From: Ilex aquifolium
Taxonomy: Eukaryota > Streptophyta > Magnoliopsida > Aquifoliales > Aquifoliaceae
Assembly (NCBI GenBank): GCA_951799425.1
Contig: OX637395.1
Span: 10,828,451 to 10,892,450, forward strand
Length of the DNA: 64,000 nucleotides
Direction of reading: 5' to 3'
In this document: one piece after another, positions 1 to 64,000 of the stretch
Layout: the number at the start of each line of letters is the position of its first letter
How positions within the stretch are numbered: position 1 is the first letter of the stretch
Position numbers and translations under genes: made by a program
Notes under the pieces: generated by a model
Seen by the model: only the letters and a program-made list of their open reading frames with translations
The model's database searches: none
What the model was told of the DNA's origin: nothing

Positions 1-74
1 TCAAGCGTCAACCCCAATACCCCCTTTTTCACCCACCCAAAATTTAATAAACCAGAAATTTGGCCTCAAACAAC

Positions 75-82
75 TATAAATA
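75..82 (+). promoter_or_regulatory. TATA box of BBE-like copy A
   Basis: TATAAATA lies 56 bases before the ATG at 138 and is conserved in copy B (54,187-54,194). Spacing is normal for a plant core promoter with a short leader. Two TTGAC-type cores (W-box-like) sit at the very start of the window. The rest of the upstream region is off the left edge. Confidence 0.75.
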
Positions 83-137
83 GCTCACATTTGATCATCT
101 TTTACCCACAAAATCATTGACAATCCAAGGAATCAAA

Positions 138-1772
138 ATGAAAATCCCAAGTGCCTCTTTTCTCTCACTTCTTCTCTTTTTCCTCTTCTCAATTTCATGG
201 GCAGCTTCAGCTAATACTCATGAACATTTTCTTCAATGTCTTTCCCTCAAACTTCATAACAACACCACAAACCCCCAGGTGATTTACACACCAAACAGCC
301 CTTCATATTCATCTATCCTATAGTTTTCCATTCAAAACTTGAGGTTTGCTTCACCCGGCACCCCACGGCCTTTAGTCATAATCACACCGTTTGAGGAATC
401 TCATATTCAAAGAGCTATATATTGTAGCCGAAAACATGGTATAGAGATTAGAGTTCGAAGTGGAGGGCATGATTTTGAGGGTCTTTCTTTCGTTGCTAAA
501 GTACCGTTTGTCATCATTGATCTGACTAATATGCGAGCAGTCGATGTGAATGTTGTAGATGGCACGGCGTGGGTTCAGACTGGTGCGAGACTTGGCGAAG
601 TATACTATAACATTGCAAATAAAAGTAGAACTCTCGGCTTTCCAGCAGGTCTTTGCCCAACCGTTGGCAGCGGTGGACATATCAGTGGTGGAGGCTATGG
701 CCTGCTACTACGTAAATATGGTCTTGCTGCTGATAATGTCATTGATGCTCGATTAGTTGACGTAAACGGAAGAATTCTTGACAGAAAGTCCATGGGGGAA
801 GACCTCTTTTGGGCTATCAGAGGAGGTGGAGGTGGTAGTTTTGGAGTCGTTCTAGCGTGGAAATTGCAATTAGTTGCTGTTCCAGAAACTGTGACTGTTT
901 TCTTTGTAAACAGGACTTTAGAGCAAAATGCAACTAAACTTATTCATCGATGGCAATATGTTGCAGACAAAATTGATGAAAACCTTTACCTTCGGGTTCT
1001 CCTTCGAAGTGTTCTTTCCAATGGAAAGAGAACAATGTTGGCTTCGTTTGATTCCTTGTTTTTGGGTGGAGTTGATAGTCTACTCCCGTTAATGCGCCGA
1101 GAATTTCCTGAGTTGGGTTTAGTGAAAGAAAATTGTATTGAGATGAGGTGGATTGAAGCAGTACTCAATTTTGCTGGTGGACAATCACTTGATGATTTGA
1201 TAAATAGGACGTATCCGTATACCAGTAACTATAAGTTAAAAACAGACTATGTGAAAGAACCTATTTCTGAACGTGTGTTTGAAGGGATATGGAAAAGGTT
1301 TTATGAAGAAGACATCGGTGTGCCTGTCATGGTTTTGAGTCCTTATGGCGGAAAGATGAGTGAGATCTCAGATTCTGCACTACCTTTTCCGCACAGAGCT
1401 GGGACCAAATATGGCATTGTATACCAATCGGGATGGCAGGAAGAAGGGATAAAAGCTTCAAATAGGCACTTGAGTTGGATCCGAAGGCTTTACAACTATA
1501 TGACTCCTTATGTTTCCAAGAATCCAAGAGTAGGATACGTTAATTACAGGGATCTTGATTTAGGAGTGAACAACGAAGGTAACACGAGCTTTGCACAGGC
1601 AAGCATTTGGGGTATCAAATATTTTAAGAACAACTTTGACAGATTGGTGTACGTGAAGACATTGATTGATCCTGACAATTTCTTCAGACACGAACAAAGC
1701 ATTCCTACTCTATCCCCGCAATGGATAAAGGGATTTGGTCATCATCCACAAGTTGGAAGAGACTCTCAGTAA
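138..1772 (+). pseudogene. BBE-like FAD oxidoreductase, copy A, with nonsense codon 62
   Basis: Same length (545 codons with stop) and same exonless structure as the intact copy at 54,250. One change, CAG to TAG at 321-323, replaces Gln62 and truncates the protein just after the signal peptide and before the FAD domain. Everything after it is still open: FAD-binding PCMH region with the GGHDFEG His and the CPTVG Cys used for bicovalent flavin attachment, and the C-terminal BBE motif NYRDLDLG. Apart from the stop I see about five replacements against B (for example G/R, E/V, E/K, F/L and K/R), so loss is recent. TATA box and polyA signal are retained, so it may be transcribed. The long frame from 339 begins at TTG and is not evidence for a shorter protein. 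Alternatives are a population polymorphism or an assembly error. Confidence 0.9.
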
Positions 1773-1949
1773 AAATTCTTTGATAATCCTACAAGCAAGG
1801 GTCTGCTAGCAGCAAATTACAATTGTTGTATTGCTTTTGCTTTTTCGTATTATTCTTTATTTCTCAGATTATATTTTCTTTCGTCTTGTTCCTTTTCCTC
1901 CAAAGACAAGGGGCAAATTTCAAGAAAATCGATGCCTTCGTTGGACTTC

Positions 1950-1955
1950 AATAAA
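1950..1955 (+). terminator. AATAAA polyadenylation signal, copy A
   Basis: AATAAA lies 178 bases after the stop codon of the BBE-like reading frame in a T-rich 3' region. The matching site in copy B is 56,062-56,067. Confidence 0.5.
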
Positions 1956-1959
1956 AGTT

Positions 1960-2613
1960 GAAATTCTATTGTTATAAATTGTTTTTTGGTAACTTTAGAC
2001 TTTATGTTGTGATAAGGAGATCATATTATAAAAATTTTCTTAATTTAAAATTAGAAATAGTTATACGCCTCCCAAAAAAGAGAAAGAAGTGATCAAGAGA
2101 ACATAATATGCATGGTTCAAAGTACATATTAGTCAACAGTAGTATGATTCGGTCAAGTTGTATCTGATTTAAAACTTTTTTTTTTTAATTGTTCCACGTT
2201 TCGTGTAAAGTATGAGTCTTATGCAACTAGGTCGAGTCGTCCAAGGTGTATCTGAGTCAATAGCGAGTCATTCACCTTATTATTACCAAATTGGCAGATG
2301 TAGTGTTGCAATGCCCCAATATGACTTGACTCTTTCATCTTGTGAACGTCTTCTATTGAAAGTTTCGTGTATCTTGTCCGATATCTTATCGTGACACTAT
2401 AACCAATACATCTTAGTGTCTTTTGAGTCAATAATTGATACTAAGACATTGAACCATTAAATCAGAAAGGCATGAACTGAAAATGGTTCTTCTCTATCAA
2501 AACATCATGAATGCAGACTTTGAAGGGTCTGTAGAGCCCTAACTTCACCCTCAATAATTTGCCTGCAAGTTTATTATATTGTGAAGGGAGGATCTGTATT
2601 AAATGCGTCCATG
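1960..2613. other. 3' flank of BBE copy A, no gene seen
   Basis: AT-rich sequence shared with copy B (56,070-56,726). Short open frames on both strands at 2,212-2,431 recur in B only because the DNA is duplicated; they show no recognisable domain. The part from about 2,505 (starting near ATGAATGCAGACTTTG) also occurs in a more diverged form at 34,892. Confidence 0.6.
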
Positions 2614-2632
2614 GAGAGAGAGAGAGAGAGAG
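2614..2632 (+). repeat. (GA)n microsatellite, copy A
   Basis: Uninterrupted GA dinucleotides, 19 bases here against 32 bases at the matching site in copy B (56,727-56,758). A length polymorphism between the duplicates. Confidence 0.9.
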
Positions 2633-2659
2633 AAAGATTGTGCTAAACATATTAATCAC

Positions 2660-3175
2660 TGGTGGAGCCGGAGCCAGTCATGGTCCACAAGTCCAGGGGG
2701 GCAAATGCCCAACCAAAATTTTTTTAAACTAATATTACCTTTATACATTTGATATATTTTTTCATAAAATTTTATTGTGCGCACCCTATCATTTTGTGTA
2801 CATCAATTGAAATAAACTCACACGTAAAAGACTATGAATTTCGGACCTATTTTGAACATGATACAAACACGTTTGAATAAGTTTTGGGATATACTGGGAT
2901 CATTTAGTTATTTTAAAAAAAAATATTATGGGATAATTAGTTATTATATAAAAATTAGGGTCATTGTATAATAAACTGTATGGTCATTTTGTAAGTACAT
3001 AAAAAATTGGTTTCACAACTTTAAATTGCAAAAAAATTTGATTTTAAAGAATTTTGAATTATCAAATATGATGTAAATAAATATAAGTGTATCCTATTAT
3101 TTGTATCCATAGAAAAAAAATTATAAATTATAACTAAAGTGTCCACCCAAGAACAAATTTCTGGCTTCGCCTCTA
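2660..3175. mobile_element. MITE-like element with GGCGAAGCCAG-type inverted ends, copy A
   Basis: The left end (TGGTGGAGCCGGAGCCAG) and the reverse complement of the right end (TAGAGGCGAAGCCAG) form an imperfect terminal inverted repeat about 516 bases apart, around an AT-rich non-coding core. The orthologous element in copy B is 56,781-57,297. I could not define a target-site duplication, so the class is open; ends of this type occur on widespread short plant DNA transposons. Confidence 0.5.
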
Positions 3176-3744
3176 GTAGCAATGATGAAAGAAGTATTTA
3201 TTTTAGTATTTAGCAAAGAACTAATTTGTTTTCTTGCATTTATTTGGTTAATTAGCATAAAAAATTAATAAGAAGGTTGCAAAAAAAATTCATTCTATTG
3301 TTTGAAAAGCAAGAAAGTTGCAAGAGAGTTTTTTTAATTCTTCAAATTACCCCTTACCTATATTAACTGTTACAATTGGAGAGTACAAAAATTAGAAGAA
3401 AAACTTTTTAATTTTCTAAATTACCCTTATTCATATTATTCATGTAAAGGTAATGTATTATTACAAATTTTATCACAATGAGATTGTTTGATCACAGAAG
3501 GATGATGTAAATTGAAAGAAAAAAAAAAATAAAGTGAAAGGAAAAAATAATATTATATGAATTTAAATAGAATGATTTTTTTCAATAATTTTGGAAAAAT
3601 ATACTTTATAATTGGAAAATGTGATATATTTATACTTATACAAATTATCCTTTACCCATTAGAAACTGTGAATTCCTGTTTTTTTTTTCCAATGAACAGA
3701 AAGATCTTACTTTAGGATGTAAATCTCTGTTTAAACTAAATGAA
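3176..3744. other. AT-rich spacer, no gene seen
   Basis: Homopolymeric A and T runs and no long frame. Shared with copy B at 57,298-57,863, where a 12-base stretch is missing. Nothing else identified. Confidence 0.6.
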
Positions 3745-3747
3745 TTA

Positions 3748-4457
3748 GGATGTGTTTATTAACCCAAATTCTGCACTTAAAATAAATGTATTTGACATTT
3801 ATTAATTAAGTTTGTTTGATAACTAAAATTTGAATATCTTAATATATTAAGTACTGTTTAAAAATATGCTAAAATATTAAGTAGGAGATCTCTTAATTAA
3901 TTTTGAAAACAGAAAAACGCTCAACAAAAGCATTTTTAATAATATTTATAATATGATAATTCTACTCCAAAATATTTCACAATCTTTTTAAAACTCTAAT
4001 TATTCTTCTCTCCAAAATCCCTAATATCAATCCTCCTCACCACCGTTTCTTTTTTCTGCCGTCTTCTTCAGCGATCACACACATACATGCAAGTTACTTC
4101 TTCCCTTTTAATAATCTTTGTATTCTAGTTGTAATTTTTAAAATTTATGACAATTGACAGCTTTATGTGATCAATTTAACTTAAATTAATTTTATTATTA
4201 TGCATACTGCAATATGATTTGTGATGTAAATTAAAATGATTTGATATATCGTAATTTTTTATTAGATAAAAATATATTTTAAAAATAAAGAGTGAAAGGA
4301 TAAAACTGAAAATTAATTTATTTTTAGACATTAGTTCAGTGTAATTATCAAACAGCTCAATTCGGTATTTAAATTTTAATAGATACCAAACAGTCTATAA
4401 ATTTAGATTTTAGTTTTCAATTTTTAGACTCTACTTTCAGTTTTATTAAACAACACC
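3748..4457. mobile_element. Tourist-like (PIF/Harbinger) MITE, copy A
   Basis: Flanked by TTA direct repeats (3,745-3,747 and 4,458-4,460). Inverted ends are GGATGTGTTTATTAA and, from the right, GGTGTTGTTTAATAAA. The TTA target and GG...GTTTG-type ends fit the PIF/Harbinger superfamily. 710 bases, no coding capacity. The same insertion is in copy B (57,867-58,587), and a separate 887-base family member sits at 23,900-24,786 inside the Gypsy, so the family was active at more than one site. Confidence 0.8.
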
Positions 4458-4690
4458 TTAATTACCCTCTTTTGTTGACCAGCTCAACACAGTATTTCTT
4501 TCACGTCACCAAACTGACCTTTGCATCAACTAGTACTCACTTGTCTTAGAAACATTCTTTTTTTTTTTAGTTCAACGATGAGAGTTGTTCGAATCAATTT
4601 ACGTATATTTTGACAAATTTTTTTCTTAGTTTGGTCAAATGCAAGTCATGCATGTCAGAACAAAGGTCGGAGATAAACTCCTCATGGTCT

Positions 4691-5783
4691 GACCCCAATA
4701 AGTTCCTAAGATTCGAATTCAAAAAGTTTAGATTTATAACTCGTCTCTATTACCATATTAGTTACCTTGAAGTTTAACCTTCCAGAAACCTTCACCCATC
4801 TACCATGAAACCTCTCTTTCTCTCTCTCTCTCTCACTCTCTCTCTTTCTCTCTATTAACCCAACAACAAAAAAACAAGATAAAGGATCTCGGAGATGCAA
4901 ATCTGGCAATAGAACTCTTCCACGATGCCTTCGTCGGGGACAAGGAGGTCTCCGTCGTCGCCACTGCAATCGAACATGTAATTAGGAAGATCGATTGGCC
5001 AGCGGGGGAATAGCTTCTGTTTTGCAGTTGTTAATTGTGGGCAGAATGGTTAAAGTCTGAATTGGGTAGTTTGCGAGAAAATCTGCCATGATCAGGAGTC
5101 CTCTTTCCTACATTTTCTGCCATATTTCGTGCTAAACGAACGCAGAGAATCTGAATTTTTTTTCTATTTTCACTCACTTTCCACCACTTCCATGCTAAAC
5201 AAACGAATCCTTATAAGCTATAGTAAATGGTATGGTGTAAGTGTGAGCTTGGGATTAAAGGAAAAGTACAAGGTAAGGACAAATATGATCAATTAGGACT
5301 TTGAATATGGTTCTTTTATGCTGCCCTCAAGGACGTGCATAAGAAGGTCTTTGTCGATTCCTATATTTTATTCACTTGCTATTTTATCTATTGATTCCTA
5401 AAATATAAAAGAATTTTTTTTAAGGATTAATAGTAATTTTGGTCTCTAAAGTATGCATTTTTTTTTGTTAGTTATTCATTGTATCAATTTTGTCAATTTT
5501 GTCCCTAAAATATTGAATACGTGTCACTTTGGTCCCTAATCAGACAATCCGTAAATTTTTTTTGACATAAATGACCACGTGTAATTTTTTTAGACGGTAT
5601 CACGTGCCCAACATGTGATCATTCCGTCAAAAACTTAACGGTTCATCTATGTAGGACCAAATGATACGAATTGAATACTTTTGGGGTCAAATTGATAAAA
5701 TTAATATAATGAGGACTAAACAGATAAAAAATACATATTTTAATAACCAAAAGTGATTTTAAAATAACCAAAAGTGATATTTT
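4691..5783 (+). repeat. Direct repeat A1 (left of Copia-1)
   Basis: About 1.05 kb repeated at 10,485-11,534 and present only once in copy B (58,821-60,278, interrupted there by a MITE). Contains a CT-rich tract, a GC-richer stretch 4,890-5,020 that stays open in all copies, and a T-flanked MITE. A1 ends at the MITE edge, where it joins Copia-1 through the shared bases TTAACC. A1 retains small sequence blocks that A2 lacks (for example a TCAATTTTG duplication near 5,490), so the two are not freshly identical. Confidence 0.9.
5422..5783. mobile_element. Small MITE with AAGG(A/T)TAATA ends, in repeat A1
   Basis: The left end AAGGATTAATAGTAATTTT and the reverse complement of the right end seen in the sister copies (AAGGTTAATATCACTTTT) form an inverted repeat of about 30 bases. 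Flanks are poly-T, so the target duplication cannot be sized with confidence. Here the right end is cut and fused to Copia-1, with a local duplication of the ACCAAAAGTGAT stretch. Intact sisters are 11,199-11,534 and 59,933-60,278. Confidence 0.7.
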
Positions 5784-5992
5784 AACCGTTTGGCTTGAAT
5801 AGCATAAAATCAAATTTAAGGTACTTAATGCTATTCTTGAATATTCACAATAAATCAAATTTAAGGTACTAGATATTATTCTTGAATATTCACAATAAAT
5901 AGGATAAAAATCTGTAACTGAAAATTTCAAAATTTAAACATAATTTCAATGAAAATTCAATTGAAGTTTTTAAACTTAATTTTATTCTTACA
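5781..5992 (-). repeat. Partial 3' LTR of Copia-1
   Basis: Matches the last part (plus-strand orientation) of the Copia-2 left LTR up to the TTACA terminus, followed by the polypurine tract complement. Truncated on the outer side at TTTTAACC, where it meets repeat A1. Confidence 0.9.
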
Positions 5993-6571
5993 ATCCCCCA
6001 CAAGTTTTTTAACTTCAAAATATCTCAAATATTTTACTTATACTTTAATATAGAAAATATGAGCAACTATTATATTGTGCAACAGATGTAGGTGTCTTTC
6101 GGACTTGAACCTCACTTAGTGTTGACAGTCTCCCTCCGAAGAATCATAATAACCAAAGGCTTGAACTAGACCCTTTGAACCAGAGTTCAACATGTCACAC
6201 ACACAGTACCGATATTGGTCAGGATTCGCGGGTCAGTGCTATTAATGGTCATGCACTTGATCTTGATTCTCATGAGAGTTTCTAGAGAATAGCCCATTTC
6301 TCATAGTTGCGGCCTCACAACTACTCTCACTTAGGTGAGCCCTCCAAGGGTACATGTGCACAATACCCTATAGGAGTGTTCCTGCCTCGGTCTCATTCAG
6401 GGTATAATCCTTCCTTACCGTCACACTACATATGCAGTTCTGCCATAGGGATGAGCAGGAAAATATCTCCTCTTGGATATTTCCTAAATAACAGTGCTAA
6501 TGAGTCACGCAGTATAGATTGTTTCTACCCATTAAACTTCCTTCATGGGGTCCCCAATCATAGAAGTTGGG

Positions 6572-7880
6572 TTACCTCCCTAGGTGATTCCCTTGTGGGC
6601 TTAAGTCCATCCCCCTCGACAGTTCTGAGACAGCTTTCCTCGAAAGCCCTTTAGTTAGCAGATCAGCTATATTTAGTTCAGACATCACAAAGTCTATTGA
6701 GATTATGTTTTTACTCAGCATTTTCTTTATTGATTTATATCTCACTTGTATATGTCTATTCATCTTTTTATTATTATGATTTTGCTTCACAAGCTCAATC
6801 ACTGTCTTACTATCACAATGTAATGAAATGGCAGGTATGTGTTTTTCCACTAGAGGTATCTCTAGTAATAAATTCTTTATCCACTCTGCCTCAGCACACG
6901 TGGTATCTAGGGCTATAAGTTCTGACTCCATAGTACTTCTTGATATTAGGGTTTGTTTTTTAGATCCCCAAGATATGGCTGCTCCTCCTAACAACAAGAC
7001 ATAGCCAGTAGTAGATTTTATATCTAAACTATCGGTGATCCAATTCGCATCACTAAAGCCCTCAACTACACTAGGAAATCCACTATAACATAAAGAGTAG
7101 TCTAAGGTTCCTTTAAGATATTTAAAGACTCTCTCTAAGGCAACCCAATGCTCTTTACTAGGACTATGTGTATATCTACTTAGTCTCCCTACGACATGCG
7201 AGATATCAGGTCTAGACTTATTTGCTATGTATAATAAAGATCCAATTATTTGTGAATACTTCAATTGTGAAATCGGTTCTCCTTTATTTTTCTTCAAATG
7301 TACATGAGGATTATATGGTGTTGATACAGACTTACTATCATAAAAACCAAATTTTTTCAACATTTTCTCTATGGTGCTAGACTGACTTAGAGATATTTCA
7401 TTAGATGTTTTCTCTATTTTCATTCCCAAGACTATATAGGCTTCTCCCAAATCTTTCATATCAAACTTAGTAGATAAATAAGATTTAACATCATTAACGA
7501 CCTCCAAGTTTGTCCCAAAAATTAGTATATCATCTACATAGAGACATAAAATCACACAAACAATATCACTATCCTTGTAGTATAAAAATTTATCACTTTC
7601 ATTAATTTTAAAACCATACTCTAGAATTACTTTATCAAACTTCTCATGCCACTGTTTAGGAGCTTGTTTAAGGCCATATAAAGACTTCACTAACTTACAA
7701 ACCTTATGTTCTTATCCTTTTACCATAAACCCCTCAGGTTGTTCCATATATATCTCTTCATCTAAATCCCCATTTAGAAAAGCAGTCTTGACATCCATTT
7801 GATGTATTACTAAGTTATGGATAGACGCTAGGGCTACTAGTACTCTAATGGTAGTGATACTAGTCATAGACGAGTATATC
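6572..7880 (-). pseudogene. Copia-1 pol, reverse transcriptase to RNase H
   Basis: A 372-codon open stretch (7,690 down to 6,572) holds the Copia reverse transcriptase palm with YVDDIL, the GSLLYI block and RNase H with SDANW, STMESELIAL and HCDS. Upstream the frame is stopped by TAA at about 7,711, where Copia-2 has CAA in the PEGLMVKGQEHK region. Polyprotein function: copies element RNA into DNA and removes the RNA strand in cytoplasmic particles. Copia-2's equivalent is 16,473-17,696. Non-functional as it stands. Confidence 0.9.
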
Positions 7881-9003
7881 AAAATAATCTATCCCTTTCT
7901 TTTGAGTAAATCCTTTAGCCACCTATCTAGCTTTATATTTATCTATACTCCCATCGGGTTTTAGTTTCTTCTTGAATATCCACTTACACCCAATAGCTTT
8001 GCTTCCAGGAGGCAATTCTACTATCTCCCAAGTATTATTAAGCAATATATATTCAATTTCACTATTAATAGCCTCCTTCCAAAAAGGTGCATCTATAAAA
8101 GACATAGCTTCTTTATATGTCGTTGGCTCTCCTTCTACTACAAAAGTAAAAAATCCTTCTCCCAAGTCCTTTTCTATTCTTGGTCTTTTACTTCTCCTTA
8201 ACTCTACATGTTGTTCTATATTTTTCTCTATGGGAGCAATAGAACTAGTAGAAGGTTGATCACTAGTTGAAAGTATTTCTCTTACTTGACTAGGCATTGT
8301 ATTTTTAAAAGGAAAAATATCTACACAAAATGTAGCATCTCTAGATTCAATTATAGTATTGTTTGAAATTCCACTAATTTTCGAGTAAATAACTAAGAAT
8401 CTATTAGCGCTACTATTTTGGGCATATCCTACAGAGACTGTATCTACGGTCTTAGGACCTATTTTCTTTCTCTTTGGTTCGGGAATAGCTACCTTAGCTA
8501 AACACCCACACATTTTCATGATGCTAAGGTTAGGAACTCTTCCCTTCCATATCTCATATGGAGTTTTCTTATTATCTTTAACATATACTCTATTCCAGAT
8601 GAAACAAGCACTAAGTATAGCTTCCCCCCACAAATTATCAAATAAGCCGGAACTAGTGAACATTGAATTTACCATATCCATTAAGGTTCTATTCTTTCTT
8701 TTAGCTACCCCATTTGATTGAGGAGAATAAGGAGGAGTCACTTCATGTATGTTCTTCACAAAATGTACTAAGGTCAGTTAGAGTATATTCACCTCCTCTA
8801 TCGGACATTAGTCTTTTCACTTTTCTCTCTAATTGATTTTCAACCTCATTTTTATATATCTTAAACTTATTAAATACTTCATCTTTGTTCTTAATAAGGT
8901 AAATATAACAATATTTAGAACAATCATCTATAAAAGTCACAAAATATTTATTTTCGGCTCTTGTTGGCGGTATACTAGAATCACATACATCACTATATAT
9001 AAG
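7881..9003 (-). pseudogene. Copia-1 pol, integrase core and start of reverse transcriptase
   Basis: Integrase catalytic core is readable in pieces: SDVCDSS, then SDRGGEY, then SPQSNGVAKRKNRTL, followed by the GKRVPNL-type linker and the NTWEIVELPPG start of reverse transcriptase. The Glu normally found in NGVAERKNRT is Lys (AAA, plus coordinates 8,700-8,702). A frame break lies near 8,750 and stops at 9,003 and about 7,923. The Glu-to-Lys change removes the third acidic residue of the DD(E) triad, so this integrase should be dead. Confidence 0.88.
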
Positions 9004-9774
9004 TTATAGAAGTTGGGTATTCCTTTCTATGCTTTTATGGGGTTTTCTAGTTTGTTTGGCTTTTACGCAAATTTCACATTTATGTTTAAAATCTACATGA
9101 GATTTGGGAATAAGATTGAGATCCATTATCCTTTTGATTTTCTTTAGACTTATGTGTCCTAATCTTCCATGCCATACATTGCAAGATTCAACATTGAAAA
9201 CTTGATGAGAAATTTCATTAACTTCCGAAAGTACATTCAATTTAAATAAACCATCACAAATATATCCTTTGCCTACAAATATATCATTCCTAGTTATCAC
9301 AACTTTATTTGACTCCATTACAACCTTATAACCTTGTTGGACTAAGGACGACCCACTAACTAAATTTCTTCTAACTTCAGGAACATGTCGCACTCCCTTC
9401 AAGATCAATGTCTTCCCATATGTCATCTTTAACTCTATGTCTCCAATTCCAAGTACTTGTGCGATGGAATCATTTCCTAGCGTTACACTTCCTCCACTTG
9501 ATTTCTGATAAGATTTAAATAAATCACGATCAAAGAAAACATGTATATTAGCCCTAGAGTCTAACCACCAATCTTTGTCTTGATAGGTAAAGTTAACTAG
9601 GGAATGATTATACCTAAAGGAGGCTTCGACAGAATTATCTCCATCCACTAGAACATTGACTTGGGCTCTTGGATCTCTTTGATTTGGCTTGGGCTTTGGC
9701 TTATACGGTTCAGTCTTCTTGTAGTAGCAATCCTTAGCCAAGTGATTGGTTTGTCCACAAACAAAGCAAGGCAT
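9004..9774 (-). pseudogene. Copia-1 nucleocapsid zinc knuckle, protease and integrase zinc region
   Basis: Begins with a CCHC knuckle (CFVCGQTNHLAKDC), a Lys/Pro-rich linker, then the aspartic protease. The protease signature reads WWLDSRANIHV, where Asp-Ser-Gly-Ala is expected; the Gly codon has become Arg. The C-terminal part is the GAG-pre-integrase zinc region (WHGRLGH ... CEICVKAKQTRKPH). The frame ends at a stop at 9,004 just before the integrase core. Copia-2 has Glu at the same Gly position, by a different base change. Confidence 0.88.
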
Positions 9775-9785
9775 CCTCTCTCTCT

Positions 9786-10484
9786 CTAAGCCCTTGAACT
9801 TATTATTATTATTATTGTTGTTGTTTTGATAGTTTTGTTTTTGACCATTATTAGGACGACCATTAAACCTCTTCCCCTAGGTCGGAAATTGTTATGGTTG
9901 TTGTTACTATTTTCCACTAGGTTTACCTTAGGGGGTCTCTCATTTTGTGAGTTTGTACCAACCCTATGCTTCTCTTCAACCCTAAGCACGTTTATAGTTT
10001 GGGTTAAGGTTAACTCTCCTTGCTTATGCCTAAGGGTCTTAGCAAAATTATCCCAAGAAGGTGGAAGTTTGTCAATTAAGCTTGAAACTTTAAAATCTTC
10101 ACTAAATGTAGTTCCACCCTTTTCAATTTTCCTCAAAAATTCTTGATATTCATGAATTTGATCACCAACGGGTTTATTCTCCACCATTTTATAACTATTA
10201 AAATTAGAGATCATAAACCATTTAATTCCTGCATCAACAAATCCCTTACTTAGCCTGTAAAGTGTTCCAAAGTTCTTTAGCAGTTGTCGTAGTATTATGG
10301 TAGACATCATAAAGATGATCAAAAAGAGCACTTAGAATTCTATTATGACAATGGTATTCGATTTGTTCAGGGGTATACCATGAAGAGGACACTTGACTAG
10401 ATTGAGGCTCTTCTATAGCAGAAATTAAGCCTAGTACGGTCAACCAATATTGAACTTGTTTCTGCCACCTACAAAAATGTTGAC
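9786..10484 (-). pseudogene. Copia-1 gag, frameshifted and missing its start
   Basis: UBN2-type gag: WYTPEQIEYHCHNRILSAL, then KELWNTLQAK, then IHEYQEFLRKIEKGG and LPPSWDNFAKTLRHKQGEL. Two frames are needed (10,484-10,246 and 10,260-9,786), so there is at least one frameshift near 10,250, and another near 9,880 before an Asn-rich tail. The gag ATG, seen in Copia-2 at 33,230-33,232, is cut off by the breakpoint at 10,484. Confidence 0.85.
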
Positions 10485-11534
10485 CCCATAAGATTCGAAT
10501 TCAAAAAGTTTAAATTTATAACTCGTCTCTATTACCATATTAGCTACCTTGAAGTTTAACCTTCCAGAAACCTTCACCCATCTACCATGAAACCTCTCTT
10601 TCTCTCTCTCTCTCACTCTCTCTCTTTCTCTCTATTAACCCAACAACAAAAAAACAAGATAAAGGACCTCGGAGATGCAAATCTGGCAATAGAACCCTTC
10701 CACGACGCCTTCGTCGGGGACAAGGAGGTCTCCGTCGTCGCCACTGCAATCGAACATGTAATTAGGAAGATCGATTGGCCAGCGGGGGAATAGCTTCTGT
10801 TTTGCAGTTGTTAATTGTGGGCAGAATGGTTAAAGTCTGAATTGGGTAGTTTGCGAGAAAATCTGCCATGATCAGGAGTCCTCTTTCCTACATTTTCTGC
10901 CATATTTCGTGCCAAACGAACGCAGAGAATCTGAATTTTTTTTCTATTTTCACTCACTTTCCACCACTTCCATGCTAAACAAACGAATCCTTATAAGCTA
11001 TAGTAAATGGTATGGTGTAAGTGTGAGCTTGGGATTAAAGGAAAAGTACAAGGTAAGGACAAATATGATCAAGGACTTTGAATATGGTTCTTTTATGCTG
11101 CCCTCGAGGACGTGCATAAGAAGGTCTTTGTCGATTCCTATATTTTATTCACTTGCTATTTTATCTATTGATTCCTGAAATATAAAAGAATTTTTTTTAA
11201 GGATTAATAGCAATTTTGGTCTCTAAAGTATGTATGTTTTTTTGTTAGTTCTTCATTGTATCAATTTTGTCCCTAAAATATTGAATACGTGTCACTTTGG
11301 TTCCTAATCAGACAATCCATAAATTTTTTTTGACATAAATGACCACGTGTAATTTTTTTAGACGGTATCACGTGCCCAACATGTGATTATTCCATCAAAA
11401 ACTTAACGGTCCATCTATGTAGGACCAAATGATACGAATTGAATATTTTTGGGGTCAAATTGATAAAATTGATATAATGAGGACTAAACAGACAAAAAAT
11501 ACATATTTTAATAATCAAAAGTGATATTAACCTT
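10485..11534 (+). repeat. Direct repeat A2 (right of Copia-1)
   Basis: Second copy of A1. It starts at TGACCCCATAAGATTCG, where the Copia-1 gag sequence (which itself reads TTGACC there) is fused, and continues without break into the rest of copy A. At sites where A1 and A2 differ, copy B usually agrees with one or the other, so both have private mutations. Includes a 68-codon open stretch at 10,587-10,793 of unknown meaning. Confidence 0.9.
11199..11534. mobile_element. Small MITE with AAGG(A/T)TAATA ends, in repeat A2
   Basis: Intact sister of the element cut at 5,783: left end AAGGATTAATAGCAATTTTG, right end reverse complement AAGGTTAATATCACTTTTGG, embedded between T runs. Non-coding, 336 bases. 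Confidence 0.7.
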
Positions 11535-12550
11535 TTTTTTTTAATGTGTATAGATATATCACCATTAAAATGAACAACCAACTATTATAACAAACCCATA
11601 TAAGAAATAATAATACATGGAAATTTAAAACATCCACCGAGTAATGAAGAAAAATCCGAAAAGTTAATGGCTAGATACCGAAAAAAATATTGATCCAAGT
11701 AGACATAATAAAAAGTATTTGGCATGACTTCCCAAAAGTTAATGGCTAGATACCGAAAAAAATATGGCCACATATTTGAAAGGTTAACTTTGGAAACACA
11801 TCAACCGTCAAAAAAATACTTTGGAAGCACATTAGTTACAGGAAAATGGAAAATTTTAAATGACACCTATTGTAGATTAATGTAATTTTATGGACACTCC
11901 TTGTAATTTTTGAAATATTACTATATTCCATTGTAAATTTATGTCCATTTCTCAATGTACCTCTGTCATTAGGATCGTCACGGACAACTTAAAAGAAACA
12001 ATTACAAGAATAGCACCATTTTACAATTTTATTACTGATTTATGGCAGTTTCAAACTAATTTACCAAACTGTGACTTTTTTTAAAAGCAAAGTCAATCCT
12101 ACGTTTTAGAGTAAAACAGACTCACCAATTACGCTTTTTGATGAAAAACAGAATCAACAATACCGATTTCATGAAGGATCATTCTTTTATAATAATGTGT
12201 CATAGTTATAGAAAGTCGAGTTGTTAACCCCGTTAATTTTCTCAAGAAAGCAGGGTTGTTGAATCTGTTTCTTAATCAAAATTTTCCCAATTTTCCATTT
12301 TTTTTATCCAAACTTTTCCTCCTTTCTATATCCACTTTTTCTTATAAGTTCCATTCAACATAACGTTTCATAGAGAAAATAATTTGTTTTTCATAAGTAG
12401 CATTTTTATTGAATTTAACCAAAAATAAAACAATGGTATTAAATTAAACATTAAAATGCTACAAGAAACTAGACATCATGATCAGATACACTTAATATCC
12501 CATAGAACATAAACACTGATGAAAACAAATGGTACTAAAGGAAATAGTTT
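11535..12550. other. AT-rich non-coding DNA, copy A
   Basis: Contains a short direct repeat (the block AAAAGTTAATGGCTAGATACC occurs at about 11,659 and 11,735) and otherwise no domain or RNA gene that I can see. Copy B (60,279-61,326) matches and has about 28 extra bases near 61,015. Confidence 0.6.
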
Positions 12551-12969
12551 TCAACCAAATAGTACAATGCCCTTAAAAGATTTAAGGGTCACATATTTTT
12601 CTCTAAGTGGACCATGTTCATAGCAACATAGCGGTTTACCACACACACACAAACTAGTAGGTAGATATTTTTTGAAGTTATCATCACTTGAATCAGTAAA
12701 GTCGGAAAGATCAAGGTTGTTTCCTCTAAAATTTTAATAATGGCATTGTTAGAATTGAAATGCTCAATTTTTGCATATTTAATTGCATGAAAATGATCAA
12801 ACCGACGTTGAATTTAATCATTTTCATGTTTAAGTCTTGCTATGATCTCGTCATGATTGGTTGAGTTCCATGGATGGTATACATCAACCAAACGTGTCTT
12901 TGGTACTGATATTCCGTGCCAACGACAATATTCTTGAAGTTCACAATATTTATCATAGAACGCTCATCA
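12551..12969 (-). pseudogene. Degenerate protein-like region, unknown family, copy A
   Basis: On the minus strand about 85 codons from 12,962 read well with one stop (segments AFYDKYCELQEYCRWHG and LVDVYHPWNSTNHDEI), then a frameshift leads into a second stretch ending at a stop at 12,551 with LCVCGKPLCCYEHGPL, a Cys-rich knuckle-like motif. I do not recognise the family. It could be the relic of a transposon or host gene with a C-terminal zinc-binding segment. Copy B (61,327-61,740) has the same relic with a different indel, so both are dead. Confidence 0.4.
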
Positions 12970-13347
12970 CCTCAGTGTTCATTCTATATGAGCACCCCAG
13001 AGGCGGATTATAGGTTGCAGACCCAATAATTACATGGCCAACGTGTCCTAAAGAGTCATGATTGTTGATGGGCTTATTGTGGAACTCACGCTTTCATCTA
13101 TATCATGTTACACCACTGTAATATGTCCATAACAAGGCACTATGTTTCATGATGATGGTCGGTCATTTGATCTTTGACGATGGTTGCGTGTATATGAACT
13201 ACGTCATTGATTGCACAATGAAAAACGTTTGTTGGTTTAGCTGGAATGCTTATTTGATGTGTGCCTAGCCATTTTTTTCCATGTTTTACACTGATAGGAC
13301 TGATGCTTTATATAGGCGTGGTTAAGGATCTTTATACCAATGACATT

Positions 13348-13600
13348 GTTAAATATTTGAAATGACTTGACACTGATAAAGTCACGATATGACTTGACAC
13401 TAATAAAGGCAGCATATGACTAAGCACCGCCAAAGTCAGGATATGACATTGATAACACTTCAAAAGTAGACATGACATTGATTAAAGGCCTAATATTAGC
13501 TATACATGACAATGGTTACACAAATAACACTGATAAAGTAAAGATATGACTAAGCACATATAACACTGAAAAAACGGAAAAGACTAAACACCAAATAGAT
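13348..13600. repeat. Degenerate short tandem repeats around TATGACTTGACACTGATAAAG, copy A
   Basis: The units GACTTGACACTGATAAAG, GACTTGACACTAATAAAG, GACTAAGCACCGCCAAAG, GACATTGATAACACTT and similar recur every 20-35 bases. Copy B holds the same array at 62,130-62,380. No coding meaning seen. Confidence 0.6.
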
Positions 13601-14119
13601 ATGACAATACGTATTGTGCATTACATTTTGTATTCTTCATCTTACATATATTCATCTGATAAGTATTGTTCATTATTCAAGACATTATTACACTCGGTAG
13701 ATGTTAACTCTCTCCCATATGCAGTTCCTATCATGTCTGTTGCAAGTTGGAGAAAATAATATCAAAACCTGCGCATCAACGTCTCTCCTTTCGGACTTGA
13801 CTAAATGTTGATTCATAGTCTTCTTTATTCCTTCTTTGCATCGTTAGTAACCGTCGATGTGGCACCCACAAAATGAAACGCCAGTGCATAATGTGTCTGA
13901 TTTATTAACATGAAATGTCCATTCTTGTCATAGTCCATCATAATACCCTTTGACGTGTGTGACTGTTCGAAACTATTGAGCCTCTGAATGTAGACATAAT
14001 TTAGTATATGTAACATGAAGCACGTTTAATGTGTTTATATAGTGGTATTTGCTGAATACAATGCAGGACAAATACAAAATCATGCATTAGTGGGACTTGA
14101 GAGGGTCATAAATTAACCA

Positions 14120-14345
14120 TTATGTAGTTACACAGTGTGTATCAATTCACCAGTATGTAGTTATGTTTCGCCCCAGTGTTGAGTCAATTTATCAGTTTGT
14201 ACTCACACGGTTCTATGTGACTAAGAGGGGCTATAATTACTCACATAATATTTAGTCAATTCACCATTCTGTACTCAAACAATGTTTGGTCAATTCAACA
14301 GTCTCCAGTCACATAGTCATGTTGCAGAGTAACTAAGATTGCCCT
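14120..14345. repeat. Degenerate ~50-base tandem repeats around GTCAATTCACCAGT, copy A
   Basis: Blocks such as TCAATTCACCAGTATGTAGTT, GTCAATTTATCAGTTTGTACT, GTCAATTCACCATTCTGTACT and GTCAATTCAACAGTCTCCAGT alternate with CACA(C/T)GGTTCTATG-like spacers. Same array in B at about 62,895-63,110. Between this and 15,139 there is a pyrimidine-rich stretch (14,580-15,060) with no supported gene. Confidence 0.6.
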
Positions 14346-15144
14346 AATATCAATGTCATAGTCATCAGCACTGGACTGGATCGTTTGGTCGAATCGATAA
14401 ACTGGAGCCTAAACGGTCCGGTATATGAATTAGACCACCTGTGCAACTAAACCGTCTAAAAATCGTAAAATAGGCCAATTTTTTATAAAATCAGTGAACT
14501 TGACAAATTTTTCAAACCGGACAATTCGGATTTCAAGTAATATAAAAAACAAAAATTCCTTTCTTTTTGGGCAATTTTGCCCTAAATTAGTTCAATTTGT
14601 CGCCAATCTCCAGTCCTCTCTCCACTTCTCAATTCTTTTTGCTTCTCTAGGCATAATGACAAACAGGCACAGGAGACTCACATCTCCATCTCCACTTGAT
14701 CTCTCTCTACTCTAGCTTCGGTCCTTCAAGCTTCAACTCAGACTCAAGTGCTCAACTCAACGCCTTAGCCACTCAATGTCTCCTCCCTTCTACTTCTTTC
14801 TGTAAGTGTATGTCTTTTTTTTTTCTCTCTCTCTCTACCCCTCTCTCTCATGATTCACGAATCTCACTCAGACTCAGTCATTCTCAAGACATATGTCGTC
14901 AATCTCCTTCTAGAGAATTTGGAGTTTGGACCTTCTCGGCTTCTCCACTTGATCTCTTTCCTCCAGTGGCCTTAAGCCCTCTCTTTCTGTCTTTCTCTTT
15001 CTCCCACCCCACACGTAGAGCACACACTCACTACCTCACTCAATCTCTTCACCATGCCACAGACCCACACTCGACGTATATTGGTTGATAATTATGTCTA
15101 GATACCAATCGACTCAACCTCTACCTTAATTCAGCATTGTAATT

Positions 15145-15891
15145 TGTAAAAATAATTATAGATCTTACTTCTAGATTTATGATTGGAATTAGGAAAAACG
15201 GCTACTGAACTTTTGACCAAAGCAACAAATATTAGACTTATGATGTGAGCAAAATAACTATAAGTGTTGTAATCTAAAATTAGAAATAAAGCATGCAAAT
15301 AGTGGTTAGATCATTAAAATATAAGATGCGATTTAAACGAATACATGCAGTTTATATAAACAAAATAAATTGATTTGGAAAGAGCTGGCCTGCGAGTCCG
15401 AGAGGCGTGTGATCACTGTCCTAAAACAGCTGAGTCTCCCCACGTGAGGGTACTGACGGACACCAGCAACTCCAAGATCCAATCCAGACGCTCGCAGCAG
15501 CATCTTCTCAATGGTCACGTCCACTGGAAGGTTAGGATGAACCTGACTCGAATCGAGTTGCTCGAATAACAAATAAAAGAAGATGATTGTATATATCTAT
15601 ATTGCTTGTATAAACACTTACTAGAATAGTTGCTTAGGATGGCTTATATAGCAATTGGGTTTGAAAGTGACTCTTCAATTTTAACCGTTTGGCTTGAATA
15701 GCATAAAATCAAATTTAAGGTACTTAATGCTATTCTTGAATATTCACAATAAATCAAATTTAAGGTACTAGATATTATTCTTGAATATTCACAATAAATA
15801 GGATAAAAATCTGTAACTGAAAAATTCAAAATGTAAACATAATTTCAATGAAAATTCAATTGAAGTTTTAAAACTTAATTTTATTCTTACA
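15145..15891 (-). repeat. Copia-2 left (3') LTR
   Basis: 747 bases from TGTAAAAATAATTATAG to TTTTATTCTTACA, followed by the polypurine tract complement ATCCCCCACAAG. Lacks a stretch present in the right LTR at about 34,212 (CGTGGCTGAGAATTGTCTCT). Confidence 0.95.
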
Positions 15892-16472
15892 ATCCCCCAC
15901 AAGTTTTTTAACTTCAAAATATCTCAAATATTTTACTTATACTTTAATATAGAAAATATGAGCAACTATTATATTGTGCAATAGATGTAGGTGTCTTTCG
16001 GACTTGAACCTCACTTAGTGTTGACAGTCTCCCTCCGAAGAATCATAGTAACCAAAGGCTTGAACTAGACCCTTTGAACTAGAGTTCAACATGTCACACA
16101 CAGAGTACCGATATTGGTAAGGATTCGCGGGTCAGTGCTATTAATGGCCATGCACTTGATCTTGATTCTCATGAGAGTTTCTAGAGAATAGCCCATTTCT
16201 CATAGTTGCGGCCTCACAACTACTCTCACTTAAGTGAGCCCTCCAAGGGTACATGTGCACAATACCCTATAGGAGTGTTCCTGCCTCGGTCTCATTCTGG
16301 GTATAACCCTTCCTTACCATCACACTACATATGCAGTTCTGCCATAGGGATGAGCAGGAAAATATCTCCTCTTGGATATTTCCTAAATAACAGTGCTAAT
16401 GAGTCACGCAGTATGGATTGTTTCTACCCATTGAACTTCCTTCATGGGGTCCATTGGGATATAGAAGTTGGG

Positions 16473-17696
16473 TTACCTCCCTAGGTGACTTCCTTGTGGG
16501 CTTAAGTCCATCCCCCTCAACAGTTCTGAGACAGCTTTCCTCGAAAGCCCTTTAGTTAGCTGATCAGCTATATTTAGTTCAGACTTCACAAAGTCTAGTG
16601 AGATTATGCTTTTACTCAGCATTTTCTTTATTGATTTATATCTCACTTGTATATGTCTATTCATCTTTTTTTTATTATTATTTTGCTTCACAAGCTCAAT
16701 CACTGCCCTACTATCACAATGTAATGAAATGGCAGGTATGTGTTTTTCCACTAGAGGTATCTCTAGTAATAAATTCTTTATCCACTCTGCCTCAGCACAC
16801 GTGGTATCTAGGGCTATAAGTTCTGACTTCATAGTACTTCTTGATATTAGGGTTTGTTTTTTAGATCCCCAAGATATGGCTGCTCCTCCTAACAACAAGA
16901 CATAGCCAGTAGTAGGTTTTATATCTAAACTATCGGTGATCCAATTCGCATCACTAAAGCCCTCAACTACACTAGGAAATCCACTATAACATAAAGAGTA
17001 GTCTAAGGTTCCTTTAAGATATTTAAAGACTCTCTCTAAGGCAACCCAATGCTCTTTACTAGGACTATGTGTATATCTACTTAGTCTCCCTACGACATGC
17101 GAGATATCAGGTCTAGACTTATTTGCTATGTATAATAAAGATCCAATCATTTGTGAATACTTCAATTGTGAAATCGGTTCTCCTTTATTTTTCTTCAAAT
17201 GTACATGAGGATCATATGGTGTTGATACAGACTTACTATCAAAAAAACCAAACTTTTTCAACATTTTCTCTATGGTGCTAGACTGACTTTGAGATATTCC
17301 ATTAGATGTTTTCTCTATTTTCATTCCCAAGACTACATAGGCTTCTCCCAAATATTTCATATCAAACTTAGTAGATAAATAAGATTTAACATCATTAACG
17401 ACCTCCAAGTTTGTCCCAAAAATTAATATATCATCTATATAGAGACATAAAATCACACAAACAATATCACTATCCTTGTAGTATAAACATTTATCACTTT
17501 CATTAATTTTAAAATCATACTCTAGAATTACTTTATCAAACTTCTCATGCCACTGTTTAGGAGCTTGTTTAAGGCCATATAAAGACTTCACTAACTTACA
17601 AACCTTATGTTCTTGTCCTTTTACCATAAGCCCCTCAGGTTGTTCCATATATATCTCTTCATCTAAATCCCCATTTAGAAAAAGCAGTCTTGACAT
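16473..17696 (-). pseudogene. Copia-2 pol, reverse transcriptase to RNase H
   Basis: A continuous ~400-codon stretch with LNGDLDEEIYMEQPEG, KSLYGLKQAPKQWHEKF, the catalytic DD in IDDILIFG (Ile replaces the first residue of YVDD, whose Tyr is retained: YIDD), GSLLYIANKSRPDI, and RNase H (SDANW, SELIAL, HCDS). It is the better preserved of the two Copia copies here. It is separated from the upstream integrase part by a one-base insertion in the A run at about 17,680 and by a stop near 17,762, so a complete polyprotein cannot be made. Confidence 0.9.
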
Positions 17697-17761
17697 CCAT
17701 TTGATGTATTACTAAGTTATGGATAGACGCTAGGGCTACTAGTACTCTAATGGTAGTGATA

Positions 17762-19337
17762 CTAGTCACAGGCGAGTATGTCAAAATAATCTATCCCTTT
17801 CTTTTGAGTAAATCCTTTAGCCACCAATCTAGCTTTATATTTATCTATACTCCCATCGGGTTTTAGTTTCTTCTTGAATATCCACTTACACCCAATACCT
17901 TTGCTTCCAGGAGGCAATTCTACTATCTCCCAAGTATTATTAAGCAATATAGATTCAATTTCACTATTAATAGCCTCCTTCCAAAAATGTGCATCTATAG
18001 AAGACATAGCTTCTTTATATGTCGTTGGCTCTCCTTCTACTAGAAAAGTAAAAAATCCTTCTCCTAAGTCCTTCTTTATTCTTGGTCTTTTACTTCTCCT
18101 TAACTCTACATGTTGTTCTATATTTTTCTCTATGGGACCAATAGAACTAGTAGAAGGTTGATCACTAGTTGAAGGTGTTTCTCTTACTTGACTAGGCATT
18201 GTATTTTTAAAAGGAAAAATATCTTCAAAAAATGTAGCATCTCTAGATTCAATTATAGTATTGTTTGAAATTCCACTAATTTTCGAGTTAATAACTAAGA
18301 ATCTATTAGCGCTACTATTTTGGGCATATTCTACAAAGACAGTATCTACGGTCTTAGGACTTATTTTCTTTCTCTTTGGTTCGGGAATAGCTATCTTAGC
18401 TAAACACCCACACATTTTCATGATGCTAAGGTTAGGAACTCTTCCCTTCCATATCTCATATGGAGTTTTCTCATTATCTTTAACATATACTCTATTCAAG
18501 ATGAAACAAGCACTAAGTATAGCTTCCCCCCACAAATTATCAGATAAGTCAGAACTAGTGAACATTGAATTTACCATATCCATTAAGGTTCTATTCTTTC
18601 TTTTAGCTACCCCATTTGATTGAGGAGAATAAGGAGGAGTCACTTCATGTATTATTCAATGTTCTTCACAAAATATACTAAGGTCAGTTAGAGTATATTC
18701 ACCTCCTCTATCGGACCTTAGTCTTTTCACTTTTCTCTCTAATTGATTTTCTACCTCATTTTTATATATCTTAAACTTATTAAATACTTCATCTTTGTTC
18801 TTAATAAGGTAAATATAACAATATTTAGAACAATCATCTATAAAAGTTACAAAATATTTATTTTTGGCTCTTGTTGGCGGTATACTAGAATCACATACAT
18901 CACTATGTATAAGTTCTAGAAGTTGGGTATTCATTTCTACGCTTTTATGAGGTTTTCTAGTTTGTTTGGCTTTTACAAAAAATTCACACTTATGTTTAAA
19001 ATCTACATGAGATTTGGGAATAAGATTGAGATCCATCATCCTTTTGATTTTCTTTAGACTTATGTGTCCTAATCTTCCATGCCATACATTGCAAGATTCA
19101 ACATTGAAAACTTGATGAGAAATTTCATTAACTTCCGAAAGTACATTCAATTTAAATAAACCATCACAAATATATCCTTTGCCTACAAATATATCATTCC
19201 AAGTTATCACAACTTTATTTGACTCCATTACAACCTTATAACCTTGTTGGACTAAGGACGACCCACTAACTAAATTTCTTCTAATGTCAAGAACATGTCG
19301 CACTCCCTTCAAGATCAATGTCTTCCCAGATGTCATC
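17762..19337 (-). pseudogene. Copia-2 pol, pre-integrase zinc region, integrase and start of RT
   Basis: From the Gypsy junction at 19,337 the frame reads KTLILKGVRHV, WHGRLGHISLKKIKR, HSDVCDSS, SDRGGEYTL, then (after a frame break at about 18,650) SPQSNGVAKRKNRTL and the Copia linker into NTWEIVELPPG. As in Copia-1, the Glu of NGVAERKNRT is Lys (codon at 18,602-18,604). The zinc-region CEIC of Copia-1 is CEFF here, losing a metal ligand. The open frame appears to run on into the Gypsy LTR, but that is junction sequence. Confidence 0.88.
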
Positions 19338-19910
19338 TGATGGGCCAGACCCAAAAGGCCCAAAACCATGCTGAAGCCCAATTACAACCAAAGGCTCAAA
19401 CTGATGAAGACTCAGCAGGCCCAATGAGATCCAAGCCCAGTTAAACTTATCAGGAGCTACATCAGCTTGGCTACGACATCAAGGGAGCACTCAAGACCCT
19501 CACCTCCTCTACCACCTTGGAAGCGGTCAACCTAGACCGAGTCTCATGGAGAACACATCAACGGCCTCACCTGTTGAGGAGAAGCCGCAAGCCCCACCAT
19601 AATAGTTGGATAGTTGCTATTAAGTAGCCCAAATCTGTTGGGGAACGACTATAAATTGTAAGCCCTACCAACACTTGGGGGCATCACACTCAACAGAGCA
19701 CATAACTCATCTTCCTCTCTGAGCTTGTACTCTCTGCTTTCCCTACATCCCTGAGCTAATAAAATAATCCGGCAACTCTAGCCATTAAAAAGTGGACGTA
19801 GGTCACATTGACCGAACCACTATAATTCTTGTCTTCTCTCTCAACTTTAATTACAGCCTTTTTCCAATTACTTGACAGGTGGTGTACAAAGTCAATTTTG
19901 TGCATCATCA
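19338..19910 (+). repeat. Gypsy 5' LTR
   Basis: 573 bases, TGATGGGCCAGACCC to TGTGCATCATCA, immediately followed by the primer binding site. Contains CTATAAATTG at about 19,649, the likely promoter TATA. Confidence 0.95.
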
Positions 19911-19911
19911 G

Positions 19912-19930
19912 TTTGGCGCCGTCTTTGGGA
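19912..19930 (+). promoter_or_regulatory. Primer binding site of the Gypsy
   Basis: TTTGGCGCCGTCTTTGGGA begins two bases after the LTR. The TGGCGCCG start matches the CCA-terminated 3' end type used by Tat and Athila elements (tRNA-Asp is the usual assignment for TGGCGCCGTTGCC; the middle differs here, so the tRNA is uncertain). Confidence 0.75.
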
Positions 19931-19974
19931 AACCAATAAAATTCTCAACTTTAAGTACTTTCTCTGTTGAATCG

Positions 19975-21304
19975 ATGGCAATCACTACCAGATCGATGAA
20001 CCAACATGAGGAAAATCCACCACGAGAGGAGGAGGTTGCTCCTCCAGCAGCCAATCCTGTCCCGAATGCACAGCAGATGTTGCAGACCATGCAGGAGCTT
20101 GTAGCCCAGAACCAGCAGATCCTTCAACTAATGCTTGAGCAAGGAGGAGCACAACCTGGACCACAAGTGAGAGGAGCACCCCGCCTTGGGTGTCAAGGAG
20201 CTCCCCACATGGGTGCTCCCCATCTGGGCGCCACCTTTGGAGCCCACTTGGGCGCCCCACCCATGGGAGTCCCCTTGGGCGCCCAGCATGGGGGAGCTCC
20301 CTATGAGGGACCTCCACCTCCTACTCCTCCAACTCCTGCTCCCCAAGGTGAAAACCCTCATTTTCAAGAGGACGAGGGGGAGAACCAGAGCATGGAGCGT
20401 GGAAGCCATTTCCATGACAATTCCAAAGGAGCTCCCAACCAGTGGGATGAAAAGATAAAAGAGGTGCAAAACCAACTGGGTGACGTCTTCAACGCCATGA
20501 AGGCGCAAGGACCTGAGACTGTGGACTACCTTGTTAGGCAAAATGACACGCCTTTCAACCGGACGTGGCGAACTACCCTCTCCCTCAAAAGTTTAAAATG
20601 CCATCGGTAGAGACCTTTGACGGTAAGAAGGATCCACTGGACCAACTGGAAACTTACAAAACTCTAATGCAGCTGCACAATGTCCCCGATGAGATCATGT
20701 GTAGGGCGTTCCCTACCAACTTGAAGGGATCCGCTTGACAGTGGTTTGCCAAGCTCGCTCCAGCCTCCATCGCTTCCTTTGCTGAGCTAAGCAGGTCCTT
20801 CGTGTCACACTTTATCGGAGGGCGCGGCCACTAGAAGCCCGTCACTCACCTGCTCAGCATAAAAGCAGGACAAATATGAGATCTTGAGGAGCTACCTCAC
20901 TCGTTTTAACGAGGAGGTCCTTCAGGTAGAAGAGCCCGATGAGAAGGTTACTATGACCGCCTTCTTGGGAGGCCTCCGCTAGTCAAACTTCCTCTTCTCA
21001 GTGATGAAGCGCCCACCAAGAAGCATGCCAGAGCTTCTAGCAAAGGCCCAAAAGTACATGAACGCTGAGGACATCACGAGAGCCAGACGAGGTGAATCAT
21101 CCAGAACAGGGGAGAAGAGAAAAGGAAAGAGACAGAGACGACAAGAAGGAGACCAGCAATAAGCACAGCAGGACGGAGAGGGTACCCGTCAAGGACCGGC
21201 TTGGTCCTGCTCCTCAGAGAGACCGACAAGCCTTTACTCCCCTCAACACTGCTGTCGGGCTTATCCTACTCTAGATCCAGGATGACCTCGCGGTAAAGTG
21301 GCCT
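19975..21304 (+). pseudogene. Gypsy gag, frameshifted and with several stops
   Basis: Starts at ATG 19,975 (MAITTRSMNQ). Residues ~65-125 are a Gly/Ala/Pro repeat (GAPHLGA, GAPPMG). A one-base loss near 20,558 shifts the frame. The conserved gag core follows from about 20,598 (MPSVETFDGKKDPLDQLETY, IMCRAFPTNLKG, FAELSRSFVSHFIGG, MPELLAKAQKYMNAED) and is broken by in-frame TGA or TAG at about 20,738, 20,833 and 20,981. Encodes the capsid protein that packages element RNA. Stops fit C-to-T changes at former Arg and Gln codons. Confidence 0.88.
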
Positions 21305-23617
21305 GAGAGGATGAAGTCTCCTCCAAACCGTAGGAACCCAAACAAGTACTGTCGCTTTCATCACGACCATGGTCATGACACCGACGACTGCTATGACCTC
21401 AAAAGACAAATTGAGGTCCTCATTCAACGTGGACACCTTCACCAGTATGTTGTCGGAAGGGGGCCGGCGCCGCCGCCACCTCACAATCAAGAAGATCCAC
21501 ATCCCATTGGAGAAATTCACACCATTTCTGGAGGACTTGCAGGAGGAGGAGAATCCCTCTCCGCCATGAAGGCTCATGCCAGGAAAGCTAGGCACCTTGA
21601 TGATGAGCTACCATCCAAGGCGCCCAAACATGGCATCAACGAGGTCATATCCTTCTCAGACAAGGACTTGGAAGGAATCCAACACCCCCATGACGACCCT
21701 CTAGTACTCACCATGACTGTTGCCAATTTCCAAGTACGTCTCCTCAATGAAAACAAGGAAGCCACAAGAGGCATTGCAAGTGGAGGTCCTGGACCCAAGG
21801 GATGACACCACCATAGAAAAAGGAGAACCAGTTGAGGAGCTCACCCCTGCGATCTTGGATGAGGAGCATCCAGACAGAAGAGTATACATTGGCTCCCCCC
21901 TCTCTGAAGACCTTACTCACCAGCTAATAGACTTTTTGAAACATAACATGGACATTTTTGCATGGTCACATGCAGACCTTGAAGGGATTGACCCAGACGT
22001 CGCCACCCACCGCCTCAATGTCGACCCTCGCCACAAACCTGTTCGCCAAAAGCTAAGAGGCGCCTCCACTGAAAGGGCCCAAGCGATGGACAAAGAGGTA
22101 GGGAAACTGATAAAGAATGGGGCGGTCAGGGAAGTGGCATACCCTAAATGGATTTTAAATGTGGTGATGGTAACCAAAGCCAATGGAAAATGACGCCTCT
22201 GTGTCGAATTTACTGAGCTCAACAAGGCGTGTCCAAAAGATAGCTATCCGCTACCACGGATCGACCTCATCATCGACACTACAGCAGGGCATGAACTGCT
22301 CACCTTCCTGGATGCATATTCTGGATACAACCAAATCAGCATGCACCCCCCAGACCAGGAGAAGACATCATTTATCACTCCGAAGGGGACCTACTGCTAC
22401 AAGGTCATGCCCTTCGGGTTGAAGAACGCAGGGGCAACCTACCAACAGTTGGTGAACAGAATGTTCGAGTCTCAGATTGGGCGAACGATGGAGTTCTACG
22501 TTGATGACATGTTAGTGAAAAGTCTCGCTGCAGCAGACCACATTGACCACCTCCAAGAAACCTTCAACGTTCTCAGGCCGTACCACATGAAGCTGAATCT
22601 TGAGAAATGCGCCTTCGGCGTAGGGTCAGGAAAGTTCTTAGGCTTTATGATCAACTAGAGGGGGATTGAGGCGAACCCTGATAAGATCAAGGCAATCCTC
22701 GACATGAAGTCACCTTCCTCAACCAAGGAAGCGCCTCAACGAAAGAATTGCAGCACTTAACAGGCTTGTCGCCAAGTCTGCAGACAAGTGTCTGCCCTTC
22801 TTCAAAATTCTCCGAAAGGCTTTTGATTGGGGACCTGAGGCAGAGGAATCCTTTCAAAGGCTCAAGGCTTACTTAGCTACACCTCCCCTCCTTTCACATG
22901 CCACTCCAGGAGAAACTCTGTATTTATACCTGTCTGTCTCTTCATCGGCAGTAAGCTCAGTCCTTGTCAGAAATAGTGATGGAATGCAAAGACCTATCTA
23001 CTATGTGAGTAGAACATACAGGGGAGCAAAAGTCAGATATTCAAGGCTTGAAAAACTAGCGCTCGCCCTGATCTCAGCGGCAAGGCGCCTACGACACTAC
23101 TTTCAAAGTCACAACATTGTTGTCGATACAGACTAACCTCTAAAAAGGGTCCTGGGAAAGCCAGACATATCCGGGAGGCTCCTTAAGTGGGCAGTGAAAC
23201 TTGGCGAATTTGATATGCAGTACCAACCAAGGGTGGCCATCAAGGCACAAGCACTGGCGGATTTCATTGCTGAGCTTACTCCAGCAGAGGAGGAGGACAA
23301 CGAGCTTTCCACCTTGCCCGGCAAGGACACCTCAACTCCCGACGAGGACGTACAGAAGCTCGGTGAAGACAGTCTAACGCCCAGCAAAGATACCTAGGCG
23401 CCCAAGTCATCCCAGGCGCCCAGACCATCACATCAGATGCCCAAGCACACTGGTCTGGCGCCCAGACCCCCTCAGGCGCCCAAGCTGGCGTCCAGACAGC
23501 TCCCTCAGGCACCCAGGCTGGCGCCCAGACATCTCCCTCTAGCACCCAAGCATCTCCCTTTGGCTCCCAGCCTAGTACCCAGGCAGCCCAGCCTAGCGCC
23601 TTGCCTCCTGCGGAAAC
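21305..23617 (+). pseudogene. Gypsy pol part 1: zinc finger, RT, RNase H; protease deleted
   Basis: Zinc-binding C..H..H..C (YCRFHHDHGHDTDDCYDL), then FSDKDLEG and LVLTMTVANFQV at about 21,735, where the Asp-Ser/Thr-Gly protease should begin. The sequence instead jumps to a post-protease segment, so the protease is missing. RT from ~21,960: NVDPRHKPVRQK, FLDAYSGYNQI, MPFGLKNAGATYQ, YVDDMLVKS (22,499 on), with TGA for Trp in GK(W)RLC at 22,191 and TAG for Gln at about 22,657. Ty3-type RNase H 22,800-23,280 (ALISAARRLRHYF) with TAA at 23,135. After it comes a linker of repeated (Q/R)APRL-like units, ended by the solo LTR insertion. Confidence 0.9.
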
Positions 23618-25815
23618 TGATTAACCATCAAAAGTGCTGTTTTATTATATTTAATAATTGGTTAATTTCATATTATTTGTGATTAAATGTGCTAAATTCC
23701 TTGATTTTCTAATTTGATACTTTTTCTAGTTGTTGATTTATTTTGCAGGTAAATTGGTTGATTTAAAGTAATAATGGATAATACAAGTGAAGCAATCACT
23801 AGAGGAAGAATCACAATTGATAAGGATTGAAGAGTCAAGGTTGAGATAGGAAGACTTGAAGATAAATCAGCAATTTAATCCTTATAAGAGGCCAAGTTAG
23901 GGTGTGTTTGTTAACCCAAATTCAACACTTAAAATGAATGTATTCAGCACTTATTAATTAAGTCTGTTTGATAACCAAAATTTAAACTCTCTTAATATGT
24001 TAAGTGCTCCTTAAAAACAGGCTACAATATTAAGTAAGAGATCCCTTACTTAATTCTGAAAGCTGAAAACACTCAACAAAATCATCTTTAATAATATTTA
24101 CAATATGATAATTATACCCCAAAATATGTTACAATCCTATTAAAACTCTAATTAGTCTTATCTCCAAAACTCCTAACTTATATATTCTCCTTGTCGATCT
24201 CTTTTTTTTTTTTTCTTTCATTTGTCTTCTGTAACAAAAATATACATACATAATTATAATTACACACACAAACGCACGCACTGCATACACACAATTACAC
24301 ACAGACATATGCACTGCACACACACACAGCGCACACACATATTGTTAATAAAATCTAATTTATTGTATTTTTTCAATATTATTTGATTATTTATTATTTA
24401 TTATTCTTTTTTTTATCAGATGTTATTTCACTTATTATGTTATTTAATTTGTTATTGTTCACTTATTGTGTTATTTAGATGTTATTTATTTATTTATTTT
24501 GATCAAATATTTGTTAAATGTACACTACAATATAATAATAGTGATTATGATTTATGTTAATGACATATTTTATAAATATTTTCAAATTAAAGAGTGGAAG
24601 GGTAAAACTGAAAATTAATTTATTTTCAGACGTCAGCTCTATTTAGTTATCAAACAGTTTAATTCAATTCAGTACTTAAATTTCAGTGAATACCAAACAG
24701 TCCACAAATTCAGCATTCAGCTTTCAACTATCAGACTTCAGCTTTCAGCTTTCAGACTTCAGCTTTCAGTTTTATCAAACACCACCTTAGAAGAAAACTC
24801 ATTTAAAGTTGGATTAGGAAAGTTTCCTAGAATATAAGGATTTGACACGTCTTCAGTATTTCAGTCATAACGTTTGACTCCGATATCGGATTGACCTGAT
24901 ATTTACGGTGTTGGAAAGAAGATTTCCAGGGCTACAAAAGTGTAGTTCACGAAAATTTCGTGAATCAACCTCTAAATATGCGAAATTCAAGCTCGAAGTC
25001 TGGACAGATTTTGTACCCGCGGGCCCCAAGACTTATGCACGGGATTTAACCTTACAAGACATCTTTTTGGGAAAGGAATTCCTTCCAACCTGTACTTAGG
25101 ATTTATTTTACTATAAATAAGGGCTCTCATCTATTGAGAGAGGGGAGATTAGGATTTAGATTATTTATTCTTTTTTTTTCATCTTTTTAGTTCGTCATGT
25201 CTGGCTAGAAGGCTAAGCTAGGGCTAGGGGAGAACCTCTCAATGAAGTACGGTAATGTTGTTGACTTTGTGCTTAATGATTTATGATGTTTTGTTAATTT
25301 AACTTCTGATTTTTTAGCAAAGTTTTTATTCTGTAAAAACTCCTGAGTTGTTGTGCCACGTACATCGATTGCTTGAGTTTCCCTGCGAATAAATAACTGG
25401 TTATTCCACGCTTGAGGTAATTATCATTATTTCATAAAATAATATAATTGGATGATTATTCAGGTTCCTGAATAATCTTTTGATTGTAACATTTGGTTTT
25501 CTTACTTGATTTGTTACTTGAATCAACCGACATCTGATTTGTGTTTCAAGTTAAGTTTTGAGTCTTCAATCATTATTGTATGAAATTGAGAGGGAGTACC
25601 CGATGCTTTAGTATTTCAATTATTGTTTTAAAAACCAAATTTATTATTTTCTGATTCCAAAATTCCTACTCAAACAAATTGCAAACAATTTCTTTTTATT
25701 TGTTTTGTGTTTCTTGTTTTCATAATTCCCTGTGGTTCGACCTCGGATTCCCGAGAAATTTATTACTTTGCACAACCTGCACTTGGGTGATCAATTCTAA
25801 AGTTGTAGCAGAGAC
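23613..25815 (+). mobile_element. Solo LTR inserted in the Gypsy pol
   Basis: TGATTAACCATC at 23,618 to AGTTGTAGCA at 25,810, flanked by GAAAC and GAGAC, a 5-base duplication with one mismatch. About 1.3 kb once the nested MITE is removed. Contains CTATAAATAAGGGCTCT (TATA at 25,122-25,129) and the closing block CCCTGTGGTTCGACCTCGG, which resembles the 3' end of Tat/Athila-type LTRs. No internal region remains, so it is a product of LTR-LTR recombination. It disrupts the linker between the two RNase H domains. Confidence 0.8.
23900..24786. mobile_element. Tourist-like MITE inside the solo LTR
   Basis: TTA duplications at 23,897-23,899 and 24,787-24,789; ends GGGTGTGTTTGTTAA and, from the right, GGTGGTGTTTGATAAAA. 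Same family as 3,748-4,457 and 57,867-58,587 but 887 bases long. Part of the extra length is a CA-rich patch with ACACAC and GCAC repeats at 24,255-24,345. Fourth nesting level in this locus. Confidence 0.82.
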
Positions 25816-25829
25816 CCCCCGAGCGTACC

Positions 25830-27557
25830 TCTCTATCACTCTAGAAACTCTACGTGGACGGCTCCTCAACCAGTGAAGGAGGTAGAGCAGGCCTCATCCT
25901 GATTAGTCTTGACGGTACCCCCATCAAGTACGCAGTGAAGCTTCACTTCATTGCCTCCAACAATGAAGCAGAATACGAAGCTCTTCTCTCTGGCCTAAGG
26001 TTGGAAACAGAAATGGAAGCCCAACATCTTATTTCTTATAGTGACTCTCAGCTGATAGTCAACCAAGTAAAGGGCGAGTTTGAGGCAAAAGGTGCCAAGA
26101 TGCAGGAGTACCTCGCCCTAGTGAAAGCCTTCGTCACTAAGTTTCAATACTTCCAAATCCAACACATCCCAAGAGAAGACAACATGGCCGCATATGCACT
26201 TGTTAGGCTCGCCTCATCTTCCCAAGACCTCTCAGGACCAACACTCATTGGCCATCAGTTTGAACCAAACAAGTTAGATGTGGGAGCCGCAATTGTCAAC
26301 TGTGCTTCCACCGAATCAAACTGGATGACCCCGATAAGGGCATACCTCCAGGAGGGTACATTACCGGACAATCCCCTCGAGGCTAGGAAGCTTAGGATGA
26401 GAGCTTCCAAATTCACTATCTTACAAGACATCCTTTACAAGAAAGGCTACTCCTTGCCATTGTTGCGGTGCCTTTCACCCGAAGAAGCTGACTACGCATT
26501 GCGGGAGATCTATGAAGGAATTTGTGGGAATCACTCCGGAGGTCGCTCTCTCGCCCACAAGGCACTCCCACAAGGCTACTTCTGGCCTAGCATGGTAAGG
26601 GACACCCAGGGGTTCCCTAAGAAGTGTGACAAGTGTCAGCACTTGGCTACTGTGCCCAGGCTGCCGCCAGAGGAACTCACGGTCATCACAAGTCCGTGGC
26701 CTTTCTCCAAATAGGGCATCGACATCTTAGGGCCCCTACCTCTCAGCAAAGGACAGTGCAAATTTGTGGTGGTGGCAGTCGACTACTTCACGAAGTAGGC
26801 AGAGGCCGAACCCTTAGCAAAAATAACAGATGCGAAGGTGAAAGACTTCATTTGGAAGAACCTGGTATGCCGCTTCGGGATACCCCATGCCATTGTTAGT
26901 GAAAATGCCAAGCAGTTTGACAACAAGCTCCTCAACTCTTTCTACTCCGATCTTCAGATAAAACAACCTCATTCTAGCCCAGCACATCCGCAAGAAAATG
27001 AGCAAGCAGAAGTCATGGTGAGAACAGTGCTACGCAACCTGAAGACAAGGCTCGAAAGAGCGAAGGATCTTTGGGTTGACGAGCTCCCAGGTGTCCTATG
27101 GGCTTACAGAACCGCGCCGAGAACCCCAACCGGAGAGACCCCCTTCTCCCTCGCCTTTGGAACTGAGGCATTCATCCCTGTTGAGATCGGGGTTCATTCT
27201 CTAAGGGTCCAACGCCACGACCCCGTCACCAACGAAGAAGAACTCCGCATCAACCTCAACTTGGTAGAGGAGGCAAGGGAGATGGCTGTGGTCCGCAACG
27301 CCGAGTACAAGCGCCGCATGGCGAAGTTCTACAACTCGAGGGTGAAGCATCATTCCTTCCAACCAGGTGACTTGGTGCTCAAAAAAGTGATCCTCGCCAC
27401 AAAGGACTCACGCGAAGGGAAGCTCGGACCAAATTGGGAAGGACCATACCTCGTAACAGAAGTGGTGAGGCCAGGTACATACAAGATCCAAAATTTTGAG
27501 GGGAAGGTCTTACTCTATCCGTGGAACGCTGAGCACTTGAAGAGGTACTACCAATGA
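25830..27557 (+). pseudogene. Gypsy pol part 2: archaeal-like RNase H and integrase
   Basis: Archaeal-like RNase H from 25,851: YVDGSSTSEGGRAG, NNEAEYEALLSGL, SDSQLIVNQVKGEF supply the Asp, Glu and Asp ligands. Integrase zinc domain 26,510-26,645 (GNHSGG ... AHK ... CDKCQ). Catalytic core: first Asp in GIDILGPL (26,719), second position SENAKQF has Glu where Asp is usual (26,901), third region HPQENEQAEV. TAG replaces Trp at 26,713 and 26,796. The C-terminal GDLVLKK ... LGPNWEGPYLV tail ends at TGA 27,555. The domain order RT, RNase H, archaeal-like RNase H, integrase is diagnostic of the Tat lineage. Inactive. Confidence 0.9.
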
Positions 27558-27978
27558 CACCTTGAGAGTGTCAAAGTAATAAACAGTGGGAACTTGGTTT
27601 TATTTTCTACCTTTTTTGGGATTATTACGTAGTATTCAATGTACTTTTTTGGGGTTATTACCTAATATTGTTTGACATAAGCAATGGATGAATAAAATTC
27701 TCTACATTTTACTCCAAAATGATTTTTGCATTTTCATTCAATTTCAAAGGAGTATCAGTACAAAAGTAAGACTATGAACCGTCTTTCTAAAAAAAAAAAT
27801 AAAGTAAAAATCAAAAGTCTCAAATACTCTAGCTACTCTCATGGTCGTCCTCATCCTCCTCCTCTTCACCTTCCTCATCATCCTCAGCCTTGCCAGAGCC
27901 TCCATCGCCATTATCAGGCACCTCAGTTGGCATAAAGCGTGAGACATCAATATCAGGAAAGGCAGCTGAGATCTTCCT
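27558..27978. other. Spacer after Gypsy pol
   Basis: About 420 bases separating the convergent ends of pol (plus) and the antisense gene (minus). Contains AT-rich sequence with AATAAA-like signals (plus strand near 27,690). On the minus strand a CCTCCTCCTC-rich acidic tail lies just downstream of the antisense stop. Confidence 0.6.
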
Positions 27979-30900
27979 TCAGAGCTCATCATAACCGTCA
28001 ATGAAGGCATCTGCAAGGCCATTCATCAAGTCCCTCTCAGTTGTGACAACCCTCTCCTCAGCCTGGAAAGCTCTCTCATGAGCTGCCTTCACCTCTGCCT
28101 CCGCGGCAGCCTCTCTGAGCGTGGCCCTCTCACGGACCTTCACAAGCTCAGCCTCTCTGAGCGCATCCCTCTCATGGGTTGCCAAAAGCTCAGACTCAAG
28201 ATTAGTCGTCTTCTCACGGGCCTCCTCAAGTTCAGCCTCTAGCTTGGCCGCCCTCTCATGGGACGCCAAAAGATCCGTCTCCCTCAACGCGGCCATCTCA
28301 CGGATCGCCACAAGCTCAGCCTGAGAAGCCCTACTAGCAGCTTCAAACTCAGCAATCCTCACCCGAGCCGCAAGGAGCTCATTTTGCATAACATCATGAT
28401 CTTGCTTCATCTGATGATGACTATAAGTCCTTAAAAGTAAATACATGGATGCAGTAGAAGCCTGAAGAAAGATAAAAGTCAGAAGAAGCTTAAAAAAGGA
28501 CTGGAGAAAGGGAGACAACTAACCCTTACCTGAGCCAGGCCTTCCAAAAAAGTGCGAACAATTCCTTCGGTACCCAGGGCGTTAATCCCGATAACATCGT
28601 TGGAAAACATAAACCGCCCAAGTCGATCCCTTATGATTGATGCGTTACCCAACATAGAGCTGATCTGAATCGGTGCACTTCTTGGAGTTTCCACAGGAGG
28701 AGTCGAGGAACCTGGAGCAGAAGGTGTTGTCAAAGGGGTCTCCGAAGTAACGAGTACAGATGAAGGAGTCACCGCCCGAGGAGGCACTTGATGGGGGCAC
28801 ACCCAAGGAACCACTGGAGGGGTTGCTTGAAGAGAGTTCACCTCGATTGACACATTTGGAGAAGTCACTTGGGAGGCATCCTCTTTCCTCGCCACCTTGG
28901 GAGGAGGAAGGCTCCTACCAGAGAGGCGGGGGACCCAATCACCCCCTATATATCTCTACAGAAGCAATAAAATGCTATAGATAAAAAACACCAAACAGAG
29001 GCGAAAAGTATAAAAACAATCATCGTACATTTCCTCTTCCAAGAGGAACCACCAGACTTTGAAGAGGGAGCATCGACCTTAGCAGAAACCGAAGAGGAAA
29101 CACTGACTCCTCCATCTTTGAGCACGTGAGCTCCAAAGTCCCTTGTAGGATGAGCTCGCACGGCCTCAAGCTTCCACTCCTGACCCTTGGAGAGCATAGA
29201 GGAACCTACAAGGAATGTGGTGAAGTACACAGTCTACAAGGAATGAAGAAAGAGAAGGGTAAAAATATGGGACGTACCAACTTTCTTTGAAGTAACCCAT
29301 CGTGATGGTACCAATGCCCTATCAACATCCGAAGCCCACTCTCTGCCAACAAATATGAAGTGAGACTTCCAGCTATGACAGTTGGAGGGAAACCCAGTAA
29401 TCAACTTGCCTCCCCTCGAAGTGAAATAATACCAACCTCGGTTAGAAGCAGAAGTCTCACTCAGGTAATAGGCTGCATGAAACTCAACAGGGGAGGCATC
29501 TTCATAATGCACTTTTTTCCACAATTCAAGAAAGGCCAGCATAACCCTCCAACCATTAGGCGTCAGCCGCCCAGGTGTCAGTGAAAAGTAATTCAAGATG
29601 TCACAAACGGAAGAAGGCATGGGGAGCCTGAGCCCAACTTCAAGCATTTCCTCAAAAATGACAATGTCACAAGACGAGTCATCACTAGCGGGCTCACCCA
29701 TTTCAGCTCGGCGGCACAACACAGTCGAAGGAATGTGGTATGCAGAAATAATCCGCGAAATATCGGCGTCTGAAACTAGAGTGCTAGACAGGGTACTTAC
29801 TTTGGACCCGTCGTCGTCACAGGCTACTTTGCCTTTGTGTTTTTTGCTGTGAGGACTCGAAGGGTTACCCAAGCCACTGCCAGGGTCTTTGCCATAAAAG
29901 GTGCCCAGAGTGCCCACCTCTTAGGCTGAATAACCAGCAGTCCCACGTACATCAGAGGCCCTTTTGCTCGCCACGTCCGCATGCACAACACCAGGGCCAA
30001 CACTACCCAGCTCAGCCCCCGCCACCTGGGCCACCGTGGTCTTGACGCCCAATGCTTGGGTCGCCCAGGACTCGGTGCCTAGGGCCTGGGTCGCCTTGCC
30101 AGCGGCGACCAGCCCCATTGCCTCTCTCTCCATGCATACATGGGCGACCAGCTCAACGTGGGCACGAGTCGAACTCCCCAAAGGGGCGCCCGCAGTTCTT
30201 TGGTCGCCTGGACTCTCCAAGTCAGTACCCAAGGCATGCCCATGCTCACCCAAACAGCCGGAGCTCCTTACGTCGCTAATACGAGTATTCGACACCCTCA
30301 TTTGCTCGCCTAAGGAGCTGCCCAACGCAGCAGGCTGCTCGCCTAAACACCCCCGTGCAGCAAGTTCGCCCAATCCACCCCCCTGCTCGCCCAAGACATC
30401 CAGGACATCAGTCTGGGCACTCAAATTGCTCAAACCAGCGCCTATGGCGCCCAGATCGCCCAAACCAGCGCCTATGGCGCCCAGGTCGCCGCCCAATGCA
30501 GCGCCCAAGTCGCTGCCTGCTCGCCCACTTTGCTTGCCGACCACAGGGGCTGCTCGCCCAATGTCCTGGGAAGCTCGTCTGCTGGCCTGCGTGGATTCAG
30601 CACCCATCAAACCGGCGCCCAGCACCTCCATCCCGACGCCCAAAGCTGGGGCCGCTTGCTCCTCAGGTCTCGCCTCACCCGATTGCTCCTCAACAGGGAG
30701 AACAACCCGCAAACTCAAGGCACAGGCAGCAGTGGCGCCCCGCGTCTGTTCGCCCACCACACAGGCTGCAGCGCCTGCTAGCCCAACCCCTGCACGCCAA
30801 AGCCTTGCTCAGCTGGACGCCCAAACTCGCCTACGCCAATCTCCCTCTCATCCTGTGGTGCACTAACGGCTACAGGAAGCTCCCCGTGCGCGCGGATGGC

Positions 30901-30999
30901 GGCAGTGGCCAGCGGGTTTCCCGTCTTCCTCTCCACTCCATCTCCTTCGATCTCCACCATTCCAATGGAGTTTTGCCCACCACCTTCCTCAATCGGCAT
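27979..30999 (-). pseudogene. Antisense spliced gene of the Gypsy (putative gypsy-type transposon protein)
   Basis: Four exons join in frame: exon 1 ending at 29,278 (donor GTACGT), exon 2 29,205-29,029 (acceptor TTGTAG, donor GTACGA), exon 3 28,945-28,530 (acceptor ATATAG, donor GTAAGG), exon 4 28,461-27,979 (acceptor CTTCAG). Exon 1 encodes the plant gypsy-type transposon domain (IFEEMLEVGLRLPMPS, LTPNGWRVMLAFLELW). Exon 3 is Ser/Pro/Thr-rich, and exon 4 is a long Glu/Ala/Arg coiled coil with repeated ATLREAE-like units. An Ala/Gly/Leu-rich N-terminal part (30,808-29,921, LGEQ and GAGLG repeats) lies in the same frame before a TAA at 29,918. A possible first Met at 30,999 needs a frameshift near 30,800. 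Function of such antisense proteins in Tat elements is unknown. The exon core is open; the gene as a whole is broken. Confidence 0.8.
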
Positions 31000-31028
31000 G
31001 GTCCCCTTGGATACTCCACTCAAAAGAT

Positions 31029-31292
31029 CTTGGAAAAGCTTAGGGAGAGCACTCTCCTTCACTCTCTCAAGTTTTTATAGGAGAAATTTGGGCTATCAAG
31101 GTTTTCAAGAAGGAGCTCAATCTCAAAGTGAATGAAATGGGTAGAATGGAGAAGAAAGTTCTTGGAAAAGCTTAGGGAGAGCACTCTCCTTCACTCTCTC
31201 AAGTTTTTATAGGAGAAATTTGGGCTATCAAGGTTTTCAAGAAGGAGCTCAATCTCAAAGTGAATGAAATGGGTAGAATGGAGAAGAAAGTT
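31029..31292. repeat. Two tandem copies of a 132-base unit
   Basis: 31,029-31,160 and 31,161-31,292 are essentially identical, beginning CTTGGAAAAGCTTAGGG and ending GAGAAGAAAGTT. They lie in the presumed 5' leader of the antisense gene, between its TATA box and first Met. Near identity shows a recent local duplication. Confidence 0.95.
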
Positions 31293-31294
31293 CA

Positions 31295-31302
31295 TATTTA
31301 TA
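31295..31302 (-). promoter_or_regulatory. TATA box for the antisense gene
   Basis: On the minus strand GGCTATAAATATGAAC lies directly upstream of the duplicated leader and about 300 bases before the Met at 30,999. It is inside the Gypsy but outside its LTR, so the antisense gene probably has its own promoter. No transcript data. Confidence 0.5.
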
Positions 31303-31510
31303 GCCTAGGGTTTACAAAAGAGGGAAAAACCCCAAATTGAAAATCAAGGGCTCTCTTAAAAATCCAAGAAAAAGTGTAAAAGACTTGATGTATTCAGTGA
31401 GGCAAAAATGTATCATGAATGGAAGAGTCATCTAGCAGAGGAAGTCTCAACCACCCAGAAGCTCAAGATTCAAACAAATGCCCCCTTCCCCAAGTTTCCT
31501 CGGGCACGGG

Positions 31511-31525
31511 ACATTGGGGGGCAAA
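31511..31525 (+). promoter_or_regulatory. Polypurine tract of the Gypsy
   Basis: ACATTGGGGGGCAAA abuts the 3' LTR start TGATGGGCC at 31,526; it primes plus-strand DNA synthesis in this family. Confidence 0.85.
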
Positions 31526-32099
31526 TGATGGGCCAAATCCAAAAGGCCCAAAACCATGCTGAAGCCCAATTACAACCAAAAGCTCAAACTTATGAAGACT
31601 CAGCAGGCCCAATGAGATCCAAGTCCAGTTAAACCCATCAGGAGCTACATCAGCTTGGCTACGACATCAAGGGAGCACTCAAGACCCTCACCTCGTCTAC
31701 CACCTTGGAAGCGGTCAACCTTGACCAAGTCTCATGGAGAACACCTCAACGGCCTCACCCGTTGAGGAGAAGCCGCAAGCCCCACCAGAATAGTTGGATA
31801 GTTGCTATTAAGTAGCCCAAATCTGTTGGAGAACGACTATAAATTGTAAGCCCCACCAACACTTGGGGGGCATCACACTCAACAGAACATATAACTCATC
31901 TCCCTCTCTGAGCTTGTACTCTCTACTTTCCCTACATCCCTGAGCTAATAAAATAATCCAGCAACTCTAGCCATTAAAAAGTGGACGTAGGTCACATTGA
32001 CCGAACCACTATAATTCTTGTCTTCTCTCTCTACTTTAATTACTGCCTTTTTCCAATTACTTGACAGGTGGTGTACAAAGTCAATTTTGTGCATCATCA
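31526..32099 (+). repeat. Gypsy 3' LTR
   Basis: 574 bases matching 19,338-19,910 with about two dozen differences by eye and one single-base indel in a G run. Ends GCATCATCA, followed by the TSD TCATC and the resumption of Copia-2. Confidence 0.95.
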
Positions 32100-33232
32100 T
32101 CATCTTTAACTCTATGTCTCCAATTCCAAGTACTTGTGCGACGAAATCATTTCCTAGCGTTACACTTCCTCCACTTGATTTATGATAAGATTTAAATAAA
32201 TCATGATCAAAGCAAACATGTATATTAGCCTCAGAGTCTAACCACCAATCTTTATCCTGATAGGTAAAGTTAACTAGGGAACAATTATACCTAAAGGAGG
32301 CTTCGGCAGAATTATCTCCATCCACTAGAACATTGACTTGGACTCTTGGACCTCTTTGATTTGGCTTGGGCTTTGGCTTAAACGGTTCAGTCTTCTTGTA
32401 GTAGCAATCCTTAGCCAAGTGATTGGTTCGTCCACAAACAAAGCAAGGCATCCTCTCTCTCCCTAAGCCCTTGAACTTATTATTATTATTATTGTTGTTG
32501 TTGTTGTTGTTTTGATAGTTTTGTTTTTGACCATTATTAGGACGACCATTAAACCTCTTATTCTTAAAATTTCTTCCCCTAGGTTGGAAATTGTTATGGT
32601 TGTTGTTACTATTTTCCACTAGGTTTACCTTAGGGGGTCTCTCATTTTGTGAGTTTGTACCAACCCTATGCTTCTCTTCAACCCTAAGCATGTTTATAGT
32701 TTGGGTTAAGATTAACTCTCCTTGCTTATGCCTAAGGGTCTTAGCAAAATTATCCCAAGAAGGTGGAAGTTTGTCAATGAAGCTTGAAACTTTAAAATCT
32801 TCACTAAATGTAGTTCCACCCTTTTCAATTTTCCTAAAAAATTCTTGATATTCATGAATTTGATCACCAACGAGTTTATTCTCCACCATTTTATACCTAT
32901 TAAAATTAGAGATCATAAACCATTTAATTCCTGCATCAACAATCCCATACTCGGCCTCTAAAGTGTTCCAAAGTACTTTAGCGGTTGTCGTAGTATTATG
33001 GTAGACATCATAAAGATGATCAGAAAGAGCACTTAGAATTCTATTATGACAATGGTATTCGATTTGTTCAGGGGTATACTATGAAGAGGACACTTGACTA
33101 GATTAAAGCTCTTCTATAGTAGAAATTAAGCCTAGTACGGTCAACTAATATTGAACTTGTTTTTGCCACCTACAAAAAATTTGACCACTAAATTTTTCGG
33201 GTTTGACACTATTAGCTTCTTCTAGTCTAGTC
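32100..33232 (-). pseudogene. Copia-2 gag, zinc knuckle and protease start
   Basis: Gag ATG at 33,230-33,232 (MTRLEEANSVKPEKFSG). The frame then meets stops (about 33,147 and 33,100) and a shift before the well-preserved part 32,916-32,100: IHEYQEFFRKIEKGG, LPPSWDNFAKTLRHKQGEL, an Asn-run, the CCHC knuckle CFVCGRTNHLAKDC, and the protease start WWLDSEANIHVC. The expected Gly of Asp-Ser-Gly is Glu. The Gypsy interrupts the protease right after IGDIELKM. It continues at 19,337 on the other side. Confidence 0.88.
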
Positions 33233-33739
33233 ATCCTTAATTTAGAATTCAAGGGCAAATAAATAATAAGAGATATGCAAAGAACATGTATTGAATTTAA
33301 ATGTCAACTGTCAAAACTCTATTTGTAACGAAATTAAGAAAGGTGTTTAAATTATTGTAATAGCTCTTCAAACTTTAATTTTTTTTTCCAAAGCAAGTAG
33401 CTATATATTTTTTTTATTAAAGCAAGTAGCTACTGGTTTTTTTTCTTCAGGAAACTGTATTCCAGAAAAATTCAGAAAACAGAAAACTGTTATTTTTTAT
33501 CTCTAAAAGACTATACATTTTTTTTCTTGAAAAACAGCAACAGGTTTTTTTTTTCCAGAAATCAGTTACAGTTTTTTTTTTCTTAGAAAAACAGTAACAG
33601 CTTTTTTTTTAACAATTTTTTTTTCCCTGAAAACAGAAAAGGTTTTTTTTTTTTTTCCAGAAAACTGTTACTATTTTTGTTTCCAGAAGGAAAACACGTT
33701 TTTTTTTTTTTCCACAACAAAAAATCAGCTGCTTTAGAT
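33233..33739 (-). repeat. Copia-2 leader with degenerate homopolymer repeats
   Basis: Between gag and the 5' LTR. From 33,378 to 33,718 the plus strand shows about ten units of a T8-13 run followed by CCAGAAAACTGTTAC-like sequence; in the sense direction these are A runs. A canonical initiator-Met primer binding site (TGGTATCAGAGC) is not adjacent to the LTR; the first bases read ATCTAAAGCAGCTG. Confidence 0.8.
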
Positions 33740-34506
33740 TGTAAAAATAATTATAGATCTTACTTATAGATTTATGATTGGAATTAGGAAAAACGGCTAC
33801 TGAACTTTTGACCAAAGCAACAAATATTATAATTATGATGTGAGCAAAATAACTATGAGTGTTGTAATCTAAAATTAGAAATAAAGCATGCAAATAGTGG
33901 TTAGATCATTAAAATATAACATGCGATTTAAACGAATACATGCAGTTTATATAAAAAAAATAAATTGATTTGGAAAGAGCTGGTCTACGAGTCCGAGAGG
34001 CGTGTGATCACTGTCCTAAAGCAGCTGAGCCTCCCTACTTGAGGGTACTGACGGACACCAGCGACTTCAAGATCCAACCCAGACGCTCGCAGCAGCACCT
34101 TCTCAATGGTTACGTCCATTAGAAGGTTAGGATGAACCTGACTTGAATCGAGTTACTCGAATAACAAATAAAAGAAGATGATTGTATATATCTATATTGC
34201 TTATATAAACACGTGGCTGAGAATTGTCTCTCTAGAATAGTTGCTTAGGATGGCTTATATAGCAATTGGGTTTGAAAGTGACTCTTCAATTTTAACCGTT
34301 TGGCTTGAATAGCATAAAATCAAATTTAAGGTACTTAATGCTATTCCTGAATATTCAAAATAAATCAAATTTAAGGTAGTAAATATTATTCTTGAATATT
34401 CACAATAAATAGGATAAAAATCTGTAACTGAAAATTTCAAAATTTAAGCATAATTAATTTCAATGAAAATTCAATTGAAGTTTTAAAACTTAATTTTATT
34501 CTTACA
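33740..34506 (-). repeat. Copia-2 right (5') LTR
   Basis: 767 bases, TGTAAAAATAATTATAG to TTTTATTCTTACA, followed by TSD TAATT at 34,507-34,511. In the sense direction transcription would start here. Confidence 0.95.
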
Positions 34507-34511
34507 TAATT

Positions 34512-34891
34512 TGTAACCTTTCAATGTTATGGATATTGATTATTTCACTATAATTTGTATCCTTTCAATGCGTACTTATGCCACTGTGATTTGTTACCTT
34601 TCAATGTGGAATTGTGAATATTTATTTTTCTACCTATTCATCAATTATTGAGAGCTTATTATTCACGAGGGAGACTGAAAGTGGAAACATTAAATGATGG
34701 ATAGTACTCGGTCTGTCTGCCTATAGAATGTAACCATTGGAAGAGATTTCATTGCCCACATAAAAGCTATTGCCAATTTCACCCAAAATAAATAAATAAA
34801 TAATTAACATACATTGATAATGTATATAGTGACAATTTTTATGCATTTAGCCGCAATAATTTTTGTGGCTAAAAGACCAATTTCTTGTAGT
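34512..34891. other. Flank of Copia-2 with three short direct repeats
   Basis: TTTGTAACCTTTCAATG at about 34,512, TTTGTATCCTTTCAATG at 34,555 and TTTGTTACCTTTCAATG at 34,592, spaced about 40 bases. The rest is AT-rich with nothing recognised. Confidence 0.6.
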
Positions 34892-35510
34892 GATGAATGC
34901 AGACTTTGAAGGGTCCGTAGAGCCCTAAGTCACCCTCAATAATTTGACTGCAAATATATCTTATTCTGAAATGAGGATCAATATGAAATGCTGTCAATCC
35001 ATGGAGAGAGAGAGATTGTGCTAAACAAATATCTTTCGCTTTCAACCCAATCAAAAAAAGCCGTTAGCTTAGTTAGGATATTGGATATGAAAAATGTATC
35101 ATTTTAAAATAATTCAAACAAAGTGGCGTCTATTTTCTAAAAATGCATTTTTTATGAGTTCGATCGCAGTATAACTATCTAGTTACAAGAGTTCAATCTC
35201 AGGAAAACATAACCTACACAAAAGTCTTAAATTAATTTAATAAACTAGCACCCTAAATGAAAAATACATTGTTGTTATTCTCATAGGTTTTTTTATAAAA
35301 AAAAAAATTATATATATATATATTTCTTGTTTACGAATATCATTGGAATTTTGAAACTGCTGTGGGTTCATTCATTGAAGTGGAGTAGGCCAAATACTTT
35401 TAAATACACACTTAGAAGCTATAGTAAATGGAATGGTGTAAGTGTACGCTTGGGATTGAAGGCGGATGGATTATTGTACTTGGGATTGAAGGAAAAATAC
35501 AAGGTAAGGA
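34892..35510 (+). repeat. Eroded third copy (C) of the BBE 3' flank
   Basis: 34,892-35,029 matches 2,508-2,650 of copy A (ATGAATGCAGACTTTGAAGGG ... ATTGTGCTAAACA) with many changes. 35,414-35,510 matches 5,216-5,280 (AAGCTATAGTAAATGG ... AAGGTAAGGACA) and includes an internal duplication of CTTGGGATTGAAGG. A further piece at 36,120-36,185 matches 5,358-5,422. Order and orientation are as in A, but intervening DNA is missing and no BBE coding sequence remains. Confidence 0.75.
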
Positions 35511-35888
35511 CATAAAGGAGCCAGAAAAAGTTTTAGGTTGGACACTCTAACATATTTTATCCTAATCGATAAAAAGAATATGACACATTTACACTATTTA
35601 TTTCATCAATGATCCTTTATGCACACAAAAAAAAATATTAATTATAATCTTTTATTGAATGTCAAAATCACATATATGTACACTAAAGAATATATCATGT
35701 ATTTTTTTTTTTTTGTTAGATTTTAAACTCAATGCTAAAGTGCAAATCCATAATAAATGGTCAAGTAGATCAAAAGATTTTAAAATGAACCCAATATATA
35801 AAAATTAATCTGAATATGTCCAAATTGTGTCCACTGTTAATTATTTAGTTATGAGTATGTACTAATTGATATGATAAGAAAATAAAGT

Positions 35889-36027
35889 AATGCTATAGGG
35901 ATCTAATTTGGAGACCTAATTCAATGTAGCCGTTAGATTATTTGGGAGTTTCAAGCTTAGATGGAGTCCATTTCTAATCCAATGACTATGTCGAATTAGG
36001 TCCCCAAATTAGTTTTCCAATAGCATT
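35889..36027. mobile_element. Near-palindromic foldback MITE
   Basis: AATGCTATAGGGATCTAATT at the left pairs with the reverse complement of the right end (AATGCTATTGGAAAACTAATT) and the match continues for about 50 bases each way, covering most of the 139-base element. Target duplication not clear. Confidence 0.7.
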
Positions 36028-36215
36028 TTTCAAGAAAATAATAGGGTTGACATAATTAGATATACTTAATAAAATATATAATAAATAATGATAAGACAAC
36101 AAAATTGAGGGTGGACACATGGTCCTTTATATATTTTATTCGCTTACTATTTATCTATTGTTTCTTGAATTATAAAAGAATTTTTTAAATGTCTATAATT
36201 AATAATTCACCATAC

Positions 36216-36694
36216 CACCACAATAATTACATACACAATCATCAACACATATCCAACCACCAAAACATCAAGCTAGTCCCTACTAATTCCAAGAAATTTC
36301 GGCAGAATTTCCTCTAAAAATAAAAGCCCAAAAAAATCTAAACATGTCTACAAAACTTACAATCATACATAATAATCATCATAATACACCATATCACAAC
36401 AATCATCAATACATACCCAACCACCAAAACAACCATCATTCCATACCCAAAATCACCACAATAATCAATATATACACAATCATCAACACATATCCAACCA
36501 CCAAAACATAAAGCTAGTCCCTATTAATTTCAAGAAATTTCAGCAGAGTTTCCTCAAAAAATAGAAGCCCAAAAAAATCTAAACCTGTCTACAAAACTTA
36601 CAATCATACATAACAATCATCATAATACACCATATCACCACAATCATCAATACATACCCAACCACCAAAACTACCATCATTCCATACCCAAAAT
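36216..36694. repeat. Two tandem copies of a ~238-base AC-rich unit
   Basis: 36,216-36,453 and 36,454-36,694 share CACCACAATAAT, ACACAATCATCAACACATA, AAGCTAGTCCCTA and TTCCATACCCAAAATCA in the same order, with scattered differences. No coding potential recognised. Confidence 0.85.
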
Positions 36695-37669
36695 CATCAT
36701 AACCATGTATAATTAATTAACTGTACAAAAGACGGAACACAAAAAAATACACACATGCACAAATAGAGAAACAACTTCAACTTCATCTTCATATCCTTCC
36801 ATGTATACCTGAAAATATGTGAAATATAAAAATTAACGAAATATGTGAGGCAAAATAAAACATTTGTAAATCCGAAACATAAGACCCCTTACTTTTCTCT
36901 TTAGTTGGATTCAACATAATTATTGTCATCAATTCCATTACCCTGAATTATCTACAAAAATAATGAGCACACACTTTGTATGTAGTGGTGGGGGAGGATT
37001 TAGATTGATATAGGTAAGAATTTAGAGAGACTGTAACAAATTACCAATTTATCTAGGAAAAAATATGGAGGTGTGTAGAGAAAGACTTACGATCAAATAA
37101 TGGTGCTCCTATCGAATTGGGCGTGATGTAGGAGAGAAAGAGCACATAGTATTTATATGTAGCATTTCAACAAACGGTTCATTTGCCTAATGATTTCAAT
37201 CATACATCTTTATTGGTGGCAGTATAGTGGTGTGTGAATTTGATGCGCAAGTATTTGATTGGTTGCAGTTGCGTGTGTGTTTGTGCATGTATTGTGTGTG
37301 TGTTGTTTCTGCATGAAAAGTAGAGAAATATAGAGATTCTGAATAAGAGAGGCTATCACACCTGGACAATAGTTTGATCAGTGGTGGGTTAGTCATCGTC
37401 AGAGGTGGACAGGTCGGTATTGGATTGCAGATCGGTTGAGTTTTCTCAGAGATAAGGTCATCTTTCAATAACTCTCTTAAATGTCCTCTTCACTCCTCTA
37501 AACATTCTTTTCATCATTATCCTTAATGTCCTCGTATCAATACGAACGCACTTTGCCCAATTGGGGGAATGCACAACCACCTAAATTATTCACATCTATA
37601 AAATTAACACAATATATATTGTAGGAATAGTAAAGTTATTTTGATGCAGTGACATAAGAGTAAATTTAC
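36695..37669. other. AT-rich DNA with GT-rich patch
   Basis: A GTGTGT-rich stretch at 37,270-37,305 and a minus-strand open stretch at 37,196-37,468 without recognisable domain. May belong to the Helitron-derived region to the right, but I cannot show it. Confidence 0.5.
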
Positions 37670-37744
37670 CTGATTACGTTGGCCCCATCCACAAAGGTCC
37701 ATTGTATATACTCTATCGTTCTCTTTGGGAAATTCACTCCAATC
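37670..37744 (-). pseudogene. Exon-like fragment, unknown gene
   Basis: Exactly 25 codons (DWSEFPKENDRVYTMDLCGW and five more) between an acceptor CTTTGTAG and a donor CAG|GTAAAT on the minus strand. A second possible exon follows at about 37,600-37,540 (NLGGCAFPQLGKVRSY, then TGA). Looks like host gene sequence rather than transposon, same strand as the helicase at 40,560. Family not recognised. Confidence 0.45.
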
Positions 37745-38959
37745 CTACAAAGATTGAACCTCATAATTAAAATTTACTCCAATCAATTGTAAAATTAAAA
37801 AGTTGAAATGTTGAAAAGATTACATTATTTAGTAGAAATAAACTTGTTTAAACTATACCATTTAAAGGCTACAAATCTGAACACCTACACGTGCTAATGA
37901 ACACATCAACATTAAGAAACTAAAACTCTCAACTACAAAACTTATATTATTTTTTCAAATGAACAACTATAGTTCCTCACTAATTCAATTGAATACACAG
38001 AATAACACGCTAAAAAAATAAGTAATATTGAATGAGACAAACCAAAAACATGTTGACAAATCAAACAACCATAGTCTACAACTAAATTATGAGATTAAAA
38101 CTATAGCAATAGACGAATTAAATTAATCATAACAATAGGGTGGGCAAGTGAATAAATACTTCATGTAGAAAAGATGAGCATTAAAAAAACAGATAAGTAT
38201 ATACCAGCATATAAAGTGCAAGAAATAGATGAGAAACTTTTAAAATGAACCTAAAATCAAGAATAAGAAGTGCAAGAAATGGGTGAAGTGTAAAAGATAA
38301 AAGTTGATTGCAAAAGCATGTGTATAAAAGTTGTGCAATAACAAAAAAAAAAAAGTAGTCCTAATGATGTAAAGTAGCTGCATAAAACGACACTTAAAAA
38401 AATTTAAATTTAATAACATCCAAATCCATTGTAGAAACTGAGAGAAAAATATAGGATTAAAAGTCATACCAGTTGGCAAACTTTATTTTTTGTTCCTCGG
38501 CTAGAAAATGTTGTTTTTTATTTCCCCTTAGATTTGACATTCGCCAAAGCATCAGACCTTTTTTTCTCCTTTAAAAAAAAAAAAATTATTGTATGGGGTG
38601 TAAGAAAATGCTACTTAAAAGCAAAAAAAAAAAAAAAATGAATGAGAAATAGGTGTGAGGTAACGCTACCTCACGTATACGGAGACGATTTAGTTCATAC
38701 TCATTGCGAATTACCACTCAGATATTATTATGATGAAGTCTTCGAACCTGTAGACCAAAAAACCTTGAATAGTAAATAAGCGGGGTAAAAAGATTAGATA
38801 AAAAGTAATAAAATGATGAGTAAGAAAAACTTATCATACGTTATTTTCTAGATCGTCGACCATCTGTCACGACATTAATGAAGATAAATAAAAATAAATA
38901 AGTTATTAAAAAAATCAATAAGTGATGTTTAGAGAAAATTAATCAGATGATAAACTTAC
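37745..38959. other. AT-rich DNA, no gene seen
   Basis: Poly-A runs and an 8-base hairpin GTGAGGTA-ACGC-TACCTCAC at 38,655-38,674. A short exon-like piece is possible at 38,830-38,855 (minus). Nothing else supported. Confidence 0.5.
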
Positions 38960-39019
38960 ACTGCCAAAAATAACGACATCATCCATCGGTCGATGATTGT
39001 GCAGTTGAAACGGTGGTGG
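38960..39019 (-). pseudogene. Exon-like fragment, 20 codons
   Basis: PPPFQLHNHRPMDDVVIFGS between an acceptor CTGTGTAG and a strong donor GTAAGT on the minus strand. Length is a multiple of three. It lies downstream of, and may come from the same captured gene as, the R3H/SUZ-like exon at 39,551-39,927. Family not proven. Confidence 0.4.
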
Positions 39020-39550
39020 CTACACAGTAAATTTCATAAGCTATGTATAATTAACATCAATCACAATGAAATTTCAACTATTATCAAAATTACTCAATTT
39101 TTATAACTATAATATTCAATCAAAATACAATTCAATCAAACTTCAACACATTTCACACATCAAGAAATAAAATGTTGAAAAAAAAAAAACTAAAAAAGAC
39201 TACAACATTCAATCAAAAAACCACCAATAACTCTAATGAAAAAAATCATAAAGTCAACATCTCATTTCATGAAAGTAACACATTTCAATCAAAAGAACAC
39301 TAACATTCAACCGTAAACCTAATTTCCAATTCCAAATCCCGTCCATTATAAAATTTCATGCAATTAACATGCATTTAATCAAAATACGACTAACAACTAT
39401 AACATTAAATAATAACTTTACAATCTCAATTTGAAAATCTAATTATTGGCACCACAAATATAACTGCTAAAACAAGTTTTCCACATTGCATAGCATCTAG
39501 CAACTAAATAACTTTAAATCCTAGTGCAAAGACCGATACCGATATCTTAC

Positions 39551-39927
39551 CTTTCATAACTCTGGTCATAATCTGGGTCAATGCGATCCTTCTCACTGTC
39601 TCTGAAAATAGCTACTCAAGAAGGAGTACCACTATCCCTGCTGTTAAGGTTTTTACCTGAAGCTTCACTATCATCTCCACTGAAACACATATTCTTCCCA
39701 TCTAAAGGGGCCCGAGACATTGTATGTACCGACTCAAGACTACTATTACTCGGACTCTTGAAAATTCGAGCCCGTGCCCTGTCATACTCTTCCTTCCTCT
39801 CTTCCATGTTTCTCATAGGACAACATTTATTCTCACTGGTTTCATTTAAGGATTCTTTACCAGGCCTTGGCCTTATAACAATCTTAATCTGCTCATGTTT
39901 CCCATTATCCGATGATTTAGCTATAAC
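39551..39927 (-). pseudogene. Captured exon of an R3H/SUZ-domain-type gene
   Basis: 377 bases between acceptor TATTATAG and donor GAAAG|GTAAG. Reads MEERKEEYDRARARIF, the signature of the SUZ-type motif in plant R3H-domain RNA-binding proteins, then VAIFRDSEKDRIDPDYDQSY, also typical of that family. Between the two an in-frame TGA (39,616-39,618) stands where the family usually has a coding residue. Only this exon is clear; the R3H domain itself is absent. It lies on the same strand as and downstream of the Helitron helicase, the usual arrangement for gene fragments captured by Helitrons. Confidence 0.7.
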
Positions 39928-40069
39928 CTATAATATAAAGGACAAAAGCCCTGTGCAAAACATATGGCAGCTAGAGTAAACCCAAACACATTTTTATAAC
40001 ATCAAAAATATGTTTTCTACCAAGCTAAGACACTAACAAAACATGACTCCAACTACTCTAAAAACTAAT

Positions 40070-40437
40070 TAGAAATGGTATGAATGCTTGCTTTTAGGTT
40101 TGGCAAAGACACCAACCTTTTTACCCCCAGTAGAGCTACTAAATAGAGCGGCTTCAACAAACTACATGATAATAAAATATGTTGTGGGCCATGAACACAG
40201 TGGACCCGCGGAAACAACTGGCGCATTATGCGTAGGAAAGTGTATGTATCAACATCAAGCTCCCATGTGTTGGGTTGAACAACAATCTATGTAATGTTAA
40301 ACATGCAGGAATAAGAACAAGGTAAAAGCATAAAGTTTAAAAGAATAATATAGCATTAAAGCACCTTATTAGTATCCCAACAAAGAAGTCTACGCTCATT
40401 CAACGGATCGAACACAGATGCCCACGAATTCAAAAAA
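40070..40437 (-). pseudogene. Two exon-like fragments beside the helicase, unknown
   Basis: 40,437-40,365 reads LNSWASVFDPLNERRLLCWD between an acceptor GTTAG and a weak donor. From 40,286 leftward (acceptor ACATAG) more than 65 codons stay open (WELDVDTYTFLRIM and onwards). Could be further Helitron-encoded or captured exons. I do not recognise them. Confidence 0.35.
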
Positions 40438-40559
40438 CTAACATATAATCATTGAAAATTTATCATCATACATGTGTGAAAGAAGCTATTAAAAATATAA
40501 CAAAAGTCATGGACCTAGACTCGACGTAAGTTGCAATACATAAAAAAAAGTAACAATAT

Positions 40560-41490
40560 TTACACCGAGTGCAACAACACCTCCGGATATACAATATTTG
40601 TCGTGGTAGCTGATCCATCAGGAGGGAGAAGGACACTGATGCAATCGGCCGAGGTGCATCTAGACATGGCCACATATAGGTGACCGTGGCTGAATACAGG
40701 CGAGCGCAGATCTACACCAACAAACTTGATTGACTGGCCTTGTGACTTGTTGATTGTCATAGCATATGTTAAGCATACTGGGAATTGGCGGCTAGTCATT
40801 TGAAATGGTAAATCTTTAGACGACGGTGATAATGATATCCGCGGGATGAAACACAAATTCCCAGATTTGTCACCAGTTAGAATTCTAGTCTCAATAACCC
40901 GCGATGCACACTTGACAACCATAAGTTTTGTCCCGTTACAGAGGCCATCTTTTGCGCCTATATTCCTCAACAAAATGATGGGGCACCCGACCTTTAGCTC
41001 CAACTTGAAAGGCGGTAAACCTGACGGGTTTAGGGAATTCAGAAACTCACTTGGATATTGATTAGTGGTAGAACGATGGAGTTCGTCCTCATCCGACACC
41101 TTGTCAGCTGCCAAGTAGGTATACGTCTCGCCAGGGTAAATTTGTAGAGCAGCATCATTGATAGAGCAGACATCATCATTTTGAGCAAAAAGAATTGTGC
41201 GCTCAGTTAAGTAGGATGGGGTTACCGCACTGAGCACATCTAGTTGTGGATAAACTCTAGAAATTAGTTCATGCAGAGTTTGAAACCTGTGTATCGTTGG
41301 AGGAAGTTCCACAGTATCTTGAGTACTGATCCCAATCTAAGTTTGATTGTGAATTTAGTCAGTACATATAAATGAATAATTAGACGGTTTTATATAAATA
41401 TCTATCTATAATATAAATCACCTCTTTCAAGAAGGATGCGTGAGAAGAATTTGCAGGATGATTGATATTCAAACACATGTTTATGTCCAA
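40560..41490 (-). pseudogene. Helitron Pif1-like helicase, C-terminal exons only
   Basis: Main exon 41,336-40,560 (acceptor AACTTAG, TAA at 40,560-40,562) with [34 protein letters not shown] and [18 protein letters not shown], the C-terminal motifs of the Helitron RepHel helicase. An upstream exon 41,490-41,422 (LDINMCLNINHPANSSHASF) joins through a GTGATT donor. The Rep endonuclease and the N-terminal helicase motifs (Walker A and B) are missing; a full protein is well over 1,000 residues. So this is a truncated, non-autonomous remnant. I found no convincing TC 5' end or hairpin-CTRR 3' end. Confidence 0.88.
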
Positions 41491-42484
41491 AGTCAATACG
41501 CAGACACTCGCCCACATTGCAGAACGTCTTAAGGATGCAACTACGGAGGTGAGTTATGAAGGTATTTTTTCAACACCTCCGGACAGTGACCACTTAGAAT
41601 GTGATCTTCTATCTAATGGTGGCAGTAGTGCAGCACTATGGCAATTCTAATATACCGTACGTCATATATCTGAGGGTGACTTTGTGTTATTATCAATTTT
41701 CTTCAATTTTAGGATTTTTGTGTACCTTCTTAGTGCATAGAAGATCATAATTATTGAAATAATAACACTAGCATTGTCTACATATTATTAATTATATTTT
41801 TTTTTTCATAATGCAAATTTGTGATATGTTTATAAAAGTGTATGATGGTGTATAAGGCACTAATTTTTGGCGTTCTAGAGTTTATGACCATGTGCATACT
41901 CCCATAGATAATGGGTGTGGCTATCCTATTAACCAAGATTGATGTTTGTGATGTATGGATGAATGGGTTGGTGAGGGTTGCAATTGGTAATTTATGCACT
42001 CATGTTTATGTTATTTAATTATGTCATATTTATTGTTTTTAAGATATTTTTTCAAGGAGTATCACAAGGCAACATCTTCATTTGTTTGTTTTGTTATGCA
42101 GATATTTGTTTTAGGGTTTCTTCTGATATAATTATTTGGGATGTAATTAATTTTTGGGGAAGCCTTGTGAGGGGATGTGCTTCACTATTGCCAATGTTTC
42201 TTTTGATTTTGTCTCAGTATGAAGTGCATAAAATAGCAATTAAGACCCTGTGCACAATTTGTTTTGATGCTTATTTTGTGGATGATGAATGGATTAGTTC
42301 CCTTAATCGTATAATTAATTAGATTTTAATTTTACAACTTTCATCTTCAGGGATGATTATTAGCTTAGCAAAATTTTTAATAATCTAATTAATTAAGATA
42401 TATGTGTGTAATGTCCATCCCTACCTATTGAATGAATTGAAAATGGCTTCAAATAACATATTTATGATTCAACAAATTGAGTAA
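41491..42484. other. Unassigned AT-rich DNA
   Basis: Short plus-strand frames at 41,462-41,650 and 41,978-42,322 show no recognised motif. No clear repeat structure. Confidence 0.5.
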
Positions 42485-43130
42485 AGCTAGATGGGAAAAA
42501 CTATCACATGTCGCATAGGAAAATTCAACATCTACTCAATTAACAAGAAGTTTTGGAAACCATAACTACATCCATGACCCCACCAGAGGAACACAAGATG
42601 ACCCAACTTTGTCGTGATAAGTAAAATTTTGAGAATTGGGTCAAAATGACCTGCTTACACACTTTACAATGTTAAGCGTCATACACAACAACCGTGTTGG
42701 GGAATTTGAGAATTGCCTCATGGCCCAAGACATGTGGAACTAACCGAATGTTACTTTTGGCCATACTTTGGCTACTAGGCATCGTGCCTTGAACCTTAGG
42801 TTCCCACAATATATGAAGGACCTTAAGCATAGCATAGCTAAGCATCTTCATGTCATGAGCGTTGTGATACGTGATTTATGGGCGGCTAGAAATAACCTTA
42901 CGAAAGAATAGCATGTGTTAGCTGTTATTTGTTCCCTACTAGACCCTAAATGGGCACATATGAAGCTCTTCATGATTTACATAGAAAATATCAACACTTT
43001 CAATGATATTTTGCATACTGCCCAGTAGCTGAAAACTAACTGCCCAGTAGCTCTTGTCTCCTAAGCTGGGAACCATGGGCCCATGCGGCCCAATATAAGA
43101 CAAGGGAAGAGTCATACCCTGACCCTCATG
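42485..43130 (+). pseudogene. Decayed Copia gag (UBN2) fragment
   Basis: Plus strand, many stops and shifts. Recognisable order: KARWEKLSHVA (from LDGxNY), HFTMLSVIHNN, GEFENCLMAQDMWN, FGHTLATRHRALNLRF, KHLHVMSVVIRDLWAA, VLAVICSLLDP, NINTFNDILH. This pattern is the Ty1/copia gag core, but of a different family from Copia-1 and Copia-2. Only gag remains. It points toward, and abuts, the LTR on its right in opposite orientation, so the two are from different elements. Confidence 0.75.
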
Positions 43131-43146
43131 AACACATTAATTGATA

Positions 43147-43158
43147 GCTATAATACCA
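43147..43158 (-). promoter_or_regulatory. Probable primer binding site next to the large LTR
   Basis: Minus strand TGGTATTATAGC, three bases from the LTR end at 43,162, matches the initiator-Met site TGGTATCAGAGC at 10 of 12 positions. Shows the LTR is a former 5' LTR whose internal region has been lost beyond this point. Confidence 0.6.
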
Positions 43159-44180
43159 ATTTGTAATATTACTTAATAACTCTAATAACAACTTGTAACG
43201 ACCCGGATCACTTGATCACGTCACTTATAACGCCAACATCTTACGATCACGTTACTGAAGTTCCGAGTAAAAACTTGTCACTTCAAGCAAAATTTTTACA
43301 TATCAACCTCACTTGGATATAGATAGGGTATAAGAAAACATTTAAATATAAAAACAGATATATAACCACACAGGTAATCAAAGTTCAGAAATATTATGAA
43401 AAGAACTAATACCGAAAATCAAACAGTACCGACTAGGTACTCATAGTAGTGTCACACGAGTAGGCCAAAACCTTTGCGACCACTCAAGGGTCAAGCAAAT
43501 AAACCTTGTAGTGGGATTACACCACAAGGAACCTATGATCCCTCCACTTGTCAGTATCCAAGACTAAAAGCCACTAGGCCACCACAACCGATAAGACTCA
43601 ATCAACCCTCTATGGTCTGAACAACTGGCTCATAGTCCCTTTGTCACTCAATCCTGTGTCTTTTGCAAGAGATTCGGGTAATTAGTTTCACAAAATATAG
43701 TTTGCAAGCTCAACAGTTCAACAATTCAGCAATTTAGAGCACCCATGGATCTGAATTCAACCAACAGTATTCACAACCAGTCACGTTAGTCAAGAACATT
43801 AATAAATCACGTTATAAAATAACATTGAATATGTATTTGAGTTTGAAAATCCAAGTCCATTGCAAAGCTGGATAACTTGCCACAGTCTTGACTCAAATAC
43901 CTGAATAGTAGTCAAAAATCAAACAGTTAAACTTTCTAGTACCAACTCAAAAATAAGTCCTAGTGACATATTTTTAAAAAAAAAAAAGATTTAGTTTTGT
44001 CAAAAATTGCATTGATTGCATAAACCGGATCTGGTAAAGAGAAAAACGGTCATTACCAATGTGATGATGTCGAATTTGGCCAAGTCATATATGGATGAAA
44101 AGCCCTTGAAAATTGGAGTTTGGAGGTCCAAACCCAACCCACAGTCCATGCCCCACACGCCCTCATGCGTAGTGACATTG

Positions 44181-44861
44181 TTATCAGAACTAGACCAAAT
44201 ATCGAGCTGATAGAGGGATGGAATCAATGGTTCACTGGTTCAACCATTGGGTTAACTGGTCGGACCAGTCGTATAATTAAAAAAATAAAAAATATATGAA
44301 ATATAATAATTTAAGTAAAAAATTATGAAATCGTAAACTTGATCAACACACTTATTGTACAATAAAAACCATATTCTCATATTTGCGCTAAAATGATATT
44401 CAATCCTTAAAAACATCAAACGCTGCAATCTCTACCCAAAAATAAAAACCCATTTGGGTTGCTTAAAAGTGACAACCAACAACAACGTTCTGTGTGTGAC
44501 ACTTGAGAGAGACAGAGACAGAGAGAAGATTTACACATATAGAAGGAAGGAGATAGATCTTAGTTGAGGCACGGAGTCACTGATCTGAGTGTCTTAGTTG
44601 AAGCGCTTGAAGGACCAAAGCTGGTTGGAGATCAACTGGACTCTAGAGTAGTGAGACATCAATTGGAGAAGAAGGAGAAGGTAGATTGACAACCGAACCG
44701 TCCAGTTTGCAAAAACCGTCCAATTCACCGGTTTTACCAAAAATCAGCCAGTTTTACGGTTTTTAGATGATTTAAGTCCACATATGGTCTAATTCAAAAA
44801 TTGGGCCGATTTAGGCCCTGGTTCACCTGTCCGACCGGCCGGTTCAGTCCAATTCTAATAA
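44181..44861. mobile_element. Non-autonomous TIR element with CCGG(T/C)-rich ends
   Basis: Left end TTATCAGAACTAGAC and reverse complement of right end TTATTAGAATTGGAC form an inverted repeat; CATTG flanks both sides (44,176-44,180 and 44,862-44,866). Subterminal sequence is rich in GGTTCAACC, GGTCGGACC and CCGGCCGGTT. 681 bases, no coding. The 14,370-14,520 stretch of copy A has similar GGTCCGG and AAACCG-type sequence and may be a relative. Confidence 0.55.
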
Positions 44862-46762
44862 CATTGGTTGGTGGTGCACCCCTTCCACCTTTGTGTTCCA
44901 ACTTGACCCCCTTTCCTTGTTTCTAGCACTCCTTCGTTTCTTATCCAAATTAGGTGATTCAAAGGCTCAAATACTCTTATTTCATCCTTGTTTCATATAC
45001 AAGTGTTGGATTAAGCAAATCAGCTTCATGTTAAGAACTTCCATGGGCAGTCCTGCAAATCGAGTTTTGACAAACCAAATGACCAAATCAGTTTAGACAA
45101 AGCCCAAAAATGGATTCCTTGACTCTAAAAACATCAAACCTAGACCCCTCCTTTGAGTTTAAAGCAAAGTTTTTCAAAGACCCATGAAAATCAACTTAAA
45201 GCTTAAACCTAGGGTTTGATGGTTCTCCCAACTCCGACCACGGAAAGGTTTGAAATTTTAAAATGTAGCATTCGATCTAATAAGTACCTTGTGTCAGAAT
45301 TGAGAACTCTTTAATCGACCAGCAAACTTAACCACAGGAGATTTTGCAAACAGAGGTGTGCGTGCAGAGATCCAAGTTTGATCTTCCAACCTTCTCTTTC
45401 CCCTTCTCTTTTCCAGCTGATTTTCTATCCTCATCTTTGTTCCATAGGAAGAACCTCAACTTATTTAAGCCTTCCAAGCACCTCGCTCAGCCCATGCATG
45501 GCTATATTGAGCAAGAGGAGGACACCTCCTCCTTGCTTGTTGGCAAACTTCCATTGGAGGGCCTTTTCATTATTTCTTATTTTCAAATTTCTATTTTTTA
45601 TTTCACCAAATATTCAATTATAAAATATAATGATTTCCTAGCCTGAGAATTTTCTAATTTTTCTCGAAATTCAATTTGAGAATTTTATTGAATGATTTTA
45701 CCCCTACCACGCATGCGCGTGATTTGGAATCCACTACTTCACCACTCCTTTCCAACATCACATACATATATTCACCCTAGGTTAATTGAATTTCTTCCAT
45801 TCTTCCAAAATTTTGATCCAATATCTTCATCAAACGATTTTTCCCTTCACTCGGTTTTGCGCGATTTCAAACCAGTTGTGTCACCCTAGCTTATACAACC
45901 CATCATAGTTCACACTCTGGCCCTTATTTCATATTTAAAAAAAATTGACAAAATTTCACAAAAGTACCACCAAATACATGTCCAGAACTCTAATTACCTC
46001 AATAAAAAGTAAATTGATAATTGAATCTCAAAATACTAATACATCTCCGAATACTAATATGTCTTCTTTAATTCCTCAAATATTCTAATCACGATATCTG
46101 CTCCACAATACTCCTAAAAAATTAATTAAGTGGGGAAGTAGACAATATAATAAGAAATAATATGCTCATAATACATCCATACCAAATAAAATTGACAATT
46201 AAACCAATTTCCAAACACAAGTCGAATAGGTTTTTAATTAAAATCATAATCAATCATATCTCATGTATGCAAGAACTAGACATATACCTTGTACCTTACC
46301 TATCACCCCACCTTAAACCGATCCCACATATATCTTAAATTGGCGATGCAATGGACTATTGGCTATCATAATCTAGTCTCTACTGTACACAATACATGAT
46401 AAACGTACCCACAATACCAATAAAAAGTCAATAGCAATTTAAGCATCATAACAACTCAATCAAAGGGAATACAAAAAAGGAAGAGTCAAGGATTTACTAT
46501 TTGCAAAGAGATTTAAGACATAGCATATGGTATATTACTCCGTTCCTCAAATCTTTAGTTGACTCCAATAGATGTTGTTGTCATAACTTCAAGAGCAACA
46601 CTAAAATTTCACCCCAATTGGATTCATTTTGCCTTTTGATATTTAAGGATTTCTCTTTCTCTCTCTCTTTTTTTTTCATTCTCCTCTTTCTCTTTATAAT
46701 TTCCTCTCCTCTCCCTCTCTTCTTTCTTCCCTCTTCCTCTCTTTCTATTATAGCTCTTCCCC

Positions 46763-46769
46763 ATTTATA
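46763..46769 (-). promoter_or_regulatory. TATA box of the large LTR
   Basis: Minus strand GGCTATAAATGGGGAAG, followed downstream by an AG-rich (plus-strand CT-rich) leader. The Pack-MULE at 46,908 sits about 140 bases upstream of it. Confidence 0.6.
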
Positions 46770-46898
46770 GCCAAAAAAATTACTATGAGGTGTCTTTTGA
46801 AATGAGTACTATAGCTCTTAGCTTGTCACTTGTCACACATGCACACAATCTTTCATGTAACATGACAAGTATCTTGCCACTTGTCAAGCACACACCAA

Positions 46899-48623
46899 CA
46901 CTTTGCTGGGTTCGACTCCTCTACGGTAGGCAGGAAACCGCATGACATGCGGTTAAGTGGAACGGCACCGTTTGGTGCTTTATGTAATTTTTTTTTTTTA
47001 ACAGTCCATACCAAAAACGAGGTCGTTTTTTGTCCTTGAAATTTCAGCCTTGAAATCCCTTCTTCTTTGTTAGACTTCAACAGCAAAGCCTCAGTTAAAA
47101 AAAAAAAACAGCAAAGCCTTGCGACATCAGCAGATCTGGGCGACTTCAGGCAAGTCCGACGATCTTAGGCAGCTCCGACTTCACATTCATTGCCTTGTTT
47201 CTTTAGGTGCCTATCATCAGCAATTAAGCTTACCAAATCCATTCTAGCATTTTCTCAAACAGGTGGAGGGTGGGGAGGTGTGTGTGAGCGATTTGGTTGA
47301 AGGAGAAAAATGAAGACATAGAGAAATGAGAAAGGGAGGGGAGAAGGAGAGAGAGAGATGAGATAGCAACTAGCTTGTGTGCTCCAACTATAATGTGAAG
47401 AATGTAAAATTTATCACTAGTTTTCTTCGTGAAAGCATCTCTAATTTCAACATCAAATGCTCATAGAATTAAATTTCATCTGAATTCTTGTGCCCTTCTC
47501 ATCTGAATGTTATACTTCCAAACTTTTTTCCCTTTGTCGATTCCCACAGTTGAATGATTTCCCATATCACTTCCATCCTTAACACCATCAACATCATCAC
47601 GAGCATAATATGAATCCCCTGAGAATTCCTGTTCATTGAGGAACTTTGCATGGAGAGTTTCTTAATCCTGATCCGATCATGCCATCTTCCAACTAAGCTT
47701 CTCATAGTAAAATTTCAAGGTCCTCATCCTCTCAATCTTATGCATTCCAACTGTTTTTCATCCATTGCTTCCAATTATCTGACAAACTAACCAAGAATTT
47801 ACATCTCAGTCTCCATCCTCTCATCATTACTTACATCCCTACATCAGAATCAGAATAGCCATATAACTCTACTTTTTCCCTTATATAATTCTCTTTTCTT
47901 TTGCCTCCTTTGGCAGAAGAAGCAATCCATTTTTTTCGAACTCGAACTAGTTTTCCCCATCTCCATATTCTGTTCATGAGATCAATATACCGATAACGCA
48001 TTCCCATCAGCGGATGCTTCTCAACCAAAACATCCTTCATATACACCTCCCTCAAAACCACAGTTTGAGTCCTAATCTTATTGGATACATAAAATATCCC
48101 AGGATGGTGCACCAAAGCCTTCTTAAACCTTTTATCAAACTCCAAATAATCCCCCAAACAAAACATATTGTCTTTCTCTGCCTCCTTCCCCACCATCAAA
48201 TGAAGCAACTCATGAATTACCCCAACTGTCCACTTCTCTGCCTGATCACTGTTCGGCGCCAAATGAAACGCATCCTCATAAGGCAAAATGTAAGACAAAT
48301 TTCCCCCCTCATCAACCCAATTCCTCACTTTTTTCTCCAAATCAAACCTCTCGGAAAATTCATCGGAAACCCAATACGTTGCCTGAAGTCGGAGCTGCCT
48401 GAGAAAGGCTTTGCTGTTTTTTTTTTTTAACTGAGGCTTTGCTGTTGAAGTCTAACGAAGAAGAAGGGATTTCAAGGCTGAAATTTCAGGACCAAAAACG
48501 ACGTCGTTTTTGGTATGGACTGTTAAAAAAAATATTACATAAAGCACCAAACGGTGCCGTTCCACTTAATCGCATGTCATGTGGTTTCCTGCCTACCGTA
48601 GAGGAGCCGAACCCCACTTTGCT
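46899..48623 (-). mobile_element. Pack-MULE carrying a PORR-domain gene fragment
   Basis: Element 46,908-48,614 (1,707 bases) flanked by the perfect 9-base duplication CACTTTGCT (46,899-46,907 and 48,615-48,623). Terminal inverted repeats of about 210 bases (GGGTTCG(A/G)CTCCTCTACGG ... to CAGCAAAGCCT) are highly similar. Nine-base target duplication plus long TIRs are diagnostic of Mutator-like elements. No transposase is present; the interior is host coding sequence, which makes it a Pack-MULE. It sits in the U3 of the large LTR. Confidence 0.93.
47831..48400 (-). pseudogene. Captured PORR-domain (plant organelle RNA recognition) fragment
   Basis: Open from the inner TIR edge to TAA at 47,831, about 190 codons without a stop. 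Motifs: KWTVGVIHELLHLMVGKEAE, DNMFCLGDYLEFDKRFKKAL, HHPGIFYVSNKIRTQTVVL, REVYMKDVLVEKHPLMG. These match the C-terminal half of the PORR domain of WTF1/RPD1-type proteins, which bind organellar RNA and help splice group II introns. The N-terminal half and targeting peptide are missing. The best ATG (MEKKVRN region) is not a true ATG start, so translation would depend on the TIR. A further ~75-codon stretch at 47,705-47,480 may be more captured sequence. Confidence 0.82.
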
Positions 48624-48937
48624 TCATCATGCTCACCATATTTTTTCTTCTAGATTACCAAACATTTTACTTTCGACAAATGTCCTACGGTGCACCAAAT
48701 TTTACACTTACATATCCGAATATACCTTCTCGATTACTGCAGATATTCAACATCACATATTTCTAACGTGAAATATATCCAATATTACAGTAATCGGACT
48801 CTCCTTTACACAAGGAATTCATTTATGTATTTGAAATTTTAAAAAATACAATATATTAATCACATAAAATTTTAATATTCCTCAAAATTCTATCCCGATT
48901 TATAACTCTTATTTTAAAAAAAATTTGGGATGTCACA

Positions 48938-49361
48938 AGAAGGTTGTTAAGCGGGGAGCTGGGAGACATTAACCAAGGATATTTTGATGAGGAAAGAAAA
49001 ATTCAAGTGTTAATAGTTGTATGTATGGTGTCCCCACGCAGACGACCAGTGAAGAGTCTCTCGACTCTCAAGGTTTTGCCTTTTGTTTCATGAGAATTTC
49101 CTGTGGTTTTTATTTTGAAGGAAGAGAGTTTTTCCAAATATGAAGAAGGCTCACTTACAGGTATGACTACTCTCTTGTGGCAGGGAAGGTACTTTAGTCG
49201 CTTAGCTGACTAAGCTACGGGACAACGACAAAGGGGGAAAATGGCTAATAGCACTGTAAGGTGCTTTTAGGGACTAGAATAGTAACTTAATTTCCAACAT
49301 CTTGCATTGCATTACCATAAAAAAAAATTCATAAAAAAAAAGGAGAGAGATTGCTCTTGTG
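48938..49361. other. Old repeat DNA, left member of a diverged pair
   Basis: 48,985-49,135 (CCCCACGCAGACGACCAGTG ... GGTTTTGCC ... TTTCCTGTGGTTTTT) resembles 52,525-52,620 (GCCAACGCGGAGACGACCAA ... GGTTTTGCC ... TTTCACATGGTTTTT). No gene. Confidence 0.55.
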
Positions 49362-49430
49362 ACTCGGAATGAACTTAGGTGCGGGCAGATGGGGCACTAC
49401 GTGATAGAGTGCACAACAAAAATACTTCTT
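49362..49430 (+). pseudogene. CCHC zinc-knuckle remnant of a retrotransposon gag
   Basis: RCGQMGHYVIECTTK retains the last three ligands (C, H, C) of a CX2CX4HX4C knuckle; the first Cys is lost. The frame soon ends. A 71-codon frame at 49,496-49,711 downstream is unassigned. Confidence 0.4.
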
Positions 49431-49739
49431 CTTAAGGAAGATAATGAGGAGAGGGAGATAGGGGGACGCAACACGAGCATACTAAGTTTTCAGAAGTGAA
49501 GAGAGCCTGTGATGCAGTGTTTGACTTCGGTACACATGATTATGCATTCTTCGTTGAGATCGGGTCTTCAGTTTCATCACAGGGACAACTGGGTAGCTGT
49601 TCAGTACCTAATGTGGTTGATCAAAGGAGTGCAGATTTTCGCAGCAATTTTCTCCTGGTTGGACAGATAGTGGTGCCACTTGGTTCGTTGTTGCAGGACA
49701 ACCTGGTTTAGCTCTCCCTAGAAGGGCCCCACTTGCATG

Positions 49740-52700
49740 ACCCTTTTGGTCAAAAACAAAATCAAACTAAAAGGCTAAGAGGAAATAATAAAGTATAGGT
49801 TTCTTTTTAACTCCTTAATATATGGACTAGCAAATATCATGTGCCTCAAGACATTATGCAATACAAAAAATTAAATATTAGTAATACAATAATTATATTT
49901 TAAATTTTAATTTAATTATGCAATATAAAATTAAAGTGAATATATAGAAAATAAGATAGAGGGAGAGAGAGATAAGGGAGAGAGAAGTAGATGTAGATTA
50001 GTGGAGTTGTCAGTCATTAAGGAGTGTGTTGTTTGAATTGTTTGATATTAGGGGCCTTGTAAAAAGATGATGTTTTTTAGTGAATAAAAAATTATATGAT
50101 GAATTTTATACCATTGAGTCAAAGAAGATAAAAATTGAATTAATCTTGACCATTGTTGTGCTTTTATAAGTTGAGAATTCAATTTCTTATCTATAATATT
50201 AGACAGATAGCCGGGTATGCTAATTGACCAGATTTTGATTTAAATTTGATCTGAATTTAAATTAATTTAATTTAACTTAATTTGGTCATATCATACTTCA
50301 CGGATACAAGTTTGCATATGTCAAGAATGTACCTTATGCTTCAAGATATGATTAAGTGATCACTCAATGAGATTTTTTTTGCTCCAATTCGGTTATTCTG
50401 ATGGGAGCGTGTTTGATTTTTGAATTGGGTTTCTATTTTTAATTGATTGGCATATGGGCAACGAAAATAAATCGTTACACAATTTAATCGGATTTTTAGA
50501 TTCTTAATTCGGAAAAGTCGACCCGATTATTATCCATTTGTAGGCTGAACAATAACCTAATAAAATTAGATTCAAATGAAAACTAGGAAAAATATGTCGA
50601 TGGACCATGCAAGTGCAAATGTCATTGCTAAGGCCGAACAATAACCTGATAAAATTCCTACCATGGCCTTAGTGATGACATTTGCTAAATTTTAATTTTT
50701 AGTAGATTCAGATGAAAATTGTGAAAATAAAGTCAGTTGGATATTGAATTAAAGTTCAGAGTAAGATTGATTGAAATTCGATCAATGGAAAGGCCTACTA
50801 ATAACCTGTCATGAACTGGAATGCATATATTAGACCTATTCTAAGTTGTAGTTCTTATGAACGGACTGCGCAAGTTCAAATGTAAATGTCATCAAGTAGG
50901 TCATGCCAATAAGCTTATGTGGTGAAGGTCAAAATAAAGTTAAAAAAAATGAGAGAATTTACCTCCGATTTACCCCCTCTGATGTCTAAGTTAGTAGGTA
51001 CTTAAATGGAGGATAAGACTTTTACTATGCTAGGTTAGTTGTGAATGAGTACCTGAGACTCGACTCATTGGACTATTTATACCTTCAAAGAGGATGACAT
51101 GACATTTTAGGGATCCATCAAGCCGGCTGGAGGAGCCCTCATAGAGGTAATCATTAGTGAGCTATCATTCTCTCGAGCCGCGCAAGTACTTGGCTTGGGG
51201 AAGTTGACGACTCCTCGAGGTCTAGCCGCATAATGATTACCCTGCCTGGGATGTCGAGCACTCAATGCATATCTCCTCAGCATTTATTGACCTCTGCAAA
51301 GCTTTATTGAACTGTGTTGAACAATCATTGCATTGACATCGAGCATTAAGTTTATGTGCCCCCGAGAAATTCACGTCAGCAAGAGTCATGTCTTTACTTA
51401 GATTTTTTTCAGATTCGAAGTGCAATTCAATGTGACTTGTCTGCGGAACTAAATGTGACTTGCCTAGTGTTAAATGCTCGGACCCGAGATGCATCTTTCC
51501 CTTTAGCTTACTAGGGCATATTCCTTGTGATTCCCTCCTCGAGGCCGACCAAATACCTCAGTGTTTCACTGTTCGAGACCACATGTTATACTCTAATATG
51601 AGAGTCGTTTCATGTCCCGTCTCATCAAATATTTTGCTTTGGGCCCTCTTTGTGTTAGGCTGCCCTACTTTGACGGAAATTAACAATAAGATTGTATACG
51701 AACATGCATGTTATTCAAGAGTGTTTGTTTGCATATATTGAACTTTCTTTTATAAATAAACTTGAAGTTTTTCTGATTAAATTTTAGAGTTTGACTTTGG
51801 TATTAAAGGAGGCATGACACAAAAGTTTATTACTTTTTGGTTCAAAATATAATCTTTTGGAGTCAATGTACAACAAAAAATATTAGGATCGATTATATGA
51901 TTTATGACTTCCAATCTTTTGGAGTGTGTGCGAATCCAACAATCTAAAACGTTATAACTTCTTAAAAAATTATATTTTGTTGGGTCCTATTTTTGCACCA
52001 AAAAATATTTTTTTGATATTATATCTCTACTTTTTAACTAAAAGAAACGTGTCATGTATACAAATTTTTTATTTTATAATTTTTTGTAATTTTATAATTT
52101 TTTTAGTTAATGGTTGCAAGCCATTTAATTCAAAATCTATGACGAGATTAATGAAAGAAAAACCCCGAAATTGCTAACTTCAGTAGCGTAGTCCGTAGCC
52201 TTACTCTATTTTGTGATTTAATACAGGAAAAACTCTTCAAGTACCATGGACTAATTCTAAATTAAATTGGTTGAAAACGAAATTTCCAAATGGAGTTCTT
52301 GGACCAAGTCCTCGAATAGACTTTCACCGCTGAACTTCGAGATAGAGTGTACTTTTGACGATATTTTGTTTAAAAAAGAAAGAAAATTTCAATTATTAAT
52401 AGTCAAACTAAGTCTGGTGTGTCATGTAAATAGTGAGTATAAATATTTCAATTCTAATTGTATAATTAATCGATGACGTCACGTGATATTGACGTTACCG
52501 GCAAATTGAATATTTTCTTGCCAACGCGGAGACGACCAACAAAAGGTCTGTGGATTCTGGAGGTTTTGCCGCTTGTTTGCGGAAAATTTCACATGGTTTT
52601 TGTCAAGAAGTCAAATCCAATCTAAAAGTCCACAGAAGAATTAAATTAATACAATATTTGTTTCTTTCAATTCCTTAAAATATGGAGAATAAAGAATTAA

Positions 52701-53526
52701 ATTTGGATTCACGTTTTATTTCATTTGAATTTAAATTTAATTTACTTTTATTATATCATACTTCACGGATACAGATTTTAATAAATTAATAATGGATCTT
52801 ATACATGAATATATATACATGCAAGGAAAAAAATTTCGTTTCAGAACGTTCCAAGGAAACTGAAATAAATCAGTGATAAAATCGAAATTCTAATACTTCG
52901 AGGTGTTCCATAATGATTCGACATGTTTTTTAATATTTCAATGCATTTGCACAATTATTTCGAAATATTTCAAGATACTTTTGTATATTTCGACTAATGT
53001 TTTAGAAAGATAATTTTCAATTTTTTTTTCCATTCTATTTCTAAAACCTGTCGAAACGTTTTCATTTCTTATATGCCTGAAACAATGCACCAAAACGAAA
53101 TTTTGATCCTTATTTCTATAAATAAATTAAGTGATCGTTCAGTGAAATTGATTTGAATAAAAAAAATTAAATTTGCAAAATTCAACTGCAATTTAGTTAT
53201 ACGATCGGAGAGAGTAGAATTTCCGAATTAGATTTATATTTTTAATTGATTGGAAAATGCACTACAAAAATTGGATTGGACTCCTATTCTTATTTGTGGG
53301 AAATTAATCCAAATATCATACGTGACCAAACAATAAGCCATCTTAGAATCTAAATCCCTTCCAATATTTTTTTTCCTACAATTTCTCTCTTGGTGGATCA
53401 TGCAATTGAGTGAGGAGCTCACTTGTATACAATGAGTACCACTTAAATTTATAGTAGATGATCTGTTTAAAAAAAATTAAAGAAAAAATATTTTTGAGGA
53501 AACCTCAGTCCGCCATCTTCAATTTT
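49740..53526. other. AT-rich degenerate repeats, no gene supported
   Basis: 50,250-50,470 (TCATACTTCACGGATACAAG ... TTAAGTGATCACTCAATGAG ... TTTTTAATTGATTGG) is echoed at 52,755-53,265 (TCATACTTCACGGATACAG ... TTAAGTGATCGTTCAGTGAA ... TTTTTAATTGATTGG), so this is an old diverged duplication. 51,060-51,600 is GC-richer and LTR-like (CTCGAGGCC blocks) but without definable ends. Confidence 0.5.
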
Positions 53527-53532
53527 TTGGGG

Positions 53533-53565
53533 TTTTTTTTTTTTTTTGGGGGGGGGGGGGGGGGG
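53533..53565 (+). repeat. T15-G18 homopolymer pair
   Basis: Fifteen T directly followed by eighteen G. The G run could fold as a quadruplex. It is also the kind of site where sequence length is unreliable. Confidence 0.95.
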
Positions 53566-53917
53566 AATGGTATCTAGTTTAAAATGCTGCAGTTTGAATT
53601 ATCAACACCACCTTTGTGGACCACTTCAACATATACAATTAAATTAGTAAGTCTCACAATGTTTATCACATATTTAATGGTTGTAATTCGTCAAGTGGTA
53701 TAAGTGAGATGGTATACACAACATTATTCTTGAATTATAGAAGCAAAATAACCCAAAACCACATAATTTATACAACAAAAATGACAAATTGTCATTCAAC
53801 CTATAGTAGATGCATTCAATCAGGTTAATAACAAACCAATAATTATAATTGCTTGTGCAATGTGAAAAAACTGGATAATTAAAAGACATGCAATATGCTT
53901 TTTCAATTCAGTGTGAG

Positions 53918-54123
53918 TTGACCTTTTCAATTTTTATTTTGAATGGCCCGTCAACCTTCCATTCAGCCACCTCAAGTGAAAGGACAATATGGAACATGTG
54001 GCCAACTTGTAGACCCGTTAAATAACTAAATGAATCACCCAAATTATAATATTATCCAGCACACGGCTTGTTGACAATCCAGCGCACCTTTGTTGATCGA
54101 CTTCTAGACCTGTCAAGCGTCAA
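53918..54123 (+). promoter_or_regulatory. Upstream region of BBE-B with five TTGAC cores
   Basis: TTGAC or its complement GTCAA at 53,918, 53,950, 54,071, 54,112 and 54,119. TTGAC is the W-box core bound by WRKY factors; BBE-like genes are often stress or elicitor induced. The count is modest for AT-rich DNA, so this is suggestive only. Confidence 0.35.
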
Positions 54124-54186
54124 CCCCAATACCCCCTTTTTCACCCACCCAAAATTTAATAAACCAGAAATTTTGCCTCAAACAAC

Positions 54187-54194
54187 TATAAATA
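54187..54194 (+). promoter_or_regulatory. TATA box of BBE-like copy B
   Basis: TATAAATA, 56 bases before the ATG at 54,250; identical in copy A. Confidence 0.8.
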
Positions 54195-54249
54195 GCTCAC
54201 ATTTGATCATCTTTTACCCACAAAATCATTGACAATCCAAGGAATCAAA

Positions 54250-55884
54250 ATGAAAATCCCAAGTGCCTCTTTTCTCTCACTTCTTCTCTTTTTCCTCTTC
54301 TCAATTTCATGGGCAGCTTCAGCTAATACTCATGAACATTTTCTTCAATGTCTTTCCCTCAAACTTCATAACAACACCACAAACCCCCAGGTGATTTACA
54401 CACCAAACAGCCCCTCATATTCATCTATCCTACAGTTTTCCATTCAAAACTTGAGGTTTGCTTCACCCGGCACCCCACGACCTTTAGTCATAATCACACC
54501 GTTTGAGGAATCTCATATTCAAGGAGCTATATATTGTAGCCGAAAACATGGTATAGAGATTAGAGTTCGAAGTGGAGGGCATGATTTTGAGGGTCTTTCT
54601 TTCGTTGCTAAAGTACCGTTCGTCATCATTGATCTGACTAATATGCGAGCAGTCGATGTGAATGTTGAAGATGGCACGGCGTGGGTTCAGACTGGTGCAA
54701 GACTTGGCGAAGTATACTATAACATTGCAAATAAAAGCAGAACTCTCGGCTTTCCAGCAGGTCTTTGCCCAACCGTTGGCAGCGGTGGACATATCAGTGG
54801 TGGAGGCTATGGCCTGCTACTACGTAAATATGGTCTTGCTGCTGATAATGTCATTGATGCTCGATTAGTTGACGTAAACGGAAGAATTCTTGACAGAGAG
54901 TCCATGGGGGAAGACCTCTTTTGGGCTATCAGAGGAGGTGGAGGTGGTAGTTTTGGAGTCGTTCTAGCGTGGAAATTGCAATTAGTTGCTGTTCCAGAAA
55001 CTGTGACTGTTTTCTTTGTAAACAGGACTTTAGAGCAAAATGCAACTAAACTTATTCATCGATGGCAATATGTTGCAGACAAAATTGATGAAAACCTTTA
55101 CCTTCGGGTTCTCCTTCGAAGTGTTCTTTCCAATGGAAAGAGAACAATGTTGGCTTCGTTTGATTCCTTGTTTTTTGGTGGAGTTGATAGTCTACTCCCG
55201 TTAATGCGCCGAGAATTTCCTGAGTTGGGTTTAGTGAAAGAAAATTGTATTGAGATGAGGTGGATTGAAGCAGTACTCAATTTTGCTGGTGGACAATCAC
55301 TTGATGATTTGATAAATAGGACGTATCCGTATACCAGTAACTATAAGTTAAAAACAGACTATGTGAAAGAACCTATTTCTGAACGTGTGTTTGAAGGGAT
55401 ATGGAAAAGGTTTTATGAAGAAGACATCGGTGTGCCTGTCATGGTTTTGAGTCCTTATGGCGGAAAGATGAGTGAGATCTCAGATTCTGCACTACCTTTT
55501 CCGCACAGAGCTGGGACCAAATATGGCATTGTATACCAATCGGGATGGCAGGAAGAAGGGATAAAAGCTTCAAATAGGCACTTGAGTTGGATCCGAAGGC
55601 TTTACAACTATATGACTCCTTATGTTTCCAAGAATCCAAGAGTAGGATACGTTAATTACAGGGATCTTGATTTAGGAGTCAACAACGAAGGTAACACGAG
55701 CTTTGCACAGGCAAGCATTTGGGGTATCAAATATTTTAAGAACAACTTTGACAAATTGGTGTACGTGAAGACATTGATTGATCCTGACAATTTCTTCAGA
55801 CACGAACAAAGCATTCCTACTCTGTCCCCGCAATGGATAAAGGGATTTGGTCATCATCCACAAGTTGGAAGAGACTCTCAGTAA
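54250..55884 (+). CDS. Berberine bridge enzyme-like FAD-linked oxidoreductase (intact)
   Basis: 544 residues, one exon, usual for the family. The start is the ATG of MKIPSASF, since the longer frame opens at TTG. Residues 1-25 form a secretion signal (LLLFFLFSISWAASA), so the enzyme is extracellular or enters the secretory pathway. FAD-binding PCMH domain about 70-245: RSGGHDFEG places His111 and GLCPTVGSGGHISGGGYG places Cys173. Their spacing of 62 equals that of the His and Cys that hold flavin bicovalently in the family. Then WAIRGGGGGSFG, and the C-terminal BBE domain (VNYRDLDLG, DPDNFFRHEQSIP). Several N-glycosylation sites. Family members oxidise alkaloids, sugars, monolignols or cannabinoid precursors with O2 or another acceptor; the substrate here is not deducible. 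In the motif HRAGTKYGIVY a Gly occupies a position that, by my alignment, carries Lys or Glu in characterised homologues. Confidence 0.95.
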   Translation: MKIPSASFLSLLLFFLFSISWAASANTHEHFLQCLSLKLHNNTTNPQVIYTPNSPSYSSILQFSIQNLRFASPGTPRPLVIITPFEESHIQGAIYCSRKHGIEIRVRSGGHDFEGLSFVAKVPFVIIDLTNMRAVDVNVEDGTAWVQTGARLGEVYYNIANKSRTLGFPAGLCPTVGSGGHISGGGYGLLLRKYGLAADNVIDARLVDVNGRILDRESMGEDLFWAIRGGGGGSFGVVLAWKLQLVAVPETVTVFFVNRTLEQNATKLIHRWQYVADKIDENLYLRVLLRSVLSNGKRTMLASFDSLFFGGVDSLLPLMRREFPELGLVKENCIEMRWIEAVLNFAGGQSLDDLINRTYPYTSNYKLKTDYVKEPISERVFEGIWKRFYEEDIGVPVMVLSPYGGKMSEISDSALPFPHRAGTKYGIVYQSGWQEEGIKASNRHLSWIRRLYNYMTPYVSKNPRVGYVNYRDLDLGVNNEGNTSFAQASIWGIKYFKNNFDKLVYVKTLIDPDNFFRHEQSIPTLSPQWIKGFGHHPQVGRDSQ

Positions 55885-56061
55885 AAATTCTTTGATAATC
55901 CTACAAGCAAGGGTCTGCTAGCAGCAAATTACAATTGTTGTATTGCTTTTGATTTTTCGTATTATTCTTTATTTCTCAGATTATATTTTCTTTCGTCTTG
56001 TTCCTTTTCCTCCAAAGACAAGGGGCAAATTTCAAGAAAATCGATGCCTTCGTTGGACTTA

Positions 56062-56067
56062 AATAAA
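56062..56067 (+). terminator. AATAAA polyadenylation signal, copy B
   Basis: 178 bases after the stop codon, matching the site in A. Confidence 0.5.
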
Positions 56068-56069
56068 AG

Positions 56070-56720
56070 TTGAAATTCTTTTGTTATAAATTGTTTTTTG
56101 GTAACTTTAGACTTTATGCTGTGATAAGGAGATCATATTATAACATTTTTCTTAATTTAAAATTAGAAATAGTTATACGCCTCCCAAAAAAGAGAAAGAA
56201 GTGATCAAGAGAACATAATATGCATGGTTCAAAGTACATATTAGTCAATAGTAGTATGATTCGGTCAAGTTGTATCTGATTTAAAACTTTTTTTTTTTTA
56301 ATTGTTCCACGTTTCGTGTAAAGTATGAGTCTTATGCAACTAGGTCGAGTCGTCCGAGGTGTATCTGAGTCAATAGCAAGTCATTCACCTTATTATTACC
56401 AAATTGGCAGATGTAGTGTTGCAATGCCCCAATATGACTTGACCCTTTCATCTTGTGAACGTCTTCTATTGAAAGTTTCGTGTATCTTGTCCGATATCTT
56501 ATCGTGAAACTATAACCAATACGTCTTAGTGTCTTTTGAGTCAATAATTGATACTAAGACATTGAACCATTAAATCAGAAAGGCATGAACTGAAAATGGT
56601 TCTTCTCTATCAAAACATCATGAATGCAGACTTTGAAGGGTCTGTAGAGCCCTAACTTCACCCTCAATAATTTGCCAGCAAGTTTATTATATTGTGAAGG
56701 GAGGATCTGTATTAAATGCG

Positions 56721-56726
<6 letters not shown>
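56070..56726. other. 3' flank of BBE copy B, no gene seen
   Basis: Matches 1,960-2,613. No domain found in the small frames. Confidence 0.6.

Positions 56727-56758
<32 letters not shown>
56727..56758 (+). repeat. (GA)16 microsatellite, copy B
   Basis: 32 bases against 19 in copy A. Confidence 0.9.
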
Positions 56759-56762
<4 letters not shown>

Positions 56763-56780
56763 GCTAAACATATTAATCAC

Positions 56781-57297
56781 TGGTGGAGTCGGAGCCAGTC
56801 ATGGTCCACAAGTCCAGGGGGGCAAATGCCCACCCAAAATTTGTTTAAACTACTATTACCTTTATACATTTGATATATTTTTTCATAAAATTTTATTGTG
56901 CGCACCCTATCATTTTGTGTACATCAATTGAAATAAACTCACACGTAAAAGACTATGAATTTCGGACCTATTTTGAACATGATACAAACACGTTTGAATA
57001 AGTTTTGGGATATATTGGGATCATTTAGTTATTTTTTTAAAAAAATATTATGGGATAATTAGTTATTATATAAAAATTAGGGTCATTGTATAATAAACTG
57101 TATGGTCATTTTGTAAGTACATAAAAAATTGGTTTCACAACTTTAAATTGCAAAAAAAATTGATTTTAAAGAATTCTGAATTATCAAATATGATGTAAAT
57201 AAATATAAGTGTATCCTATTATTTGTATCCATAGAAAAAAAATTATAAATTACAACTAAAGTGTCCACCCAAGAACAAATTTATGGCTTCGCCTCTA
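56781..57297. mobile_element. MITE-like element with GGCGAAGCCAG-type ends, copy B
   Basis: Orthologue of 2,660-3,175 with the same ends and core. Confidence 0.5.
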
Positions 57298-57866
57298 GTA
57301 GCAATGATGAAAGAAGTATTTATTTTAGTATTTAGCAATGAACTAATTTGTTTTCTTGCATTTATTTGGTTAATTAGCATAAAAAATTAATAAGAAGGTT
57401 GCAAAAAAAAATTTATTCTATTGTTTGAAAAGCAAGAAAGTTGCAAGAGAGTTTTTTTAATTCTTCAAATTACCCCTTACCTATATTAACTGTTACAATT
57501 GGAGAGTACAAAAATTAGAAGAAAAACTTTTTAATTTTCTAAATTACCCTTATTCATGTAAAGGTAATGTATTATTACAAATTTTATCACAATGAGATTG
57601 TTTGATCACAGAAGGATGATGTAAATTGAAAGAAAAAAAAAATAAAGTGAAAGGAAAAAATAATATTTTATGAATTTAAATAGAATGATTTTTTTCAATA
57701 ATTTTGGAAAAATATACTTTATAATTGGAAAATGTGATATATTTATACTTATACAAATTATCCTTTACCCATTAGAAACTGTGAATTCCTGTTTTCTTTT
57801 TTTTTTTCCAATGAACAGAAAGATCTTACTTTAGGATGTAAATCTATGTTTAGACTAAATGAATTA

Positions 57867-58587
57867 GGATGTGTTTATTAACCCAAATTCTGCACTTAAA
57901 ATAAATGTATTTGACATTTATTAATTAAGTTTGTTTGATAACTAAAATTTGAATATCTTAATATATTAAGTACTGTTTAAAAATATGCTAAAATATTAAG
58001 TAGGAGATCTCTTAATTAATTTTGAAAACAGAAAAACGCTGAACAAAAGCATTTTTAATAATATTTATAATATGATAATTCTACTCCAAAATATTTCACA
58101 ATCTTTTTAAAACTCTAATTATTCTTCTCTCCAAAATCCCTAATATCAATCCTCCTCACCACCGTTTCTTTTTTCTGCCGTCTTCTTTAGCGATCACACA
58201 CATACATGCAAGTTACTTCTTCCCTTTTAATAATCTTTGTATTCTAGTTGTAATTTTTAAAATTTATGACAATTGACAGCTTTATGTGATCAATTTAACT
58301 TAAATTAATTTTATTATTATGCATACTGCAATATGATTTGTGATGTAAATTAAAATGATTTGATATATCGTAATTTTTTATTAGATAAAAATATATTTTA
58401 TAAATATTTTAAAAATAAAGAGTGAAAGGATAAAACTGAAAATTAATTTATTTTTAGACATTAGTTCTGTGTAATTATCAAACAGCTCAATTCGGTATTT
58501 AAATTTTAATAGATACCAAACAGTCTATAAATTCAGATTTTAACTTTCAATTTTTAGACTCTACTTTCAATTTTATTAAACAACACC
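57867..58587. mobile_element. Tourist-like MITE, copy B
   Basis: Orthologue of 3,748-4,457 with the same TTA flanks (57,864-57,866 and 58,588-58,590). It has an 11-base stretch ATAAATATTTT near 58,400 that A lacks but the 24-kb family member has in similar form, so A carries the deletion. Confidence 0.8.
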
Positions 58588-58840
58588 TTAATTACCCTCT
58601 TTTATTGACCAGCTCAACACAGTATTTCTTTCACGTCACCAAACTGACATTTGCATCAACTGGTACTCACTTGTCTTAGAAACATTCTTTTTTTTTTTTA
58701 GTTCAACGATAAAAGGTGTTCGAATCAATTTACGTATATTTTGACAAATTTTTTTCTTGGTCTGGTCAAATGCAAGTCATGCACGTCAGAACAAAGGTCG
58801 GAGATAAACTCCTCATGGTCTGACCCCAATAGGTTACTAA

Positions 58841-59208
58841 GAACATCTCCAACCACACTCAACAAAATAGCTACTCAAAATATATTTAAATATTCAATTC
58901 ACTACTTTAGCTAGCAACTTTTTAAAATTCATCCGAACAACACTCTCTATTTTAGCTAACTACTACACCAAACTTTCACTAACTTCCAATAATTTAAAAA
59001 AAGTAAAACATATATATAGAGAGAGATAGAGAGAAAAAAAGGTAGAGAGAGAATTTAGAGAGCTCAAATGACTCACCACATTTGGTGAGCCATTTGGGTT
59101 AACTAGGAAATAGAGAGTGGAATAGAGAGTGGGTTGGAGAGAATTTTTTGTATTTGACTAGTTAAAGTAGCTAAAAGATAAGAAATAGAGAGTGGGTTGG
59201 AGATGCTC
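58841..59208. mobile_element. MITE present only in copy B
   Basis: Ends GAACATCTCCAACC and, from the right, GAGCATCTCCAACC, flanked by TAA (58,838-58,840 and 59,209-59,211). Copies A1 and A2 show a single TAAG at this position, the empty site. 368 bases, non-coding, with an AG-rich centre. The TAA/TTA target suggests a PIF/Harbinger-type MITE. The insertion postdates the A/B split or was lost cleanly from A. Confidence 0.88.
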
Positions 59209-59211
59209 TAA

Positions 59212-60278
59212 GATTCAAATTCAAAAAATTTAGATTTATAACTCGTATCTATTACCATATTAGCTACCTTGAAGTTTAACCTTCCAGAAACCTTCACCCA
59301 AACCTTCACCCATCTACCATGAAACCTCTCTTTCTCTCTCTCTCTCACTCTCTCTCTTTCTCTCTATTAACCCAACAACAAAAAAACAAGATAAAGGACC
59401 TCGGAGATGCAAATCTGGCAATAGAACCCTTCCACGACGCCTTCGTCGGGACAAGGAGGTCTCCGTCGTCGCCACTGCAATCGAACATGTAATTAGGAAG
59501 ATCGATTGGCCAGCGAGGGAATAGCTTCTGTTTTGCAGTTGTTAATTGTGGGCAGAATGGTTAAAGTCTGAATTGGGTAGTTTGCGAGAAAATCTGCCAT
59601 GATCAGGAGTCCTCTTTCCTACATTTTCTGCCATATTTCGTGCTAAACGAACGCAGAGAATCTGAATTTTTTTTCTATTTTCACTCTCTTTCCACCACTT
59701 CCATGCTAAACAAACGAATCCTTATAAGCTATAGTAAATGGTATGGTGTAAGTGTGAGCTTGGGATTAAAGGAAAAGTACAAGGTAAGGACAAATATGAT
59801 CAATTAGTACTTTGAATATGGTTCTTTTATGCTGCCCTCGAGGACATGCATAAGAAGGTCTTTGTCGATTCCTATATTTTATTCACTTGCTATTTTATCT
59901 ATTGATTCCTGAAATATGAAAGAATTTTTTTTAAGGATTAATAGCAATTTTGGTCTCTAAAGTATGTATTTTTTTTTTGTTAGTTCTTCATTGTATCAAT
60001 TTTGTCAATTTTGTCCCTAAAGTATTGAATACGTGTCACTTTGGTCCCTAATCAGACAATCCGTAATTTTTTTTTGACAGAAATGACCACTTGTAATTTT
60101 TTTAGACGGTATCACGTGCCCAACATGTGATCATTCCGTCAAAAACTTAACGGTCCATCTATGTAGGACCAAATGATACGAATTGAATACTTTTAGGATA
60201 AAATTGATAAAATTGATATAATGAGGACTAAACAGACAAAAAATACATATTTTAATAACCAAAAGTGATATTAACCTT
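59212..60278 (+). repeat. Single copy of the A1/A2 repeat in copy B
   Basis: Matches 4,711-5,783 and 10,492-11,534. Includes the CT-rich tract, an open GC-richer stretch (frameshifted here by loss of a G near 59,449), and the small AAGG-ended MITE at 59,933-60,278. Represents the arrangement without Copia-1. Confidence 0.9.
59933..60278. mobile_element. Small MITE with AAGG(A/T)TAATA ends, copy B
   Basis: Intact orthologue of 11,199-11,534, same inverted ends between T runs. Confidence 0.7.
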
Positions 60279-61326
60279 TTTTTTTTAATGTGTATCGATA
60301 TATCACCATTAAAATGAACAACCAACTATTATAACAAACCCATATAAGCAATAATAATACATGGAAGTTGAAAACATCCACCGAGTAATGAAGAAAAATC
60401 CGAAAAGTTAATGGCTAGATACCGAAAAAAATATTGATCCAAGTAGACATAATAAAAAGTATTTGGCATGACTTCCCAAAAGTTAATGGCTAGATACCGA
60501 AAAAAATATGGCCACATATTTGAAAGGTTAACTTTGGAAACACATCAACCGTCAAAAAAATACTTTGGAAGCACATTAGTTACAGGAAAATGGAAAATTT
60601 TAAATGACACCTATTGTATATTAATGTAATTTTAGGGACACTCCTTGTAATTTTTGAAATATTACTATATTCCATTGTAAATTTATGTTCATTTCTCAAT
60701 GTACCTCTATCATTAGGATCGTCACGGACAACTTAAAAGAAACAATTACAAGAATAGCACCATTTTACAATTTTATTACCGATTTATGGCAGTTTCAAAC
60801 TAATTTACCAAACTGTGACATTTTTTAAAAACAAAGTCAATCCTACGTTTTAGAGTAAAACAGACTCACCAATTACGCTTTTTGATGAAAAGCAGAATCA
60901 AAAATACCGATTTCATGAAGGATCATTCTTTTATAATAATGTGTCATAGTTATAGAAAGCCGAGTTGTTAACCCCGTTAATTTTCTCAAGAAAGCAGGGT
61001 TGTTGAATCCGTTTTTTATGAGAAAATAGTCCAACAACCCTGTTTCTTAATCAAAATTTTCCCAATTTTCCATTTTTGTTATCCAAACTTTTCCTCCTTT
61101 CTATATCCACTTTTTCTTATAAGTTCCATTCAACATAACGTTTCATAGAGAAAATAATTTGTTTTTCATAAGTGGCATTTTTATTGAATTTAACGAAAAA
61201 TAAAACAATGGTATTAAATTAAACATTAAAATGGTACAAGAAACTAGACATCATGATCAGATAAACTTAATATCCCATAGAACATAAACACTGATGAAAA
61301 CAAATGGTACTAAAGGAAATAGTTTT
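60279..61326. other. AT-rich non-coding DNA, copy B
   Basis: Matches 11,535-12,550. Has extra sequence around 61,015-61,042 relative to A. No gene seen. Confidence 0.6.
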
Positions 61327-61740
61327 CAACCAAATAGTACAATGCCCTTAAAAGATTTAAGGGTCACATATTTTTCTCTAAGTGGACCATGTTCATAGCA
61401 ACATAGCGGTTTACCACACACACACAAACTAGTAGGTAGATATTTTTTGAAGTTATCATCACTTGAATCAGTAAAGTCGGAAAGATCAAGGTTGTTTCCT
61501 CTAAAATTTTAATAATGGCATTGTTAGAATTGAAGTGCTCAATTTTTGCATATTTAATTGCATGAAAATGATCAAACCGACGTTGAATTTTATCATTTCA
61601 TGTTTAAGTCTTGCTATGATCTCGTCATGATTGGTTGAGTTCCATGGATGGTATATATCAACCAAACGTGTCTTTGGTACTGATATTCCGTGCCAACGAC
61701 AATATTCTTCAAGTTCACAATATTTATCATAGAACGCTCA
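61327..61740 (-). pseudogene. Degenerate protein-like region, unknown family, copy B
   Basis: Counterpart of 12,551-12,969 with the same CELQEYCRWHG-type stretch and Cys-rich end. A deletion of two or so bases near 61,596 shifts the frame relative to A. Confidence 0.4.
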
Positions 61741-62129
61741 TCACCTCAGTGTACATTCGATATGAGCACCCCAGAGGCGGATTATAGGTTACAGACCCAA
61801 TAATTACATGGCCAACGTGTCCTAAAGGGTCATGATTGTTGATGGGCTTATTGTGGAACTCACGCTTTCATCTATATCATGTTACACCACTGTAATATGT
61901 CCATAACAAGGCACTATGTTTCATGATGATGGTCGGTCATTTGATCTTTGACGATGGTTGCATGTATATGAACTACTTCATTGATTGCACAATGAAAAAC
62001 GTTTGTTGGTTTAGTTGGAATGCTTATTTGATGTGTGCCTAGCCATTTTTTTCCATGTTTTACACTGATAGGACTGATGCTTTATATAGGCGTGGTTAAG
62101 GATCTTTATACCAATGAAATTGTTAAATA

Positions 62130-62380
62130 TTTGAAATGACTTGACACTGATAAAGTCACGATATGACTTGACACTAATAAAGGCAGCATATGACTAAACA
62201 CCGCCAAAGTCAGGATATGACATTGATAACACTTCAAAAGTAGACATGACATTGATTAAAGGCCTAATATTAGTTATACATGACAATGGTTACACAAATA
62301 AACACTGATAAAGTAAAGATATGACTAAGCACAGATAACACTGAAAAAACGGAAAAGACTAAACACCAAATAGATATGAC
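62130..62380. repeat. Degenerate short tandem repeats, copy B
   Basis: Counterpart of 13,348-13,600 (GACTTGACACTGATAAAG-like units). Confidence 0.6.
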
Positions 62381-62894
62381 AATACGTATTGTGCATTACA
62401 TTTTGTATTCTTCATCTTACATATATTCATCTGATAAGTATTGTTCATTATTCAAGACATTATTACACTCGATAGATGTAAACTCTCTTCCATATGCAGT
62501 TCCTATCATGTCTATTGCAAGTTGGAGAAAATAATATCAAAACCTGCGCATCAACGTCTCTCCTTTCGGACTTGACTAAATGTTGATTCATAGTCTTCTT
62601 TATTCCTTCTTTGCATCGTTAGTAACCGTCGATGTGGCACCCACAAAATGAAACGCCAGTGCATAATGTGTCTGATTTATTAACATGAAATGTCCATTCT
62701 TGTCATAGTCCATCATAATACCCTTTGACGTGTGCGACTGTTCGAAACTATTGAGCCTCTGAATGTAGACATAATTTAGTATATGTAACATGAAGCACGT
62801 TTAATGTGTTTATATAGTGGTATTTGCTGAATACAATGCAGGAAAAATACAAAATCATGCATTAGTGGGACTTGAGAGGGTCATAAATTTACCA

Positions 62895-63110
62895 TTATGT
62901 AGTTACACAGTGTGTATCAATTCACCAGTATGTAGTTATGTTTCGCCCCAGTGTTGAGTCAATTTATCAGTTTGTACTCACACGGTTCTATGTGACTAAG
63001 AGGGGCTATAATTACTCACAACATATTTAGTCAATTCACCATTCTGTACTCAAACAATGTTTAGTCAATTCAACAGTCTCCTGTCACATAGTCATGTTGC
63101 AGAGTAACTA
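62895..63110. repeat. Degenerate ~50-base tandem repeats, copy B
   Basis: Counterpart of 14,120-14,345 (GTCAATTCACCAGT-like units). From here to 63,913 the DNA is pyrimidine-rich and matches A; no gene supported. Confidence 0.6.
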
Positions 63111-63913
63111 AGATTGCCCTAATATCAATGTCATAGTCATCAGCACTGGACTGGATCGTCTGGTCGAATCGATAAACTGGAGCCTAAACGGTCCGGTATA
63201 TGAATTAGACCACCTGTGAACTAAACCGTCTAAAAACCGTAAAATAGGCCAATTTTTTATAAAATTAGTGAACTTGATAAATTTTTCAAACCGGAAAGTT
63301 CGGATGTCAAGTGATATAAAAAACAAAAATTCCTTTCTTTTTGGGCAATTTTGCCCTAAATTAGTTCAATTTGTCGCCAATCTCCAGTCCTCTCTCCACT
63401 TCTCAATTCTTTGCTTCTCTAGGCATAATGACAAACAGGCACAGGAGACTCACATCTCCATCTCCACTCGATCTCTCTCTACTCTAGCTTCGGTCCTTCA
63501 AGCTTCAACTCAGACTCAAGTGCTCAACTCAACGCCTTAGCCACTCAATGTCTCCTCCCTTCTACTTCTTTCTGTAAGTGTATGTCTTTTTTTTTTCTCT
63601 CTCTCTCTCTACCCCTCTCTCTCATGATTCACGAATCTCACTCGGACTCAGTCATTCTCAAGACATATGTCGTCAATCTCCTTCTAGAGAATTTGGAGTT
63701 TGGACCTTCTCGGCTTCTCCACTCGATCTCTTTCCTCCAGTGGCCTTAAGCCCTCTCTTTCTGTCTTTCTCTTTCTCCCACCCCACACGTAGAGCACACA
63801 CTCACTACCTCACTCGATCTCTTCACCATGCCACAGACCCACACTCGACGTATATTGGTTGATAATTATGTCTAGATACCAATCGACTCACCCTCTACCT
63901 TAATTCAGCATTG

Positions 63914-64000
63914 TAATTTGTAAAAATAATTATAGATCTTACTTATAGATTTATGATTGGAATTAGGAAAAACGGCTACTAAACTTTTGACCAAAGCAAC
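63914..64000 (-). mobile_element. Start of a Copia LTR at the same site as Copia-2
   Basis: TAATT (63,914-63,918) followed by TGTAAAAATAATTATAGATC at 63,919, identical in position and context (AATTCAGCATTG) to 15,140-15,164. The element continues past the window end. It shares the ATAGATTTATG variant with the right LTR of Copia-2. Confidence 0.93.

Follow-up and report, generated by a model that had tools for sequence, protein, structure and literature searches.

Can a retrotransposon keep a spliced gene on the strand opposite to its own gag-pol region? The question is raised by a stretch of 64,000 nucleotides of Ilex aquifolium DNA (contig OX637395.1, positions 10,828,451 to 10,892,450; hereafter the window), in which four exons under a separate promoter had been proposed antisense to a gypsy element. 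A spliced antisense gene with its own promoter was found to be the best reading of this locus, in view of the shared introns, the codon-level selection and the upstream TATA block. Judged from comparisons among relatives, a four-exon gene on the opposite strand is very probably real, and we give a probability of about 0.85 to its being a conserved Retand-like antisense accessory gene (aORF-3R, TRP28 type) with four exons and three introns.

The host element

The window hosts a 12.8-kb Ty3/gypsy element of the Retand type, flanked by the 5-bp TSD TCATC (at 19333-19337 and 32100-32104). Its features are as follows.

19338..19910, no strand assigned: 5' LTR (96.0% identity to 31526-32099 over 574 columns)
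22194..22658, plus strand: pol, reverse transcriptase fragment (PF00078, E=7e-29)
25845..27554, plus strand: pol, RNase H and integrase (PF13456, PF00075, translation)
31526..32099, no strand assigned: 3' LTR (PPT-like ATTGGGGGGCAAA directly upstream)

The domain order reverse transcriptase, RNase H, integrase, together with the LTRs and the TSD, is that of Ty3/gypsy elements, and an antisense open reading frame with the TRP28 domain (29513-29662, minus strand) lies between pol and the 3' LTR, as in Retand. By this architecture and the TRP28 domain the element is classified as Retand-like. The integrase matches to PF17921 and rve in the window fall under the Pfam cut-offs, and the translated RNase H/integrase stretch contains two in-frame stops (26712-26714 and 26796-26798). 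Regarding 20 diverse TRP28 loci, integrase was found in 10 and lay on the strand opposite TRP28 in all 10. According to the main text of the published Retand survey, LTRs measure 315-1,194 bp (about 574 bp in the window) and the region between POL and the 3' LTR measures 2,933-6,566 bp (about 3.9 kb in the window) (PMC11963269).

Layout and predicted product of the probable antisense gene

The minus-strand gene between pol and the 3' LTR comprises a TRP28 domain, three introns, a coiled-coil-like exon and an acidic tail. It was compared with relatives from the same genome: a near family of seven loci (exon pieces 40-73% identical), a second clade of thirteen loci (TRP28 about 28% identical; 26-29% in the 11 loci aligned) and a third sample, made up of 20 additional TRP28 loci by taking every seventh of the 150 scored. 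All of the following features are on the minus strand and are listed in the direction of the gene.

31295..31313: putative core promoter of the antisense gene, AAACCCTAGG-C-TATAAATA
31023..31286: probable 5' UTR; includes a 132-bp tandem duplication, TATAAAAA being present in each copy
29278..30999: exon 1, ATG at 30999; broken in the window copy
29206..29277: intron 1 (length 72 nt, T content 43%, phase 1)
29029..29205: exon 2, tblastn matches in 7/7 near-family loci
28956..29028: intron 2 (length 73 nt, T content 53%, phase 1)
28530..28955: exon 3, tblastn matches in 7/7 near-family loci
28462..28529: intron 3 (length 68 nt, T content 49%, phase 0)
27829..28461: exon 4, coding for a coiled-coil-like part rich in Glu and Ala and for an acidic tail; ends with the stop 27829-27831
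27599..27604: AATAAA, a candidate poly(A) signal by sequence match only

All six exon borders of the original prediction are GT/AG, and the junction phases in the joined frame are 1, 1 and 0, as claimed. The join of exons 1 to 4, described as stop-free, is so from 29,920 to 27,979 and no further upstream, a stop standing at 29,921-29,923. The end of exon 4 had been misplaced at 27,979: the TGA at 27,979-27,981 is a lesion, found in 3 of 38 copies (the window, L009 and L024), and the frame runs on to 27,829, where the stop at 27,829-27,831 is present in 35 of the 38. The true acceptor of intron 2 is probably the AG at 28,957-28,956, which moves the start of exon 3 by 10 nt upstream, from 28,945 to 28,955. 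This AG is kept in 37/38 copies (33/38 for the site proposed earlier) and gives an intron of 73 nt in the window, the near-family introns measuring 73-75 nt (seven loci); the former start is in frame in the window because of indels in the window copy. The frame that begins at the upstream ATG (30,999) is severed from the downstream frame in the window by a break near 30.8 kb, and the window's own copy of the gene is degenerate.

The gypsy-type transposon domain assigned to exon 1 was recovered in a search with PF04195 (Transposase_28, TRP28; E=4.7e-11, residues 87-136), scoring 43.2 bits against a curated cut-off of 26.2. It is preceded in exon 1 by a hypervariable Ala/Gly-rich N-terminus and a basic KxKxK motif. 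AlphaFold models reached a pLDDT of 47 for exon 1 (26 sequences) and of 60 for the TRP28 core (34 sequences); a Foldseek search with these low-pLDDT models gave no PDB match at E<=0.001 (best E 1.8), and a search by sequence for a known DNA-binding fold gave no match. The coiled coil of exon 4 was assessed by composition alone. A search of viral contigs for relatives yielded 10 pattern matches, none of which was confirmed.

The candidate promoter is a TATA block about 0.3 kb upstream of the start codon, conserved in the near clade. Exact CTATAAATA occurs in 25 of 36 copies, a loose form in one and none in 10. Column conservation is 0.97-0.98 in the two surrounding blocks, compared with 0.58 at the -90 block and 0.55 at the +40 block. 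A similar motif was present in 6/7 near-family loci and was not seen within the 2 kb fetched for the second clade.

Selection and splice sites among relatives

The substitution patterns demonstrate purifying selection on the gene at the codon level. For all exons in 32 copies, N/S was 0.99 among shared changes and 2.44 among rare ones (p=4e-13). The corresponding values were 0.52 and 2.16 for exon 1 (p=1e-11), 0.95 and 2.28 for exon 2 (p=0.043) and 1.39 and 2.72 for exon 3 counted from 28945 (p=0.0096), while the test for exon 4 alone was marginal (p=0.055). In each of the four exons the replacement/silent ratio was lower for the predicted frame than for either of the other two, and the median between-family dN/dS was 0.17 for exon 1 (23/28 pairs finite) and 0.59 for exon 4 (28 pairs). 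In the N-terminal region the TRP28 frame was stop-free over 600 nt in 15/29 copies, as opposed to 1/29 for each other frame of the same strand. Its low stop density (1.8 per 600 nt) is partly a matter of composition, because two frames of the opposite strand average just 2.6 and 3.3 stops.

The expectation that exons would be conserved but introns would not was borne out only in part. Raw identity was similar: between families the introns were not lower than the exons, and plain identity was discarded as proof. The argument that shared exonic indels keep the frame was likewise abandoned. Multiples of three made up 10/12 with exon 3 counted from 28945 and 10/15 with the corrected start, which leaves five that change the frame; three of these sit in one homopolymer at the start of exon 3, as variants common to many copies. 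Some subfamilies may therefore spread with a damaged gene.

An unlikely though not negligible alternative is that the introns are old and the gene is now an irrelevant relic in non-autonomous or decaying copies, its antisense RNA being, if anything, a source of dsRNA or siRNA. This would agree with the stops and frame changes of the window copy and many relatives, and the overlap with gag-pol genomic RNA would yield dsRNA, an idea put forward in the text of PMC7264820. However, the shared changes, most of which predate the insertions, show a bias towards silent ones in exons 1-3 and a marginal one in exon 4, and a pure RNA role needs no codon-level selection.

The introns of the proposed spliced gene recur among relatives. 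All three are kept in 7/7 near-family loci. Intron 1 has GT in 32/32 and AG in 32/32 copies, and its donor occupies the homologous position in all seven near-family loci and all 13 loci of the second clade; read on from TRP28, its phase is 1 in 6/7 and 12/13, respectively, the exceptions (L055 and L049) having a frame shift ahead of the donor. In the every-seventh sample the donor was present in 20/20 loci and in phase 1 in 18/20. A count by eye over 95 genomic matches showed the GT of intron 3 preserved in 94, and the donor of this intron was found in 12/13 second-clade loci. For intron 2, 4 of 11 second-clade loci (L046, L047, L057 and L058) showed a GTAA intron in phase 1 whose flanks are open. 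The unspliced 30-mer across exon 3 and intron 3 had 95 genomic matches, the spliced 30-mer across exons 3 and 4 none. Precise intron-loss copies were absent among 40 scored of 450 and 40 scored of 228 first-look candidates; the matches broke at the junctions, except for one spanning junction 1 with extra bases, which we read as a 28-nt deletion inside intron 1. These alignments point to GT-AG introns conserved at matching positions and phases between diverged families, more weakly so for intron 2 in the second clade.

The same comparisons bear on the very improbable case that the exons code for separate short proteins, from independent or polycistronic minus-strand RNAs, and that the GT-AG borders are coincidental. 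Such borders arise easily by chance: the original prediction had held that, of the acceptors tried for exons 2 and 3, only its own keep the frame, whereas 4,242 three-intron GT-AG chains (introns of 60-130 nt, exons of at least 60 nt) are open to the same stop. None of the one- or two-intron chains stays open over 29,920-27,979. Because so many are open, an open frame alone is weak proof, and this argument by itself was dropped as non-specific. In addition, the 2025 survey counts the antisense open reading frames separately, and the word intron is absent from the main text of that survey and of a 2020 review. Against coincidence, donor and acceptor positions and phases agree across far-diverged clades. 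Moreover, the first in-frame stop in the every-seventh sample lies within 60 nt past the donor in 12/20 loci (before the donor in 6; none in the fetched stretch in 2), and no 70-nt stretch of the window exons is as U-rich as any intron (exon mean T 27%, maximum 40%; introns 43-53%).

That a host gene was captured with its introns is highly implausible: introns and a promoter-like block do resemble a gene, but PF04195 has 5,837 first-look candidates in the Ilex aquifolium genome (all 150 scored exceed the cut-off), with none in any of 14 control genomes, divergent families share the position antisense to integrase, and similarity outside TEs is absent according to the text of PMC11963269.

Proposed expression and relation to known systems

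We infer that the antisense gene is transcribed and spliced in the following way. RNA polymerase II would initiate on the minus strand at the TATA promoter, about 0.2 kb inward of the 3' LTR, and proceed towards pol; the three short U-rich introns would be removed, and the message would terminate between 27.83 and 27.6 kb. The predicted protein would consist of an Ala/Gly-rich variable N-terminus, a basic patch, TRP28, a Ser/Pro-rich linker, a putative coiled coil and an acidic tail, and would most likely assist the element in the nucleus as an oligomer associated with DNA or chromatin. The original reasoning that minus-strand introns are not removable from plus-strand genomic RNA is sound; since that RNA would carry only their complements and cannot splice them, the introns would survive reverse transcription and each new copy would retain the spliced gene.

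HBZ of HTLV-1 is a protein of the bZIP type, and the Ogre lineage is related to Retand within Ty3/gypsy. The HBZ message is a spliced antisense retroelement transcript encoding a nuclear regulator, which the window gene would resemble if spliced as predicted, but it starts in the 3' LTR, at a promoter that lacks a TATA box, whereas the TATA block of the window lies inside the element (PMC10186651). Ogre likewise has an intron within a Ty3/gypsy-type element; it is described as a sense-strand, partially spliced intron in gag-pol, unlike the minus-strand introns found here (PMC6317226). Maize Grande gene23, too, is an accessory gene in antisense orientation that lies between pol and the 3' LTR (PMC7264820, PMC11963269). 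It is reported to be transcribed from its own promoter and to encode a nuclear protein (PMC7264820); the window gene has a candidate promoter of its own and a presumed nuclear role.

Antisense TRP28 (PF04195) open reading frames of Retand, located like the window gene between pol and the 3' LTR, have already been published (Vicient 2025, PMC11963269). According to that survey, 97% of the recently active Retand clusters have them, and it calls their role an open question. They are presented there as single-exon frames (cut-off 600 bp) rather than as one four-exon gene, and its separate Smc-like antisense frames may be exon 4 of the gene described here. No mention of introns in Retand antisense open reading frames was found in the literature text covered, and the gene23 paper could hold one.

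On balance we lean towards the wider view that the Retand antisense open reading frames across flowering plants all belong, as exons, to a single ancient gene with four exons (phases 1-1-0), with a TATA promoter conserved in the clade of this element, and that the Smc-like and other separate frames of published surveys are its later exons. Antisense orientation would then be what allows an element that passes through reverse transcription to retain a gene that is spliced and expressed from the chromosome. If splicing does occur, annotations with a single exon represent truncated proteins, and tests of localisation or DNA binding need the joined product. The suggested rule is that introns in retroelements can persist when their orientation is opposite to that of the genomic RNA.

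Exon-intron model of the antisense gene

The Retand-type Ty3/gypsy element hosting the antisense gene is flanked by a perfect target-site duplication (TCATC) and was inserted within a Ty1-copia element. Pieces of RT, RNase H and integrase lie on its plus strand, with two in-frame stops in pol, and the 3.9 kb from the end of pol (27,557) to the 3' LTR carry the minus-strand frames of the original prediction.

Features in the window
19,338-19,910, 5' LTR of the host element (96.0% identity to the other LTR)
31,526-32,099, 3' LTR of the host element, directly preceded by a purine-rich tract
22,660-25,840, probable insertion in pol; AT-rich, between the RT and RNase H parts and lacking clear LTR-like repeats
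27,738 and 27,604, minus strand, candidate poly(A) signals of the antisense gene
31,313-31,295, minus strand, promoter-like block AAACCCTAGG-C-TATAAATA, about 300 nt upstream of the ATG at 30,999
40563-41336 and 47834-48451, minus strand, Pif1-like helicase fragment (Helitron remnant?) and PORR-domain gene piece

The window also contains a tandem segmental repeat of about 54 kb (1-4711 with 54113-58842, and 10489-15226 with 59209-64000; 97-98% identity), including two berberine-bridge-enzyme-like genes (324-1769 and 54196-55881; FAD_binding_4 and BBE). On this contig, the two Retand copies closest to the window's, L009 and L010, may be its insertion, duplicated along with this segment.

With 749 nt of the gene as query, a search of the genome containing the window (800 Mb) gave 410 first-look candidates, 40 of which were scored (85-100% identical). 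The window and 37 of 39 other places were aligned. Counts refer to 32 copies, leaving out the truncated L011, L027, L039 and L042 and the near-duplicates L009 and L023, and including L010, which may go back to the insertion that gave the window copy.

The predicted exons (exon 1 to 29,278; exon 2, 29,205-29,029; exon 3, 28,945-28,530; exon 4, 28,461-27,979) have GT-AG at all borders, as confirmed in the window sequence. Their frame, described as free of stops, is open from 29,920 to 27,979 but is closed upstream by a stop at 29,921-29,923. This stop is a lesion; elsewhere the frame continues through an Ala/Gly-rich region, read-through having been examined in 18 copies and stops counted in a further copy comparison. 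Among the alternative acceptors tried for exons 2 and 3, only the predicted ones had been found to keep the frame; 4,242 three-intron chains are open too, and therefore an open frame alone is little proof. No one- or two-intron chain over the same stretch is open. Nor is 27,979 the usual gene end, as the stop at 27,979-27,981 occurs in only three of 38 copies (the window, L009 and L024); a stop at 27,829-27,831, past the acidic tail, is common to 35 of the 38.

GT was kept at donors 1, 2 and 3 in 32/32, 31/32 and 31/32 copies, and AG at acceptors 1 and 3 in 32/32 and 28/32. For intron 2 the predicted acceptor is weaker (27/32) than an AG 10 nt upstream (31/32; 37/38 overall), which yields a 73-nt intron (73-75 nt in related families), and an exon 3 start at 28,955 rather than 28,945 seems preferable. 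A 30-mer across the exon 3/intron 3 border had 95 genomic matches with at most three mismatches; judged by eye, 94 of these retain GT. The 30-mer joining exons 3 and 4 as spliced gave no genomic match.

Selection and decay among copies

Substitutions found in at least three copies (shared) mostly predate insertion, whereas those in one or two copies (rare) mostly reflect post-insertion decay.

Replacement/silent ratios in 32 copies (p-values overstate independence because the copies are related)
Exon 1: shared 0.52, rare 2.16, p=1e-11
Exon 2: shared 0.95, rare 2.28, p=0.043
Exon 3: shared 1.39, rare 2.72, p=0.0096
Exon 4: shared 1.67, rare 2.64, p=0.055
All exons: shared 0.99, rare 2.44, p=4e-13

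For shared changes, the frame of the splice model gave a lower ratio than either other frame in every exon. Values at the three codon positions of exon 1 were periodic for shared substitutions (0.158/0.093/0.411), with little periodicity for rare ones (0.395/0.35/0.35).

Regarding indels present in at least two copies, lengths in threes made up 10/12 in exons, 0/5 in introns and 3/13 in the 3'-UTR under the predicted exon 3 start. With the start at 28,955 the figures are 10/15 in exons and 0/2 in introns, the exonic one dropping as length variants of a single G run then belong to exon 3; these counts argue that the gene is not fully intact in many copies, including the window's. This homopolymer (~28947) differs in length among L009-L045, shifting the frame in many, and the variants that copies have in common suggest that some subfamilies spread while carrying a damaged accessory gene.

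Distant families with the TRP28 domain

A profile search for PF04195 (Transposase_28, here TRP28, the exon 1 domain) turned up 5,837 first-look candidates here, of which the best 150 were scored; 14 control genomes had none. Many rows are identical in score and in frame length, a sign that the genome holds very young TRP28 families.

Twenty divergent loci, chosen for differing frame lengths, were fetched. Seven (L053-L056, L059, L060 and L062) form a near family with pieces of all four window exons (40-73% identity) and gaps at the intron places. Sought from anchors at match ends (adjusted by hand in L055 and L056), the introns of all seven are GT-AG, 65-92 nt long and in phases 1, 1 and 0. 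L055 has a frame shift ahead of intron 1, and stops occur in L054 (exon 4), L056 (exons 3/4) and L059 (exon 1).

The other 13 loci form a second clade, 11 of which were aligned (26-29% identity to the window's exon 1). The homologous donor 1 reads GTGAGT in all 13, and each has an AG acceptor fitting exon 2. With the frame continued from TRP28, this donor is in phase 1 in 12 of them, L049 being shifted. Donor 3 (GTAAGY, in phase 0 relative to its motif) was located in 12; in one locus the end motif was not found. By rule (phase-1 GTAA, open flanks), intron 2 was recovered in 4/11 loci, with no or poor candidates in the rest. A less selected sample (every seventh row, hand-counted from 4 to 137, n=20) had a donor of the form GTGAG/GTAAG at the position corresponding to donor 1 in 20/20, in phase 1 in 18/20, the 150 rows being the best-scored and not random among all candidates.

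The gene is antisense to integrase wherever integrase was found (10/20 divergent loci). In the near family without L056, integrase shares 84-91% identity with that of the window, but the antisense-gene pieces only 40-73%, which suggests faster evolution of the accessory gene than of pol.

N-terminus, promoter-like block and proposed function

Sequence upstream of 29,920 is hypervariable among copies; 29951-30671 and its counterpart in L012-L045 form a repetitive Ala/Gly-rich N-terminal coding region, often in frame and hard to align. Among 29 G+C-rich copies of the 32, the TRP28 frame was stop-free over 600 nt in 15, each other frame of that strand in one. Mean stops per 600 nt were 1.8 in the TRP28 frame, 7.4 and 7.0 in the other two, and 7.9, 2.6 and 3.3 on the opposite strand, the last two values indicating that base composition contributes to this openness. 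In L014, the stretch beginning at the ATG at 30,999 shares one frame with TRP28.

The promoter-like block, which resembles the plant telo-box, contains CTATAAATA, exact in 25 of 36 copies (without L009 and L023), loose in one and absent from ten. A similar block is present in 6/7 near-family loci, and the 2 kb preceding TRP28 showed none in any of the 13 second-clade loci. Among the 25 copies, column conservation was 0.97-0.98 in two ten-base blocks around the motif (choosing copies by the motif affects the first nine columns and not the neighbouring ones), against 0.58 in the block at -90 and 0.55 in that at +40.

Judged by sequence, the minus-strand gene is conserved, under selection and intron-bearing, with a putative promoter. 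It would be transcribed by Pol II, its transcript spliced, and its product a nuclear helper protein. The nuclear role is proposed because gene23 of maize Grande, with antisense transcription from a promoter of its own, is described as having a nuclear product (PMC7264820), and because DNA-binding capacity is predicted for TRP28 (PMC11963269). Three lysines ahead of TRP28, invariant in 26 sequences, possibly form a basic patch; structure models of the product gave no added insight. The introns, oriented opposite to the genomic RNA, would for that reason survive retrotransposition.

Published work (PMC11963269) gives antisense TRP28 ORFs as a hallmark of Retand elements, present in 97% of clusters, and its main text lacks the word 'intron'; a 2020 review calls for examination of antisense and spliced transcripts. 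No description of introns in these ORFs was found in the literature examined, although older papers might have one; some antisense ORFs that surveys class separately, the Smc-like ones for example, may represent exon 4 of this gene. The window's own copy is degenerate. Comparison of copies and families argues that the antisense accessory gene is real, conserved and multi-exon, and of a known kind, with predicted transcription and splicing and an exon structure that is apparently new in the literature examined.
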